Assembly (NCBI GenBank): GCA_913043905.1
Contig: CAJWNQ010000002.1
Coordinates: forward strand, 1-64,000
Source: an uncultured Paracoccaceae bacterium
GTDB lineage: Bacteria > Pseudomonadota > Alphaproteobacteria > Rhodobacterales > Rhodobacteraceae
DNA length: 64,000 nt
Direction: 5' to 3'
The notes under the pieces are model-generated. The model was given only the letters and a program-made list of their open reading frames with translations. It was not told the origin of the DNA and searched no databases. The translations under genes were made by a program, and so were the position numbers. The number at the start of each line of letters is the position of its first letter. Position 1 is the first letter of the stretch. Of the stretch, positions 1 through 64,000 are shown piece by piece.

Positions 1-1
1 T

Positions 2-409
2 CAACCATTAATTCTAAATTATTTGGGGTATACTATGGTGGAAAAAAATCAAAACCTTAAAGAAGCTCAAATGATGATTGAGAAAGCTGTAGCAGGGCGC
101 CCAGATAGTGGTTTCATCATTGACAGCTTAGGGTGGAGTTTGTTCACTTTGGGTAAGTTTGAAGATGCCGTTGGGCCAATGGAGCGCGCTGTAAAACTAC
201 TTCCTGATGATGCAATAGTTAATGATCATTTGGGAGACGTGTATTGGAAAGTAGGGCGCAAACGAGAAGCTAACTTTCAGTGGCGCCGTGCTATTTCTTT
301 TGACCCTGCTGAAAAAAAATTAATACGTATTCGCCATAAATTAGAAATTGGGCTCGATGCTGTACAGGCTGAAGAAGCTAATATTGATGTACCGTCTGGT
401 GTCCAGTAA
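2..409 (+). CDS. TPR-repeat protein, C-terminal part (5' end outside window)
   Basis: The reading frame is open from the left edge, so the true start lies upstream and only the C-terminal 135 or so residues are present. Two to three tetratricopeptide units are visible, with the TPR signature in DSLGWSLFTLGKFEDAV and NDHLGDVYWKVGRKREA. TPR repeats are protein-protein docking surfaces; in alphaproteobacteria large TPR proteins of this type sit directly upstream of ispE and are thought to act in the periplasm or at the outer membrane, but their partners are unknown. The stop lies 20 bases inside the following ispE, so the two genes are translationally coupled. The family call is firm; the function is not. 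Confidence 0.85.
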   Translation, partial: QPLILNYLGYTMVEKNQNLKEAQMMIEKAVAGRPDSGFIIDSLGWSLFTLGKFEDAVGPMERAVKLLPDDAIVNDHLGDVYWKVGRKREANFQWRRAISFDPAEKKLIRIRHKLEIGLDAVQAEEANIDVPSGVQ

Positions 410-1229
410 TCAAATAGCGAAAGCTAAGGTTAATCTTTGCCTTCATGTAACTGGTCAGCGTGAAGACGGATATCACCTATTGGACAGCTTGGTCGTATTT
501 GCGGATTATGGCGATGAGTTAAGTTTTGTTACAAATAATAGTCTACGGCTTACAATAGGTGGGCCTTTTGGTGATGAATTAAATAATGGTAAAAATAATT
601 TAATTTATAAAGCAGCTCAGATGCTGGACTTAGAGCTTGGTGTTGATATTGATTTGATAAAAAATTTACCTATTTCGTCTGGTATTGGTGGTGGATCTGC
701 TGATGCTGCTGCCACGCTCCGAGGGCTCGCAAAGCATTGGAATTTAGATTTGCCATCAGATAAAGGTTTAGCTTTGGGTGCTGACGTCCCAGTTTGCTTG
801 AGCTCCATTAGTCAGCGAATGCAGGGAATTGGTGATGTCTTGGCGCCCATAGGATTTTTACCAAAACTGGCTGCTATACTTATAAATACAGGAGATGGGG
901 TATCCACCCCAGATAGTTTTCATTCGTTAAACAATAAGAACAATGAAAGTATTGGTGAGTTACCAACAAAAAAAATGGATTTTATGGATACCATACAATA
1001 CTTGCGAGGGTTGCGAAATGATCTTCAAGAGCCAGTATGTAAACTGTTACCTTCTGTTCAAATTGTGATCAGTTCTTTGGATAGTTACGGGTCAAGTCTA
1101 TCAAGAATGTCAGGTTCAGGCGGAACATGTTTTGGCTTATTTAAAGATTTTCAGGAGGCATGTAAGGTTGTAAAAAAATTACAAGAAAAAAATCCAAGTT
1201 GGTGGATTAAACCTGTAATTTTAGGTTAA
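387..1229 (+). CDS. ispE: 4-diphosphocytidyl-2-C-methyl-D-erythritol kinase
   Basis: IspE phosphorylates the 2-hydroxyl of CDP-methylerythritol with ATP, the fourth step of the MEP isoprenoid pathway in the cytosol. About 280 residues, normal for the family. Visible GHMP-kinase features are the N-terminal AKAKVNLCLHVTGQREDGYH block with the catalytic lysine (K14 from the chosen ATG), the glycine-rich ATP loop LPISSGIGGGSAD (residues 94-106), GADVPV with the catalytic aspartate (D133), and the C-terminal MSGSGGTCF motif. The chosen ATG overlaps the TPR gene by 23 bases; GTG at 399 is an alternative. It is convergent with, and overlaps by 4 bases, the prenyl synthase gene, whose substrate chain it feeds. 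Confidence 0.95.
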   Translation: MYRLVSSNQIAKAKVNLCLHVTGQREDGYHLLDSLVVFADYGDELSFVTNNSLRLTIGGPFGDELNNGKNNLIYKAAQMLDLELGVDIDLIKNLPISSGIGGGSADAAATLRGLAKHWNLDLPSDKGLALGADVPVCLSSISQRMQGIGDVLAPIGFLPKLAAILINTGDGVSTPDSFHSLNNKNNESIGELPTKKMDFMDTIQYLRGLRNDLQEPVCKLLPSVQIVISSLDSYGSSLSRMSGSGGTCFGLFKDFQEACKVVKKLQEKNPSWWIKPVILG

Positions 1230-2215
1230 GTTATTCTTCTTACTACATAATCTGATAAGTCCATTAGGGCATTTCGAATTTCACTTTCAGGCAAGGTATT
1301 CATTGCTTGCTTAGCTTTATTGGCCCAATAGAGTGCATCTTTGCGTGCTTCTTCTAATGCGCCATGCTTTATCATTAACTCTAATGCATGGTCTAAATCA
1401 TCGTCTTGCTGGTCGCCTTTTTCAATAGTGCGGATCCAAAAATTTTTCTCTTTCTGATCAGCTTTTGTTAAAACTTTAATTAATGGCAAACTCATTTTGC
1501 GTTCTCTGAAATCGTCTCCAATACTTTTGCCTAAATTGGAGCTTTCTCCAGCATAATCCAGTAGGTCATCAGTTATTTGAAAGCTAATACCTAATGCATC
1601 TCCATAAGCGGCTAAGGCATCTATAATTTTTTCATCAGCGTATGAAATTACGCCACCAACTTTACAGGCAGCTTCAAATAATGCAGCAGTTTTACCACGG
1701 ATTACTTTAAGATATGTATCTTCTGAAGTATTCAAGTTTTGTGCTACAGTAAGTTGTAAGACTTCACCTTCTGCAATTTTTGCTGAAGCGTTAGCAAGAA
1801 TATCTAAGACACGTAAATTACCAGTTTCTACCATTAATTGAAAAGAGCGTGAAAATAAATAGTCTCCAACTAAAACAGAAGATTGATTATCCCATAATAA
1901 GTTAGCGGTTGGACGCCCACGGCGTTGTTGGCTTTCGTCTACAACATCATCATGCAATAAAGTTGCTGTGTGGATGAACTCTACAGTTGCGGCTAGGTGA
2001 ATATGATATGGGGTTTTATTACCACACATTTTTGCTGCTGCTAAAGTTAACATTGGGCGCAAACGTTTTCCGCCAGCATCAATTAAATGCGCAGTAACTT
2101 CGGGTATACGTGGTGCCTCTTTTGACGCCATGCGTTGTTTTATTAATTTATCAACTGCATCCATATCGTCGATGAATATATTCGCAAGCTGATCATGGGG
2201 TTTATTTAAAGGCAC
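1226..2215 (-). CDS. ispB: All-trans polyprenyl diphosphate synthase (octaprenyl/decaprenyl type)
   Basis: This 329-residue protein is a trans-isoprenyl diphosphate synthase that builds the long ubiquinone side chain by repeated addition of isopentenyl diphosphate. Both aspartate-rich metal-binding motifs are intact: DDVVD at residues 89-93 (FARM) and DDLLD at 216-220 (SARM), together with GGKRLRP near residue 48. Alphaproteobacteria mostly make ubiquinone-10, so the product is probably decaprenyl diphosphate (the ddsA name), but chain length cannot be read from these motifs. The gene converges on ispE with a 4-base overlap, a common arrangement in Rhodobacterales, which joins MEP-pathway and quinone functions. 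Confidence 0.92.
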   Translation of the reverse strand: MPLNKPHDQLANIFIDDMDAVDKLIKQRMASKEAPRIPEVTAHLIDAGGKRLRPMLTLAAAKMCGNKTPYHIHLAATVEFIHTATLLHDDVVDESQQRRGRPTANLLWDNQSSVLVGDYLFSRSFQLMVETGNLRVLDILANASAKIAEGEVLQLTVAQNLNTSEDTYLKVIRGKTAALFEAACKVGGVISYADEKIIDALAAYGDALGISFQITDDLLDYAGESSNLGKSIGDDFRERKMSLPLIKVLTKADQKEKNFWIRTIEKGDQQDDDLDHALELMIKHGALEEARKDALYWANKAKQAMNTLPESEIRNALMDLSDYVVRRIT

Positions 2216-2278
2216 TTTATCCTCTTAACTTTTTGATGTCCCTGTACATATAGCTGATCTATCGGTTAACTCAACAAT

Positions 2279-2500
2279 ATGAAAGAATTATTCAAGACAA
2301 ATGACCCAACACTTATAAGCTTCGCCTCAGCACTCCTTAAAGCTGAAGAAATCGTATGCTTCTCTTTAGACACACATATGAGTGTGCTTGAGGGTAGCAT
2401 AGGTATAATGCCATGCCGAGTCATGGTAAGTAATGATAACTATTTTTTAGCATGTATAATTTTGCGAGATAATGATTTTGAACTATCGGAAAATAGATAA
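2279..2500 (+). CDS. DUF2007-family small protein
   Basis: A 73-residue protein resembling the DUF2007 (putative signal-transducing) family, of unknown biochemical role. The recognisable parts are the N-terminal ELFKTNDPTLISFASALL and the DTHMSVLEGSIGIMP segment. No signal peptide or membrane segment is seen. Its TAA overlaps the ATG of the next methyltransferase gene by one base, so the pair is translationally coupled. The region between it and the divergent prenyl synthase is only 63 bases, and must hold both promoters. The family call is by recall of the sequence pattern. Confidence 0.75.
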   Translation: MKELFKTNDPTLISFASALLKAEEIVCFSLDTHMSVLEGSIGIMPCRVMVSNDNYFLACIILRDNDFELSENR

Positions 2501-3240
2501 TGGAAACACAAGACACATTTTTAAATCAGCAGTTAATTATCAGACAACCAAGAAATGGATACCGTGCAGCAACTGATCCAGTATTTATGGCAGCAAGTAT
2601 ACCAGCACGAGCTGGGCAATCAATTTTAGATATTGGCTGTGGGGTTGGTGTAGCTTCGTTATGTTTGGGCGCGCGTATTCCTGGGCTTTTTTTAACGGGG
2701 ATTGAGTTACAGATGGAGTACTCTATGTTAGCTAAGGTTAATGCGGCAAACAATAATTTATACTTTGACGTAATAAATACAGACCTAGCAAACCTTCCAG
2801 ATGCTTTGAGGCAAAAAAGTTTTGATCATATAATGACAAACCCCCCTTTTTTTATTCCTAAGACTTTATCCAAGCCATTAGATTTAGGAAAACTTTTAGC
2901 AAATGTTGAAACCATGGAATTAGAAGACTGGATTACTTTAAGTTTAAAGCGTTTAAAGTCGCATGGGAGTTTTACTATTATACATTTGGCTGAACGCTTA
3001 CCTGAAATTTTGACTCACATGGCTCAAAGTTGTGGAAATATTCGAATTCTACCAATTGCATCGCGAAAAGAGTACCCCGCCAAACGCATCATTATTCAAG
3101 CAATTAAAGGATCTAAAAGCCCAATGAAGTTGTTGCCACCATTTATAGTACATGACGGTGACCAGCATAATAAAGATGGCAATGACTACTCATTAGTTGC
3201 TGAAAAAATTCTGCGCTATGGAGCTGAGCTAAACTTATAA
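2500..3240 (+). CDS. TrmN6-like N6-adenine methyltransferase
   Basis: A 246-residue class I SAM-dependent methyltransferase. The SAM loop is DIGCGVGVASL (from residue 44) and the catalytic motif is NPPFF (from residue 114), the (N/D)PPF signature of amino-group methyltransferases. The N-terminal GYRAATDPVFMAA matches the tRNA1(Val) adenine-37 N6-methyltransferase (TrmN6/YfiC) family, so a tRNA substrate is likely, although the same fold includes protein and rRNA methylases. It is translationally coupled to the upstream DUF2007 gene. No terminator with a clear U-run follows. Confidence 0.82.
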   Translation: METQDTFLNQQLIIRQPRNGYRAATDPVFMAASIPARAGQSILDIGCGVGVASLCLGARIPGLFLTGIELQMEYSMLAKVNAANNNLYFDVINTDLANLPDALRQKSFDHIMTNPPFFIPKTLSKPLDLGKLLANVETMELEDWITLSLKRLKSHGSFTIIHLAERLPEILTHMAQSCGNIRILPIASRKEYPAKRIIIQAIKGSKSPMKLLPPFIVHDGDQHNKDGNDYSLVAEKILRYGAELNL

Positions 3241-3394
3241 ATGGGTTTGTAAATGTATATGGTTTATTATTAATAGGCGGAACTTTACTATTAGTATCAT
3301 CTGAAATAAATTTTGATGACAAATAGCACATTTTATGGTGCACTCTTTTTAGGCCTATCCGTTTGGAGGTCATTATAAAATAAAGGAGATTAGT

Positions 3395-3559
3395 ATGACG
3401 GTGAGTTCTCATGTAATCGAGCTCAAAAAGAAACACTCCAACCTTTCTGAACAACTGGAGCGTTGGCAAAGAAGTCCCTCTATAGATTCATTAGACCTGA
3501 AGAGCTTAAAGCAGAAAAAGCTAAGGTTAAAAGAAGAGATTCACCGATTATCAAACTAA
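3395..3559 (+). CDS. YdcH/DUF465-like small coiled-coil protein
   Basis: A 54-residue ORF starting with ATG after a good Shine-Dalgarno (AAAGGAGAT, ending 4 bases upstream). It is rich in Lys, Leu and Glu and predicted all-helical: HVIELKKKHSNLSEQLE at the start and LKQKKLRLKEEIHRL at the end, the pattern of DUF465/YdcH proteins, whose function is not established. A strong intrinsic terminator starts 4 bases after the stop, which supports a real single-gene transcription unit. Confidence 0.85.
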   Translation: MTVSSHVIELKKKHSNLSEQLERWQRSPSIDSLDLKSLKQKKLRLKEEIHRLSN

Positions 3560-3562
3560 TAT

Positions 3563-3585
3563 AAGGCACCTTTGGTGCCTTTTTG
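3563..3585 (+). terminator. Intrinsic terminator after the YdcH-like gene
   Basis: A perfect 8-bp stem (AAGGCACC/GGTGCCTT) closes a TTT loop and is followed by a T-rich run. It ends the small YdcH-like gene. Confidence 0.88.
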
Positions 3586-3664
3586 CTTTGGTATATTTAG
3601 TTATCCATCATATGTTCAAGATATCCTTAATCTTAATTGTGTAAATACTAAAGGCCAGGACATA

Positions 3665-4234
3665 ATGAAACGATGCGATTGGTGTGGCAATGATCCACTT
3701 TATGTAAAATATCACGATACAGAGTGGGGTGTGCCTGAGTACGCGTCTCAGGCTTTATGGGAAAAGTTAGTTTTAGACGGGTTTCAGGCGGGCTTAAGTT
3801 GGATTACAGTTTTAAAAAAACGCGATGCTTTTCGTTCAGCGTTTAAGGGCTTTAACCCCCATGCTATTGCTGAATTTACTAATATAGATATCGAAAATTT
3901 GATGCAAAATGTTGGAATTGTACGAAACCGTAGCAAAATTAATTCTACCATCAAAGGTGCACGATTATGGCAAGAAATTGATGCTACAAAAGGTTTTGAT
4001 AATTACATCTGGAATTTTGTTGATGGCAAGCCAATTCAAAACAACTTTAAATTAATTGAAAATGTACCAGAATTTACTGATCTATCAATTAAAGTGTCCA
4101 AAGAGTTAAAGACGACTGGCTTTAGTTTTTGTGGGCCAACGATTACTTATGCTTGGATGGAAGCTTGTGGATTAGTTAATGATCATATTGTTGGGTGTAA
4201 GTGTCATGAGTATGTAAAAACGTTAGCTCGATGA
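3665..4234 (+). CDS. tag: DNA-3-methyladenine glycosylase I
   Basis: Tag excises 3-methyladenine (and weakly 3-methylguanine) from alkylated DNA, the first step of base excision repair. The 189-residue protein has the family's zinc-snap residues at C4, H17 and the C-terminal H-x3-C of NDHIVGCKC, and the LSWITVLKKR block. The general-acid position that is Glu38 in E. coli is Asp here (LDGFQAGLSW), a variant I recall as common in alphaproteobacterial Tag. The start at MKRCDW is chosen because these residues are needed for the zinc site; an in-frame ORF extends further upstream but overlaps the terminator. Confidence 0.93.
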   Translation: MKRCDWCGNDPLYVKYHDTEWGVPEYASQALWEKLVLDGFQAGLSWITVLKKRDAFRSAFKGFNPHAIAEFTNIDIENLMQNVGIVRNRSKINSTIKGARLWQEIDATKGFDNYIWNFVDGKPIQNNFKLIENVPEFTDLSIKVSKELKTTGFSFCGPTITYAWMEACGLVNDHIVGCKCHEYVKTLAR

Positions 4235-4395
4235 CTTTATTAAACTTATAATATTTTTTATTTTAGTTCTAGATACATTAAAAATGTAGCCTTGTTTTTT
4301 TATTAATTAAACACTGAAATAAAATAACTGTTAACCCCTTTTGTTTTAATTAAACAAATACTAATATAATTTAAAATAAAAAAGAAAGTTTTATT

Positions 4396-5112
4396 GTGCG
4401 TATTTTAATATTAGCCCTTATTTCAGTGTTTATCACTTTTACGCCTGCTACATCACAAACATTAAGTGAAAAAGACATTAAACGTTTGGCGTTAGAAGCA
4501 ATTTTAGAAAACCCAAAAATTGTGATGGATGCCATAAACATTTTGCGTGATCGTGATGAAGCAAATAAAGGTCTATCGCAAAAACAAGCATATTTAGATA
4601 ATAAAGAATTATTAGTTATGGATCCCAACGCTCCTGTTTTGGGTAATCCAAATGGTGACATAACAATTGTTGAATTTTTTGATTATAACTGTGGCTATTG
4701 TAAAAAAGCAATGCCAGTGATGCAGGCACTCATGGAAAATGATAATAATTTGCGTGTTGTATACCGTGAATTCCCTATTTTGTCTGCAGGCTCTGTTTTT
4801 GCCAGCCGCGCTGCACTGGCATCTCGGGTCCAGGGCAAATACTTAGAGTTCCATGAAGCTTTAATGTCAGCACAAAAAGTTGATGAAACTTCTGTAATAG
4901 TAATAGCAAGAAAAATTGGTTTAGATGTTAATAAGCTTATTATTGATATGGAACACCCTGCAGTATCTGAACACATACAGACGTCGCGGGATTTGGCGGA
5001 TGCATTGCAATTTACTGGTACGCCGTCATTTGTTATTGGTAATGAGTTAGTTGGAGGCTACATCCCAGTAGAAGCAATGGCAAAAATTATAATATCTGAA
5101 CGTGAAGGTTGA
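4396..5112 (+). CDS. Secreted DsbA-family thiol-disulfide oxidoreductase
   Basis: A 238-residue periplasmic thioredoxin-fold protein. A signal peptide is visible (hydrophobic residues 3-18, cleavage near ATSQ), followed by a helical region and the DsbA domain. The redox motif is CGYC (C99-C102), and the cis-proline loop is TGTP (P210), both intact. The start is GTG. The extended N-terminal helical segment with ENPKIVMDAI resembles the ScsC/Com1 or BdbD-like group, so the protein could be an oxidase or an isomerase; the sequence alone does not decide. The 160 bases upstream are very AT-rich with no clear motif. Confidence 0.88.
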   Translation: MRILILALISVFITFTPATSQTLSEKDIKRLALEAILENPKIVMDAINILRDRDEANKGLSQKQAYLDNKELLVMDPNAPVLGNPNGDITIVEFFDYNCGYCKKAMPVMQALMENDNNLRVVYREFPILSAGSVFASRAALASRVQGKYLEFHEALMSAQKVDETSVIVIARKIGLDVNKLIIDMEHPAVSEHIQTSRDLADALQFTGTPSFVIGNELVGGYIPVEAMAKIIISEREG

Positions 5113-5235
5113 TAGGGTTAATTTGCTATCATTTTGCTAGCCCCAATAAATAGAATTATGGAATAAGCATCTCATGGCTTGAAATCCCAGCACTTGCGCG
5201 TTATCACATGATCTGATCAGTTATAGGAGTGCATA

Positions 5236-5433
5236 ATGGCACGCACCAATCCATTGCAGTTTATTCAGCAAGTTCGAGCAGAAATTTCTAAAGTTGTTTG
5301 GCCAAACCGGCGTGAAACCACTATTACAACTGTAATGGTTTTTATTATGGCAAGTTTGTTTGCAATTTTCTTTTTTGGTGCAGATCAAGTTATCAAACTT
5401 GGATTAAATACAATTCTAGGTATAGGTACTTGA
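5236..5433 (+). CDS. secE: Preprotein translocase subunit SecE
   Basis: The 65-residue single-span form of SecE, which clamps SecY in the translocon. A basic amphipathic N-terminus with the conserved EISKVVWPNRRET motif (residues 16-28) precedes one membrane segment (about 30-50). The Shine-Dalgarno TAGGAG is 6 bases upstream. It heads the secE-nusG-rplK-rplA cluster, as in most bacteria. I recall tRNA-Trp being immediately upstream of secE in many alphaproteobacteria; here the 123-base spacer contains no tRNA. Confidence 0.96.
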   Translation: MARTNPLQFIQQVRAEISKVVWPNRRETTITTVMVFIMASLFAIFFFGADQVIKLGLNTILGIGT

Positions 5434-5445
5434 ATTCACACAGTT

Positions 5446-5462
5446 TCGGCGCTAAACGCCGA
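5446..5462 (+). promoter_or_regulatory. Hairpin in the secE-nusG spacer
   Basis: A perfect 6-bp GC-rich stem TCGGCG/CGCCGA with a CTAAA loop starts 13 bases after the secE stop. No U-run follows, so it looks like an mRNA processing or stabilising element or a weak attenuator in a 159-base spacer. Confidence 0.45.
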
Positions 5463-5592
5463 TAAATCATTACTAAAAAGTACACAACGATTCTTTATGT
5501 GTACTCTTTTATGTAGGTCTGAGGTCTTATAAGGTCTTAAAAATAAAATGAATTAACGGGCGACGTGTTGTCCAAGCAAAGGCACAATAACA

Positions 5593-6126
5593 ATGGCTAA
5601 ACGGTGGTATTCGGTAAGTGTTCTTTCTAATTTTGAAAAGAAAGTCGCCGAACTGATCAATGAAGCAGTCGAGCAAGAAGGCATGCAGGACGAAATCGAA
5701 CAGGTTTTAGTTCCGACTGAAGAAGTTGTTGAAGTGCGGCGCGGCAAGAAAGTGACTGCTGAACGCCGTTTCATGCCTGGTTATTTGCTTGTGCGGATGG
5801 AAATGTCCGAAAAAGGCTATCATTTAATTAATAACATAAATCGAGTAACGGGATTTTTGGGCCAGCCTGGCAAGCCAAGCCCAATGCGCGATAAAGAAGT
5901 TGCTTTCATTTTAAATCAAGTTGAAGAGGGCGCAGAAAATCCACGTAACTTAATTACCTTTGATATAGGCGAGCAGGTCAATGTAACTGAAGGTCCGTTT
6001 GAAGGCTTTTCTGGTATGGTTGAAGATGTTGACCAAGAGAACTCACGATTGAAGGTTACGGTATCAATTTTTGGACGGGCAACACCTGTCGAACTAGAAT
6101 TCACACAGGTTATGAAGCAAAATTAA
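5593..6126 (+). CDS. nusG: Transcription termination/antitermination factor NusG
   Basis: NusG binds RNA polymerase, increases processivity and links it to Rho and the ribosome. The 177-residue protein starts at MAKRWYSVSVLSNFEKKV, the start of the NGN domain (about 1-110) with FMPGYLLVRM. A C-terminal KOW domain follows, with GEQVNVTEGPFEGFSGMV (about 125-142). It is complete and of normal length. It lies between secE and the L11/L1 genes and is probably cotranscribed with them. Confidence 0.97.
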   Translation: MAKRWYSVSVLSNFEKKVAELINEAVEQEGMQDEIEQVLVPTEEVVEVRRGKKVTAERRFMPGYLLVRMEMSEKGYHLINNINRVTGFLGQPGKPSPMRDKEVAFILNQVEEGAENPRNLITFDIGEQVNVTEGPFEGFSGMVEDVDQENSRLKVTVSIFGRATPVELEFTQVMKQN

Positions 6127-6140
6127 TCTTGTGATGTACA

Positions 6141-6181
6141 TGTGGGAGGAGACGGTCGCGCGCGATCAAAACCGCACCACA
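6141..6181 (+). promoter_or_regulatory. Candidate L1-responsive leader upstream of rplK
   Basis: Outer arms TGTGG (6141-6145) and CCACA (6177-6181) and inner arms CGGT (6153-6156) and ACCG (6171-6174) fold around an asymmetric GAGGAGA internal loop and a self-complementary TCGCGCGCGA tip. In E. coli ribosomal protein L1 represses the L11-L1 mRNA through a leader helix mimicking its 23S site. The position and shape fit such a site, but this is inference from secondary structure. Confidence 0.4.
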
Positions 6182-6236
6182 CCAAATTGTTCTAAGGGGC
6201 ACGCGGCCCTAAGGATCGGAGCTAAAGGAGGCCATT

Positions 6237-6662
6237 ATGGCTAAAAAGATTGCTGGTACTATGAAGCTGCAGGTTCCTGCAGGCGCAGCTAACCCATCCC
6301 CACCAGTGGGCCCAGCTTTGGGTCAACGTGGTATAAATATTATGGAATTCTGTAAGGCGTTTAACGCCCAAACTCAAGAATTGGAAAACGGGGCGCCATG
6401 CCCAACTGTTATCACATATTATGCTGATAAGTCCTTTACTATGGAAATAAAAACTTCTCCTGCTTCTTATTTTTTGAAAAAAGCAGCAAAGCTAAAATCT
6501 GGTGCTACAAATCCTAGTCGTGAAGTTGTTGGATCAGTTTCTAAAAAGCAATTGCGAGAAATTGCAGAAGCTAAAATGAAAGATTTAAACGCTAACGATA
6601 TTGAGTCGGCGATGAAGATTATTGCGGGTTCTGCTCGTTCCATGGGTATTGAGGTGAAGTAA
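6237..6662 (+). CDS. rplK: 50S ribosomal protein L11
   Basis: L11 forms the GTPase-associated centre with 23S rRNA helices 43/44. The 141-residue protein is standard: the N-terminal domain has [22 protein letters not shown] (factor-binding, proline-rich), and the C-terminal rRNA-binding domain ends [12 protein letters not shown] strong Shine-Dalgarno AAAGGAGG is present. The TAA overlaps the ATG of rplA by one base. Confidence 0.97.
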
Positions 6663-7360
6663 TGGCAAAATTTGGTAAAAGAACTACAGCTGCTCGTGCC
6701 TCATTTGAAGGTAAAGCAAGTGTTACAATCGCAGAAGCAGTTTCCTTAATTAAGGCAAGTGCCGTTGCAAAATTTGATGAGAGTATTGATATAGCAATGA
6801 ATTTGGGCGTTGATCCTCGTCATGCTGATCAAATGGTTCGTGGTGTTATTGGCATGCCAAATGGCACTGGTAAAACTATGCGAGTCGCTGTGTTTGCGCG
6901 TGATGCAAAAGCAGATGAGGCTAAGGCCGCTGGAGCAGATATCGTTGGTGCAGAAGACTTAATGGAAATTGTTCAAGGTGGAACAATTGATTTTGATCGT
7001 TGTATTGCTACGCCCGACATGATGGGTGTTGTTGGTCGTTTGGGTAAAGTTTTAGGCCCTCGCAATTTGATGCCAAACCCACGTGTTGGTACTGTGACAA
7101 TGGACGTTAAATCTGCTGTTGAAGCTGCCAAAGGTGGTGAAGTGCAGTTTAAAGTTGAAAAAGCGGGAGTAATCCATGCTGGTGTAGGTAAAGCATCCTT
7201 CACTGAAGCTAAGCTGGCTGAAAATATTCAAGCTTTTGTAGACGCGGTCCGCAAAGCTAAACCAGAAGGCGCTAAAGGCACATACATAAAGAAGATCGTA
7301 TTATCTTCTACCATGGGTCCATCGATTTCTTTAGATGTAGATGCTGCAACTGGTGCATAA
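6662..7360 (+). CDS. rplA: 50S ribosomal protein L1
   Basis: L1 builds the mobile stalk that handles deacylated tRNA in the E site, and in E. coli it also autoregulates the L11-L1 mRNA. The 232-residue protein contains the L1 signature around [21 protein letters not shown] and the paired domain segments [22 protein letters not shown]. Its start overlaps the rplK stop, and a strong terminator follows 21 bases after its stop. Confidence 0.97.
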
Positions 7361-7381
7361 AAATAAAATATTTTAGAATTT

Positions 7382-7413
7382 AAAAGGTCCCAACATGATG
7401 GGGCCTTTTTTTT
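7382..7413 (+). terminator. Intrinsic terminator after rplA
   Basis: An 11-bp stem AAAAGGTCCCA/TGGGGCCTTTT with one G-U pair and a 6-base loop continues into a long T-run. It ends the secE-nusG-rplKA unit, so rplJL-rpoBC must start from its own promoter in the 478-base spacer. Confidence 0.92.
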
Positions 7414-7572
7414 AACTATAATCTAATAAATTTTTTTGACTATTAGTCTCAATGTTTGAATTTTAGGGTGAGCAATAAACAGAATATTTTGAATAAATAA
7501 ATTTATAATTTATGATGACAATAGCCACACATAGTAAAGCTAATTTTTCAATTATAATAAAAAGTTACCCCC

Positions 7573-7601
7573 TTCACATCAGGTTCAAACCCGCCTATAC
7601 A
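7573..7601 (+). promoter_or_regulatory. Probable sigma-70 promoter for rplJL-rpoBC
   Basis: TTCACA (7573-7578), a 17-base spacer, then TATACA (7596-7601). It lies downstream of the rplA terminator and about 240 bases before rplJ, leaving room for a long leader. It is the best -35/-10 pair I see in this spacer. Confidence 0.55.
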
Positions 7602-7838
7602 CCAAATATCCAAAAGAGTGTCGATTCGTCGATATTTTTTTTGGTACTGTCCGAGATGGTGGGTTTTACGAAAGTAATATAATGCCTACCTGAGATGGGA
7701 ACCGAACAAATTATACCTTTGGCTATGCCTCGGGTGATTTTGGAAGGGGCCCGTAATTAGGACCCTAACTGCTGATCCTGAAAGATCAGTTAAACTGAGC
7801 CGGGGAACAATACGTTCCCTATAATTTGGAGAAACACT
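7602..7838 (+). promoter_or_regulatory. Structured rplJ leader (candidate L10/L12 autoregulatory leader)
   Basis: The 5' untranslated region of rplJ is about 230 bases long. Visible elements are CTGATC/GATCAG (7772-7777 with 7784-7789) and GGGAAC/GTTCCC (7803-7808 with 7814-7819), the second ending 8 bases before the Shine-Dalgarno TGGAG. In many bacteria the L10-(L12)4 complex binds this leader to repress rplJL translation. The position and length fit; the protein-binding core was not identified with certainty. Confidence 0.55.
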
Positions 7839-8351
7839 GTGGATAGAGCCCAAAAAGAAGCCTTAGTCGACGAACTAGGTCAAATCTTCACGGACTCTGG
7901 TGTTGTTGTCGTATCTCACTACGCCGGCATAACAGTTGCAGAAATGCAAGACTTCCGATCGCGCATGCGTGATGTAGGTGGTAATGTACGTGTAGCCAAA
8001 AATAAGCTCGCTAAGATCGCTCTTGAGGGCAAGCCGTGTGAAAGTATTTCAGGTTTGTTGGATGGAATGACAGTATTGTCTTTCTCAGAAGACCCAGTTG
8101 CCGCCGCGAAAGTGACGGAAGAATATGCCAAAGGAAACGATAAACTCGTTATTCTTGGTGGGTCAATGGGTGATAATGCATTGGATCGCGCTGGTGTCAA
8201 AGCTGTTGCCGCAATGCCATCACGTGAGGAGCTTATTGCTTCAATCGTTGGTTGTATAGCTGCGCCTGCATCGAACATCGCGGGAGCCATAGGCGCGCCT
8301 GCCTCTAATATTGCTTCTATTTTAGAAACAATCGAAGAGAAAGCTGCTTAA
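7839..8351 (+). CDS. rplJ: 50S ribosomal protein L10
   Basis: L10 (P0) anchors L7/L12 dimers to the ribosomal stalk base. The 170-residue protein has an N-terminal rRNA-binding domain ([31 protein letters not shown]) and a C-terminal helix, [13 protein letters not shown], that carries the L12 dimers. The start codon is GTG, supported by TGGAG 7 bases upstream. It is followed by rplL after 80 bases with no terminator. Confidence 0.96.
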
Positions 8352-8431
8352 CTGCAAATGAAATTGTCGGTGTTCGTAATTACGTGCATCACTGGAAAAA
8401 TAGAACTTAAAAACTGAACTGGATATATCAA

Positions 8432-8806
8432 ATGGCTGATATCAAAAAATTAGCAGAAGAAATCGTTGCTTTAACGCTTTTGGAAGCACAAGAACTAAAA
8501 ACAATCCTTAAAGACGAGTATGGCATTGAGCCTGCTGCCGGTGGAGCTGTTGTTATGGCTGCAGCTGGAGATGCTGGTGATTCTGCTGAAGAGCAAACTG
8601 AATTTGACGTAATTCTAAAATCTGTGGGTGACAAGAAAATCAACGTGATTAAAGAAGTCCGTGGCATTACTGGTTTAGGCTTAAAAGAAGCTAAAGATCT
8701 TGTAGAAGCTGGTGGAAAAGCTGTTAAAGAAGGTATTTCTAAGTCAGAAGCTGAAGAATTGAAGGCACAACTCGAAGCAGTTGGTGCAGAAGTAGAGTTA
8801 AAGTAG
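8432..8806 (+). CDS. rplL: 50S ribosomal protein L7/L12
   Basis: L7/L12 recruits translational GTPases to the ribosome. The 124-residue acidic protein has the N-terminal dimerisation helices, an Ala/Gly-rich hinge (about residues 35-55) and the globular C-terminal domain with [20 protein letters not shown]. Only a weak Shine-Dalgarno (CTGGA) precedes the ATG, surprising for a protein needed in several copies per ribosome. It may rely on coupling with rplJ or on local structure. Confidence 0.96.
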
Positions 8807-8810
8807 TTAA

Positions 8811-8912
8811 TACGCCTTAGGGCGTAATGATTGTAGGCTGGCTCCGCACTTTGTGGGGTCAGCCGCTCCTGTCTTAAAGAGAGCCTTCGCGCAAGGCTTT
8901 GCTTAAGACAGG
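8811..8912 (+). promoter_or_regulatory. Tandem stem-loops in the rplL-rpoB spacer (likely RNase III/attenuation region)
   Basis: Three hairpins are packed between rplL and rpoB. The first is TACGCC/GGCGTA (8811-8826). The second is a 13-bp stem with three G-U pairs, 8836-8848 with 8852-8864. The third is a long one: 10 bp 8868-8877 with 8903-8912, a 2x2 internal loop, then 8 bp 8880-8887 with 8893-8900 around a CGCGC loop. None has a U-run. E. coli has an RNase III cleavage site in the same spacer, which separates high rplJL from lower rpoBC expression; the same role is inferred here. Confidence 0.7.
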
Positions 8913-9035
8913 GTTCATTCGGGAGCTGGGGATGGCACCTTGGCAAGAATAGGATGAGCTTTGTTTCATGTGGCCGATTGTTTTGTGATGCCCGCACAGA
9001 CCATGAAGTGAACATTAGAAAAGGTGAAGACGAGC

Positions 9036-12000
9036 ATGGCTCAGACGCATTCAGGTATTAAACGTATCCGCAAGTATTATGGTAAAATTCGTGAAGTTTT
9101 GGACATTCCAAATCTGATACAGGTTCAGAAAAGCTCTTATGATCTATTCTTGAATTCTGGTGATCAATCCCAGCCCTTAGATGGCGAAGGTATTAACGCG
9201 GTTTTTCAATCGGTTTTTCCGATCAAAGATTTTAATGAGACAGCTGTTCTAGAATACGTAAAGTATGATCTAGAGAAGCCTAAGTATGACGTTGAGGAAT
9301 GTATGCAGCGTGACATGACTTATTCAGCGCCGTTGAAGGTTACGTTACGCTTGATTGTGTTTGATGTCGATGAAGATACAGGCGCTCGTTCTGTAAAAGA
9401 TATCAAGGAACAAGACGTATTCATGGGTGATCTGCCCTTAATGACCCCCAATGGTACATTTGTTGTCAACGGAACTGAGCGTGTTATTGTTTCACAGATG
9501 CATAGATCACCTGGTGTATTTTTTGATCATGATCGTGGAAAAACGCACTCTTCTGGAAAATTATTATTTGCGTCACGCATTATTCCTTACCGTGGTTCAT
9601 GGTTAGACTTTGAGTTTGATGCAAAAGATGTTGTTTATGCGCGTATTGATCGCCGCCGCAAATTACCTGTTACAACACTGTTATACGCACTTGGTTTAGA
9701 TCAAGAAGCTGTTTGTGACGCGTATTATGATACTGTTGATTATAAATTTGATAAAAAGAAAAATGCATGGGTTACTAAATTTTTTCCACAACGTGTGCGT
9801 GGCACAAAGCCAACTCAAGATATTATTGATGCGAAAACGGGCAAAGTTATCGCTGAAGCTGGCTCTAAAGTCACACCACGGACTGTTAAAAAATTAATTG
9901 AAGATGGCAAAGTAATAGATATTCGTGTGGCGTTTGATGCCATTGTTGGTCGTTATGTTTCTAAAGACATTATTAACGAAGAAACTGGTGCCATTTATGT
10001 TGAGGCTGGGGATGAATTAACTTTAGAGCACGATAAAGAAGGTGTTATCAATGGTGGTACTATCCAAGAGTTATTGGAAGCAGGTATCACTAATATTCCA
10101 ACTTTAGATATCGATAATATAAATGTTGGGCCGTACATTCGAAATACAATGTCTGTGGACAAGAATATGGGTCGTGATACAGCCCTGATGGATATCTATC
10201 GTGTTATGCGCCCTGGTGAACCGCCAACCGTTGATGCAGCATCTGCACTTTTTGATACGTTATTCTTTGATTCGGAACGATATGATCTATCAGCTGTCGG
10301 TCGTGTTAAAATGAACATGCGTTTACAATTAGACGCAGAAGATACTCAACGTACATTGCGAAAAGAAGATATTATTGGTGTAGTTAAAGCACTAGTTGAT
10401 TTGCGCGATGGCAAAGGTGATATTGACGATATCGATCACCTTGGTAATCGCCGTGTTCGCTCAGTTGGGGAACTCATGGAAAACCAATATAGAGTTGGTT
10501 TATTGCGGATGGAGCGGGCTATTAAGGAGCGTATGTCATCTGTTGAAATAGATAACATTATGCCTCAAGATTTAATTAATGCTAAGCCTGCTGCTGCTGC
10601 AGTACGTGAATTCTTTGGTTCCTCACAGTTGTCACAATTTATGGATCAGACAAATCCGTTATCTGAAGTTACTCACAAGCGTCGTCTATCAGCGCTTGGG
10701 CCAGGAGGTTTGACACGTGAACGTGCAGGTTTTGAAGTACGTGATGTTCACCCAACTCACTATGGTCGTATGTGTCCGATTGAGACACCAGAAGGGCCAA
10801 ATATTGGTTTGATAAACTCTTTAGCTACTTTTGCGCGAGTGAATAAATATGGGTTCATTGAGACACCATATCGCCGTGTAGATGATGGAAAAGTTACTGA
10901 TGATGTTCAGTACATGTCAGCCACAGAAGAAATGCGTTACACAGTAGCTCAGGCCAATGCTAAGTTGGATGTAAATGGTAAATTCGCTAATGATTTAGTA
11001 TCTACGCGCCAGGCGGGTGAATACATGCTGAATGCACCTGAAAATATTGATTATATTGATGTTTCACCAAAACAGTTAGTTTCAGTTGCTGCGTCTTTGA
11101 TACCGTTTCTTGAAAATGACGACGCAAACCGAGCCTTAATGGGTTCAAACATGCAACGACAGGCTGTTCCATTACTAAAAGTAGATGCTCCATACGTTGG
11201 TACTGGCATTGAGGAAGTTGTGGCCAGAGATTCAGGTGCGGCTATAACTGCAGCTCGTGGTGGTATAATTGATCAAGTAGATGCAATGCGAATAGTTGTC
11301 CGCGTAACTGATAATATGGATGCCGGTGATCCTGGTGTTGACATATATCGCCTGCGTAAATTCCAAAGATCAAACCAAAATACATGTATTAACCAACGCC
11401 CACTTGTTAAAGTAGGTGATCGTGTATCCTTAGGCGAAGTTATTGCTGATGGCCCATCAACTGATATTGGTGAATTGGCTTTAGGTAAAAACGTTCTTGT
11501 CGCATTTATGCCTTGGAATGGTTATAATTATGAAGACTCAATTCTAATCTCAGAACGTATTGTTAAAGATGATGTATTTACGTCTGTTCACATAGAAGAA
11601 TTCGAAGTAGCAGCCCGTGATACAAAATTAGGTCCAGAAGAGATTACTCGTGATATTCCAAACGTAGGCGAAGAGGCTTTACGTAACTTAGATGAAGCTG
11701 GAATCGTTTATATTGGCGCCGAAGTTGGTCCAGCAGATATTTTAGTTGGTAAAATTACACCAAAGGGCGAAAGCCCAATGACACCTGAAGAGAAGTTGTT
11801 GCGCGCTATCTTTGGAGAAAAAGCATCTGATGTCCGCGATACTTCATTGCGTTTACCACCAGGTGATTATGGTACAGTTGTCGAAGTTCGTGTATTTAAC
11901 CGACATGGCATTGAAAAAGATGAACGTGCATTACAAATTGAGCGTGAAGAAGTTGAACGTTTAGCGCGAGACCGTGATGACGAAGTTGGTATTCTAGATC

Positions 12001-13172
12001 GAAATACATATGCGCGTCTAAATTCTATGATTATGGGTAAAAAGGCAGTAAAAGGCCCCAAAGGTGTTAAAGCTGGTTCTGTAATTGATGATGAGTTGTT
12101 AGAAGCTTTGTCTAAAGGTCAATGGTGGCAGTTAGCATTAGAAGATGAAACTGATGCAGCCAATATGGAATCTCTTAATAAACAATACGACTTGCAAAAA
12201 GGTGCACTTGAAGCACGTTTTGAAGATAAGGTTGAAAAAGTACGCCGTGGAGATGATTTACCACCGGGTGTAATGAAGATGGTAAAGGTATTCATTGCGG
12301 TGAAGCGTAAGCTACAACCTGGTGATAAGATGGCAGGTCGCCATGGTAATAAAGGCGTTATTTCTAAGGTTGTTCCCCAGGAAGATATGCCATTCTTAGC
12401 TGATGGTACGCCTGTTGATTTCTGTTTGAATCCTTTGGGGGTTCCATCACGTATGAACGTTGGCCAAATTTTGGAAACGCACATGGGTTGGGCAGCTCAC
12501 AATCTTGGCAAATCTATTGATCTTTCTTTGAAGGAATATCGTCGTTCAGGCGACATGACGCCTGTGCAAGATGCTATGCGAATTGCGTACGGTGATGATT
12601 TATATGAAGAAGTATTAAAGGATATGCCAAAGGATAACTTCCTTGAAGCAGCGGATAATGTAACGGATGGCGTTCCAATCGCGACGCCTGTTTTTGACGG
12701 TGCAAAAGAAGCTGACGTCAATGACATGCTTATACGTGCTGGATTGGATACATCTGGTCAGTCTATCTTGTTTGATGGGCGAACTGGTGAAGAATTTAGT
12801 CGGCCTGTTACAGTTGGCATGAAATATATCTTGAAACTACATCACTTAGTGGACGATAAAATTCATGCACGTTCAACTGGGCCGTATTCTTTGGTCACGC
12901 AACAGCCTTTGGGTGGTAAAGCTCAATTTGGTGGACAGCGCTTTGGTGAAATGGAAGTTTGGGCATTGGAAGCATATGGAGCAGCATACACGTTGCAAGA
13001 AATGCTAACTGTAAAGTCAGATGATGTTGCTGGTCGTACAAAAGTGTATGAAAGCATTGTAAAAGGTGAAGATAATTTCGAAGCCGGTATCCCTGAAAGC
13101 TTTAACGTACTTATAAAAGAAATCCGTAGTTTGGGTCTAAATATCCAACTGCTGGATGCGGAGACTGAGTAG
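9036..13172 (+). CDS. rpoB: DNA-directed RNA polymerase subunit beta
   Basis: The 1378-residue beta subunit forms half of the catalytic cleft. Conserved blocks are visible throughout: the rifampicin pocket [12 protein letters not shown] and [12 protein letters not shown] (wild-type residues, so predicted rifampicin-sensitive), [16 protein letters not shown], the GYNYEDS segment, [34 protein letters not shown] with catalytic-site lysines, and the C-terminal [21 protein letters not shown]. The ATG at 9036 (MAQTHSG) is preferred over an in-frame GTG 12 bases upstream; AAAGGTGA precedes it. rpoC follows 48 bases after the stop. Confidence 0.98.
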
Positions 13173-13220
13173 GCGTTCGCGCCTGCTCCTTCAACTGAAC
13201 TCGAGATTAGGATCTAGAAA

Positions 13221-16200
13221 ATGAACCAAGAAATCACGAACAACCCGTTCAATCCCGTCCAGCCGCCAAAGACGTTTGATGAAATTCAAATATCTTTAGC
13301 GTCCCCTGAGCGGATTCTATCATGGTCATTTGGCGAAATTAAAAAGCCAGAGACCATTAATTATCGTACATTTAAGCCAGAACGTGATGGTTTGTTTTGT
13401 GCCCGAATCTTTGGACCAATCAAAGATTATGAATGTCTTTGTGGTAAATATAAACGCATGAAATACCGTGGCGTTGTCTGCGAAAAATGTGGTGTTGAGG
13501 TTACGCTTCAAAAAGTACGTCGTGAGCGAATGGGCCACATTGATTTGGCTTCACCAGTGGCACACATTTGGTTCTTGAAGTCTTTGCCATCACGTATTGG
13601 CTTGATGCTAGATATGACATTGCGTGAATTGGAACGCGTTTTGTATTTTGAACAATACGTAGTTATTGAGCCAGGTCTAACTGATTTAAATTATGGTCAA
13701 ATGATGTCTGAAGAAGAATTCTTAGACGCTCAAGATATGTTCGGTGAAGATGCATTTAATGCGGGCATTGGTGCTGAAGCAATTCGTGAAATGTTATCTA
13801 ACATTGATCTTGATGCTGAAGCTGATCAATTACGTGATGATTTGGCAGAAGCTACAGGCGAATTGAAGCCTAAGAAAATCATTAAGCGTTTGAAAGTTGT
13901 TGAGGCATTTATTGACTCTGGTAACCGTCCAGAATGGATGGTGATGACTGTTTTACCAGTAATTCCACCAGAATTACGTCCATTAGTGCCATTGGATGGT
14001 GGTCGTTTTGCTACTTCTGATTTGAATGATCTATATCGCCGGGTGATTAACCGTAACAATCGTCTTAAGCGCTTAATTGAATTGCGTGCGCCAGATATTA
14101 TTGTACGTAATGAAAAACGCATGCTACAGGAATCTGTAGATGCATTGTTTGACAACGGTCGCCGTGGTCGCGTCATTACGGGTGCTAACAAGCGTGCGTT
14201 AAAATCTTTATCTGATATGTTAAAAGGTAAGCAAGGTCGCTTCCGCCAAAACTTGTTGGGTAAGCGCGTAGATTTTTCAGGACGTTCAGTTATTGTGACT
14301 GGCCCAGAATTGAAATTGCATCAGTGTGGTTTGCCGAAAAAAATGGCGTTAGAATTATTTAAGCCGTTCATTTATTCGCGTCTTGAAGCCAAGGGCTTGT
14401 CATCTACTGTAAAGCAAGCAAAGAAAATTGTTGAAAAACAACGCCCAGAAGTATGGGATATCTTGGATGAAGTAATTCGTGAGCATCCAGTTATGCTTAA
14501 CCGTGCGCCAACTTTGCACCGTCTAGGTATTCAAGCATTTGAACCTGTTTTGATTGAAGGTAAAGCAATCCAATTACACCCCCTTGTTTGTTCTGCATTT
14601 AATGCAGATTTTGATGGTGACCAAATGGCTGTACACGTACCGTTGTCTTTGGAGGCGCAGCTTGAAGCCCGTGTTTTGATGATGTCAACAAATAACGTTT
14701 TGTCTCCCGCAAATGGTAAGCCAATTATTGTTCCATCACAGGATATGATTTTAGGCCTTTATTACATCACGCTTGAGCGTGAAGGTATGAAAGGTCAGGG
14801 TATGACATTTGCAAACCCTCAAGAGGTTGAACATGCATTAGATACTGGTATTGTACACTTACACTCAAAGATTACATGCCGTGTTGAACAAGTGAATGAA
14901 GAAGGTGAACTTGTTTGGGAACGTTTTGAAACAACTCCAGGTCGTGTTCGCTTGAGCACTGTTATGCCTTTGAACCACAAAGCGCCTTACAGCTTAATCA
15001 ATAGGCTCTTGCGAAAGAAGGAAGTAGGAGAAATTATTGATAGCGTTTATCGTTATTGTGGACAAAAAGAGTCTGTGATTTTCTGTGACCACATTATGAC
15101 TTTAGGGTTCACTGAAGCTTTCAAAGCCGGCATTTCGTTTGGTAAAGATGACATGGTTATCCCAGAAACTAAATGGACACTAGTTAACGAAACTCGTGAC
15201 CAAGTAAAAGGTTTTGAACAACAGTATATGGATGGCCTAATTACTCAGGGTGAAAAATATAATAAAGTTGTTGATGCATGGTCAAAAGTTAACGAAAAAG
15301 TAACTGACGCTATGATGGATAGTATTTCTTCCATGAAGAAGACACCTGAAGGTGCCGAAATGGAACCAAACTCTGTTTACATGATGGCTCACTCTGGTGC
15401 CCGTGGTTCTGTTACTCAGATGAAACAGCTTGGTGGTATGCGGGGTTTGATGGCAAAGCCAAATGGTGAAATCATTGAAACGCCTATTATTTCTAACTTT
15501 AAAGAAGGTTTGTCCGTTCTTGAATATTTCAACTCTACTCACGGTGCGCGTAAGGGTTTGTCTGATACAGCTTTGAAAACTGCTAACTCAGGGTATTTAA
15601 CACGTCGCTTAGTTGATGTTGCACAAGATTGTATCGTTCGTGAGTGGGATTGTGGAACTGAGAAATCAATTACAGCACGTGCGGCTGTGAATGATGGTGA
15701 AGTTGTCTCATCAATGGCTGAAAGAATTCTAGGCCGTGTATTGGCTGAAGATGTAATTCATCCTGCAACAGGCGAAGTCCTTGGCAAACGAGCTGACTTA
15801 GTTGATGAGCGTCAAGCGGATATTATTGATGCTGCAAATCTTGTTTCCTTGCAAATACGTTCACCATTAACCTGTGAATCAGAAGACGGCATTTGTGCTG
15901 CATGTTATGGCCGTGATTTGGCCCGTGGCCAAGGTGTTAACCCTGGTGAAGCGGTTGGAATTATTGCTGCGCAGTCTATTGGTGAACCGGGTACACAGCT
16001 AACAATGCGTACATTCCACATTGGTGGTGTTGCTCAAGGTGGGCAACAATCATTCCAAGATGCAAGCCAAGCTGGTACAGTCGACATTCGTAAATCAAAT
16101 GTTTTGGTTAACCGTGATGGTGAGCAAATCGTTATGGGCCGGAATGTTGAATTGGTTGTTATTGATGATAATGGCCAAGACGCAGTTGTACACAAAATGG

Positions 16201-17480
16201 ACTATGGTACTAAAGTATTGGTCAAGCCGGGCGACAAGATTGCTCGTGGAGACAAATTATACGAATGGGATCCGTACACATTACCAATTATTGCTGACAA
16301 AGGTGGTATTGCAAAACTGGTTGATCTTGTTCCAGGTATCTCTGTTCGTGATGTTACTGATGATGCAACTGGGATTAGTCAGAAAATTGTTACAGACTGG
16401 CGTTCAGCACCAAAGGGTTCAGATTTGAAGCCTTCCATAATTGTTGCTGACATTAAAACTGGAGACCCTGTAATTAATAATGCTGGTAACCCAATCCAAT
16501 ATGCGATGTCTGTAGATGCTGTATTATCTGTAGAAGATGGCCAGGAAATTGAAGCTGGTGATGTTGTGGCGCGTATTCCTCGTGAAGGTGCTAAGACAAA
16601 AGACATTACAGGTGGTCTACCACGTGTTGCTGAATTGTTTGAAGCTCGCCGTCCAAAAGATCACGCAATTATTTCTGAAATGGATGGTTATGTTGAGTTT
16701 GGGCGTGACTTCAAAAATAAGCGTCGCGTAAATGTTGTTTCTGCCGATGATGCAGAAATTAAAACAGAGTACATGGTTCCTAAAGGTAAGCATATTCCTG
16801 TACAAGAAGGTGATTTCATCCAAAAAGGTGAATACATTATGGACGGGAATCCAGCGCCACATGATATCTTGAATATTATGGGTGTAGAAGCTTTGGCTGA
16901 CTACATGATTGATGAAGTTCAAGACGTCTACCGTCTTCAAGGTGTTAAGATTAACGATAAACACATTGAAGTTATAGTACGTCAAATGCTTCAGAAGTGG
17001 GAAATAGCTACAAGTGGAGGCACAACATTACTTAAAGGTGAGCAAGTTGACAAAGCAGAATTCGACGAAGCAAACCAGAAAGCAGTAGATGCAGGGCGTG
17101 AGCCAGCTACAGGTGGTCCAATTCTTTTGGGTATTACTAAAGCTTCACTACAAACACGTTCATTCATCTCAGCGGCATCTTTTCAAGAAACAACTCGTGT
17201 TCTTACAGATGCAGCTACACGTGGTAAAAAGGACAAGTTAATTGGCCTGAAGGAAAATGTGATTGTAGGGCGCTTAATTCCGGCCGGTACTGGTGGCGCA
17301 TTCCACCAAATCAAGAAAATTGCTTCTGATCGTGATGCGATTATTATTGAAGATAAACGTGCAGCAGCGGAAGAAGCAGCGGCCTTAATGGCTCCTGTAG
17401 CCTCTGATCTAGATGTTAGTTCAGTATTTAGTACTCCAGTAGAAGATGTTGCTGACAATCAAAGTAATGAAGATGCATAA
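13221..17480 (+). CDS. rpoC: DNA-directed RNA polymerase subunit beta'
   Basis: The 1419-residue beta' subunit carries the catalytic Mg motif [12 protein letters not shown], the N-terminal zinc finger CLCG..CEKCG, the second Cys4 site ([15 protein letters not shown] region, giving C-x6-C-x2-C), and the trigger-loop/bridge-helix segment around [18 protein letters not shown]. Length and order are normal for alphaproteobacteria. It is the last gene of the rplJL-rpoBC unit and is followed by an intrinsic terminator. Confidence 0.98.
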
Positions 17481-17513
17481 TATCTTAATTATATGTTAAG
17501 ATTATAAAATTAA

Positions 17514-17546
17514 AAAAGGCCCCATTAAGGTGGGGTCTTTTTATTT
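17514..17546 (+). terminator. Intrinsic terminator after rpoC
   Basis: An 11-bp stem AAAAGGCCCCA/TGGGGTCTTTT with one G-U pair and a TTAAGG loop, followed by T-rich sequence. It closes the rpoBC unit just before the convergent phosphatase gene. Confidence 0.92.
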
Positions 17547-17633
17547 GAATTTATGCTCATATGCAAAGTGAGTATCTAAATATACTTATAAGTATATTCA
17601 AAAATTTCAGAACTTTAAATTTGGTCTTTATCT

Positions 17634-18386
17634 TCAAACTTTATGTTTGATTTCAATCCGTCCGTGTTCAGTTACTTCCCAAATATCGGCACCAATCGTT
17701 ACCACAGCAGATAGTTTATCACCCCAAGCGGCACCTGTATCAATATTTACGCGATTACCGTAATGAGTAATCTCTTTAACTATTGTATGGCCATGTAATA
17801 TCAATTTTGCAGCTTTCTTTGGATTGTCCAGCCAGTTTTCTCTAATCCAAACCATGTCATCTTCAGTTTGGTCATTCAGGGTACGATCAAGGTTTATGCC
17901 CGCATGAACGAAAAATATATCACTAGTTTCATAAAATAATGGGAGCTCTTGGATAAACTTTATATGAGACTCTGGAATAGCTTTTTTAGCCATTATAAGT
18001 ATATCATCCAGACATTCATGATAGTTCTCAGGAACAATTACCCCATATGATGCTAATGTTTCAATTCCACCAATTCGGTGATGAAGCCAGCTATAGTCTG
18101 CTTTGAGGTGAGGATCATGGCGATGGGGATCATCAAGAAACCACTGCATCAAGCGGTCATGATTACCTTTTATGACCTTCCAAGGAAAACCTTTTGCAAT
18201 TCCGTGCATTAAGTAGTCAATTGTACCCTTACTATTTGGGCGACGATCAATCAGGTCGCCAATATGAATAACTTTATATGTCGTCGCATTTGATTTTTCA
18301 AAATCAGATATGATTAACGTATGTACTCTTTGGAGTTGCTCTAAGTCGCCATGAATATCGCCAATGGCGTAAGTTAGGTGTGTCAT
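17634..18386 (-). CDS. PrpE/ApaH-like metallophosphatase
   Basis: A 250-residue calcineurin-type phosphoesterase. The metal-binding signatures are GDIHG (residues 9-13), GDLIDR (43-48) and GNHD (74-77), with downstream HAG and HGH motifs completing the di-metal site. This group includes diadenosine tetraphosphatases and serine/threonine protein phosphatases of the bacteriophage-lambda type; the true substrate is not set by the motifs. The start is taken at MTHLTYAIGDIHG, because the family begins a few residues before GDIHG; an ORF extension of 16 residues exists. It is the only minus-strand gene inside the ribosomal supercluster, and sits between rpoC and rpsL. Confidence 0.85.
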   Translation of the reverse strand: MTHLTYAIGDIHGDLEQLQRVHTLIISDFEKSNATTYKVIHIGDLIDRRPNSKGTIDYLMHGIAKGFPWKVIKGNHDRLMQWFLDDPHRHDPHLKADYSWLHHRIGGIETLASYGVIVPENYHECLDDILIMAKKAIPESHIKFIQELPLFYETSDIFFVHAGINLDRTLNDQTEDDMVWIRENWLDNPKKAAKLILHGHTIVKEITHYGNRVNIDTGAAWGDKLSAVVTIGADIWEVTEHGRIEIKHKV

Positions 18387-18522
18387 ATTTATTATATATA
18401 TGTACAATGTTTTGCTTACAAGTGACGCTGTCATGAATGCAGTTAGTTATATTGATGTAAATTATTTACAAAGCTTATTTAGTTGAAAAGAAGCTTTGTT
18501 TTTAAGTTTCCTTTAGCCACTG

Positions 18523-18551
18523 TTGACACCAAACCCGACTCCCCTTATAGC
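18523..18551 (+). promoter_or_regulatory. Strong sigma-70 promoter of the str operon
   Basis: A perfect -35 TTGACA (18523-18528) is separated by 17 bases from TATAGC (18546-18551). It lies in the 356-base spacer between the divergent phosphatase and rpsL and leaves a leader of roughly 185 bases. The leader contains no U-run terminator; GGGGA before the rpsL ATG is the probable Shine-Dalgarno. Confidence 0.75.
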
Positions 18552-18742
18552 CGCGTTACTTGATACTAAAAGTTTGCTTTTGTTATCATACAAGCCACAA
18601 ATTGGCAGTCACGATCCAGGCGAAAGTCTTGATCCTCTGGAATTTATCGTTTCGAGCTAATGATGGTTCGCGACGGTTTCAGGTGCATGATCAGAGATTA
18701 TGTGCCTATTTATGTTTGAAACGGTAAGATGGGGAACCCAAA

Positions 18743-19114
18743 ATGCCAACAATACAACAGCTGATCCGCAAGCCGCGCCAGCCAAAAGTCAAACGCTCCA
18801 AGTCAATGCACTTGGAATCATGCCCGCAAAAGCGCGGTGTATGTACACGTGTTTATACAACTACACCTAAAAAGCCGAACTCTGCGATGCGTAAAGTCGC
18901 AAAGGTTCGTTTAACAAATGGTTTTGAGGTTATCTCTTACATTCCTGGTGAAAGCCACAATCTGCAAGAACACTCTGTTGTTTTGATCCGCGGTGGACGT
19001 GTAAAAGACCTTCCAGGTGTTCGTTATCACATCTTGCGCGGTGTTTTAGATACCCAAGGTGTAAAAGATCGTAAGCAACGTCGTTCTAAATACGGCGCGA
19101 AAAAACCGAAATAA
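18743..19114 (+). CDS. rpsL: 30S ribosomal protein S12
   Basis: S12 sits at the decoding centre and controls accuracy. The 123-residue protein carries [14 protein letters not shown] with lysine at position 43, and [12 protein letters not shown]; these are the streptomycin-sensitive wild-type forms at both classical resistance sites. First gene of the str operon rpsL-rpsG-fusA-tuf, 12 bases before rpsG. Confidence 0.97.
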
Positions 19115-19120
19115 GGGTAG

Positions 19121-19597
<477 letters not shown>

Positions 19598-19618
19598 TAA
19601 AGAAAAGGACGCAAGTAG

Positions 19619-21736
19619 ATGGCACGCGAATACCCTCTCGACCTATATCGCAATTTTGGCATTATTGCACACATTGATGCAGGTAAGACGACTTGTTCAG
19701 AACGTATTCTTTACTACACTGGTAAAGAGCACAACATCGGAGAAGTCCATGATGGCGCAGCCACCATGGATTGGATGGAGCAAGAGCAAGAGCGTGGTAT
19801 AACAATTACGTCTGCTGCGACGACTACTTTTTGGGAACGTACAGAAAATGGTACAACTCCAACTTCACCAAAGCACCGCTTAAATATTATTGACACCCCG
19901 GGTCACGTTGACTTTACTATTGAAGTTGAGCGTTCCTTGGCTGTTTTAGATGGTGCCGTTTGCGTGCTCGATGCCAATGCCGGTGTTGAACCTCAGACAG
20001 AAACTGTTTGGCGCCAGGCTGACCGTTACAAAGTACCTCGTATGGTTTTTGTAAATAAGATGGACAAGATTGGTGCTGACTTTTTTAAATGTGTTGAGAT
20101 GGTTGAAGATCGTACTGGTGCTTCTGCTATTCCTGTTTCATTTCCAATTGGCGCCGAAACAGAACTTGAAGGCTTGGTTGACTTGGTTACTATGGAGGAA
20201 TGGTTATGGGAAGGCGAAGATCTTGGCGCCAGCTGGATTAAAGCACCTATTCGTGAAAGTTTGCAGGAAGTCGCTGCTAAGTGGCGCAATGTCCTTGTTG
20301 AAGCGGCTGTTGAAATGGATGATGATGCCATGGAAGCGTACCTTGAAGGTACAGAGCCAGACGTTGATGCGTTGCGTGTATTAATTCGTAAGGGTTGCTT
20401 GTCTCTAACTTTCGTACCTGTCTTGGGTGGTTCAGCCTTTAAAAATAAAGGTGTTCAATCACTACTAAATGCAGTTATTGACTATTTACCATCCCCGCTA
20501 GATGTCGTTGATTACATGGGTTTTAAACCGGGCGATGAAACAGAAACACGTGAAATTGCACGTCGTGCTGACGACAATATGGCATTTTCTGGTCTTGCAT
20601 TTAAGATTATGAATGATCCGTTTGTTGGGTCTCTAACGTTCACACGTATTTATTCTGGTACGTTGAGCAAAGGCGACACGATGCTGAACTCTACAAAGGG
20701 TAAAAAAGAACGTGTTGGTCGTATGATGATGATGCACTCAATTGATCGTGAAGAGATTACGGAAGGATTTGCTGGAGATATTATAGCGCTTGCTGGTTTA
20801 AAAGACACCACTACGGGTGATACTATCTGTGCTGTGAACGATCCTGTTATTTTGGAGACGATGACGTTTCCAGAGCCAGTGATTGAGATTGCTGTTGAGC
20901 CAAAAACAAAAGCTGACCAAGAGAAAATGTCAACTGGGCTTGCTCGTTTAGCTGCTGAAGATCCATCATTTCGTGTTGAAACAGATATCGAATCTGGTCA
21001 AACAATAATGAAGGGCATGGGCGAATTGCACTTGGACATTTTAGTCGACCGTTTGCGCCGTGAATTTAAAGTTGAAGCCAACATTGGGGCACCGCAAGTT
21101 GCTTACCGTGAAACGATTTCACATGAAGCAGAAATTTCTTACACCCATAAAAAGCAATCAGGTGGTTCAGGCCAGTACGCTGAAGTTAAAATGGTTATAA
21201 TTCCAACAGAACCTGGTGAAGGTTTTAGTTTCGAATCTAAGATTGTTGGTGGATCTATTCCTAAAGAATATATCCCAGGCGTTCAAAAAGGTATCGAATC
21301 TGTAATGGACAGCGGCCCGTTGGCTGGTTTCCCAGTAATTGATTTTAAAGTAGAATTGATTGATGGTAAGTACCATGATGTTGACTCAAGCGTTATGGCA
21401 TTTGAAATTGCTGGCCGTATGGGTATGCGCGAAGGTATGCGTAAAGCCGGTGCTAAGATGCTAGAGCCAATCATGAAGGTGGAAGTTATAACTCCTGAAG
21501 AATACACTGGTGGTATTATCGGTGATCTAACATCTCGTCGAGGAATGATTCAGGGGCAAGATACTCGTGGCAATGCGATTGCAATTGATGCCGCAGTGCC
21601 ACTGGCAAATATGTTTGGGTACATTAACAACCTTCGTTCCATGTCTTCTGGACGTGCGAACTTTACTATGCAGTTCAGCCACTATGATGCTGTTCCAAGC
21701 AATATTTCTGAAGAAATCCAGGCGAAATTCGCCTGA
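19619..21736 (+). CDS. fusA: Elongation factor G
   Basis: EF-G is the GTPase that drives ribosomal translocation and, with RRF, recycling. The 705-residue protein has the G1 loop [10 protein letters not shown]2 [12 protein letters not shown]3 DTPGHVDF and G4 NKMD, domains II-V, and the C-terminal [21 protein letters not shown] single complete copy with normal length. It is separated from tuf by 56 bases containing the strong Shine-Dalgarno CCTAGGAGG. Confidence 0.98.
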
Positions 21737-21792
21737 TCTGAAACTAACAGGTCAGGCATCGCCGACCGACTTAAACCTAGGAGGCCTAAATT

Positions 21793-22971
21793 ATGGCAAA
21801 AGAAAAGTTTGAACGTAATAAACCGCACTGCAACATCGGCACAATTGGCCACGTTGATCACGGTAAAACAACATTGACTGCTGCGATCACAAAGCAGTTT
21901 TCAGACAACTTCAAAGCGTACGATGAAATTGATGGTGCGCCAGAAGAAAAAGCACGTGGCATTACTATTTCAACTGCACACGTTGAATATGAAACTGAAG
22001 CTCGTCACTACGCACACGTTGATTGCCCAGGCCATGCTGACTATGTGAAGAACATGATCACGGGTGCTGCACAAATGGATGGCGCTATCTTGGTTGTTAA
22101 CGCAGCCGATGGACCTATGCCTCAAACACGTGAGCACATTTTGTTGGGCCGCCAGGTTGGTATTCCTGAAATGGTTGTATTCATGAATAAAGTTGACCAA
22201 GTAGATGACGATGAGTTGTTGGAATTGGTTGAAATGGAAATCCGTGAATTATTGTCAGCATATGATTATGCAGGCGATGATATCCCAATCATTGCTGGTT
22301 CAGCTTTGGCTGCGTTGGAAGAACGTGATGACCATATTGGTAAAGAGAAAATTGCTGAGTTAATGAAGGCTGTGGACGATTTTATTCCACAACCACCACG
22401 TGCAATTGATGAGCCTTTCTTGATGCCAATCGAAGACGTGTTCTCAATTTCAGGTCGTGGTACTGTAGTAACTGGCCGTATTGAGCGTGGTTCTATTAAT
22501 GTTGGTGAAGAAATCGAAATTGTTGGTATTAAAGATACATCTAAAACAACATGTACTGGTGTTGAAATGTTCCGTAAGCTGCTTGATCGCGGCGAGGCAG
22601 GCGATAACGTTGGTGTATTGCTACGTGGTATCGATCGTGAAGGTGTTGAGCGTGGCCAAGTTTTGGTTAAGCCAGGTACAGTTACTCCACACACAAAGTT
22701 TGAAGCAGAAGTTTATATTCTGACTAAAGATGAGGGTGGCCGCCACACGCCATTTTTTGCTAACTACCGCCCACAGTTCTACTTCCGTACGACCGATGTA
22801 ACGGGTACTGTTGAACTGCCATCAGGCACAGAAATGGTAATGCCAGGTGATAACTTGAAGTTTGATGTTGAACTGATCAATCCAATTGCTATGGAGCAGG
22901 GCTTGCGCTTTGCTATCCGCGAAGGCGGCCGTACAGTAGGTTCTGGTGTTGTTTCAAAAATTATCGCTTAA
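21793..22971 (+). CDS. tuf: Elongation factor Tu
   Basis: EF-Tu delivers aminoacyl-tRNA to the A site. The 392-residue protein contains GHVDHGKTT (19-27), [14 protein letters not shown] and NKVD. Domain 2/3 residues include [13 protein letters not shown] and the terminal [10 protein letters not shown]. Only one tuf is visible here; many Rhodobacterales have a second copy elsewhere, which cannot be tested in this window. Confidence 0.98.
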
Positions 22972-22980
22972 TTAATACGA

Positions 22981-23025
22981 CCCTTCGGGTTCGATGTGGT
23001 CCATTGGAATGATCCAGTGGTCCAC
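22981..23025 (+). promoter_or_regulatory. Stem-loops between tuf and rpsJ
   Basis: A small CCC-TTC-GGG hairpin (22981-22989) is followed by a 12-position stem, GTGGTCCATTGG (22996-23007) with CCAGTGGTCCAC (23014-23025), which has one T-T mismatch and one G-U pair. No U-run follows. It lies 32 bases upstream of rpsJ, where L4-responsive leaders occur in gammaproteobacteria; here it may regulate S10-operon entry or stabilise the 3' end of tuf mRNA. Confidence 0.5.
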
Positions 23026-23057
23026 CTATCAACTCTAACGCCTTGAAAGGCTAAAAA

Positions 23058-23366
23058 ATGCAAAGTCAAAATATTCGTATTCGGCTGAAAGCTTTCGATT
23101 ACCGTGTGTTGGATGCCAGCACTGAGGAAATTGTTAACACAGCTAAACGGACTGGTGCTCAAGTACGTGGTCCCATCCCATTACCAAACAAAATTGAAAA
23201 ATTTACTGTTTTACGTTCACCACACGTGAACAAAAAAGCACGTGAGCAATTTGAAATTCGCACGCACAAGCGTTTGCTAGACATTATTGACCCAACTCCA
23301 CAAACAGTAGACGCGCTTATGAAGCTTGATCTTGCTGCTGGTGTGGATGTTGAAATCAAGCTTTAA
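23058..23366 (+). CDS. rpsJ: 30S ribosomal protein S10
   Basis: The 102-residue S10 belongs to the 30S head and, as NusE, to antitermination complexes. Signature features are [43 protein letters not shown] and HKRLLDI. It heads the S10 block and is followed closely by rplC. Confidence 0.97.
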
Positions 23367-23380
23367 GGGAGTATTGAGAT

Positions 23381-24127
23381 ATGCGCTCTGGAGTAATTGC
23401 AAAAAAAATCGGTATGACTCGTGTATTCTTAGAAGACGGTAAACAGATACCTGTTACTGTCCTTCAAATGGAAAACCTACAAGTTGTATCACAACGTACA
23501 AACGAAACAGATGGTTATACAGCTGTTCAGTTGGGTGCAGGCGTAGCAAAAGTAAAACGTCAATCTGCTGCGATGCGGGGACACTTTGCTAAAGCAAAAG
23601 TTGAGCCAAAGCGTAAGATTGCTGAATTTCGCGTTTCTGCTGATAATCTTATCGAGGTTGGCGAGGAAATTATTGCTACACACTTCCTCGGCGGCCAAAA
23701 AGTAGATGTTTCTGGAACATCAATTGGTAAAGGTTTCGCGGGTGCGATGAAGCGCCATAACTTTAAAGGTTTACGAGCCACCCACGGTGTTTCGGTTTCA
23801 CACCGTTCACATGGTTCTACGGGTCAATGTCAAGAACCTGGTAAAGTTTTTAAAGGTAAAAAGATGGCCGGTCACATGGGTTCCGCTCGTGTAACTACGC
23901 AAAACTTGGAAGTTGTTAGTACTGATGTTGATCGTGGTTTGATTATGATAAAAGGCGCAGTGCCTGGTTCAAAAGGTGGTTGGGTTACAGTAAAAGATTC
24001 TGTTAAAAAGAAAGCTCCTGAAGGTCTTCCTTTTCCAGCGGCTCTGCGTTCAGCCATTGTAACTGCAGCACCACAAGTAGAAGAAGTTACTGTTGAAGTG
24101 ACACCTGAAGGAGGCGCAGTAAAATGA
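23381..24127 (+). CDS. rplC: 50S ribosomal protein L3
   Basis: L3 is an early assembly protein whose long loop reaches the peptidyl transferase centre. The 248-residue protein begins [16 protein letters not shown] and carries [15 protein letters not shown] and [25 protein letters not shown], the site of glutamine methylation by PrmB in E. coli. A C-terminal extension rich in Glu and Val is typical for alphaproteobacteria. It overlaps rplD by 4 bases (ATGA). Confidence 0.97.
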
Positions 24128-24744
24128 AAGCTGACGTAATTAAACTAGATGCAAAATCTGCCGGATCCATTGATCTTGATGACGCAATCTTCGGGCTAGA
24201 GCCACGTGCCGATATACTTCACCGTGTTGTACGTTATCAATTAGCAAAACGCCAAGCTGGTACACATAAAGTTAAGACACGTTCTGAAACTTCATACTCT
24301 ACTAAAAAGATATATCGCCAAAAAGGTACTGGTGGCGCTCGTCACGGTGACCGCAATGCACCAATCTTTCGCGGTGGTGGCGTCTATAAAGGGCCTAAAG
24401 TGCGGTCTCACGCACACGACTTGACGAAAAAATTTCGTCAACTAGGCCTTAAACATGCGTTATCTGCAAAGGCAACTGCTGGTGAATTAGTAATTGTTGA
24501 TGCAGTAGAGGCGAAGACAGCAAAGACAGCAGATTTAGCTAAAGTAGTAGCTAATTTAGGTTGGAAGAAGGTTTTAATCATTGATGGCACTAGCGTTAAT
24601 GAAAACTTTTTATTAGCCTCTCGCAATATTGATGGTTTAGATATCTTACCATCAGCTGGTGCAAACGTGTATGATATCTTAAAGTCAAACACACTTGTGC
24701 TAACAAAAGCAGGCGCAGAAGCATTGGAGGCACGTTTAAAATGA
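24124..24744 (+). CDS. rplD: 50S ribosomal protein L4
   Basis: L4 lines the exit tunnel and in some bacteria represses the S10 operon. The 206-residue protein has the tunnel loop with [22 protein letters not shown] and SHAHDLTKK. Its start overlaps the rplC stop and its stop overlaps the rplW start (ATGA), so three proteins are translationally coupled. Confidence 0.97.
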
Positions 24745-25037
24745 GTGATACAGCCAAACTTTATGACATTATTCGCGCGCCAATCGTAACTGAAAAAGCG
24801 ACCATGGCGTCCGAACATAATGCTGTCGTATTTGAAGTTGCGATCGAAGCTAATAAACCACAAATCAAAGAAGCAGTGGAAACACTGTTTAATGTGAAGG
24901 TGAAAGCCGTAAACACAAGCATTACCAAAGGTAAAGTAAAGCGTTTTCGTGGTATGTTAGGTAAGCGTAAGGATGTTAAGAAGGCATATGTAACGTTGGA
25001 AGAAGGTAATACTATCGATATTTCAACAGGTCTTTAA
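24741..25037 (+). CDS. rplW: 50S ribosomal protein L23
   Basis: L23 is the docking site for trigger factor and SRP at the tunnel exit. The 98-residue protein contains [28 protein letters not shown] and the loop [29 protein letters not shown] strong terminator follows, so rplW is the last gene of the first S10 sub-unit here. Confidence 0.96.
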
Positions 25038-25054
25038 GTCAGTTAGTAATTAAT

Positions 25055-25086
25055 AAAAGGGCCTTCACGTAAGTGGGGGCTTTTTT
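25055..25086 (+). terminator. Intrinsic terminator between rplW and rplB
   Basis: An arm AAAAGGGCCTTCAC pairs with GTGGGGGCTTTTT (several G-U pairs, GTAA loop) and runs into six T residues. It splits the S10 operon in two: in most bacteria rplW and rplB are contiguous. Confidence 0.85.
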
Positions 25087-25371
25087 GCATAAAATATGTG
25101 TAAACATCTATTTTTTAGGCAGCATGTAATAAAAACATATTTTTAAAATAACTAATAATAAGCTTTTTTGATTGCTTATACATTATAATGATAAACACGA
25201 TTGGCACCTATAGACGCCCCTGTGTTTATCTGATACTTGGCACAGATAATAAGCAGCTGGATTCGTCCATAAGCTTGTTGGGGTCAAAAATTATTAAGAA
25301 TCGCGGACCTACGGGGCCGCATAACCTTTCGGGCCCCACATGGGTCTGAGCTAAAACGGAAGACAGAAAGA
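25087..25371 (+). promoter_or_regulatory. rplB upstream region with mutually exclusive hairpins
   Basis: The rplW-rplB spacer of 334 bases has a very AT-rich half (with TATAAT at 25184 but no matching -35) and a GC-rich leader half. In the leader, GCGG-ACC with GG-G-CCGC (25303-25320) and GGGGCC with GGCCCC (25313-25318 with 25332-25337) cannot form together, because they share 25313-25318. The second ends 34 bases before the rplB ATG. The arrangement suits a translational switch or attenuator. Confidence 0.45.
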
Positions 25372-26214
25372 ATGGCATTAAAGTCGTACAAACCAACGAC
25401 GCCAGGCCAACGTGGGTTGGTTCTGATTGACCGTTCCGAGCTTTGGAAAGGTCGTCCAGTTAAAGCGCTCACTGAAGGTGTGCGTAAAAACGGCGGCCGG
25501 AACAATACCGGACGGATCACTATGCGTCGCAAAGGCGGTGGGGCTCGACGCCTTTATCGTATCGTAGATTTCAGACGTAACAAGTTGGATATGCCAGCTG
25601 TTGTAGAACGTATTGAATATGATCCTAATAGAACTGCATTTATTGCACTTATTAAATACGAAGATGGCCATCTAGCATATATTTTGGCGCCTCAACGCCT
25701 GGCTATAGGTGACAAAGTCATTTCTAGTGCAAAAGCTGATATTAAGCCTGGTAACGCTATGCCGTTTACAGGCTTACCAATCGGAACAATAATTCACAAC
25801 ATTGAATTAAAGCAGGGTAAAGGTGGCCAAATTGCACGTGCCGCTGGTACATATGCTCAGTTTGTTGGTCGTGATGGTGGTTATGCACAAATTCGCCTTT
25901 CTTCTGGAGAGCTGCGTTTAGTACGTCAAGAATGTATGGCAACTGTTGGTGCTGTATCGAATCCTGACAACTCTAACCAAAACTTTGGTAAAGCTGGACG
26001 TAATCGTCACAAGGGTATTCGCCCGAGTGTTCGTGGTGTGGTTATGAATCCTGTTGATCACCCACATGGTGGTGGTGAAGGTCGTACATCAGGTGGTCGT
26101 CATCCGGTTACGCCTTGGGGAAAACCCACTAAGGGTGCACGCACTCGTAACAAAAACAAAGCGTCTAGCAAGCTGATCATCCGCTCGCGCCACGCGAAGA
26201 AGAAGGGTCGTTAA
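25372..26214 (+). CDS. rplB: 50S ribosomal protein L2
   Basis: L2 is needed for subunit joining and peptidyl transfer. The 280-residue protein has [11 protein letters not shown] at the start, [19 protein letters not shown], and the critical C-terminal [19 protein letters not shown] with the histidine tied to peptidyl transferase activity. It starts the second S10 sub-unit after its own leader. Confidence 0.97.
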
Positions 26215-26217
26215 TCG

Positions 26218-26499
26218 ATGTCTCGTTCAGTATGGAAAGGCCCTTTTGTCGATGCTTACGTGCTTAAAAAAGCCGAAGCAGCGCGCGAATCTGGCCGTCT
26301 AAATGATGTAATTAAAATCTGGTCTCGTCGTTCGACGATACTGCCACAATTTGTTGGTTTAACTTTTGGCGTTTATAATGGCCATAAGCACATACCAGTA
26401 AACGTATCAGAAGATATGATTGGCCAGAAATTTGGCGAATACAGCCCGACACGTACTTATTACGGTCACTCGGCTGATAAAAAAGCGAAACGGAAATAA
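26218..26499 (+). CDS. rpsS: 30S ribosomal protein S19
   Basis: S19 is a head protein contacting S13 and 16S rRNA. The 93-residue protein begins [18 protein letters not shown] and has [27 protein letters not shown] and the terminal [12 protein letters not shown]. It begins 3 bases after rplB. Confidence 0.96.
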
Positions 26500-26502
26500 G
26501 CC

Positions 26503-26892
26503 ATGAGTAAGTCTAAAAACTCTCGTCGCGTTGCAGATAACGAAGCTATGGCCGTTAACAAAATGCTCCGCACAAGCCCACAGAAACTGAACTTAGTTGC
26601 ACAAATGATTCGCAATAAGCCAGTTGAAAGAGCTTTGGCTGATTTAACATTTTCTAAAAAGCGTATCTCTGCAGATGTAAAGAAAACTTTGCAATCTGCT
26701 ATTGCTAATGCTGAAAATAATCATGGCTTAGATGTTGACGATCTTATCGTAGCAGAAGCCTACGTTGGTAAAAACCTAACTATGAAGCGCGGTCGTCCAA
26801 GGGCGCGTGGTCGTTACGGCAAGATCCTGAAGCCATTTGCTCAGTTGACTATTCTTGTTCGTGTACCTGCAGCAACAGAGGAGCAAGCATAA
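26503..26892 (+). CDS. rplV: 50S ribosomal protein L22
   Basis: L22 lines the exit tunnel near the macrolide site. The 129-residue protein contains [24 protein letters not shown] and the beta-hairpin region [17 protein letters not shown]. Its stop overlaps the rpsC ATG by one base. An N-terminal extension of about 12 residues is typical of the group. Confidence 0.96.
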
Positions 26893-27611
26893 TGGGTCAA
26901 AAAATCAATCCAATTGGCTTTCGTTTGCAAGTCAACCGCACATGGGACAGTCGCTGGTACGCAGAAGGCGAAAAATATGGTAACCTGTTACTAGAAGATT
27001 TAAAAATTCGTGAGTTTGTGAAAAAAGAATGTGTTTTAGCCGGTGTTGCTCGTGTAATTGTCGAGCGGCCTCATAAGAAGTGTCGTGTGACGATTCATTC
27101 TGCGCGCCCTGGAGTTATCATTGGTAAGAAAGGTGCTGACATTGAAACATTGCGAAAGAAATTAGCAGCGTTTACTGACAGTGAATTACATCTAAATATC
27201 GTTGAAGTTCGTAAGCCAGAAATGGATGCGCAGTTAGTTGCTGAGTCAGTTGCTCAACAATTAGAACGCCGCGTTTCCTTCCGTCGTGCTATGAAACGTG
27301 CTGTTCAAAATGCCATGCGTATGGGTGCTCTAGGTATTCGTATTAACGTTGCTGGGCGTTTGGGTGGGGCAGAAATTGCTCGGACTGAATGGTACCGTGA
27401 AGGTCGCGTTCCGTTGCATACATTGCGTGCTGACATCGACTATGCGCGTGCTGAAGGCATGACTGCATATGGTATAATCGGTATCAAGGTATGGATATTC
27501 AAAGGTGAGATCATGGAACATGATCCAGCAGCCCGTGATCGTCGTATTGAAGAAATGCAAAATAGCGGTGGGCCACGCCCTCAAGGCGGCAATCGCCCGC
27601 CACGCCGTTGA
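26892..27611 (+). CDS. rpsC: 30S ribosomal protein S3
   Basis: S3 helps form the mRNA entry site and helicase activity of the 30S. The 239-residue protein starts [20 protein letters not shown], has the KH domain [18 protein letters not shown], and the C-terminal domain with [10 protein letters not shown]-like [18 protein letters not shown]. Starts overlapping rplV; rplP follows after 17 bases. Confidence 0.96.
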
Positions 27612-27628
27612 TATAGGGGAGCTACACA

Positions 27629-28042
27629 ATGCTTTCACCAAAGCGCACTAAATTCCGTAAAATGTTCAAAGGCCGCATTAAAGGTCTAGCAAAAGGTGGT
27701 TCAGATTTGAACTTCGGGTCATTCGGTTTGAAGGCTACACAGCCTGAGCGTGTAACCGCACGCCAAATTGAAGCTGCTCGTCGTGCAATGACACGCCATA
27801 TGAAACGTCAAGGGCGTGTTTGGATCCGTATTTTTCCAGATGTCCCAGTTACTAATAAGCCTACTGAAGTACGTATGGGTAAAGGTAAAGGATCTGTTGA
27901 GTATTGGGCGTGTAAGGTCAAACCTGGCCGCGTAATGTTTGAGATTGATGGTGTTTCAGAAGCTATTGCTGTTGAAGCTCTACGTCTTGCAGCAATGAAA
28001 TTACCTGTAAAAACTCGCGTAGTTCAACGTGAAGATTGGTAA
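27629..28042 (+). CDS. rplP: 50S ribosomal protein L16
   Basis: L16 is a late-assembly protein near the A-site tRNA elbow. The 137-residue protein has [35 protein letters not shown] and [10 protein letters not shown]-like [16 protein letters not shown], which holds the arginine region hydroxylated by YcfD (RoxA) in E. coli. Unlike the usual order, rplP is followed by a terminator and a 2OG-oxygenase gene rather than directly by rpmC. Confidence 0.97.
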
Positions 28043-28123
28043 TAGGTACTGGCTGTAATGGCCATTATTAATTTGAATAAATCAATGTAAATCATTGTAA
28101 TATTATAAACATTTATAATTTAT

Positions 28124-28157
28124 AAAACCCCTTCCAAAAATTTGGTGGGGGTTTTTT
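28124..28157 (+). terminator. Intrinsic terminator after rplP
   Basis: A long arm AAAACCCCTTCCAAA pairs with TTTGGTGGGGGTTTT with one mismatch and one G-U pair, and is followed by T residues. It ends the rplB-rpsS-rplV-rpsC-rplP unit. Confidence 0.88.
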
Positions 28158-28291
28158 CTTAGATACAACATCATTGTATAAAAAGACTATGACTTAAGTT
28201 TGTCTAAGGCATTTATTGAATTGTAGTTATTTATAATGACTTTTGAAATTTTTATTATTTTTATATTATAAAATAAAAGTATCTGGAATTT

Positions 28292-28939
28292 ATGTTTCGC
28301 TTACGATATGAAATGAAAATGTCAGATATTTCCACTTTTTTTGTTACCCGAGTATATCGCTCCTCTTTGAATGAGGTTGAAGCTTTAATTGATGTGGATG
28401 AGTTAAAAAAGACTTGCTACTCTATTGCAAGGGATGATGAGGCTGGACAAACTTGGTGCGAAGAAAATGATTTTCCTGGTTATACCAGTTATGCCTCATT
28501 AGACGATCTTCCCTGGCGATTTCCGATTTTTAAAAGTTTAGTTGAAGCCTTAAATGTACATATTAATACTTTTGCTGAGGATGCACAGTTTGACCTAGGT
28601 GACAGGGCATTAACCTTAAATAGTTTGTGGATTAATGTACTGCCGGAAGGAGGGATGCATTCTAGCCATATTCACCCTCAATCAGTAATAAGTGGAACTA
28701 TGTATGTGTCTATGCCTGCTGGTGCTAGTGCAATAAAATTTGAAGACCCACGTTTACCCATGATGATGGCAGCACCCCCACGGTTACCAAATGTGCAGAC
28801 AGAACTTCGTACGTTTAATTATATACAGCCAAATATTGGGGATGTATTGCTATGGGAAAGCTGGTTGCGTCATGAAGTGCCCATGAACTTATCTGAAGGC
28901 GAGCGAATTAGTGTGAGTTTTAATTACGGATGGGATTAG
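28292..28939 (+). CDS. TIGR02466-type 2OG-Fe(II) oxygenase
   Basis: A 215-residue protein (207 if the second in-frame ATG at 28316-28321 region is used) with the pattern of the TIGR02466/2OG-FeII_Oxy_5 family of putative 2-oxoglutarate- and iron-dependent dioxygenases. Visible features are HSSHIHPQSVISGTMYV (proximal metal histidine and beta strands), IKFEDPR, GDVLLWESWLRHEVPMN (distal histidine) and ERISVSFNY (arginine for 2OG). The start is uncertain: ATG at 28292 has only a weak TGGA upstream, and MKMSDIS a few codons on is an alternative. It has its own AT-rich upstream region after the rplP terminator. Substrate unknown; its place beside rplP makes ribosomal protein hydroxylation a testable idea. 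Confidence 0.78.
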   Translation: MFRLRYEMKMSDISTFFVTRVYRSSLNEVEALIDVDELKKTCYSIARDDEAGQTWCEENDFPGYTSYASLDDLPWRFPIFKSLVEALNVHINTFAEDAQFDLGDRALTLNSLWINVLPEGGMHSSHIHPQSVISGTMYVSMPAGASAIKFEDPRLPMMMAAPPRLPNVQTELRTFNYIQPNIGDVLLWESWLRHEVPMNLSEGERISVSFNYGWD

Positions 28940-29140
28940 ATTAAGTATACTGTTCGGGTTGAGCTAAATGATGAAAGTATAGCTTTTAATTCTTTGTAAA
29001 TTAAGCCTTTGCTCTTGCCAGAGAGTGTAATCCCCTCTAAAGAAATCTTTCTAATGTACTCCACTGGATTCGGGGTGACCTAAGTGTGTAAAAGTTGCAT
29101 ACAAAGTTGGGCCTTCCGGTGATGTTGAAAGGAAACGGCA

Positions 29141-29344
29141 ATGAACGCCAATGAACTACGCGATAAAACACCTGACGAGCTTCGAAAAGATCTTGTAATG
29201 CTTAAAAAAGAACAATTCAATTTGCGCTTTCAAAAAGCTACTGGACAAGTAGAATCTACTGTTCGCATGAAAGCTGCACGCCGCGAAGCTGCTCGTGTTT
29301 TGACAATCTTGAACGAAAAGGCCGCTTCCGCGGCCGCTGAATAG
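29141..29344 (+). CDS. rpmC: 50S ribosomal protein L29
   Basis: L29 lies at the tunnel exit near L23. The 67-residue all-helical protein has [31 protein letters not shown]. The Shine-Dalgarno AAAGGAAA is well placed. It begins a new sub-unit after a 201-base spacer that separates it from the oxygenase gene; no convincing promoter pair was identified in that spacer. Confidence 0.95.
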
Positions 29345-29354
29345 GAGCCTTACT

Positions 29355-29585
29355 ATGCCAAAGCGTATTTTAGCCGGCACTGTAACAGGTGACCAAAATG
29401 AACAGACAATAACAGTATCTGTACAACGTAGCTTTCAGCACCCTGTGATGAAAAAGATTATTCGTAAATCAAAAACTTATCGTGCACATGACGCACAAAA
29501 CCAATTCAAAATCGGTGATAAAGTACGCATTGAAGAATGTGCACCGATCTCGAAGACTAAACGCTGGACAGTTATTACTAACTGA
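29355..29585 (+). CDS. rpsQ: 30S ribosomal protein S17
   Basis: S17 is a primary 16S 5'-domain binder. The 76-residue OB-fold protein has [28 protein letters not shown] and [19 protein letters not shown]. It lies 10 bases after rpmC. Confidence 0.96.
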
Positions 29586-29645
29586 TCAGTTTAACGAAAC
29601 CCTGGGGCCTAATTTGCATGGTCCCCAAAGGTCGGAGGAAACCCA

Positions 29646-30014
29646 ATGATCCAGATGCAAACTAATCTGGATGTAGCTGACAACAGCGGCGCTCGCCGTG
29701 TTCAGTGCATCAAGGTATTAGGTGGCTCTAAGCGGAAGTATGCTTCTGTTGGAGACATTATAGTCGTTTCTGTGAAAGAAGCCATTCCACGCGGTCGCGT
29801 GAAAAAAGGCGATGTTCGCAAAGCAGTGGTTGTACGTACAGCCAAAGAAGTTCGTCGTGATGACGGCACAGCAATACGTTTCGATGGTAATGCTGCTGTT
29901 ATTCTTAACAATAATAACGAACCAATCGGTACTCGTATATTTGGCCCAGTTGTACGTGAATTGCGTGCAAAGAACTTTATGAAGATTGTGTCTTTGGCAC
30001 CGGAGGTTCTGTAA
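29646..30014 (+). CDS. rplN: 50S ribosomal protein L14
   Basis: L14 forms intersubunit bridge B8. The 122-residue protein is complete, with [20 protein letters not shown], the [22 protein letters not shown] block and the ending [14 protein letters not shown]. Its TAA overlaps the rplX ATG by one base. Confidence 0.97.
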
Positions 30015-30328
30015 TGGCTGCTAAATTGAAAAAAGGTGATAAAATCACCGTTCTTTCTGGTAAAGACAAAGGTAAAGAAGGTGAAATCACTTCTGTTAAT
30101 CCTTCTACTGGTAAAGCCATTGTATCGGGTGTGAATGTAGCAGTACGTCATACTAAACAATCCCAAACGTCTCAAGGTGGTCGTGTTTCTGTGGAAATGC
30201 CAATTCAATTGTCAAATTTGGCATTGATTGATCCAAAAGAAGGTGGCGCAACTCGCGTTGGTTTCAAAATGGAAGGCGACAAAAAAGTTCGTTTTGCAAA
30301 AAAATCAGGAGCGTTGATCGATGGCTGA
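30014..30328 (+). CDS. rplX: 50S ribosomal protein L24
   Basis: L24 initiates 50S assembly. The 104-residue protein has the KOW motif [20 protein letters not shown] (residues 6-25) and [19 protein letters not shown]. Overlaps rplN by one base and rplE by 8 bases. Confidence 0.96.
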
Positions 30329-30872
30329 TTATACTCCACGCCTAAAGGCGAGTTATAAAGATGTTGTTCGTCCTGCGATGAAAGAAGAATTCGCATATAA
30401 GAATGATATGATGATCCCAAAGATCACTAAGATCACCCTAAACATGGGTATTGGTGAAACAGTAAACGATTCTAAAAAGATCCGTTCTGCAGTTGCTGAT
30501 ATGGCATCTATTGCTGGTCAACAGCCAATCATTACGAAAGCTAAGAAATCTATTGCTGGTTTCCGTGTTCGTGAAGAGATGCCTTTGGGTTGTAAAGTCA
30601 CATTGCGTGGCGATCAAATGTACGACTTCCTTGATCGTTTGATCACGGTTGCAATGCCTCGTATCCGCGACTTTCGCGGCATCTCGGCAAAAAGCTTTGA
30701 CGGAAATGGTAACTACGCCATGGGTTTGAAAGAGCATATCGTATTCCCAGAAATCGATTATGATAAAATCGATGAAATGTGGGGCATGGACATCGCTATC
30801 AGCACAAACGCAAAAACAGATGCTGAAGCATTGAGCTTGTTGAAGAATTTCAACATGCCTTTCACCAGTTAA
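30321..30872 (+). CDS. rplE: 50S ribosomal protein L5
   Basis: L5 binds 5S rRNA and contacts S13. The 183-residue protein has [43 protein letters not shown] and [20 protein letters not shown]. Translationally coupled to rplX. Confidence 0.97.
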
Positions 30873-30890
30873 TCGCGAAGGAGAGAACTT

Positions 30891-31196
30891 ATGGCTAAAT
30901 CTGCAATGGTTCAACGTCAACTCAAGCGCGAAAAGCTTGTTGTTAAGTATGCTGCAAAGCGTGCTGCGTTGAAAGAAATCGCAAACAATCAAGATCTACC
31001 AATGGAAGAGCGTTTCAAAGCGCGTCTTAAATTGGCAGAGCTTCCACGTAATTCTTCAGCTACTCGCTTGCACAATCGTTGCCAAGTGACTGGCCGTCCG
31101 AGGGGTTATTACCGTAAACTGAAAATGTCTCGTATCGCGTTGCGCCAATTGGCGTCTGACGGCCAGATACCTGGCATGGTCAAATCGAGCTGGTAA
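30891..31196 (+). CDS. rpsN: 30S ribosomal protein S14 (zinc-independent form)
   Basis: The 101-residue long form of S14, without the CxxC zinc motifs of the short paralog. Conserved C-terminal block: [20 protein letters not shown] and [20 protein letters not shown]. It lies between rplE and rpsH as usual. Confidence 0.96.
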
Positions 31197-31208
31197 GGAG
31201 TAGCAATT

Positions 31209-31601
31209 ATGAACGATCCTATCGGTGATATGCTCACTCGTATTCGCAACGCACATATGCGTGGCAAATCTACAGTGAAAACACCTGCTTCTAAACTACG
31301 TGGTTGGGTACTCGACGTTCTAGCGAACGAGGGTTATATCCGTGGTTATGAAGGTGCAACTTCAGACGCTGGTCATCCAGAACTAGATATTTCTTTGAAA
31401 TATTTTGATGGTGAGCCAGTAATAAAAGAACTTAAACGTGTGTCAAAACCAGGTCGTCGTGTTTACATGGCTTGCTCTGACATTCCAGCAGTTCGTCAAG
31501 GTCTGGGAATTTCAATCGTATCTACACCGCAAGGTGTGATGTCAGATGCTCAAGCGCGCGCAGCCAACGTTGGCGGCGAAGTCTTGTGCACAGTATTCTA
31601 G
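31209..31601 (+). CDS. rpsH: 30S ribosomal protein S8
   Basis: S8 binds the 16S central domain and represses the spc mRNA in E. coli. The 130-residue protein has [21 protein letters not shown] and the C-terminal [30 protein letters not shown]. Confidence 0.96.
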
Positions 31602-31610
31602 GGAGCGGAT

Positions 31611-32144
31611 ATGTCTCGTATTGGTAAAAAGCCAGTCAGCCTTCCCAGTGGCGTAACCGCTACTGTCTCTGGTCAGACTGTAGAAATCAAAGGCCCAAAA
31701 GGTGTCCGCACCTTTAAAGCTACTGATGACGTAAATCTCGCAGTTGAAGATAGCGCCGTGTCAGTGACACCGCGTGGTTCATCGAAGCGTGCGCGTCAAC
31801 AATGGGGTATGTCTAGAACACAAATCGCTAATTGCGTGACTGGTGTGACAGATGGCTTCAAAAAAGAGCTGGAAATCAACGGTGTTGGTTACCGTGCTAC
31901 CATGCAGGGCGCAGTCCTGAAGTTGGCACTAGGCTATTCGCATGACGTGTTGTTCGATGTGCCTGCTGGCATTACTGTAACAGCGCCGAAGCCAACTGAA
32001 ATTATCGTAGAAGGCATTGATCAACAACAAGTTGGTGAAGTTGCTGCGAAAATTCGTGAGTGGCGTAAGCCTGAGCCTTATAAGGGCAAGGGCATCAAAT
32101 ATAAAGACGAGTATATCTTCCGTAAAGAAGGTAAGTCTAAGTAG
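31611..32144 (+). CDS. rplF: 50S ribosomal protein L6
   Basis: L6 sits near the sarcin-ricin loop. The 177-residue protein has two repeated domains: [15 protein letters not shown] at the start, [18 protein letters not shown] in the middle, and the signature [22 protein letters not shown] at the end. Confidence 0.96.
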
Positions 32145-32155
32145 GAGCGTGTAAA

Positions 32156-32515
32156 ATGGCACAAACTAGAAGAACATTGTTCCTCAAGCGTCGTATGCGC
32201 AACCGGAACAAAATTAAGAAAATGGCTAATGGTCGTACGCGTCTCTGCGTTCACCGTTCGTCAAAAAATATCAGTGTTCAATTGATTGATGATGTAAATG
32301 GCATAACAATAGCATCTGCTTCTTCACTTGAAAAAGCATTAGGTGTTATTGGTAAAAATAATGTTGAAGCATCAGCTAAAGTTGGAGCTGCAATAGCAGA
32401 ACGTGCAAAAAAAGCTGGTGTTGAAACCTGCTATTTTGATCGTGGGGGGTTTATATTCCATGGCAAAGTTAAAGCATTGGCTGATGCAGCCCGCGAGGGT
32501 GGTCTGCAATTCTAA
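32156..32515 (+). CDS. rplR: 50S ribosomal protein L18
   Basis: L18 escorts 5S rRNA into the 50S. The 119-residue protein has a basic N-terminus, [20 protein letters not shown] and the terminal [26 protein letters not shown] signature, here seen in its parts. Followed by a 95-base spacer with a hairpin before rpsE. Confidence 0.95.
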
Positions 32516-32522
32516 GACTGTA

Positions 32523-32540
32523 GGTGGGCTTTGGCCCACC
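32523..32540 (+). promoter_or_regulatory. Hairpin between rplR and rpsE
   Basis: A perfect 7-bp GGTGGGC/GCCCACC stem with a TTTG loop starts 7 bases after the rplR stop. It lacks a U-run and so is more likely a processing or attenuation structure inside the spc unit than a terminator. Confidence 0.5.
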
Positions 32541-32610
32541 TCGATGATCCGGGGGCTTGGCTCACTTGGGTTGGTATTTTTAGGGCTTTGCCCATATTCA
32601 GGAGGCCAGT

Positions 32611-33147
32611 ATGGCTAGAGAAGATAATCGTCGTGGTCGCGACCGCGATGAAACACCAGAATTTCAAGACCGTTTAGTCGCAATTAATCGTGTTTCAAAA
32701 ACAGTAAAAGGCGGTAAGCGCTTTGGTTTTGCAGCACTTGTTGTAGTGGGTGACCAAAAAGGTCGTGTAGGATATGGTAAAGGTAAAGCGAAAGAAGTAC
32801 CTGAAGCAATTCGCAAAGCTACCGAACAAGCAAAGCGCCAAATAATCCGTGTTCCATTACGAGAAGGTCGTACCTTACACCACGATGTAAATGGTCGTCA
32901 TGGTGCAGGTAAAGTTGTTATGCGTACCGCGCCACAAGGTACAGGTATTATTGCCGGTGGTCCAATGCGTGCTGTTTTTGAAATGTTGGGCGTCCAGGAC
33001 GTTGTTTCAAAATCAATTGGCTCTCAGAACCCATATAACATGATCCGTGCAACAATGGATGGTCTTTCAAAAGAAGCTTCACCACGTTCTGTTGCACAGC
33101 GTCGTGGCAAGAAGGTTTCTGATATCCTTCCAAAAGAAGAGGCTTAG
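32611..33147 (+). CDS. rpsE: 30S ribosomal protein S5
   Basis: S5 affects decoding fidelity and spectinomycin sensitivity. The 178-residue protein has the N-terminal dsRNA-binding-like domain with [23 protein letters not shown] (the spectinomycin loop VKGGKR is wild type) and the C-terminal domain with [22 protein letters not shown]. Strong Shine-Dalgarno AGGAGG. Confidence 0.96.
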
Positions 33148-33150
33148 ATT

Positions 33151-33339
33151 ATGGCTAAAACAATCGTTATAAAACAAATTGGCTCACCAATTCGCCGCCC
33201 TAATGACCAACGTCAAACATTGATAGGCCTTGGACTGAACAAGATGCACAAAATTCGTGAGCTTGAAGACACTCCTTCTGTACGTGGCATGGTTCGTAAG
33301 GTCGCACACATGGTAGAGATTATAGAAGAAAAAGGTTAA
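33151..33339 (+). CDS. rpmD: 50S ribosomal protein L30
   Basis: The 62-residue L30 has the signature [23 protein letters not shown] preceded by [23 protein letters not shown]. It starts 3 bases after rpsE. A perfect terminator follows within 30 bases, detaching rplO from the spc unit. Confidence 0.95.
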
Positions 33340-33367
33340 CTTTCCTATTTTCTTATAAACATTTAAT

Positions 33368-33398
33368 GTCTCGTATTTACATACGAGACTTTTTTTTT
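33368..33398 (+). terminator. Intrinsic terminator after rpmD
   Basis: A perfect 9-bp stem GTCTCGTAT/ATACGAGAC with a TTAC loop and nine T residues. It is one of the clearest terminators in the window and splits the spc operon between rpmD and rplO. Confidence 0.93.
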
Positions 33399-33468
33399 AA
33401 TACTCTATTTTGCAACATCATACGTTGAGGCTATTAGCAAAAATTGTTATTGGGTATATTAGTAAATT

Positions 33469-33774
33469 ATGAGCTGCAATATGATCCGCCATATCGTTTT
33501 TTTTAACGCTAAAGACCCAAAAGATGAGAAAACCATTTTCAATGGGCTCTCATTGTTATCAAAAATTCCTCATGCTTCTAAATTTGAGGTTGGGCGTAAT
33601 TTAAAGACTGATCGAATTAGTAAAGAGGGCCCTGACTTTGTAGTTTATGCAGAATTTGTTGACCAAACTGCTCTGGATGCTTATAAAAAACATCCACTTT
33701 ATGCGGAATCAATTTCTATCGTCCGTCCGTTACGTGATATGCGCATAGCGGCAGATTTTTTAAGTGAAAGTTAA
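33469..33774 (+). CDS. Dabb (stress-responsive A/B barrel) domain protein
   Basis: A 101-residue (97 if starting at the second ATG, 33481) ferredoxin-like protein with the Dabb pattern: MIRHIVFFNAKDP at the start, FEVGRNLKTDRISKEGPDFVVYAEF in the middle, and ALDAYKKHPLYAESISIVRPL near the end. Dabb proteins are small dimeric alpha-beta barrels of mostly unknown function; a few are enzymes such as olivetolic acid cyclase. No clear Shine-Dalgarno precedes either ATG. It occupies its own segment between the rpmD terminator and rplO. Confidence 0.82.
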   Translation: MSCNMIRHIVFFNAKDPKDEKTIFNGLSLLSKIPHASKFEVGRNLKTDRISKEGPDFVVYAEFVDQTALDAYKKHPLYAESISIVRPLRDMRIAADFLSES

Positions 33775-34008
33775 GAATTCTGTATTTGATCAAATCTCTC
33801 TAATAAAATAAAGTTTATCTGTGATGTGTTATATTTATTGTAGGATCCTTTATTATATTTTTTGGTGCAAGGCACACGACAGCGTCTTGTAATGCGCTAA
33901 CCTTGGAGTTATACGCGGAGAGTGTTTACTAAGATCACAGAATCAAACAATGCCGTGTTTGCCCTTTATCGCTAATCGGGGGTAGTTCCGGCCAAAGGAG
34001 ATAGCGAT

Positions 34009-34485
34009 ATGAAACTGAATCAACTTTCAGATAACCCAGGCGCAACTAAACGTCGTAAACGCATCGGCCGTGGACCAGGTTCTGGTACTGGTAAAATGGG
34101 TGGGCGTGGCATCAAAGGCCAAAAATCTCGTTCAGGTGTTGCAATAAACGGCTACGAAGGCGGTCAAATGCCATTGTACATGCGTTTACCTAAGCGTGGA
34201 TTTAACAACATCAATGCCAAAACACACGCAGTAGTGAACCTTGGTTTGATCCAGAAGTTTATAGATGCAAAAAAAATAGATGCAAAAAAGCCAATCACTG
34301 AGCAGTCTTTGGTTGAAAGTGGCTTAGTTCGTCGCATTAAAGATGGTGTACGTATACTGGCAAAAGGTGAACTTACATCGAAGCTTGATATTACAGTAAC
34401 AGGTGCATCTTTATCGGCAGTTGAGGCTGTTGCAAAGCTTGGTGGTACACTTAATGTAACTAAGGCGCCAAAATTAGCTGAATAA
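34009..34485 (+). CDS. rplO: 50S ribosomal protein L15
   Basis: L15 is a late-assembly 50S protein. The 158-residue protein has the glycine/arginine-rich N-terminus [21 protein letters not shown] and [19 protein letters not shown]. Strong Shine-Dalgarno AAAGGAGA. The 234-base spacer upstream must contain the promoter for the rplO-secY-adk unit; I could not fix the -35/-10 pair there. Confidence 0.96.
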
Positions 34486-34587
34486 GGGTTGTGAGTCGAG
34501 TTAACTCGGCCTACAAAATACTACAGTTTTTAGCGCCGCGGTCTAGAAATGGATTTCGCGGCGTTCTCATTGAAAAGGGTTTTGATC

Positions 34588-35952
34588 ATGGCATCAGCAG
34601 CTGAACAAATGGCAGCAAATATTTCTTGGGGCGCTTTTGGCAAGGCCAAGGAGCTTCAAAGTCGTATACTTTTTGCTTTGGGTATGCTGATTGTATATCG
34701 CTTGGGCACATTTATTCCCGTACCGGGTATTGATGCAGTGGCATTGAAAACATTTGTTGAATCTGCCCAGCAAGGTATTGGTGGCATATTAAATATGTTT
34801 ACTGGTGGTGCCGTAAGCCGTATGGCCATCTTTGCGCTGGGTATCATGCCATATATTTCAGCTTCCATTATTGTTCAGTTATTAACTGCAATGGTGCCTG
34901 CTTTGGAACAGCTTAAAAAAGAAGGTGACCAAGGGCGTAAAAAAATTAATCAGTATACACGTTATGGTACTGTGGCATTAGCTATTTTTCAAGCATATGG
35001 CCTATCAGCCGGTTTGCAAGCTGGCGATCTAGCCACAAACCCTGGTTTTCTAACATTCCAATTACCGTGTATAATTACTTTAGTTGGTGGTACTATGTTC
35101 CTTATGTGGATAGGTGAGCAGATCACAGCGCGTGGTATTGGTAATGGTATATCATTGATTATTTTTACGGGTATTGTTGCAGAATTACCTGCTGCTCTAG
35201 CACAATTTTTTGTTCAAGGGCGCCAGGGAACAATTTCACCAGCTGTAATTCTGGCTGTTATGTTAATGGTTGTTGGTGTGATAGCATTTGTTGTTTTCAT
35301 GGAGCGGGCATTGAGAAAAGTACATATTCAATATCCTAAGCGTCAAGTTGGTATGAAGGTTTATGGTGGTGAAAGTAGCCACCTACCGATAAAATTAAAT
35401 CCAGCTGGTGTTATCCCCCCAATTTTTGCTTCTGCACTATTACTTTTACCAACAACTGTTGCAACGTTTTCTAGCACGCAAACATCTGGATTTATGAACA
35501 CTTTGTTAGCTTGGTTTGGACCTGGCCAACCGCTCTACCTTATCTTTTTTGTACTAATGATTGTTTTCTTTAGTTATTTTTATACAGCTAACGTATCATT
35601 CAAAACGGATGAAGTGGCTGATAATTTAAAAAAGCAAAATGGATTTGTACCTGGCATACGTCCTGGTAAAAATACAGAAGCTTATTTGGATTACGTTGTT
35701 GCGCGCATCCTAGTTTTGGGCTCAGCCTATTTGGTTGCAGTTTGTTTATTACCTGAAATTTTGCGTTCGCAATTTGCAATTCCGTTTTACTTTGGCGGAA
35801 CAAGCTTACTAATCGTTGTATCTGTGACAATGGATACTATTCAACAAGTTCAATCACATCTGCTGGCTCATCAGTATGAAGGCTTAATTGAACGCTCTAA
35901 ACTGACTGGTAAAAACCGTGCTAAAGCGCGTAAGCGAAAGACGCGTCGCTAA
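34588..35952 (+). CDS. secY: Preprotein translocase subunit SecY
   Basis: The 454-residue, ten-span channel of the general secretion pathway. Recognisable parts are the plug/TM2 region [33 protein letters not shown] (TM4-5), the cytosolic loop [26 protein letters not shown] and [30 protein letters not shown], which contacts SecA and the ribosome. The start at [11 protein letters not shown] is preferred over an upstream in-frame ATG, as AAAAGGG lies just before it. Confidence 0.97.
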
Positions 35953-35966
35953 TTAGGAGAGATCAC

Positions 35967-36623
35967 ATGAATATCATTTTGATTGGCCCGCCTGGAGCTG
36001 GTAAGGGTACACAGGCTGCAACACTAGTTAAAAAACATAACATGGTTCAATTATCTACTGGTGATATGTTACGTGCTGCTCGTACTTCTGGCACTGAATT
36101 GGGAAAAACTGTTGCAGGGGTCATGGATCGCGGTGAACTTGTTACAGATGAGATTGTTATTGGTTTAATTGAAGAACAGTTAACAGATGGTGATGTTAGT
36201 GGGGGTTTCATTTTTGACGGGTTCCCACGTACATTGGCCCAAGCTGATGCATTGAGCGAATTGTTGAGTAAAGTTGATCAAAAGTTAGACACAGTTATAC
36301 AAATGACTGTTGATGACAAAGTCTTGGTAAATCGTATTACTGGACGTTTTACATGTGGTAGCTGTGGTGAAGGTTATCATGAAGAGTTCAAAAAGCCTGC
36401 AACTCATGATAAATGTGATAAGTGTGGTGCTGCTGATACTTTTAAAAAGCGTGCAGATGATAATGAAGTCTCATTAAAGACACGATTAATGGCATATTAT
36501 AAGGAAACATCACCGCTTATCGGATATTATTATGCAAAAGGTCAGTTGGAACAGGTTAACGGTTTGAATAGTATCGATAGAGTTGGATTAGATATTTCAA
36601 AAGTAATGGCTGGAGTAAGCTAG
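35967..36623 (+). CDS. adk: Adenylate kinase with zinc-binding lid
   Basis: Adk converts ATP + AMP to 2 ADP. The 218-residue protein has the P-loop [11 protein letters not shown] (residues 7-17), the AMP-binding DGFPRT block, and a long lid bearing a C-x2-C...C-x2-C Cys4 cluster (CGSCGEGYH and CDKCGA), which predicts structural zinc. It follows secY by 14 bases, the standard alphaproteobacterial arrangement. Confidence 0.97.
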
Positions 36624-36902
36624 GACCTAATATCATGTATGCTTACTATTTTATCATACTACTTTATTGTGTATAATTTAATCTATTCAACAAATAATTA
36701 CAGGCTTATCTACTTGACGCCTAATCATTTTTCGCCTAATTGACAGCCTTCTAATCTTAAATCTTTGGATTGAGTTGATAGTTATCGATTCGCCGAATTT
36801 TCTTTGAAGATCAGATGTTATTGGAGCCCAGAAAATACTGTTGAGCTTCGTTGTGAAAATAGGTTCTGGAAAGACGGAACCGCAACTGTAAGGATAAATA
36901 TA

Positions 36903-37271
36903 TTGGCACGTATTGCTGGCGTTAACTTGCCGACCCATAAGCGGGTCCCAATCGCTTTAACATACATCACAGGCATAGGCCCTACTTCTGCAGGTAAGAT
37001 TTGCGAAGGTACAAAAATTGATGTTACCCGCCGTATTAACGAGTTGTCTGACGCTGAAGTGTTGTCCATCCGTGAATACATCGACGCTAACTTCGAGGTT
37101 GAAGGTGACTTACGCCGTGAAGTTTCTATGAACATCAAACGTTTGATGGATCTGGGCTGCTATCGCGGCCTGCGTCATCGTCGTGGTTTGCCTGTTCGTG
37201 GCCAACGCACTAGTACTAACGCTCGTACTCGCAAGGGACCTGCAAAGGCCATTGCTGGTAAGAAGAAATAG
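36903..37271 (+). CDS. rpsM: 30S ribosomal protein S13
   Basis: S13 contacts the P-site tRNA and L5. The 122-residue protein starts at an unusual TTG ([16 protein letters not shown]), chosen because this is where the family begins and AAGGA lies 8 bases upstream; an in-frame ATG 99 bases upstream would add 33 residues with no family match. It has the H2TH fold segment [16 protein letters not shown] and the basic tail [21 protein letters not shown]. The 279-base spacer upstream has TTGACG (36714) with TAATTG 17 bases later as a possible promoter. Confidence 0.95.
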
Positions 37272-37285
37272 GGGAGTTCTGATCA

Positions 37286-37672
37286 ATGGCACGTGAAATT
37301 CGTACAAAGAAAAAAGAACGCAAAAACATCACAGCTGGTGTTGCGCACATTAACTCTTCTTTTAATAACACAAAAATTCTAATCGCAGACGCACAAGGTA
37401 ATGCTATTGCATGGTCTTCTGCTGGAACGATGGGTTTTAAAGGTTCTCGCAAATCAACACCATATGCTGCTCAGATGGCTGCAGAAGATGCTGGAAAAAA
37501 AGCGCAAGAACATGGTGTTAAAACTTTAGAGGTTGAAGTTCAAGGACCTGGTTCTGGTCGTGAAAGCGCATTGCGTGCTTTGGCTGCAATCGGTCTGAAT
37601 GTGACATCTATCCGTGATGTGACACCTATGGCACACAACGGTTGTCGGCCTCCAAAGCGTCGCCGCGTTTAA
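37286..37672 (+). CDS. rpsK: 30S ribosomal protein S11
   Basis: S11 forms part of the platform. The 128-residue protein has [16 protein letters not shown]-like [19 protein letters not shown] and the C-terminal signature [19 protein letters not shown]. It lies 14 bases after rpsM. Confidence 0.97.
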
Positions 37673-37679
37673 TCTATAC

Positions 37680-37701
37680 AGGCAGGCCCTTGGGCCTGCC
37701 T
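37680..37701 (+). promoter_or_regulatory. Hairpin between rpsK and rpoA
   Basis: A perfect GGCAGGCCC/GGGCCTGCC stem (flanked by one more A-T pair) with a 2-base TT tip, followed by TTACTATGTTTTT. The U-run is not immediate, so partial attenuation or mRNA processing is more likely than full termination. Confidence 0.6.
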
Positions 37702-37769
37702 TACTATGTTTTTAACCTCGAGCGTTCGCTAGGCCGGATTCATCCCAGTGAACAAGAATGGAGGCCCAT

Positions 37770-38786
37770 ATGATCCAAAAAAATTGGCAAGAGCTAATAA
37801 TGCCGACCCAACTAGACATTAAACCGGGCGCTGACCCATTGCGTATGGCAACTATTGTTGCTGAGCCTTTGGAACGTGGCTTTGGTTTGACATTAGGCAA
37901 TGCTTTGCGTCGCGTTTTGTTATCGTCGTTACAGGGTGCAGCAATTACATCTGTTCAAATTGATAATGTTCTGCATGAATTCTCTTCTGTGGCCGGTGTG
38001 CGTGAAGACGTAACTGACATAGTTTTGAACCTAAAGGGCGTTGCTATTTCAATGGAAGTCGAAGGCCCAAAGCGGGTGTCAATTTCAGCAAAAGGCCCTT
38101 CAGTGGTTACCGCTGGTGACATTGCTGAAACTGCCGGTATTGAAGTTTTAAATAAAGATCATATCATCTGTCATTTAGACGATGGTGCATCTTTGTTTAT
38201 GGAACTGACTGTAGATACAGGAAAAGGTTACGTTGCAGCCGATCAAAACCGGCCAGAAGACGCGCCAATTGGATTGATACCAATTGATGCTTTGTATTCG
38301 CCTGTTTTGAAGGTATCTTACGACGTCCAGCCAACACGTGAAGGTCAAGTTTTAGACTATGACCAATTGACAATGAAGATTGAAACAGATGGTTCTGTTT
38401 CTGCAGAAGATGCAATAGCTTTTGCTGCACGTATCTTACAAGATCAATTAGCAACTTTTGTTAACTTTAACGAACCAGAAGCTGCACAACGTCAAGATGA
38501 AGAAGATGATTTAGAATTCAACCCACTTCTACTGAAGAAAGTGGATGAATTAGAATTATCAGTGCGTTCTGCAAATTGCCTGAAAAACGATAATATTGTT
38601 TATATTGGTGATTTGATCCAGAAGACAGAAGCAGAAATGCTGCGGACGCCAAACTTTGGCCGCAAATCCTTGAATGAAATCAAAGAAGTTCTGACTGTTA
38701 TGGGACTGCACCTTGGCATGGACATTGTAGACTGGCCGCCAGAGAATATCGAAGAACTCGCTAAGAAGTTTGAAGATCAATTTTAA
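37770..38786 (+). CDS. rpoA: DNA-directed RNA polymerase subunit alpha
   Basis: The 338-residue alpha subunit starts at [20 protein letters not shown], with GGAGG 5 bases upstream, and not at the in-frame ATG 12 bases earlier. The N-terminal dimerisation domain contains [21 protein letters not shown]; the C-terminal domain, which binds UP elements and activators, has [44 protein letters not shown] in recognisable pieces. Confidence 0.97.
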
Positions 38787-38792
38787 AAATTC

Positions 38793-38839
38793 AGGTACTT
38801 CCCTCAGGGGAGTACCTATTCAATGCCCACAATAGTGGG
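38793..38839 (+). promoter_or_regulatory. Tandem hairpins between rpoA and rplQ
   Basis: The first is an 11-bp stem AGGTACTTCCC/GGGGAGTACCT (one G-U) with a TCA loop at 38793-38817; the second is CCCAC/GTGGG at 38826-38839. No U-run follows. Like other hairpins of this cluster they probably tune transcript stability between rpoA and rplQ. Confidence 0.55.
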
Positions 38840-38953
38840 GAAATAGATTAGTTTTTAATTCTGAAAACCTTTCTCGGGCAATTCCGCCCCAAGGAGTGTG
38901 AGACCCAACGCAGGCTCACCAGACAAAGTAAAATTAAATAAAGGATATATATT

Positions 38954-39373
38954 ATGCGCCACGCAAAAGGTTACCGCCGCCTAAATCGGACACACGAACA
39001 CCGCAAAGCTTTATTTGCAAACATGGCTGGATCATTGATTGAGCATGAACAAATAAAAACAACACTGCCTAAAGCAAAAGAACTCCGCCCAATCATGGAA
39101 AAGATGATTACTTTGGCCAAACGTGGTGATCTGCACGCACGCCGTCAAGCGGCCTCTAAATTAAAGCAAGAGCAATACGTTGCTAAATTGTTTGAAATAC
39201 TGGGCCCACGATACAAAGATCGTCAAGGTGGATATGTTCGCGTATTGAAGGCTGGTTTCCGTTATGGTGACATGGCTCCAATGGCTATTATTGAATTTGT
39301 TGACCGTGACGTAAACGCAAAAGGTGCAGGCGATAAGGCACGCGTTGAAGCAGAAGAAGTATCTGAAGCTTAA
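38954..39373 (+). CDS. rplQ: 50S ribosomal protein L17
   Basis: L17 surrounds the tunnel exit. The 139-residue protein begins [24 protein letters not shown] and contains [17 protein letters not shown]. It ends the alpha operon and the whole ribosomal supercluster, and is followed by a strong terminator. Confidence 0.96.
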
Positions 39374-39395
39374 TCTTACCTTTTTAGATATTATT

Positions 39396-39426
39396 AAAAG
39401 CGAGCTTATTGGCTCGCTTTTTTATT
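39396..39426 (+). terminator. Intrinsic terminator after rplQ
   Basis: A perfect 10-bp AAAAGCGAGC/GCTCGCTTTT stem with a 6-base loop and a T-run. It closes the alpha operon. Confidence 0.93.
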
Positions 39427-39512
39427 TTAAATTGAATATTTTTTATAATTAATAAATTAATAATTATTAATTCTCGATATGAATCTGTAGTTAAACTCTA
39501 TAAGATTAATTT

Positions 39513-40829
39513 ATGGCAGACCTATTTGATTTAAGCTCTAATGCATTACCACATGAGGCTAAACGCCCTCTTGCAGATAGATGTCGCCCTGCAAAACTAA
39601 CTGATATCATTGGACAACAGAAACTTGTTGGACCAAATGGTTCCTTGTCAACAATGTTGATAACTGGAAACTTATCGTCAATTATCTTTTGGGGACCACC
39701 TGGCGTAGGTAAAACAACCATAGCGCGCTTACTGGCAAATGAAACTGATATGCACTTTGTACAAATAAGTGCAATTTTTTCAGGTGTTGCAGATTTAAAA
39801 AAACAATTTGAAGCCGCACGAATTCGCCGAAGTAACGGTTTAGGCACGTTATTGTTTGTTGATGAAATTCATAGATTTAATAAGTCACAGCAAGATGGTT
39901 TTCTACCTTTTATGGAAGATGGTACAATTATATTAGTTGGCGCAACTACTGAAAATCCGTCTTTTGAGCTAAATCCAGCTTTGATGTCACGATCTCAAGT
40001 GATGGTATTAGAGCGATTATCTTTAACTGAATTAGAATTGATTGGGCAGCGCGCTGAGAAGGAAATGGGAAAAGCATTACCGCTGAATGGTGAGGCACGC
40101 GAAGCATTGCTTGAAATGGCTGATGGTGATGGGCGTAGCCTTTTAAATTTGGCTGAACAAGCTTTTGGATGGGATGGTGGCGTACTAAATGTAGATCAAT
40201 TGGGCAAACGCTTATCTAAGCGTGCAGCTCAATATGATAAGGGAGGAGATGCACATTACAACCTTATTTCTGCATTACATAAGTCTGTACGTGGATCTGA
40301 CCCTGATGCAGCTTTGTATTGGTTTGCAAGAATGCTTGAGGGCGGTGAAGATCCTAGGTACTTGGCACGACGTTTAACTCGAATGGCTATTGAAGATGTT
40401 GGCTTAGCTGATCCTCAAGCTCAAAATATCTGCTTGCAATCGTGGCAAACGTATGAGCGACTAGGATCACCTGAGGGAGAGTTGGCTCTTGCGCAAGCTT
40501 TATTATATTTAACTTTAGCACCAAAATCGAACGCAGCATATGCGGCTTATAAAAATGCACGACTGTCTGCAAAACATACTGGATCTAATTTGCCTCCAAA
40601 ACATATTTTGAATGCGCCTACTAAGTTTATGAAGGAACAAGGTTATGGAGATGGGTATGCCTATGACCATGATCAAGAAGATGGGTTTTCTGGGCAGAAC
40701 TATTTTCCTGATAATATGCCCCGCGGTGTATATTATTTGCCAGTAGAACGTGGCGAAGAACGTGAGCTAAAAAAACGATTAGATTTCTTTGCTAAGCTCC
40801 GGGTTAAGAAAAATAAATCGACAAATTGA
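39513..40829 (+). CDS. rarA: Replication-associated recombination protein A
   Basis: RarA (MgsA) is an AAA+ ATPase related to clamp loaders that acts at stalled replication forks. The 438-residue protein has RPAKLTDIIGQQKL, Walker A GPPGVGKTT (61-69), Walker B LLFVDEIHRFNKSQQD (D117, E118), sensor 1 VGATTENPS, and the C-terminal tetramerisation part with PNLPPKHILNAPTKFMKEQGYG-like sequence. It begins a compact run rarA-crcB-rluC-atp12. Confidence 0.95.
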   Translation: MADLFDLSSNALPHEAKRPLADRCRPAKLTDIIGQQKLVGPNGSLSTMLITGNLSSIIFWGPPGVGKTTIARLLANETDMHFVQISAIFSGVADLKKQFEAARIRRSNGLGTLLFVDEIHRFNKSQQDGFLPFMEDGTIILVGATTENPSFELNPALMSRSQVMVLERLSLTELELIGQRAEKEMGKALPLNGEAREALLEMADGDGRSLLNLAEQAFGWDGGVLNVDQLGKRLSKRAAQYDKGGDAHYNLISALHKSVRGSDPDAALYWFARMLEGGEDPRYLARRLTRMAIEDVGLADPQAQNICLQSWQTYERLGSPEGELALAQALLYLTLAPKSNAAYAAYKNARLSAKHTGSNLPPKHILNAPTKFMKEQGYGDGYAYDHDQEDGFSGQNYFPDNMPRGVYYLPVERGEERELKKRLDFFAKLRVKKNKSTN

Positions 40830-40851
40830 CTTTAAAGTGGTTTAGGGCGTT

Positions 40852-41205
40852 ATGACCTATATTTTAATAGCATTAGGTGGTGCCTTAGGCGCTGTCACTA
40901 GATATCTAATAATGTTGTCCATTGCATTCCCTGTTGGAACGCTAGTGGTCAATATTTTTGGATCATTCTTGATGGGGCTTGTCTTTATTTGGTTTTCAAC
41001 CCGAATGACGGGGCAGTGGCCTTTATTTTTAATGACAGGATTTTTAGGTAGTTTTACAACTTTGAGCGCATTTTCTTTAGATGTTGTTCGTCTGTTTGAA
41101 GCTGAAAAATATATTTACGTTGGTGGCTATGTTCTTGCGACTTTCGTAATCTCTATACTGGCGATTTTCGCAGGTATGTTTTTGATGAAAGCAGTGATCG
41201 CATGA
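40852..41205 (+). CDS. crcB: Fluoride channel CrcB (Fluc)
   Basis: A 117-residue, four-span membrane protein of the dual-topology Fluc family that exports fluoride. Key motifs are GGALGAVTRYL (residues 9-19), the TLVVNIFGSFLMG asparagine motif and GFLGSFTTLSAFS, containing the paired pore phenylalanine and Na-site backbone loop. A single gene implies a homodimer. No fluoride riboswitch is visible in the 22-base spacer. It overlaps rluC by 4 bases. Confidence 0.93.
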   Translation: MTYILIALGGALGAVTRYLIMLSIAFPVGTLVVNIFGSFLMGLVFIWFSTRMTGQWPLFLMTGFLGSFTTLSAFSLDVVRLFEAEKYIYVGGYVLATFVISILAIFAGMFLMKAVIA

Positions 41206-42248
41206 ACGGTGTACAAATGATAACAGTAGATGCAGATGGTCAAAACCAGCGTTTGGACCGGTTTCTACGCCGTACTTTTCCAGATTTAGGGCAGGGACGC
41301 ATTGAGAAAATGTGTCGTAAAGGTGAATGTCGCGTAGATGGTGGGCGTGTTAAGGCATCAACTCGTTTAGTGCCGGGTCAAACTGTACGCATTCCACCTC
41401 TGCCAGATACATCTGATATGCCGCGAGATACTGCTACTGCCAAAATTACTAAGGCTGATGCAGAAATGATCCGTGGTGCAGTCTTATATAAAGATGACTA
41501 TATTATTGCTATTAATAAACCTGCAGGGTTGGCTGTTCAGGGTGGGTCAGGGCAACTTCGCCATGTGGATGGCTTGAGTGCTGCGCTAAAGTTTGATTTA
41601 GAAAGCAAACCAAAATTGGTACATCGTTTAGATAAAGATACATCAGGTGTGCTATTGTTGGCTCGTACTGGTCTTGCCGCAGCAGGTTTAACAAAGGCTT
41701 TTCAATCACGTGAAACACGCAAAATTTATTGGGCTGCAATTGCGGGCTGCCCACAACCTAAATTAGGTACTATTAAATATGGATTAGTCAAAGCAGGTGG
41801 TCATGGCCCAAATGGTGGTGGTGAGAAGATGCAATGTATACATCCAAGTGAAGTTTCTGGGACCCCAGACGCAAAACATGCAACTACAGATTATACAGTA
41901 TTAGAAGATGTTGGTAAGAGAGCATCTTGGGTTGCTTTAGTCCCAATTACTGGGCGAACTCATCAATTGCGTGCGCATATGGCAGAGCTTGGCAATCCAA
42001 TTGTTGGTGATGGTAAGTATGGTACTAATTCGCAAACTAATGAAGGTGATGGGTGGGGCGCCCAGCTCGGTGGTGACATCAGCCGTAAAATGCATTTGCA
42101 TGCAAGATCTCTTACTTTCACTCACCCCATTACAAAAAAAGAAATTCACATTACAGCAGACATGCCAGAGCACATGGAGCGAACTTGGGCTACATTCGGC
42201 TGGGAAGTTAAATATGCACCAGTTGATCCGTTTGAGGCCTACAAGTGA
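41202..42248 (+). CDS. rluC: RluC-family 23S rRNA pseudouridine synthase
   Basis: This 348-residue enzyme isomerises uridines in 23S rRNA. An N-terminal S4 RNA-binding domain (QRLDRFLRRTFPDLGQGRIEKMCRKGECRVDG) precedes the catalytic domain with HRLDKDTSG, catalytic Asp144, and the TGRTHQLRAHMAELGNPIVGD motif. The RluC versus RluD assignment is by general pattern. It overlaps crcB upstream and atp12 downstream by 4 bases each. Confidence 0.9.
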   Translation: MNGVQMITVDADGQNQRLDRFLRRTFPDLGQGRIEKMCRKGECRVDGGRVKASTRLVPGQTVRIPPLPDTSDMPRDTATAKITKADAEMIRGAVLYKDDYIIAINKPAGLAVQGGSGQLRHVDGLSAALKFDLESKPKLVHRLDKDTSGVLLLARTGLAAAGLTKAFQSRETRKIYWAAIAGCPQPKLGTIKYGLVKAGGHGPNGGGEKMQCIHPSEVSGTPDAKHATTDYTVLEDVGKRASWVALVPITGRTHQLRAHMAELGNPIVGDGKYGTNSQTNEGDGWGAQLGGDISRKMHLHARSLTFTHPITKKEIHITADMPEHMERTWATFGWEVKYAPVDPFEAYK

Positions 42249-42952
42249 CACCAAGCTTAAAAAAACGATTTTGGAAAAAAGCAACAGTTGTTGAAGTATC
42301 AGGGGGATATGGAATTGAATTAGATGGGCAGCGCGTGCAAACTCCATCTAAATTGCCTCTTATTGTTGTATTTCGTGTTATTGCTGATGCCATTGCGTCT
42401 GAGTGGATGGCACAAGTAAACTTAGTAAATCCTTCAGCTATGCCTGCAACTCGGATGGCTAACTCAGTTATCGATAAAGTTATTTTAAACCAAAATGCTA
42501 TTATAGAAATGTTAACAGAGTACTCTGGTAGTGACCTATTATGTTATCGTGCAACAAGCCCACAAAGCTTAATTGATGCACAAGGTATTGTTTGGGATCC
42601 TTTGCTTGATTGGTCAGCAAAAAAAAATCTTGCACCAATGAATGTAGCATCTGGAATCATGCACGTAGAACAGCCAGTAACAAGTATCGATGTGTACCGC
42701 TCTAAGCTAAAAGAAATGAATCCATATCAACTGGCTGGGGTTCACGATCTAATTACAATTAGTGGGTCTGTAATAATTTCTATGGCTTTGATTTCGAATC
42801 ACTTAAATATTGATGAGGCCTGGATTGCTGCTTCAGTTGATGAGATTTGGCAGGAAAAACAGTGGGGATCGGATATGGAAGCAAAGGAAGTGCGTGCTAA
42901 GAAGCGTTTAGACTTTGAATTTGCTTTCAATTTTTGGAAAAGTGCCTGTTAG
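42245..42952 (+). CDS. ATP12-family F1-ATPase assembly chaperone
   Basis: A 235-residue homologue of mitochondrial ATP12, which binds the F1 alpha subunit before assembly. Family features are FWKKATVVEVSGGYGIELDGQRVQTPSKLPLIV near the start, AIASEWMAQ, and the C-terminal IDEIWQEKQWGSD-like DEIWQEKQWG with LDFEFAFNFWKSA. GTG start overlapping rluC. ATP12 is essentially restricted to alphaproteobacteria and mitochondria. Confidence 0.9.
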   Translation: MTPSLKKRFWKKATVVEVSGGYGIELDGQRVQTPSKLPLIVVFRVIADAIASEWMAQVNLVNPSAMPATRMANSVIDKVILNQNAIIEMLTEYSGSDLLCYRATSPQSLIDAQGIVWDPLLDWSAKKNLAPMNVASGIMHVEQPVTSIDVYRSKLKEMNPYQLAGVHDLITISGSVIISMALISNHLNIDEAWIAASVDEIWQEKQWGSDMEAKEVRAKKRLDFEFAFNFWKSAC

Positions 42953-43322
42953 CCAAATTAGTAACCCTAAAACTATAGATATAGGTCATAGTTAGTTACT
43001 TAATATAAAAAAAATGAGTATTATTAAGAGTGAATTGGTATTTTCTATATATATTTGAAAAGAATTTTAAAAGTTGATAGAGTTATTTTTAATAATTTGA
43101 GTTAATTTTTAGTGCCTGTGATTTTAAAGGTAACTCTATGTTACCTAATTATATATCATAAGCCTGTTTTTGCTAACTACATATAGATTATGGTTGACGA
43201 TGTACGGGCGTTTGCCGCACACTTACTTAGGTTTTGGGGCTTGCCCCGATGCTTTCAAAATAGGCCCTTAGGGCTCTAAAAACGCTCTGTACTTAATCAG
43301 GGCACACAGGATGAGGAACAAG
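42953..43322 (+). other. Intergenic region upstream of bztA
   Basis: This 370-base region has no ORF worth reporting. The first two thirds is AT-rich and carries inverted repeats: GTAAC...AACTAT...ATAGTT...GTTAC (42961-42999) and AGGTAAC-TCTAT-GTTACCT (43128-43146). The last third has short GC hairpins GGGGC-TT-GCCCC (43236-43247) and GCCC-TTA-GGGC (43264-43274). TTGACG occurs at 43194 but I see no good -10 at 16-18 bases. It presumably holds the bzt promoter and regulatory sites. Confidence 0.5.
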
Positions 43323-44342
43323 ATGAAAAAATCTGCTTTTTTAGGCACATTAGCTGCCGCAACATTCGCGGCTGGTTTTGCTGCTGCTGGTACACTTGAC
43401 GATGTCAAAGCTGCTGGCGAACTAAAGTGTGGCGTATCAACTGGCTTAGCTGGTTTCGCATTGGCTAACGCAAATGGCGTTTGGGATGGTTTCGACGTAG
43501 CTGTATGTCGTGCAGTTGCTGCTGCTGTTTTAGGTGATGGCAATGCTGTTAAATTCGTACCCACAACCGGTAAAACCCGCTTTACAGCTCTGGCTTCTGG
43601 CGAAATTGATATGTTGGCACGTAACACAACATGGACATTCAGCCGTGACGTTGATTTAAAATTTGAATTTGCTGGTGTAAACTATTACGATGGCCAGGGT
43701 TTCATGGCGCCAAAAGCATTGGGTATTAGCTCGGCTAAAGAATTAGATGGCGCGACTGTATGTATCCAAACCGGTACAACAACTGAGTTAAACTTGGCTG
43801 ATTTCTTCCGTGCAAACGGTATTAGTTATGATCCGGTACCAATCGAAACAAATTCAGAAGCGCAAGCGCAATACTTAGCTGGTGCATGTGACGTTTACAC
43901 AACTGATGCTTCAGGATTAGCATCTACACGTGCTACATTTGAGTCACCTGATGATCACATGGTTTTACCAGAAATCGTATCTAAAGAGCCATTAGGTCCA
44001 CTTGTTCGTCACGGTGATAATAATTGGGGTGACATTGTTCGTTGGACTTTGAACGCTTTGATTACAGCGGAAGAACTAGGTGTAACATCTATGAATGTTG
44101 CTAAACATAGCTCAGAAGCAGGAAAAAACCCAGAAGTTAACCGTCTATTAGGTACAGAAGGTGACTTGGGCGGCATGCTAGGGTTAGATAAAGCATGGGC
44201 ATCAAGAGCGATTGCTGTAAATGGTAACTATGGCGAAATCTTTGAGAAAAATATTGGTGTGAACACACCAATTGGTATTGCTCGTGGATTAAACGCTTCA
44301 TGGACTGAAGGTGGATTAATCTACTCTGCACCTTTCCGTTAA
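43323..44342 (+). CDS. bztA: Glutamate/glutamine/aspartate/asparagine ABC transporter, binding protein
   Basis: The periplasmic binding protein of the BztABCD (AapJQMP) polar amino-acid importer. The 339-residue protein begins MKKSAFLGTLAAATFAAG, a clear signal peptide with cleavage near residue 23; GAGGAAC lies upstream, and this ATG is preferred to one 12 bases earlier. Family-3 binding features include LKCGVSTGLAGFALAN, FDVAVCRAVAAAV and TTGKTRFTALASGEIDMLARNTTWTFSRD. It is first in bztABCD and is followed by a strong terminator, which should make it the most abundant product of the operon. Confidence 0.93.
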   Translation: MKKSAFLGTLAAATFAAGFAAAGTLDDVKAAGELKCGVSTGLAGFALANANGVWDGFDVAVCRAVAAAVLGDGNAVKFVPTTGKTRFTALASGEIDMLARNTTWTFSRDVDLKFEFAGVNYYDGQGFMAPKALGISSAKELDGATVCIQTGTTTELNLADFFRANGISYDPVPIETNSEAQAQYLAGACDVYTTDASGLASTRATFESPDDHMVLPEIVSKEPLGPLVRHGDNNWGDIVRWTLNALITAEELGVTSMNVAKHSSEAGKNPEVNRLLGTEGDLGGMLGLDKAWASRAIAVNGNYGEIFEKNIGVNTPIGIARGLNASWTEGGLIYSAPFR

Positions 44343-44353
44343 TTGTTGATATT

Positions 44354-44387
44354 TGGGCGCTGCTAAAGTTGCAGCGCCCATTTTTTT
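44354..44387 (+). terminator. Intra-operon terminator between bztA and bztB
   Basis: A perfect 10-bp TGGGCGCTGC/GCAGCGCCCA stem with a TAAAGTT loop and seven T residues, 11 bases after the bztA stop. It probably works as a leaky terminator setting a high binding-protein to permease ratio. Confidence 0.9.
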
Positions 44388-44412
44388 ATCTAAATATTTT
44401 TTATCTAAAAGT

Positions 44413-44457
44413 AATTGCATTTTGTCAGCCACTAGTGGGCAAAATGCAATTGCATTT
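44413..44457 (+). repeat. Nested inverted repeats upstream of bztB
   Basis: AATTGCATTTTG (44413-44424) and CAAAATGCAATT (44440-44451) form a perfect 12-bp inverted repeat around a second palindrome CCACTAGTGG (44429-44438). The right arm overlaps a third palindrome, AATGCAATTGCATT (44444-44457). The block ends 19 bases before bztB. It could be an operator, a transcript-stabilising structure or a translational control for the permease genes. Confidence 0.7.
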
Positions 44458-44476
44458 AATCGGGGGACTTTAAGCA

Positions 44477-45739
44477 ATGACTGCAATCCCAGATCCAAGT
44501 AAACAAGGGTTTAAGTTTAGCCAGCTGCTTTACGATACACGTTACAGGTCAATGACGATTCAGATCATTGCTTTAATTGGTATTTTATTATTTTTTGGAT
44601 GGTTGATTAATAATACAGCATCTAATCTAGCTACTTTAGGCAAGCCTATCCAATTCAAATTTTTAGGTGAACCTGCAAGCTATGATATTAATCAACGGCT
44701 TTTAGATTATACATCTCGAGATACTCATCTCCGAGCAAGTCTAATAGGTCTACTCAATACGTTAATACTTGCGTTTATGGGTTGTGTAACCGCTACTGTT
44801 TTGGGCGTAGCTATTGGTGTCATGCGTTTATCTAAGAATTGGTTAGTGGCGCGTGTGATGACGCTCTATATTGAAACTTTCCGAAATATTCCTGTACTGC
44901 TTTGGATTATCATAGTGTTTTCAATAATGATTGAAACCATGCCAACCCCCAGTGCGTTTCGTTCGGGTGAGGCGAGTATGATGCTTTATGATTCTATTGC
45001 GATCACTAATCGTGGAGTTTACGTGCCTGAGCCTTTGTTTAGCAGAAGTTTGGGTGATTGGAATTTATTTGGTACTTCTAGCCTGCGGTTTGGTATTAGC
45101 TTAGATTTAGTAGTAATATTAATTACCTTGTTTGTTGGTATTTTTGCTTCAAGAAAAGTTAAAAAAAATGCTGATAAAATACAAAATGAAACTGGTATGC
45201 GTCCAACAACATGGTGGAAAAGACTATCATTAATTATTTTTCCTGTTGCTATCATATTGTGGATCCTTGGACTTTACCTTGGGTATCCAGAACTAAAGGG
45301 TTTTAATTTTAAAGGTGGCACGTATATGCGTAACTCCTTGATTGCTCTTTGGGTTGCTTTGTCGTTATACACAGCAGCATTTATCGCTGAAAATGTACGC
45401 GCAGGTATTCAAGCTGTTTCTAAAGGGCAATCGGAAGCGGCTCATGCTTTGGGTATTTCATCCAGTCGCACAATGAGTTTAGTAATTTTGCCACAAGCAT
45501 TGCGTATTATTATTCCACCATTAATTTCACAATATTTAAATCTTACTAAAAACTCTTCTTTAGCAATTGCAGTTGGGTATATGGATTTAACAGGTACTTT
45601 AATGGGCATCACATTAAACCAAACAGGACGTGAGTTGGAGACTGTTCTGATGGGAATGGCTGTTTACCTGGCTATTTCACTGGCAATTTCTAGTGTGATG
45701 AATTGGTATAATAATTCTGTTAAATTGGTGGAGCGTTAA
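44477..45739 (+). CDS. bztB: Amino-acid ABC transporter permease BztB
   Basis: A 420-residue inner-membrane permease subunit of the BztABCD importer, with multiple hydrophobic spans beginning at residue 27 or so and the HisM/GlnP-type domain at the C-terminal end. The EAA cytoplasmic loop that binds the ATPase is ENVRAGIQAVSKGQSEAAHALGI. The long N-terminal part before the permease domain, with a periplasmic section, is characteristic of BztB/AapQ. bztC starts 2 bases after its stop. Confidence 0.92.
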   Translation: MTAIPDPSKQGFKFSQLLYDTRYRSMTIQIIALIGILLFFGWLINNTASNLATLGKPIQFKFLGEPASYDINQRLLDYTSRDTHLRASLIGLLNTLILAFMGCVTATVLGVAIGVMRLSKNWLVARVMTLYIETFRNIPVLLWIIIVFSIMIETMPTPSAFRSGEASMMLYDSIAITNRGVYVPEPLFSRSLGDWNLFGTSSLRFGISLDLVVILITLFVGIFASRKVKKNADKIQNETGMRPTTWWKRLSLIIFPVAIILWILGLYLGYPELKGFNFKGGTYMRNSLIALWVALSLYTAAFIAENVRAGIQAVSKGQSEAAHALGISSSRTMSLVILPQALRIIIPPLISQYLNLTKNSSLAIAVGYMDLTGTLMGITLNQTGRELETVLMGMAVYLAISLAISSVMNWYNNSVKLVER

Positions 45740-45740
45740 T

Positions 45741-47045
45741 ATGGTTGATCAATCTTTCGTAAGAACAGAAATTGTACCAGAAAAATCAGCACCATTGTCA
45801 GAAGCTGGCATTGTTGGTTGGTTCAAAAAAAATATGTTCTCTGATATACCAAATACTATCCTAACTGGTGTGGTTTTATATATTATATTCATGGTTTTAG
45901 GTAACATTTTACCATGGGTATTTTCACCCACATGGAACTCCGTATCATTAACTGAATGCCGTAGTATTTTAGCTGAAATAGGCCGAGATGGTCACGGAAA
46001 TGGTGGAGCCTGTTGGGGTGTAATTCGTGAACGTTGGCTACAATTAATGTTTGGGTTTTATCCATCTGAATTATACTGGCGACCTGTGTTGTCATTTTTA
46101 TTGCTTGGAGTTGCACTGGCACCAGTCTTATTTGATAGGGTTTCACGTAAAATATTATTTTTTACAGCTGTTTATCCTTTTATATGCTTTTGGCTAATCT
46201 GGGGGGGGTCTATTTGGTTTCCCGTATCAGTATTCACTGGCTTTATTATTAGTTATTTTGGATTTGTGATTGGAAGCAAATCTGCTGGATCGCTAGCTGG
46301 GGTACTAGCAGCCATGGCACTACCAATTATTTGGTGGTTTGTTCTGCTTAGCCCAGTCAATTCAGCGCTTAATTCTATTATACCACTTGGATCTGAAGCT
46401 ATTGATTCTGATAGACTAGGTGGTTTCATGTTGGCGATTTTGATTGGTGTAACAGGTATAGCATTATCACTACCGATTGGAATACTATTGGCGCTTGGGC
46501 GCCAATCAGATCTTCCAATTTTGAAGGGTGTTTGCGTATGCTTTATTGAATTTATTAGGGGGGTTCCCTTAATAACGTTACTGTTTGTTGCATCAACGCT
46601 ATTAAATGTTTTCTTACCACCGGGATCTAATTTTGATTTGATTCTGCGAGTTATGATAATGGTTACTCTATTTGCATCTGCATATATGGCTGAAGTTATT
46701 CGGGGTGGGTTAGCTGCTTTACCAAAGGGACAATATGAAGCTGCAGATAGTCTTGGTTTGGATTACTGGAAGGCTCAGCGCCTAATTATTTTGCCTCAAG
46801 CATTGAAAATATCGATCCCTGGCATTGTTTCAACGTTTATTGGTTTATTTAAAGATACCACCTTAGTCTCAATTATTGGTCTGTTGGACCCATTAGGGCT
46901 ATCCACAAATATTCGTGCTGATATGGCATGGAATGGTATTCTGTGGGAGCTTTATGGTTTTGTGGCCCTTATTTTCTTCATCTTCTGTTTTTCTATGTCG
47001 CGGTATTCAATGTATCTAGAGCGCAAGCTTGCGACGGGTCACTAA
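45741..47045 (+). CDS. bztC: Amino-acid ABC transporter permease BztC
   Basis: The 434-residue partner of BztB, with about eight hydrophobic spans. Its periplasmic loop has SLTECRSILAEIGRDGHGNGGACWGVIRERW, a conserved signature of AapM/BztC (only parts needed for recognition). The EAA loop is EVIRGGLAALPKGQYEAADSLGL, followed by LPQALKISIPGIVSTFIGLFKDTTLVSIIGL. BztB and BztC form the heterodimeric channel. Confidence 0.92.
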   Translation: MVDQSFVRTEIVPEKSAPLSEAGIVGWFKKNMFSDIPNTILTGVVLYIIFMVLGNILPWVFSPTWNSVSLTECRSILAEIGRDGHGNGGACWGVIRERWLQLMFGFYPSELYWRPVLSFLLLGVALAPVLFDRVSRKILFFTAVYPFICFWLIWGGSIWFPVSVFTGFIISYFGFVIGSKSAGSLAGVLAAMALPIIWWFVLLSPVNSALNSIIPLGSEAIDSDRLGGFMLAILIGVTGIALSLPIGILLALGRQSDLPILKGVCVCFIEFIRGVPLITLLFVASTLLNVFLPPGSNFDLILRVMIMVTLFASAYMAEVIRGGLAALPKGQYEAADSLGLDYWKAQRLIILPQALKISIPGIVSTFIGLFKDTTLVSIIGLLDPLGLSTNIRADMAWNGILWELYGFVALIFFIFCFSMSRYSMYLERKLATGH

Positions 47046-47063
47046 TTAAAAGGAGCGTCTGTT

Positions 47064-47834
47064 ATGGCTAACGCAAAAAAGCAACTTGAAATCAGTGATG
47101 AGGTCGCAATCCAAATCACTAAAATGAATAAGTGGTTCGGGTCGTTTCACGTATTGCGTGATATTGATCTAACTGTCCAACGTGGTGAGCGTATTGTTGT
47201 TGCAGGGCCTTCGGGATCTGGAAAGTCTACGCTAATTAGGTGCATTAATGCATTAGAAGAACATCAAGAAGGACTTATCACAGTCGATGGCACAGTTTTA
47301 TCGTCTGATTTAAAAAATATTGATACTATCCGATCAGAAGTTGGCATGTGTTTTCAACACTTCAACCTATTCCCGCATTTGACTATTTTAGAAAACTGCA
47401 TGTTGGCTCCAATTTGGGTGCGAAAAGTACCGCAAAAAGAAGCACTAGAAACAGCAATGCATTTCCTTGAGAAAGTAAAAATTCCAGAGCAAGCTAATAA
47501 ATACCCTGGCCAACTGTCTGGCGGCCAGCAGCAACGTGTGGCGATTGCACGTTCTTTGTGTATGAAGCCTCGTATAATGTTGTTTGATGAACCAACTTCT
47601 GCACTAGACCCTGAAATGATTAAAGAAGTTTTGGATACAATGGTTACATTAGCAGAAGACGGTATGACTATGATAGTTGTTACACACGAAATGGGTTTTG
47701 CACGTGAAGTTGCAAATCGTGTAATTTTCATGGATGAAGGCCAGATCATTGAACAGAATGAACCTGAAGCATTCTTTGATAACCCACAAAACGAACGTAC
47801 AAAACTATTCTTGTCGCAAATATTAGGGCATTAA
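47064..47834 (+). CDS. bztD: Amino-acid ABC transporter ATP-binding protein BztD
   Basis: The 256-residue ATPase that powers BztBC. Walker [10 protein letters not shown] (48-56), signature LSGGQQQR, Walker [14 protein letters not shown] and the H-loop THEMGF are all intact. Last gene of bztABCD, with AAAAGGAGCG upstream of its ATG; a moderate hairpin follows it. Confidence 0.93.
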
Positions 47835-47846
47835 AATTATGATTAG

Positions 47847-47894
47847 AGCAAATCTAAAATTTGATTAGGTTTGCTTTAGTTACTTTATTTTTAA
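47847..47894 (+). terminator. Probable terminator after bztD
   Basis: An 11-bp stem AGCAAATCTAA/TTAGGTTTGCT (one G-U) with an AATTTGA loop is followed by T-rich sequence with interruptions. Weaker than the other terminators in the window. Confidence 0.55.
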
Positions 47895-48001
47895 TAATTT
47901 TTATGCATTGAGATATAGAATCTACCAAAATTTTTAATAAATCCTATGCATTTCATACACAGGCTCTGGACGCCTATGGATAGCCTCGTTAGACATCCTC
48001 C

Positions 48002-50248
48002 ATGGCTAATATAATTAACGAACAAAATGATGAACCTATTGGCGGTGCTACACTGTCTGAACCATTGCGGCGCGCTATTGGTGATCGGTATCTAACTTAT
48101 GCGCTATCTACAATAATGCACCGAGCATTGCCTGATGCGCGCGATGGATTAAAGCCTGTGCATCGCCGAATTTTGTATGCAATGTATCGATTAAAATTAG
48201 TTTCTAATGGAAAATTTTTAAAATCTGCAAAAATTTCTGGTGACACTATGGGAGATTTCCACCCACATGGTGATGCCGCAATCTACGATGCGATGGCAAG
48301 ATTGGCACAAGATTTCTCTGTGAGATATCCAATGGTTGATGGCCAAGGTAATTTTGGAAACATTGATGGGGATAACCCTGCTGCGGCGCGTTACACTGAA
48401 GCCCGGATGACAGCTGTTGCTGAGGCTATGCTAATTGGTATGGAAGAGGATGCCGTTGATTTTAGGGATAACTATGATGGACGCTTAACGGAACCTTCTG
48501 TGTTGCCTGCTAGTTTCCCAAATCTATTGGCAAATGGTTCAACAGGAATTGCTGTAGGTATGGCAACAAATATTCCACCACATAATATTGGTGAACTTCT
48601 TGATGCTTCTATCCACTTGATTAAAGCGCCAAATGCACGAGATGAAACTTTAATGGATTACGTGCCTGGGCCAGACTTTCCCACTGGTGGTATTTTAGTT
48701 GAACCAAGAGAAAACCTATTAGAAGCCTATAAAACAGGACGAGGTCCTATGCGACTACGTGCGCGCTGGGAACTAGAAGAACTACCTCGAGGTCTTTGGC
48801 AAATTGTTGTAACGGAGATACCGTACCAAGTACAAAAGTCAAAATTAATTGAAAAAATTGCTGAATTAATTCAATTAAAAAAATTACCAATATTAACTGA
48901 TGTTCGTGATGAAAGTGCTGAAGATATTCGATTGGTTTTAGAGCCACGTGCAAAAACTGTTGATCCAATTATTTTGATGGAAACATTGTTTCGAATGTCA
49001 GATTTGGAAACTCGGTTTAATTTAAATTTGAACACTTTGATTGATGGGCGCACACCTAAAGTCTGTTCGATGAAAGAAGTATTAAGAGCTTTCATTGATC
49101 ACAAACGTGATGTGTTGTTAAGACGATCTAAGCATCGAATGGAAAAAATTGATCGCAGACTAGAAGTCTTAGAAGGCTATATTGTTGCCTTTTTAAATCT
49201 TGATCGCGTAATTGAGATTATCCGTAATGATGACGAACCAAAGCAGACTATGATGACAGAATTTAGTTTGTCAGATGCTCAAGTTGAAGCAATTTTGAAT
49301 ATGCGTTTGCGAAGTTTACGTAAACTTGAAGAGATCGAATTACGAACAGAACTTGATGCATTGCAAGTAGAACGTGCTAATCTTGAGGATCTTTTAAGTT
49401 CTGAAGAAATGCAATGGGATAAAATTATTGATGAATTGCGCGAAACACGGAAAAAATTTGGTAAAAATAGTAAACATGGCGCTCGCCGCACTGAGTTAGC
49501 AGATGCACCAGAATTTGAAGAAGTCCCAATTGAGGCAATGATTGAAAAAGAACCTATCACGGTTGTATGTTCTGCAATGGGATGGGTGCGGGCCATGAAA
49601 GGCCACGTGGATCTAGGCCAAGAGCTGAAATATAAAGATGGAGACCAAGGTCGTTTTGTTTTTCATGCTGAAACAACTGATAAGCTTTTAATGTTTGGTG
49701 GTAATGGACGGTTTTACACGATGTCTTGCTCTGACCTTCCAGGTGGGCGTGGCATGGGCGAACCAATCCGATTGATGGTAGACCTACCAAATGATGCAGC
49801 GATGATTGATTTTTTTATTCATAAGGCAGAGCGAAAACTCTTAGTTGCTTCAAATGCTGGAGATGGTTTTATAGTTAGTGAAACTGACGTCGTTGCGCAA
49901 ACGCGCACTGGTAAACAAGTGCTGAATGTCAAAGGTGATATCAAAGCTTTAATATGTAAACCTATTGCTGGAAATCATGTTGCTACGGTTGGGGAAAATC
50001 GTAAAGTATTAATTTTTCCATTAATTGAATTACCAGAAATGAGCCGAGGTAAAGGCGTTCGGCTCCAAAAATATAAAGATGGTGGGCTAAATGATGCAAC
50101 AACTTTCCATTTGGAAGATGGCTTATCATGGTTAGATCCAGCTGGAAGGCGTCGTATTGAAACTGAATTAATAGATTGGGTTGGCAAGCGAGCTGGAACA
50201 GGGCGAATGGCACCTCGTGGTTTCCCAAGAGATAATACGTTTACTTGA
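48002..50248 (+). CDS. parC: DNA topoisomerase IV subunit A
   Basis: ParC is the DNA-cleaving subunit of topoisomerase IV, which decatenates replicated chromosomes. The 748-residue protein has the winged-helix/tower part RDGLKPVHRRILYAM, GDTMGDFHPHGDAAIYDAM in the quinolone region, and AARYTEARMT with the catalytic tyrosine. The C-terminal half carries beta-pinwheel-like repeats. The base run before the ATG (CATCCTCC) lacks a Shine-Dalgarno, so initiation may be leaderless or from a non-obvious site. The ParC rather than GyrA call rests on length and C-terminal pattern. Confidence 0.93.
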   Translation: MANIINEQNDEPIGGATLSEPLRRAIGDRYLTYALSTIMHRALPDARDGLKPVHRRILYAMYRLKLVSNGKFLKSAKISGDTMGDFHPHGDAAIYDAMARLAQDFSVRYPMVDGQGNFGNIDGDNPAAARYTEARMTAVAEAMLIGMEEDAVDFRDNYDGRLTEPSVLPASFPNLLANGSTGIAVGMATNIPPHNIGELLDASIHLIKAPNARDETLMDYVPGPDFPTGGILVEPRENLLEAYKTGRGPMRLRARWELEELPRGLWQIVVTEIPYQVQKSKLIEKIAELIQLKKLPILTDVRDESAEDIRLVLEPRAKTVDPIILMETLFRMSDLETRFNLNLNTLIDGRTPKVCSMKEVLRAFIDHKRDVLLRRSKHRMEKIDRRLEVLEGYIVAFLNLDRVIEIIRNDDEPKQTMMTEFSLSDAQVEAILNMRLRSLRKLEEIELRTELDALQVERANLEDLLSSEEMQWDKIIDELRETRKKFGKNSKHGARRTELADAPEFEEVPIEAMIEKEPITVVCSAMGWVRAMKGHVDLGQELKYKDGDQGRFVFHAETTDKLLMFGGNGRFYTMSCSDLPGGRGMGEPIRLMVDLPNDAAMIDFFIHKAERKLLVASNAGDGFIVSETDVVAQTRTGKQVLNVKGDIKALICKPIAGNHVATVGENRKVLIFPLIELPEMSRGKGVRLQKYKDGGLNDATTFHLEDGLSWLDPAGRRRIETELIDWVGKRAGTGRMAPRGFPRDNTFT

Positions 50249-50398
50249 TTAGGCGTATGATTTTTTAAATATGTATAGTCTATTTTCGTAATAAAACTTG
50301 TAAAATCTAGTTATTTTAGTACCTCTAATAAATGAAATTTCATTAGTATTTGGTTAAATTTAAATTTTTAAAAAAAGCATTTGTTTTATAGCAAAGGC

Positions 50399-50427
50399 TT
50401 GCATCTGTGCCAAATTCCTTTTAATTG
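50399..50427 (+). promoter_or_regulatory. Probable tRNA-Trp promoter
   Basis: TTGCAT (50399-50404), a 17-base spacer and TAATTG (50422-50427), ending 16 bases before the tRNA, fit a sigma-70 promoter dedicated to the tRNA. Confidence 0.45.
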
Positions 50428-50443
50428 TGCATTACTTTGGTAT

Positions 50444-50519
50444 AGGGGTTTAGCTCAGTTGGTAGAGCATCGGTCTCCAAAACCGAGGGTCGTGGGTTCG
50501 AGTCCCTCAGCCCCTGCCA
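50444..50519 (+). tRNA. tRNA-Trp (CCA anticodon)
   Basis: A 76-base cloverleaf with encoded 3' CCA. The acceptor arms AGGGGTT and AGCCCCT pair, the D stem is GCTC/GAGC, the anticodon stem is TCGGT/ACCGA with loop CTCCAAA (anticodon CCA at 50477-50479), and the T loop is TTCGAGT. The T stem GTGGG/CCCTC contains one T-T mismatch at positions 50-64. It stands alone between parC and rmuC rather than beside secE. Confidence 0.96.
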
Positions 50520-50758
50520 AAGTCATTACACAAAATTGATATATTATGAGTTATTGATGCTATCAGCGACAATGTAAGAAGATGTTTGTGTAAAAAAATC
50601 CTATGATTTTACATGATTAATTTATTTTCTTTATTGGGTTGTTAATTTTTATGCCGAAGTGCCAAACCATCAATCGATGGTTTCAAAAAACTATAAATAT
50701 AGCTAACCTAATGTTTATAGCTAATAGTTTAATCAAATTTACTAAGGAATAATTAAGA

Positions 50759-52192
50759 ATGAGCCATGTGTTAGAAAATCTACCTTGGATTGGGTTTGCG
50801 ATGCTTTCCTTATTAATTCTATTTTTGAATCGAAAAAAAGCAGATGGTTCTTTAGTTCCTAATGGTCAAACTAAAACTTTAGAAAACAAAATTCTTGAAT
50901 TTGAAGTTAAAATACTGGCTGTAGGTTCGGCTGCCTCAAAATTTGAGGCATTAGCTGAAGAACGAAAGACTGAAATAAGCAGATTAAACGAAGACCTTTC
51001 AAAGTTACGCAATAAACTGGAATATGAAAATGAACAGAAAACTAGTCTATCAAACAAAATATCAGAGTTAAATGCACAAAGTTTAGCAGAAAAAAAGTCT
51101 TCTGAAGAAAAAATTCAAATTTTGTCACAGCTGCGTGATGATATGGAATCTAAATTCAAAGAACTTGCAACAGAAGCTTTGAAGGTTCAGGGTGAAAGCT
51201 TTTCTAAGGCAAATATTGAAAAGTTAGAAGCTACGCTAACTCCCCTAAAAGAGCATGTCGGGCATTTTGAAAAAGAATTGCGCCAGGTCAATGAGCAAAC
51301 TATTAAAGATAGAGAGCATTTGAAGGCTGAAATAAGCCAACTATCAAAACAATCTGAAAAAATATCTCATGATGCAATAGCACTGACGAAAGCATTAAAG
51401 GGAGATACCCAGATGCAAGGTGCTTGGGGTGAAATGATTTTAGAGAGCATTCTCGAAAAATCAGGTTTACGTAAAGGCGAAGAGTATGAAACTCAAGTTA
51501 ATAGAACAGGCTTGGATGGTGAACGATTACGGCCTGACGTGGTAGTCAATTTACCTGGCGGCAAAACATTAGTTATTGATAGTAAAGTTTCTTTGGTTGC
51601 TTACACAGATGCGGTAAATGCAGAAAATGATTTTGATGCTATAGCAGCAAGGAAAAGGCATATAGTATCTCTTAGAAATCATATTAATGGATTATCTGCT
51701 AAGGGGTATCAATTGGCAGAAAGTTCCTCAGTTGATTATGTAATTCTTTTTGTCCCTATTGAGGGTGCATTGTCAGAAGCTTTACGTGAAGATGGTAAAA
51801 TAACTGAATTCGCTTTGGAGAAAAATATTACGATAGCGACACCAACGACACTGATGATGGCACTAAAAACTATTTCTAATGTTTGGGACGTTGAACGCCG
51901 AAATAAAAATGCTGAGTTAATAGCAAGCCGTGCTGGAAAACTTTATGATAAGGTAAGTGGTTTTGTGCAAAATATGGAAAAAGTTGGAGAAAAGTTAACT
52001 CAAGCACAAGATTCATATGATGTAGCATTTGGTCAACTTTCAAAAGGACGTGGTAATGTCTTATCTCAAGTTGAAAATTTGAAAACACTTGGTGCTAAAA
52101 CATCAAAGTCCATTGACGCAGACTATGACGTATCTAGCAATTTTGATGATGAGCTTATTGAAAGTAAAAAAGCTACAAAAGATAGTAATTAA
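50759..52192 (+). CDS. rmuC: DNA recombination protein RmuC
   Basis: RmuC limits inversions at short inverted repeats in E. coli and contains a PD-(D/E)XK-like nuclease domain. The 477-residue protein has an N-terminal membrane segment (about residues 8-24), a long coiled coil (about 40-210), and the nuclease domain with MQGAWGEMILESILEKSGLRKGEEYETQ, GERLRPDVVVNLPGGKTLVIDSKVSLVAY and YVILFVPIEGAL. It follows the tRNA after 239 bases of AT-rich sequence. Confidence 0.93.
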   Translation: MSHVLENLPWIGFAMLSLLILFLNRKKADGSLVPNGQTKTLENKILEFEVKILAVGSAASKFEALAEERKTEISRLNEDLSKLRNKLEYENEQKTSLSNKISELNAQSLAEKKSSEEKIQILSQLRDDMESKFKELATEALKVQGESFSKANIEKLEATLTPLKEHVGHFEKELRQVNEQTIKDREHLKAEISQLSKQSEKISHDAIALTKALKGDTQMQGAWGEMILESILEKSGLRKGEEYETQVNRTGLDGERLRPDVVVNLPGGKTLVIDSKVSLVAYTDAVNAENDFDAIAARKRHIVSLRNHINGLSAKGYQLAESSSVDYVILFVPIEGALSEALREDGKITEFALEKNITIATPTTLMMALKTISNVWDVERRNKNAELIASRAGKLYDKVSGFVQNMEKVGEKLTQAQDSYDVAFGQLSKGRGNVLSQVENLKTLGAKTSKSIDADYDVSSNFDDELIESKKATKDSN

Positions 52193-52204
52193 ATATATTT
52201 AGTT

Positions 52205-52549
52205 TTAATTAGAATCCACAATAAATATATCGTATGCTTTGAGAGCTTTAGCGCTAAATGCGTAAGATGGTCCGCCACCCATATAAGTAGCCATTTCTAA
52301 TGCTTCACAAAGTTCTTCACGTCTAATGCCTAAGCGAACTAACGATCGAACATGAAAGCCAATACAGCTGTCACAGCGTGTTGCTACGGCAATTCCAAGA
52401 GCTATAAGTTCTTTTGTTTTTTCACTGAGTGCACCATCTGATTTGGCAGTTTGTCCCATTAGTCCAAAACCTTTGGCTGTCTGGGGGATTTCTTTTGAAA
52501 ATAAAGCTAAATTCTCTTCAGTTTCGTGCATAAATTTTTTCCAATCCAT
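52205..52549 (-). CDS. AhpD-like carboxymuconolactone decarboxylase family protein
   Basis: A 114-residue all-helical protein with the AhpD/CMD redox motif CDSC-x3-H (C59, C62, H66), typical of peroxidase-associated disulfide proteins. The start is set at MDWKKFM because AAGGA lies 7 bases upstream; an in-frame ATG 24 bases earlier would overlap the permease gene. It is last in the minus-strand run ATPase-permease-AhpD-like. A role in thiol or peroxide handling is plausible, but the substrate is unknown. Confidence 0.83.
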   Translation of the reverse strand: MDWKKFMHETEENLALFSKEIPQTAKGFGLMGQTAKSDGALSEKTKELIALGIAVATRCDSCIGFHVRSLVRLGIRREELCEALEMATYMGGGPSYAFSAKALKAYDIFIVDSN

Positions 52550-52559
52550 ACTTGTATCC

Positions 52560-53318
52560 TTATTGTCGTTCATCTGATCCCATGTGGCGTTCCAGCCAAC
52601 GTACGCCTGCGCTTATTATTAATACAAGTACTAGGTATTCCAGTATAAGAAGTGAATAGAGCTCCAGCGGCCTATACTCGGTAACTACAAGTTCGTTTGC
52701 ACGTCGTGTTAATTCTTGCATTCCAATTACAGATGCAAAAGCGCTCATTTTAACTATGTAAATGAATTGATTGGCAAGTGGTGGCAGAATACGGCGTATA
52801 GCTTGTGGTAAAATTACATACCGCATGGACTGGGCATAACTTAGTCCTATAGTTTGTGAAGCTTCAGCTTGACCTCTAGCAATAGATTGAATGCCTGATC
52901 GGTAAATTTCTGCAGTAAATGCACTATCCGAAATGGCTAAAGTTATAACTGCACCCCAAAATGGATCGATAGGAATATTAAGACCCATTGATTTGAAAAT
53001 AATTGGTAAACCATAAAAAACCCAGAATAACATTGGTAGTAATGGTATTGATCTAATTAGTTCCACATAAACTCTGTTAACAATGCGCCAGACCCGCTTG
53101 GATGATTGCCCAGGTAAAGCAACAACTAGCCCTAGTGTTATTGAAATAACTGCAGCAGTTACTGAAATAAGTATCGTATTTCCCATTCCGGATACTAAAA
53201 ATTTTATGTTTATCCATCCTGAAGGTGTGTTCGGGTTAATAACATACCAACCCCAAATATCGGAAGTACAACTGCAAAGTCCAAGCAATGCAAAAAGTGA
53301 AAGGCAGAGTTTTTTCAT
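52560..53318 (-). CDS. Polar amino-acid-type ABC transporter permease with lipobox-like N-terminus
   Basis: A 252-residue HisMQ/GlnP-type permease. After a short N-terminal hydrophobic segment come about five spans; the EAA loop is EIYRSGIQSIARGQAEASQTIGL and the segment LPQAIRRILPPLANQFIYIVK is standard. The N-terminus reads LFALLGLCSC, resembling a lipoprotein signal (L-G-L-C), unusual for a permease. It is preceded 7 bases away by its ATPase gene. Only one permease gene is present, so it probably forms a homodimer. Confidence 0.88.
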   Translation of the reverse strand: MKKLCLSLFALLGLCSCTSDIWGWYVINPNTPSGWINIKFLVSGMGNTILISVTAAVISITLGLVVALPGQSSKRVWRIVNRVYVELIRSIPLLPMLFWVFYGLPIIFKSMGLNIPIDPFWGAVITLAISDSAFTAEIYRSGIQSIARGQAEASQTIGLSYAQSMRYVILPQAIRRILPPLANQFIYIVKMSAFASVIGMQELTRRANELVVTEYRPLELYSLLILEYLVLVLIISAGVRWLERHMGSDERQ

Positions 53319-53325
53319 ATTCTTA

Positions 53326-54066
53326 TTAATGCTTTAAAATTTGGTTTAAAAATGTTTGGCAGCGCTGGGTCTTTGGGGAATTAAAAAAGTTTTCAGTTAA
53401 AGCTTGTTCAACTATTTGGCCTTGGTCCATGAATAAGACTTTATCGGCAACTTTACGTGCAAAGCCCATTTCATGAGTAACAACTACCATAGTCATCCCA
53501 TCATTTGCCAGTTCTACCATTACATCTAAAACTTCAGAAATCATTTCTGGATCAAGTGCTGAGGTAGGTTCATCAAATAGCATTACCTTAGGTTCCATGC
53601 ATAGAGACCGAGCTATTGCAACCCGTTGCTGTTGGCCGCCAGAAAGTTGTGAAGGCATTTTTTGTGCCTGATCCGTAATTCGAACACGCTCTAGATAGTG
53701 TAGAGCAATCTCAACAGCTTTTTGGCGGCTCTGTCTTTGAGCTTTCATTGGGCCTAAAATAAGGTTTTCCATGACAGTGAGGTGTGGAAAAAGATTGAAC
53801 TGCTGAAACACCATTCCTATGTCACCTTGAATTGATGCTACAGATTTAGAGTTATTTGTTAATTCTTTTCCATCTAATAAAATAGTGCCACTTTGGTGTT
53901 TTTCTAATTTATTAATGCAACGAACAACTGTTGATTTTCCTGAACCTGACGGCCCACAAATTACAACCTTTTCACCTTTGTTTACTGTCAGGTTAATATT
54001 TTTAAGAGCATGAAAATCATCAAACCATTTATTCAAGTTTTTTAGCTCTATAGCGGTATTGGGCAT
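53326..54066 (-). CDS. Polar amino-acid-type ABC transporter ATP-binding protein
   Basis: A 246-residue ATPase of the GlnQ/HisP group with Walker [10 protein letters not shown] (38-46), LSGGQQQR, Walker [14 protein letters not shown] and [11 protein letters not shown]. First gene of the minus-strand unit, divergent from the binding-protein gene that starts 106 bases away. Confidence 0.92.
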
Positions 54067-54171
54067 CTTTTACCTGAAGGTTTGTATTTACTTGTTTAAC
54101 ATCCGAGCTACTTTAAATAAATCATAAGTTCAAGCACAAGCAAGAGCATAATTTCCAAACAGGAGAAGAAG

Positions 54172-54942
54172 ATGAATAAGTTTTTCAAAACAGCTGCTAT
54201 TGCAGTACTAGGGCTAACACTGTCAGGTGCGGCAAATGCGCAATCTGCCTTAAATGAAATTTTAAGTTCAGGTGTGTTGAAGGTGGGAACAACGGGTGAT
54301 TGGAACCCAATGACAGTACGTGACCCTGCAACTAATACTTATAAAGGTTTTGATATAGATATCATGACTGAACTTGCATCAGACCTTGGAGTAGAGCTTG
54401 AGTTTGTGCCGACAGATTGGAAGACATTGGTAAACGGTGTTGTGGCTGGCCAGTACCATGTCACTGGATCAGCATCGATTTCACCAGCAAGAATGAAGGC
54501 TGCAGGTTTTTCAGAAAGCTATATTTCAGTTGAGATTGTTCCATTTACTGGTAAAGAAAATGCTGGAAAATTTGATGGTCACGATTCAATTAATCAACCG
54601 GGTGTAAAAATTGCAACAACACTTGGAACAACCTTTGAAAAGTTAGTGCGGGCATGGTATCCCAAAGCTGACATAAAAGTAGTAGAAGCACCAGCGCGAG
54701 GCTACCAAGAAGTTTTATCTGGCCGAGCTGATGTGTTTATTACATCAAATATTGAAGGGTCAACCCTTGAAGAAAAATTTGGCGTTGTTCGTGTGAAAGG
54801 TGCTGAAGCACGCTCCCCAACACCGATTGCAATGATTTTACCTCAAACTGATCAAGTTTGGATTAACTATGTTAATAATTGGGTAAAAGTTAAAAAGGCC
54901 AAAGGATTTTTTGAAAAAAATAAGGCTAAATGGGGTCTATAA
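54172..54942 (+). CDS. Family-3 periplasmic substrate-binding protein
   Basis: A 256-residue secreted binding protein. The signal peptide is MNKFFKTAAIAVLGLTLSGAANA, cleaved after ANA. The mature part has the SBP_bac_3 layout: LKVGTTGDWNPMTVRDPATNTYKGFDIDI, DWKTLVNGVVAGQYHV and GYQEVLSGRADVFI. The pattern resembles PheC/cyclohexadienyl-dehydratase-like binding proteins. It is divergent from its likely permease and ATPase partners. The ligand could be an amino acid or another small zwitterion; this cannot be told from sequence. Shine-Dalgarno AGGAGAAGA. Confidence 0.9.
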   Translation: MNKFFKTAAIAVLGLTLSGAANAQSALNEILSSGVLKVGTTGDWNPMTVRDPATNTYKGFDIDIMTELASDLGVELEFVPTDWKTLVNGVVAGQYHVTGSASISPARMKAAGFSESYISVEIVPFTGKENAGKFDGHDSINQPGVKIATTLGTTFEKLVRAWYPKADIKVVEAPARGYQEVLSGRADVFITSNIEGSTLEEKFGVVRVKGAEARSPTPIAMILPQTDQVWINYVNNWVKVKKAKGFFEKNKAKWGL

Positions 54943-54945
54943 ATC

Positions 54946-54982
54946 TATTAATGGCAGGAGTATAATTCTCCTGCCATTAATA
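54946..54982 (+). terminator. Perfect hairpin between the convergent binding-protein and oxidoreductase genes
   Basis: A 15-bp perfect stem TATTAATGGCAGGAG/CTCCTGCCATTAATA with a TATAATT loop follows the binding-protein stop by 3 bases. Because the neighbours converge and the stem is symmetrical, it could terminate both. The U-run on the plus side is broken (TTGTTAAAAAATTTTT). Confidence 0.65.
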
Positions 54983-55015
54983 TTGTTAAAAAATTTTTAT
55001 AGATTTTAAATTTAA

Positions 55016-57061
55016 TTAAAGATCTTTTACCAATCTTAATGCATCATAAATTGCTGCATGAGTATTGCGTGCAGACACTGCATCACCAATACGAAACAAT
55101 TGAAATATCCCGTTACAGTTTCGTATTAAGGTTTGGGGCGTACCATTAATTAATGCATCATAATCAACCGCACCGTAATTTTTACTAAGTGGTTTTAACT
55201 CGAAGTATAAATCATCAAGTGGCATTGTCCCATAGTTTATCACTATTTGATCATAGCTTTGTTGCTGTGAGAAATTACTATAATCAGTTCCAATAGTTGC
55301 CATTAGTTTATTCCCAGCACGCTTCACATCTAGTAGGCGGCGTGTAACTGTAAATGTGACATCCTTGTCTTGAAGTGAGCGCATATAGGGCACTAAATTC
55401 ATTGCCATTATCTCGGGTGAAAAAGTACGATCTGGCGTCATAATTTCTACTTTTGCACCTGCATTTGCTGCAATCTCTGCTGCTTGAAGAGCTGGATGAT
55501 CACCACTTTCATCATAAATTAATATATTATCGGCAGGTTTTACATCGCCTGCAATAATATCCCAAGCAGTGACAACATGATCAGTATCGTTACTACTTTC
55601 AAATAATTCAGTGTTTGGCATGCCACCTGTAGCAACGATTACTATGTCTGGATTTAATGCTGATATATTACTTATTTCACCCCAAGTATTAAAATGAAAC
55701 TCTACATCGCGGGCTGCACATTGGGACATACGCCAATCAATAATAGAAATCATCTCTCGCCTGCGTGGGCTTTGGGCAGCTAGGCGAATTTGTCCCCCAG
55801 GGTCAGGCTGGGCTTCAAATACGATTACTTTATGACCTCGTTCAGCCGCTACACGTGCTGCTTCTAAACCTGCGGGGCCAGCGCCTATTATTACAATCTT
55901 ACGTAATATTGGTGCAGTCAAAATTTCGTGGGGCATAGTTAATTCACGACCTGTAGCTGGGTTGTGAATACACAAAGCATCACCAGCTTGGTAGATGCGG
56001 TCAAGACAATATGTAGCTCCAACACATGGGCGAATATCACTTTCACGGCCTTCAATAATCTTTTTAACTATATGGGGATCAGCCATATGAGCACGGGTCA
56101 TTCCAACCATATCTAGAAGCCCATTTTCAATTGCATGCCGTGCGGTTGCTACATCTGGAATTCTAGATGCGTGAAAGGTTGGCATCCCTGTAACTTTTCT
56201 AACTTCGCCAGCAAAGTCTAAGTGTGGTGCGCTTGGCATTCCTTGAACTGGTATTAAGTCGGTCATAGCTGGATCTGTATGTATGCGACCTCTATTTACA
56301 TTAAGAAAATCTAATTGTCCTGATGCCGCTAATATTTTGGATATCTCAAGGCCATCTTTAGCAGAGATACCTCCTTTTTGCATTTCATCTGCAGTATAGC
56401 GAAATCCAATTATAAATCTATTTCCAACTCGTTTACGAATTGCCCCTAATACATCCATTGGAAATAGCATGCGGTTTTCTAATGTATCTGCACCGTATGG
56501 CCCAACAAGATCGTTTGTTAGTGGTGACCAAAATTGATCCATTAAATGGCCACTTACTTGTAATTCAATACCATCCATACCCCCGGCCTTCATGCGTTCA
56601 GCTGCATCAGCGAAGTCACTGATGATGCGTTCAATATCCCAATCTTCGATTAATTTAGGAAACGCTCTGTGCGCGGGTTCACGGTGTTTTGACGATGAAA
56701 CTGAAGGTAACCAGTCGTGCTTATTCCAGTTTGTTCGTCTCCCTAAGTGAGTAAGTTGTATCATGACAGCGCATCCATGTTCATGACATCCATCAGTGAG
56801 GTTCTGAATCCACGGAACTACTTCATCTTTATAGGCTAAAACGTTATTGAATACAGGTGGGCTATCTTTAGAAACAGCAGCGGAACCTGCCGTCATGGCG
56901 AGGGCAATTCCAGCTTTAGCTCTTTCTTCGTGATAGGCTCTATAGCGCTCTTTAGGCATGCCATCTTCTGGATAAGCAGGTTCATGACTTGTTGTCATAA
57001 TGCGATTTTTTAAAGTTAGATGTTTTAGCTGGTAAGGCTGGAGTAGTGGATCACTGGACAT
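55016..57061 (-). CDS. NADH:flavin oxidoreductase/NAD(P)-reductase fusion (OYE-TMADH-like)
   Basis: A 681-residue protein of the 2,4-dienoyl-CoA reductase/trimethylamine dehydrogenase class, which includes dimethylglycine and N-methylproline demethylases. It has an N-terminal FMN-binding TIM barrel (about 5-335) with MTTSHEPAYPEDGMPKERYRAYHEERAKAG, an Fe-S linker (about 345-365), and a C-terminal FAD/NAD domain with GAGPAG (393-398). The Fe-S region shows only three cysteines, C346, C352 and C364, where the family normally has four. The chosen ATG is 57061; an in-frame GTG lies 6 bases upstream and no strong Shine-Dalgarno is seen. It lies 267 bases downstream of dmdA on the same strand. A methylated amine or sulfonium substrate is possible; the true substrate is unknown. 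Confidence 0.82.
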   Translation of the reverse strand: MSSDPLLQPYQLKHLTLKNRIMTTSHEPAYPEDGMPKERYRAYHEERAKAGIALAMTAGSAAVSKDSPPVFNNVLAYKDEVVPWIQNLTDGCHEHGCAVMIQLTHLGRRTNWNKHDWLPSVSSSKHREPAHRAFPKLIEDWDIERIISDFADAAERMKAGGMDGIELQVSGHLMDQFWSPLTNDLVGPYGADTLENRMLFPMDVLGAIRKRVGNRFIIGFRYTADEMQKGGISAKDGLEISKILAASGQLDFLNVNRGRIHTDPAMTDLIPVQGMPSAPHLDFAGEVRKVTGMPTFHASRIPDVATARHAIENGLLDMVGMTRAHMADPHIVKKIIEGRESDIRPCVGATYCLDRIYQAGDALCIHNPATGRELTMPHEILTAPILRKIVIIGAGPAGLEAARVAAERGHKVIVFEAQPDPGGQIRLAAQSPRRREMISIIDWRMSQCAARDVEFHFNTWGEISNISALNPDIVIVATGGMPNTELFESSNDTDHVVTAWDIIAGDVKPADNILIYDESGDHPALQAAEIAANAGAKVEIMTPDRTFSPEIMAMNLVPYMRSLQDKDVTFTVTRRLLDVKRAGNKLMATIGTDYSNFSQQQSYDQIVINYGTMPLDDLYFELKPLSKNYGAVDYDALINGTPQTLIRNCNGIFQLFRIGDAVSARNTHAAIYDALRLVKDL

Positions 57062-57067
57062 TTTCAC

Positions 57068-57328
57068 TAGCTTTTCTGCAAAATTGACTAATATATAAAA
57101 TAAAGCCTAAGCAAATTTTAGCATAAGTCTATTATGAAAACGGCAAGAATAATGTCGTTAACTTTAAAAAATAAATAATATTTGTGATAATTATTAATAG
57201 TTCTGGAATGTATTTTGCATTGGCTATTTCAAATAAATCTATTTGCATAATTTCATTGAGGTCATAATGCACCTAATAAGCTAATATCTTTACTTGATAT
57301 AATAAATTTTATTCATAAATAAACAAAA
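57068..57328 (-). other. Spacer between dmdA and the oxidoreductase gene
   Basis: These 261 bases are AT-rich with no ORF and no convincing terminator in the minus direction. It may carry a separate promoter for the oxidoreductase; I see no clear -35/-10 pair. Confidence 0.4.
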
Positions 57329-58474
57329 TTATGAGTAAAGCGCTTCATTAGCCTGAACTCGTTTCAAGAGTGTACCAACTTCACAAATTATTCCGTTACG
57401 AAAGCCTTGAGCAGACTCAACTATTACCTTGGCTCCATCGTGCGCGTGCTCAGCAGAAATCATAGTAAAACCAATGTTGCCAATATAATCAGGAGAGTAA
57501 ACTGCAGATGTTAGAGTGCCAACTTTCTGGCCGTCTACCATTACGGCTTCTGGCATTGCTACGGGTGTCATTTCCACACCGTCCATTTCAATTCCCATTA
57601 GACGTTTCTCTACGCCTGTATTTCGCTGATCAATTAAGGCTTGTTTACCAATAAAATTTGAATCACCATCTAGATTAATAAACTTTTCTAATCCAATTTC
57701 TAAAGGCGTATCTTCACGGTTCATGTCGTTGCCATATGACAGTAAACCACTTTCAATACGTTCGATTAGATTTGGGCAACCTGGACGAATATTATATTTT
57801 TCGCCTTTCTCCCAAATAGCATCCCATAGGTCACCACCAAGATTAGAATCATCTAAATAAATTTCAAAGCCACCTTGTTTGGAATATCCAGCACGAGCTA
57901 TGTTTAACATTCGGCCCTTAAATGGGAATGCCTTGAAGTGGAAAAATCTTATATTTCGAATGTCTTCTCCAAATACGTCGACCAATAGATCTTCTGACAT
58001 TGGGCCCTGTATTGCCAGTGGAGAAACATCAGGTTCACAAATATCAACATCTAGATCTAATCCCAATGAAATTCCCTGTACCCAGAGAAGAAGATCACTA
58101 TCAGCAATAGAAAACCAATATTTATCATTAGCCAAACGTAATGCAACAGGGTCATTAATCATTTTACCATTTTGGTCACAAACTGGTGCGTAATAAGAAC
58201 GTCCAACTTGGGCTTTACTTAAGTCGCGCGCTGAAATCATACATGCTAATTTGTGCGCATCAGGGCCCTCTATTTGAACTTGACGTTCAACGGCAACATC
58301 CCAGATCTGCACATATTTTTTTAAGTGACTATAGTCCTCACGAAGGCCTTCAAATGTTGTTGGCAATAGCATATGATTATAAACAGTAAAGCCAGAAACA
58401 CCTAAAGCAGTAACGCGTGAAGTGTAGGGTGTCGCTCGTAGGCGCCGCGACGGGAAAAGCATTGCACCAGACAT
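57329..58474 (-). CDS. dmdA: Dimethylsulfoniopropionate demethylase DmdA
   Basis: DmdA transfers a methyl group from DMSP to tetrahydrofolate, giving 3-methylmercaptopropionate, and belongs to the GcvT fold family. The 381-residue protein matches the DmdA pattern I remember from marine alphaproteobacteria through blocks spread along its length: TPYTSRV (residues 15-21), FTVYNHMLLP, the WDVAVERQVQI strand, RDLSK, YYAP, SIADSD, SKQGGFEIY, CPNLIERIESGLLSYGND and a C-terminal GcvT barrel part. A paralogous aminomethyltransferase or other GcvT relative is the main alternative, but the shared VYNHMLLP and IADSD blocks favour DmdA. Good Shine-Dalgarno GGGAGGATT. It is divergent from metY. Confidence 0.88.
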   Translation of the reverse strand: MSGAMLFPSRRLRATPYTSRVTALGVSGFTVYNHMLLPTTFEGLREDYSHLKKYVQIWDVAVERQVQIEGPDAHKLACMISARDLSKAQVGRSYYAPVCDQNGKMINDPVALRLANDKYWFSIADSDLLLWVQGISLGLDLDVDICEPDVSPLAIQGPMSEDLLVDVFGEDIRNIRFFHFKAFPFKGRMLNIARAGYSKQGGFEIYLDDSNLGGDLWDAIWEKGEKYNIRPGCPNLIERIESGLLSYGNDMNREDTPLEIGLEKFINLDGDSNFIGKQALIDQRNTGVEKRLMGIEMDGVEMTPVAMPEAVMVDGQKVGTLTSAVYSPDYIGNIGFTMISAEHAHDGAKVIVESAQGFRNGIICEVGTLLKRVQANEALYS

Positions 58475-58539
58475 TTATAATCCTCCCAATGTGATTAAAT
58501 CAATTTTATTTGCTTTGCGCTGGATTGAAGATTCGATCA

Positions 58540-58568
58540 ATTGTAACGTTAGGTCACTTCTAAAGCAA
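58540..58568 (-). promoter_or_regulatory. Possible dmdA promoter
   Basis: On the minus strand, TTGCTT (58568-58563) and TACAAT (58545-58540) are separated by exactly 17 bases, 65 bases upstream of the dmdA start. The -35 is weak and the -10 is good. The 167-base divergent region also serves metY. Confidence 0.4.
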
Positions 58569-58641
58569 AAATGTAGGGTCTCTTGACATAAGGCACTCTG
58601 AGTAGGCATGCGTGTTCAATAAGAATTAGTTGGAGAATAAT

Positions 58642-59931
58642 ATGACCGGTGATTATAAATTTAATACACTTAGTTTACATGCTGGATTTACGCCAGACGA
58701 GCGACATGGTTCTGCAGCTGTGCCTATTCATCAAACGACTTCTTATGTCTTTAAAGATACTGAACATGCTGCGGCATTATATAATCTTGAAGTTGGGGGG
58801 CATCTTTATTCACGGATTTCAAACCCAACAGTTGCAGTACTTGAACAACGTGTTGCTGCGCTAGATGGTGGCATTGGGGCGGTGGCTACTTCTTCGGGAA
58901 TGGCTGCGCTCTTTGTAACAGTTTTAGCATTGTGTTCTGCTGGTGATCACATTGTATCTTCATCACAAATGTATGGTGCAAATATAAACCTATTCCAGCA
59001 TACTTTGTCACGTTATGGAATTGAGACAACTTTTGTTGCTCCCAACGACCCAGATGCTTTTGCCGCTGCAATTCAGACAAATACAAAAATGGTATTTGGG
59101 GAAGTAATTGGTAATCCTGGACTTGATATTATGGACATAACGGTAATTGGAAAAATAGCTAATGACGCAGGTGTACCTCTAGTTATTGATGCAACATTTA
59201 ATACGCCATATCTTCTGAAGCCTCTTCAAAATGGTGCAAATATTGTGATACATTCTTTGACTAAATGGATGGGTGGCCACGGTATTGCGCTGGGAGGGAT
59301 TGTAGTGGATGGGGGGAATTTTGATTGGGGTCAAAATAAACGCTTTCCTACATTAACTGAATCACACTTTGGGTTCCAAGGAGTAAATTTATATGAAGAA
59401 TTTGGCCCAGCAGCCTTTATCACGCGCGTCCGCACTGAAGGAATGTATAATGTTGGTCCATGTTTATCCCCAACTAATGCGTTTCATTTGATTCAGGGTA
59501 TAGAAACTTTAGGTCTTCGTATGGAACGCCACATGTCAAACACTAAAAAGATGTTAGATTTTCTGTTGCAACACGAAGGTATTTCTTGGGTCAAGCACCC
59601 AACTTTACCTGATCATCCTGATTACGATGTTGCTAAACGGCTAATGCCTAAAGGTGCAGGTTCAGTAATAGCCTGTGGAGTAAAGGGTGGGCGTGAGGCT
59701 GGGCAGGCATTTATTGAAAATGTAAAAGTTGCTTCACATCTTGCTAATGTTGGTGATGCTAAGACCTTGGTTATTCATCCTGGATCCACAACTCAAAGTC
59801 ACTTAAGTCCAGAAGCAATGAAATTAGCTGGCTTAACTGATGATATGTTACGCATTTCAGTAGGACTAGAAGATTTCGAAGATTTGCAGGCAGATTTTGA
59901 ACAGGCACTGCGTTCTGCTGCTAAGATTTGA
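58642..59931 (+). CDS. metY: O-acetylhomoserine sulfhydrylase/aminocarboxypropyltransferase
   Basis: A 429-residue PLP enzyme of the Cys/Met metabolism family that joins O-acetylhomoserine with sulfide or methanethiol to give homocysteine or methionine. PLP lysine in HSLTKW is K208. Other motifs are NTLSLHAGFTPDE at the start, SRISNPTVAVLEQRVAALDGG, and the final HPGSTTQSHLSPEAM. ATG at 58642 is preferred with GGAG 7 bases upstream. Divergent from dmdA and first of a four-gene plus-strand run; with DMSP demethylation nearby, methanethiol is a natural second substrate, which is inference. Confidence 0.93.
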   Translation: MTGDYKFNTLSLHAGFTPDERHGSAAVPIHQTTSYVFKDTEHAAALYNLEVGGHLYSRISNPTVAVLEQRVAALDGGIGAVATSSGMAALFVTVLALCSAGDHIVSSSQMYGANINLFQHTLSRYGIETTFVAPNDPDAFAAAIQTNTKMVFGEVIGNPGLDIMDITVIGKIANDAGVPLVIDATFNTPYLLKPLQNGANIVIHSLTKWMGGHGIALGGIVVDGGNFDWGQNKRFPTLTESHFGFQGVNLYEEFGPAAFITRVRTEGMYNVGPCLSPTNAFHLIQGIETLGLRMERHMSNTKKMLDFLLQHEGISWVKHPTLPDHPDYDVAKRLMPKGAGSVIACGVKGGREAGQAFIENVKVASHLANVGDAKTLVIHPGSTTQSHLSPEAMKLAGLTDDMLRISVGLEDFEDLQADFEQALRSAAKI

Positions 59932-59940
59932 GGATAAAAT

Positions 59941-60738
59941 ATGAAAATTAATTTGAATGGGGAAATAGTTTTTGCATCTACGGGGGGGCGAAATTTTGAA
60001 CTAAAAGGTAAACCTATTTGGTTCATACATGGTTCTGGCCAAAGTCACTTATCTTTTATGTTACAGGGAAGATTTTTTGCAAATCGAGGCTGGTCAGTAA
60101 TTGCTGCAGATATGCCATCGCATGGGTTATCTAGTGGAATACCTTTAGATACTATTGAAGCGATGTCAGATTGGCATATAGCATTAATGGATTCACTTGG
60201 CGTAGAAAAAGTACAGATTGTTGGGCATTCTCAAGGTGGCTTGATTGGTTTGGATTTGGCACATCGATATGCAGACCGTGTCTCACGCCTATCATTGGTT
60301 GCAACAGCACTCTCAATTCCTGTTAATGATAACTTGATTGATATGGCCAAAAATAAAGAACCAGTTGCAATTAAAGCTATGATGGATTGGGGGCATGGTT
60401 CTGAAGGGCATAGCCACGATCATACTATGCCAGGTCAAAACCATCTCAATTACGGTGTGCAGATGATGACTGCAAATAAATCGGGTGCGTTACACGCTGA
60501 CCTTCAGGCTTGTGTGGATTATGTTAATGGCCCGAGTGCTGCGGCTATGATTACTTGCCCAACGCAGCTTATCCTGGGCCAAAAAGATAAAATGACTCCA
60601 CTAAAATTTGGGCTTAAGTCTGCAGAAGCTTTAAAGACTGTTAATGTTACCATTGTTGAAAATGCTGGCCATATGTTGCCTTCAGAACACCCAGAAGAAG
60701 TTAACCGCGCTCTGCGCCCCTTTTTTACTAAGAGTTAA
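59941..60738 (+). CDS. Alpha/beta-hydrolase fold protein
   Basis: A 265-residue alpha/beta hydrolase. The nucleophile elbow is GHSQGG with Ser97, the oxyanion region IWFIHGSGQSHLSFM is typical, and the acid and histidine lie in GQKDKMTP and ENAGHMLPSEHP, giving an intact Ser-Asp-His triad. The insert HGSEGHSHDHTMPGQNH is histidine-rich and unusual for the fold. It is 9 bases after metY and 3 bases before the next gene, so it is cotranscribed. The substrate is unknown; a thioester, carbon-carbon bond or other ester is possible. Confidence 0.85.
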   Translation: MKINLNGEIVFASTGGRNFELKGKPIWFIHGSGQSHLSFMLQGRFFANRGWSVIAADMPSHGLSSGIPLDTIEAMSDWHIALMDSLGVEKVQIVGHSQGGLIGLDLAHRYADRVSRLSLVATALSIPVNDNLIDMAKNKEPVAIKAMMDWGHGSEGHSHDHTMPGQNHLNYGVQMMTANKSGALHADLQACVDYVNGPSAAAMITCPTQLILGQKDKMTPLKFGLKSAEALKTVNVTIVENAGHMLPSEHPEEVNRALRPFFTKS

Positions 60739-60741
60739 ATT

Positions 60742-63075
60742 ATGATAAAATTCAAACGTATTGCCGTTATTGGTGCAGGTACAATGGGAAGTGGCATAGC
60801 TGCTCAAATTGCAAATGCAGGTCACAAAGTCTTATTGATGGACTTGCCTCGTGACGATGATCCACTTGGCGTATTAAAAGCTGCAAAAGAACGCCTCTTA
60901 AAATCAGACCCGCCAGCATTAGTGCATAAATCACGCATTGACCTTATTGAGATTGGCAATATCCGCGATGATTTTGATAGATTAGCGGATTATGATTGGA
61001 TCGTTGAAGCTGTTGTGGAACGATTGGATATTAAAAAGGATCTATATAAACGTCTTAACGAAGTTATAGATACTGAGTGTGTGGTCACATCAAACACGTC
61101 AACAATTCCAATTTCTTTGTTGGTAGAAGACATGCCTATGAAATTTCGCAAACGGTTTGCGATTACACATTACTTTAATCCAGTACGCTACATGCGCTTG
61201 TTAGAGCTCGTCCGTGGTACTGATACTGACGAGGCTATTATGGATAGCTTGGCTGAGTTTAACGATACAATAATGGGAAAAGGTGTTGTTCGATGCAATG
61301 ACACGCCAGGATTTCTTGGTAATAGAGTGGGTGTTTTTGCTCTACAAGTAGGGATGGATGAAGCAGCTAAAAATAATCTAACAGTTGAAGAGGCCGACGC
61401 GCTAATGGGTAGGCCAATGGGTATTCCAAAAACAGGTGTATTTGGATTATACGATTTGATTGGTGTTGATTTGATGTCAGATGTTGTTGATACATTAGGA
61501 GATATCTTGCCTGCTGAAGATTTATTTCATGCTGTTGGGACATTAAATAACCCTGTTATGCCTCTGATACGTGATATGATTTTAAATGGGTTTACAGGCG
61601 ATAAAGGTAAAGGGGGCTTCTACCGTTTAAATGAAGATGTTGCATATGCAGTTGATCTAATGACTGGTCAAATGCGTTTGCGCAAAACTTTGCTACCAAA
61701 AATCGCCCAACACGCCGCCAGTGCGCAAGCTGCAGGTGAGGAAACTTTAACTATCATGATTGATGGAGTAAATAACCACAATGTGTTTTGTCGCCGGTTC
61801 CTTGCTCGTGTTCTGGCTTATGCTGCGGATTTGATTCCAACAGTTACAACTAGCCCTCAAGACATTGATGATGCCATGAAGCTTGGTTTTAACTGGGTGC
61901 GTGGACCGTTTGAATTGATTGACGCTCTGGGCGCTGATGTGGTTGCAACTTTAATCCAAGAGGCGGGATTAGATATGCCAATGTCGATTAATGTTAGCCG
62001 TGAATCAGGTCCATTTTATTCAGTGAATAATGAAACTCTGAATGTCTTAAACTTCCAGCATGACCCAATTTATGCACCAGTAGTTTTGCCAAAAAACACA
62101 ATTCGTTTTCACATGACTAAACGAACAATGGAACCTATTATAAGTAATGCTGCTGCCAGTTTGTATGAACTTGAAGGTGATTTACGGTTGTTAGAGTTTC
62201 ACTCGAAAGCAAACGCTTTAACGGGAGCGTCTATGGAAATAGTGGCAGCAGCTGCTCAAAATCATGGTAAGGGTATAATCGTTCATAATGATGCGCAGCA
62301 TTTCTCTGCGGGAGTTGATCTTAACCGTTTCCGCGCATTTATTGAAGCGGAGGACTGGACTGGAATTGATGCTTTTTTAAATGACTTTCAGCAAGCAGTA
62401 AAAGCTCTCAAATACACACCAGTACCTGTAATTGGAGCGCCATCTGGACTATCTATAGGTGGTGGTTTTGAGGTTCTCGCTCATTGTGATAAACTGGTTG
62501 CACATACGAATACAGTTTTTGGACTGGTTGAAACGGGTGTCGGTGTTGTTCCAGGTGGTGGAGGTGTTAAGGAAACATTATGGCGCTGGTTTCAAGCAAC
62601 TGGTGATTGGGAGAAAGCATCATGGAACACATGGATGCAAATTGGATATGGCCAAATAGGCACAAGCCCAGATTTATCTTCTCGTATGCAATATTATTTA
62701 AAAGACCGAGATATTGAAGTTCTGAATCGTGATAAATTAATGCATGTAGCTATTGTTGAAATTGCAAAATTACAAAAAAAATATATGCCGCCTACTATAC
62801 CGATATTTGAGCTTCCTGGCCGTGCAATTTTATCTAAAATGTCAAACTTTATGCAAAAAGGTATTGATGATGGATTATTCTATCCCCATGATAAAATAGT
62901 AGCGATGCAAGTGGCTGAAATCGTAGTAAATAGTATAAGTGATAATAGTCTGACTGTTTCTGAGCAAGATATGTATGACCGTGAACGCCGTGCATTTCTT
63001 GTTTTGGCAAAAACACCACAAACTATTGTGCGGATATCCAGTCTGTTGGACACTGGTGAAGCTATTAGAAATTAG
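60742..63075 (+). CDS. FadN-type bifunctional 3-hydroxyacyl-CoA dehydrogenase/enoyl-CoA hydratase
   Basis: A 777-residue multifunctional beta-oxidation protein. The N-terminal half is 3-hydroxyacyl-CoA dehydrogenase with the NAD loop GAGTMGSG (11-18) and catalytic pair H143 and E155 (12 apart, as in the family). The C-terminal part is a crotonase-fold hydratase with oxyanion segments HFSAGVDL and GLSIGGGFE, and both catalytic acids E577 and E597, 20 apart as in crotonase. This order (dehydrogenase first) is that of FadN (YusL) and the reverse of FadB. It lies in the operon metY-hydrolase-FadN-acyl-CoA ligase, which suggests degradation of an acyl-CoA made by the next gene. Confidence 0.9.
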   Translation: MIKFKRIAVIGAGTMGSGIAAQIANAGHKVLLMDLPRDDDPLGVLKAAKERLLKSDPPALVHKSRIDLIEIGNIRDDFDRLADYDWIVEAVVERLDIKKDLYKRLNEVIDTECVVTSNTSTIPISLLVEDMPMKFRKRFAITHYFNPVRYMRLLELVRGTDTDEAIMDSLAEFNDTIMGKGVVRCNDTPGFLGNRVGVFALQVGMDEAAKNNLTVEEADALMGRPMGIPKTGVFGLYDLIGVDLMSDVVDTLGDILPAEDLFHAVGTLNNPVMPLIRDMILNGFTGDKGKGGFYRLNEDVAYAVDLMTGQMRLRKTLLPKIAQHAASAQAAGEETLTIMIDGVNNHNVFCRRFLARVLAYAADLIPTVTTSPQDIDDAMKLGFNWVRGPFELIDALGADVVATLIQEAGLDMPMSINVSRESGPFYSVNNETLNVLNFQHDPIYAPVVLPKNTIRFHMTKRTMEPIISNAAASLYELEGDLRLLEFHSKANALTGASMEIVAAAAQNHGKGIIVHNDAQHFSAGVDLNRFRAFIEAEDWTGIDAFLNDFQQAVKALKYTPVPVIGAPSGLSIGGGFEVLAHCDKLVAHTNTVFGLVETGVGVVPGGGGVKETLWRWFQATGDWEKASWNTWMQIGYGQIGTSPDLSSRMQYYLKDRDIEVLNRDKLMHVAIVEIAKLQKKYMPPTIPIFELPGRAILSKMSNFMQKGIDDGLFYPHDKIVAMQVAEIVVNSISDNSLTVSEQDMYDRERRAFLVLAKTPQTIVRISSLLDTGEAIRN

Positions 63076-63084
63076 GGGAATGTG

Positions 63085-64000
63085 ATGAGTATTTACGATG
63101 ATTTCGAAAAGACCACAGCAAACCACGTAGCGTTGTCACCACTTTCGTTTATAAAACGAACAGCGTTAATGTTTCCTGATCGTGATGCTATAATTTATGG
63201 CAATAGGTGTTATAGTTGGTCACAGCTTTATAGGCGTGCAAAACAACTAGCATCTGCACTTAATGCACATGGTATAGTAAAAGGTGATACGGTAGCTATC
63301 CTATCTGCTAATACTCCAGAAATGGTAGAAGCTCATTTTGGTATTCCCATGTCTGGTGCCGTCTTGAACACTATTAATACACGGTTGGATTCTGATACTA
63401 TTGGCTACATTCTTGATCATGGTGAAGCCAAAGTTTTTATAGTTGATGGCGAGCTTGCACCTCAAGCCGCAGTTGCAGTTGCTGAACGTAATATTTTAAT
63501 CATTGATATTGCAGACCTGCAGGATAACTTAAAACCCAATCGCATTGGGACCATCGATTATGCTGACTTTATTGCTACAGGAGATGCCAATGCAGATTGG
63601 GATATGCCATCTGATGAATGGGACGCAATTGCGCTAAACTATACATCAGGGTCCACTGGTAGGCCTAAGGGTGTGGTTTATCATCACCGTGGTGCATATC
63701 TAATGTCTATGGGAGTTATTGCGGACTGGGGCTTACCTAGACATCCAAAATATCTTTACACTGTGCCGATGTTCCATTGTAATGGATGGTGCCATGGCTG
63801 GGCTATGGCGGCATTAGCGGGAACAATAATTTGTACACGCACAGTCTCACCAAGTGTAGTTTATAATGCAATCTATAATCATGGGATTACGCATTTTGGT
63901 GGCGCGCCTATTGTATTAGGTATGATCCTGAATGCAAATGACAAAGACCGAAAGCCTTTTGATTACACTGTGAATGTTATGACTGCGGGCGCACCTCCAC
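63085..64000 (+). CDS. Acyl-CoA ligase, partial (DmdB candidate)
   Basis: An AMP-forming acyl-CoA synthetase cut by the right edge after about 305 residues. The N-terminus reads LSPLSFIKRTALMFPDRDAIIYG, and the ATP-binding loop is TSGSTGRPKG (187-196) with the family's later motifs outside the window. AGGGGA lies just before the ATG. It is 9 bases after the FadN-type gene. Its family includes DmdB, which activates methylmercaptopropionate to its CoA thioester, but fatty-acid ligases look similar, so the DmdB role is inferred only from the dmdA neighbourhood. Confidence 0.85.
   Translation, partial: MSIYDDFEKTTANHVALSPLSFIKRTALMFPDRDAIIYGNRCYSWSQLYRRAKQLASALNAHGIVKGDTVAILSANTPEMVEAHFGIPMSGAVLNTINTRLDSDTIGYILDHGEAKVFIVDGELAPQAAVAVAERNILIIDIADLQDNLKPNRIGTIDYADFIATGDANADWDMPSDEWDAIALNYTSGSTGRPKGVVYHHRGAYLMSMGVIADWGLPRHPKYLYTVPMFHCNGWCHGWAMAALAGTIICTRTVSPSVVYNAIYNHGITHFGGAPIVLGMILNANDKDRKPFDYTVNVMTAGAPP

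Follow-up and report, generated by a model that had tools for sequence, protein, structure and literature searches.

A putative DMSP demethylation and methanethiol assimilation module, perhaps with a replacement for DmdD, in an uncultured Rhodobacterales bacterium

DMSP is an algal sulfur compound whose breakdown starts with dmdA, and whether its sulfur ends up in biomass or heads for the climate gas DMS depends on demethylation. In the 64,000-nucleotide stretch of DNA analysed here (the window), dmdA stands back to back with metY and a set of genes for CoA enzymes. Do these genes serve one pathway, and, if so, which of their products would free the sulfur and which would capture it?

Layout and gene families of the locus

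The host is a Rhodobacterales genome near HTCC2255 and is small (2.02 Mb, 93% complete). The genes named in a first-pass annotation of the window proved to be genuine open frames where it had placed them. From 58630 to 64686 on the plus strand, metY, an alpha/beta hydrolase gene (ABH), a FadN-type gene and a CoA ligase gene form a tight run, with dmdA divergent from it. Gaps of only 9 bp (metY-ABH), 3 bp (ABH-FadN) and 6 bp (FadN-ligase) make it likely that the four constitute one operon. The ligase gene runs past the window end to C2:64686 (L003:3083-4687) and encodes 534 aa in full.

55016-57067: OYE-type flavoenzyme; opens the range first noted, outside the module
57329..58474, minus strand: dmdA, DMSP demethylase, 381 aa (NF009133; PDB sequence match 3tfh)
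58475..58629, no strand: dmdA/metY divergent intergenic region (relatives' alignment; Rfam scan)
58630-59931, plus strand: metY, O-acetylhomoserine aminocarboxypropyltransferase (NF006004)
59941..60738, plus strand: ABH, alpha/beta hydrolase, 265 aa (Pfam, alignment)
60742..63075, plus strand: FadN-type bifunctional 3-hydroxyacyl-CoA dehydrogenase / enoyl-CoA hydratase, 777 aa (Pfam)
60760..61626, plus strand: FadN dehydrogenase part, 3HCDH_N + 3HCDH (Pfam)
62257..62571, plus strand: FadN hydratase (ECH) core (Pfam)
63082..64000, plus strand: PRK08162-family acyl-CoA ligase, first 306 codons; candidate MMPA-CoA ligase (NF006020)

The dmdA product is a member of the DMSP demethylase family (NF009133, 503 bits against a curated cut-off of 410; 3tfh is the closest PDB entry by sequence, E 8e-109), and tetrahydrofolate-dependent demethylation of DMSP is predicted for it. 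MetY likewise passes its family model (NF006004, 643 bits against 636); aligned starts of relatives make the ATG at 58642 a likelier start than 58630. ABH matches only general alpha/beta-hydrolase models of NCBIfam and Pfam, and alignment reveals a GHSQG nucleophile motif with Asp216 and His244. In a fold search with its predicted structure (pLDDT 87), esterases, an enol-lactonase and chloroperoxidases ranked alike, so that no substrate follows. FadN contains both HAD and crotonase domains and scores 407 bits against NF052272, under the cut-off of 999; its catalytic residues (His143/Glu155 and Glu577/Glu597) are invariant in 22 of 22 aligned sequences.

The whole range 55016-64000 had been put forward as a module, and the named genes are there, but the OYE-type gene at its start is not part of it: among the loci compared, an OYE relative adjoins dmdA in L035 only, and none was found at the HTCC2255 (L036), L076, L077, L096 or L097 loci. 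A shared promoter motif was also rejected: the host has a block of the dmdA/metY intergenic region in common with L035 and HTCC2255 only. An Rfam scan of positions 50000-64000 found no riboswitch before metY (E<=1), nor did any appear at the gathering threshold in the loci of 14 relatives, where the matches were four tRNAs and one PYLIS_3.

Recurrence of the module and of its parts

That dmdA, metY and the CoA-enzyme genes belong together, as first suggested, is borne out by other genomes. The entire layout occurs in five (the host, L035, HTCC2255, G008 and G142), and parts of it recur in another family, where G359 and G463 have dmdA-metY-ABH-FadN, in SAR116-like bacteria and in SAR11. Two SAR116-like genomes (G454 and G351), both DmdA-positive, carry metY-ABH-FadN beside a DmdC-like dehydrogenase. 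A synteny survey in Rhodobacterales, proposed by the first-pass annotation, thus returned relatives with the same arrangement but showed it to be rare: module-type FadN is found in 4/244 genomes and lies beside dmdA in 3/244, while within the host's own GTDB genus the module is present in three of six. Most Rhodobacterales dmdA genes lie outside such a module. Across 32 SAR11 dmdA loci (6 of 38 with a best DmdA below 42% having been dropped), a ligase is found in 25, a DmdC-like gene in 25, ABH in 22 and FadN in one, and in SAR11 it is the dmdA operon, not the vicinity of metY, that houses ABH. Synteny loci were hand-picked from longer lists, with 37 dmdA loci for the 89 Pelagibacterales genomes with a match.

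The module FadN forms a clade apart from generic FadN, and its surroundings differ: a thiolase lies within 2 kb in 0/10 module loci versus 15/16 generic ones, and ABH is within 110 bp upstream in all 10 module loci. FadN of at least 57% identity occurs in 5 of 289 genomes of the class, the host included; all five are DmdA-positive, as against DmdA in 38/289 overall, in counts and Fisher tests uncorrected for relatedness. One SAR11 FadN of the module clade sits among unrelated transporter genes.

ABH was initially thought to be DMSP-specific, an idea dropped once its pairing with MetY emerged. The two genes adjoin in 20 of 20 fetched loci (hand-picked from 75 genomes scoring >200 bits), of which 18 come from beyond the marine group, mostly without nearby DMSP genes. 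ABH is a class-wide MetY partner and hence not specific to DMSP, so its role need not be in DMSP metabolism. Ordinary ABH was found in 66 genomes, 48 of which lack DmdA. The module ABH forms a clade separate from MetY-ABH pairs elsewhere, in a tree that is independent of profile scores but whose sampling depends on them, with SAR11 ABHs thinned to 12. Co-occurrence of ABH with DmdA (Fisher 5e-9, relatedness left in) and the gap in ABH scores are both partly built in, because seven of the nine genomes with high ABH scores supplied profile rows that had themselves been selected by way of dmdA or FadN, the exceptions being G272 and G499. A search for a third conserved neighbour of MetY-ABH found none, and ORF calls in GC-rich loci gave antisense artefacts. 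In three of the 20 loci (L265-L267) a stand-alone HAD gene lies beside the pair, once together with a DmdC-like gene.

The ligase passes the PRK08162 model (NF006020, 822 bits against 677) and fails the NCBIfam 3-(methylthio)propionyl-CoA ligase model (DmdB, NF005426, 301 bits versus 822). A PRK08162 ligase does occur within a dmdC-dmdD-ligase-dmdA operon in G033, and PRK08162 ligases adjoin dmdA in G033, G052, G351, G452, G434 and SAR11. On this placement in dmd operons elsewhere, we infer that the module ligase is a candidate MMPA-CoA ligase. The family is present in 94/101 Rhodobacterales genomes. Three of the host's seven AMP-binding genes (the ligase, C12 and C5) were scanned against NCBIfam, and the remaining four were assessed by visual inspection. 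In a tree of 15 of 28 Rhodobacterales ligase loci with 10 SAR11 ligases, the dmdA-linked ligases do not form a single clade.

A possible pathway and its alternatives

DmdC had been expected just downstream of 64000, where a carnitine/crotonobetaine cluster was found instead. There is no DmdC at the locus, and a PF02771 profile finds two acyl-CoA dehydrogenases in the genome, one in the carnitine cluster and one DmdC-like on contig C19 that groups with the DmdC-like genes of G454 and G351 (support 100/99). DmdD was not found among the four crotonase loci of the 93%-complete genome; the DmdD reference was 4izb, which we take to be the solved structure of the Ruegeria pomeroyi enzyme. The DmdD of G033 matches only one of the four, the AcuH-like C15 crotonase, at 32%. 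Neither a sulfite-reductase domain nor SBP56 methanethiol oxidase had a match in this genome, so sulfur would be captured as methanethiol. The sulfur capture by MetY envisaged in the first-pass annotation fits this, with methanethiol as the presumed thiol.

We lean, with modest confidence, towards reading the locus as a DMSP-demethylation and methanethiol-assimilation module in which FadN and ABH perhaps replace DmdD. DmdA, by its family, would convert DMSP to MMPA, which the PRK08162 ligase, judging from its context elsewhere, may activate to MMPA-CoA. The C19 dehydrogenase would presumably yield methylthioacryloyl-CoA, a plausible substrate for the FadN hydratase domain, whose catalytic residues are in place. 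In the weakest step, FadN and ABH might together release methanethiol and CoA, standing in for the unfound DmdD, and MetY, whose family is clear, could then join methanethiol, as the likely thiol, to O-acetylhomoserine to give methionine.

Several observations run against the module reading: an AcuH-like C15 crotonase is present; ABH mostly pairs with MetY without DMSP genes; FadN lies near dmdA in 1/32 SAR11 loci; the dmdA-linked ligases are not one clade and their family is near-universal in Rhodobacterales; half of the genus is without the module; and DmdC is unlinked.

An oxidative form of the DmdD replacement is more speculative and, in our estimate, rather unlikely. Here FadN would hydrate methylthioacryloyl-CoA to the hemithioacetal 3-hydroxy-3-methylthio-propionyl-CoA, which its dehydrogenase domain, using NAD, would oxidise to malonyl-CoA methylthioester; in the place that thiolase has in ordinary fadN operons, ABH would hydrolyse this product to methanethiol and malonyl-CoA, and MetY would take the methanethiol. 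The HAD gene beside MetY-ABH in some loci hints that a dehydrogenase is a needed partner. If true, the three DMSP carbons would go to malonyl-CoA, not to acetaldehyde and CO2, and NADH would be gained.

It is possible, if doubtful, that the known route operates instead, the C15 crotonase performing the DmdD step while FadN and the ligase, linked to dmdA and metY through regulation alone, act on a different short acyl acid (a short fatty acid, acrylate or 3-hydroxypropionate). Such a crotonase is indeed in the genome, the DmdD route does not need the FadN dehydrogenase domain, and, in the available text of the sources, AcuH can act on methylthioacryloyl-CoA (PMC5395565) and is proposed for the DmdD step of SAR116 (PMC12262181). 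This explanation nonetheless accounts neither for the way FadN and ABH keep company with metY and dmdA from family to family nor for the missing thiolase. The class-wide occurrence of MetY-ABH and the small genome would also suit a general sulfur-assimilation pair, taking sulfide or methanethiol from any source, with dmdA, FadN and the ligase brought side by side through genome streamlining or transfer and sharing no pathway. We consider this decidedly unlikely, given that the SAR11 ABH lies in the dmdA operon apart from metY, that the module recurs in several families, and that DmdA-MetY adjacency arose separately in G270 (L144). Least probable by far is an assignment of FadN and the ligase to the carnitine/crotonobetaine pathway next door. 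The convergent cluster (C2:64.7-72.0 kb) begins 38 bp past the ligase, and its genes adjoin the module in L035 and HTCC2255 too; against this, it has a CoA synthetase, a dehydrogenase and a hydratase of its own, and no carnitine genes were found beside the module in L076, L077, L096 or L097.

Relation to known systems

With the DmdA-DmdB-DmdC-DmdD/AcuH route of DMSP demethylation in R. pomeroyi the locus shares the DmdA family and the availability of a CoA ligase, a DmdC-like dehydrogenase and a hydratase, but no DmdD was found in the host, the ligase falls outside the NCBIfam MMPA-CoA ligase family, the operon holds FadN and ABH, and metY is in the cluster. The bifunctional FadN, with both active sites, resembles that of the fadA-fadN-fadE fatty-acid operon, unlike which the locus has no thiolase nearby, ABH directly upstream and a FadN of a separate clade. 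The MetY-ABH pair of Alphaproteobacteria has the same genes in the same order, but elsewhere mostly no DMSP genes nearby and an ABH of a different clade. The SAR11 dmdA-mhpC-fadD-mmgC arrangement, as far as the available text describes it (PMC3160333), likewise joins a PRK08162 ligase, ABH and a DmdC-like gene to dmdA, but there ABH and metY lie apart, just 1/32 loci have FadN nearby, and gene order and strands differ.

According to the accessible portions of two papers, SAR11 (PMC5069961) and SAR116 (PMC8547437) lack dmdD orthologs, and other enzymes may stand in there; a later one, likewise consulted through its available text, places dmdD in a small number of SAR116 subclades, with acuH proposed for the others (PMC12262181). 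The comparison made here supplies named candidates, ABH and FadN, for a reaction that in abundant marine bacteria still lacks a firmly assigned enzyme, and proposes a destination for sulfur in a Rhodobacterales cell where no sulfite reductase was found. Among openly licensed PMC papers, the accessible text yielded none that connects dmdA with the combination of metY, a FadN-type gene and an alpha/beta hydrolase. Most roseobacters, whose dmdA is likewise of Rhodobacterales, have a dmdA-acuI pair, as the available text of one study reports (PMC3338564), but acuI is not 3' of the host dmdA. In that same text, HTCC2255 is one of two exceptions to the pair among 26 dmdA-bearing strains, and it is also the named genome that carries the same operon as the host.

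Gene content and distribution of the module

The five genes that the first-pass annotation had read as dmdA, metY, an alpha/beta hydrolase (ABH), a FadN-type enzyme and an acyl-CoA ligase all proved to be open frames where it had placed them. DmdA scored 503 bits against a cut-off of 410, and MetY 643 against 636 (NCBIfam). On the plus strand, metY, ABH, FadN and the ligase are spaced by 9, 3 and 6 bp, so these genes likely form a single operon; the window edge truncates the ligase, which in full has 534 aa and ends at C2:64686 (C2 is the contig of the window, which spans C2:1-64000). The genome (2.02 Mb, 83 contigs) is 92.65% complete, and DmdA places it nearest, among named genomes, to an uncultured Amylibacter MAG (L035, 98%) and to HTCC2255 (L036, 73%); the lineage name NAC11-7 follows PMC10203303. 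A tRNA gene lies at 50444-50516 on the plus strand (Rfam, 68.6 bits).

Divergence of dmdA from metY-ABH-FadN-ligase was found in this genome, the Amylibacter MAG, HTCC2255, G008 and G142, and, without the ligase, in two genomes of one genus from another family (G359, G463). Three genomes carry metY-ABH-FadN with dmdA at a separate place (G126, G454, G351); in the latter two, which share a family and are probably SAR116, a DmdC-like gene (52-53%) adjoins it. The order in G402 is FadN-ligase-metY-ABH. DmdA was detected in 168 of 244 Rhodobacterales genomes (E<=1e-40), any FadN in 13 (E<=1e-60), the module type (65-100%) in four, and module FadN beside dmdA in three. The first-pass annotation had asked whether the synteny recurs in other marine Rhodobacterales; it does, but it is not general there. 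Half of the six genomes of the genus have module FadN, two have dmdA without it (G064, G153) and one has neither (G184). Only a few lineages thus carry the module. In dmdA-bearing roseobacters, acuI is described as adjoining dmdA in all except 2 of 26, with HTCC2255 among the exceptions (PMC3338564), which fits a different locus type.

Near the module in a probable SAR116 genome, L098:15172-15271 (minus strand) matches Rfam PYLIS_3 (pyrrolysine insertion sequence, mttB; 71.7 bits). In G270 (L144:9903-12305), dmdA (47%) and another kind of metY (45%) converge, with 51 bp between the matched stretches; this is a separate adjacency.

Dehydrogenase, ligase and flanking genes

DmdC had been predicted just downstream of the window; none is there, and convergent carnitine genes occupy that stretch. 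The features flanking the module are:

55016-57067, OYE/TMADH-type flavoenzyme, 683 aa, adjoining dmdA
C2 64.7-73.0 kb (L003:4726-12977), carnitine/crotonobetaine degradation cluster, convergent to the ligase, with:
crotonobetainyl-CoA-hydratase-like protein (334 bits, under the cut-off of 500)
ADP-forming acyl-CoA synthetase
acyl-CoA dehydrogenase
carnitine 3-dehydrogenase-thioesterase fusion (713 bits, cut-off 592)
SDR (our reading)
BKACE
divergent GlxA-like regulator (our reading)

The flavoenzyme fell below the cut-off of each NCBIfam model listed, and no counterpart was found at the same place in HTCC2255. By eye, it matches three of four cysteines that we take to bind the iron-sulfur cluster of trimethylamine dehydrogenase, and it is possibly a dimethylglycine or N-methylproline demethylase.

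A PF02771 search of the genome gave two acyl-CoA dehydrogenases, that of the carnitine cluster and a DmdC-like protein of 592 aa on contig C19, whose neighbour reads like a taurine-type ABC transporter. Its top PDB sequence match is 8pns; 6ijc, presumably a DmdC, is third. In a tree it groups with the module-side DmdC-like genes of G454 and G351 (100/99), joined next by a dmdCD-operon gene of G033 and then by the gene at L265, a MetY-ABH locus.

The ligase, a candidate for the methylmercaptopropionate (MMPA) step, scores below the cut-off of the NCBIfam MMPA-CoA-ligase model (301 against 822) and passes PRK08162, a family with members that adjoin dmdA elsewhere (G033, G052, G351, G452, G434 and SAR11). 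Fourth among its PDB sequence matches is 6ihk, which we take to be a DmdB. PRK08162 ligases occur in 94 of 101 Rhodobacterales genomes (E<=1e-120), and those linked to dmdA form no single clade. The best evidence that members of the family can be MMPA-CoA ligases is the order dmdC-dmdD-ligase-dmdA in G033, whose DmdD matches 4izb (4e-147; presumably DmdD), together with G052, where a gene related to the G033 DmdD (75%) and the ligase are roughly 1 kb apart.

DmdA was matched in 89 of 117 Pelagibacterales genomes (E<=1e-70). Among 37 SAR11 loci hand-picked from these and one from the class survey, 32 have DmdA of at least 42%; near dmdA, 25 have a ligase, 25 a DmdC-like gene, 22 ABH, 21 all three and one FadN. 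The ligase of one SAR11 locus (L040) is also PRK08162 (852 bits, cut-off 677). A passage of PMC3160333 gives dmdA, mhpC (alpha/beta hydrolase), fadD and mmgC together as SAR11 genes, with no role assigned to the hydrolase. Six SAR11 loci instead have a thiolase-like gene, in another cluster type. At L194:3165-10608 (likewise L193, L198, L199, L217, L230), a second SAR11 DmdA type, 49-51% to that of the window and perhaps not for DMSP, precedes thiolase; upstream in L194 we read thiamine-diphosphate-enzyme-like, alpha-hydroxy-acid-oxidase-like and further aminomethyltransferase-like genes. In G002 (L215:8183-12231), a DmdA-like gene (40%) precedes OsmC, crotonase and PRK08162-ligase genes, with neighbours matching L040.

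The MetY-ABH pair and FadN

Eighteen ABH sequences from SAR11 and module loci share HGSG, (G)HSQG, D..AC..Y..G, Asp216 and GHM. A profile built from them and searched over 289 class genomes gave 347-406 bits in nine genomes, all with DmdA, and 206-296 bits in 66, 18 with DmdA (six more were weaker), a gap partly built in because seven of the top nine supplied profile rows. MetY adjoins ABH on the same strand in all 20 fetched loci (18 from the 66 genomes), so that, judged by gene order, the MetY-ABH pairing is old and has DMSP among its settings. We found no description of a role for ABH as MetY partner in the CC-licensed PMC literature. An unrooted tree (43 rows) sets MetY-only ABHs apart from those of the module, SAR11 and three other small genomes (100/99), and the module clade (100/99) unites sequences of Rhodobacterales, the SAR116-like family and one further family, a distribution suggestive of transfer.

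At L265-L282, from other alphaproteobacterial families, MetY is followed by the same ABH in all 18 fetched loci. A stand-alone gene like the FadN dehydrogenase part is divergent from the pair at L265-L267; L265 also has a DmdC-like gene, and its ABH nucleophile motif is GHSMG rather than GHSQG.

The FadN tree splits (100/100) 15 thiolase-linked sequences plus L113 from ten module FadNs and six others, SAR11 included. Thiolase lies within 2 kb of FadN at 15 of 16 generic, none of ten module and none of six sister loci, whereas the ten module loci all have ABH no more than 110 bp away. All 22 aligned FadNs retain both active sites. FadN of at least 57% occurs in five of 289 class genomes (three families, this genome counted), all with DmdA, which is found in 38 overall. 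The SAR11 FadN at L103 belongs to the thiolase-free clade and lies amid what we read as transporter and agmatinase-like genes, a setting that cautions against calling the whole clade DMSP enzymes.

The DmdD step and methionine as the proposed sulfur sink

On sequence grounds, which establish family membership, the module genes are real and of known families, and their arrangement is informative. They make up a new version of an established pathway, and the findings together suggest DMSP demethylation with methionine as the sulfur sink. The four crotonase matches of the genome are FadN, the carnitine protein, one on C29 within a 741-codon frame reading like FadB, and an echA8/AcuH-like one on C15; none is DmdD-like. 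From gene context we favour FadN with ABH in place of DmdD. The C15 crotonase is a candidate for the same step, and two papers speak for it: AcuH is described as active on methylthioacryloyl-CoA (PMC5395565), and dmdD is reported in some SAR116 subclades with acuH proposed for the others (PMC12262181). A DmdD gap is stated for SAR11 (PMC5069961) and SAR116 (PMC8547437), the latter being less clearly without dmdD given its presence in some subclades. FadN with ABH offers a testable proposal for an unsettled pathway step.

Domain searches of this genome found neither NIR_SIR (control positive in 11 of 14 genomes) nor SBP56 (1 of 14), absences that at 93% completeness could be assembly gaps. A cell lacking SBP56 or sulfite reductase might rely more on direct methanethiol capture, which, according to a passage of PMC7157515, supplies 33% and 50% of methionine in two Ruegeria species.
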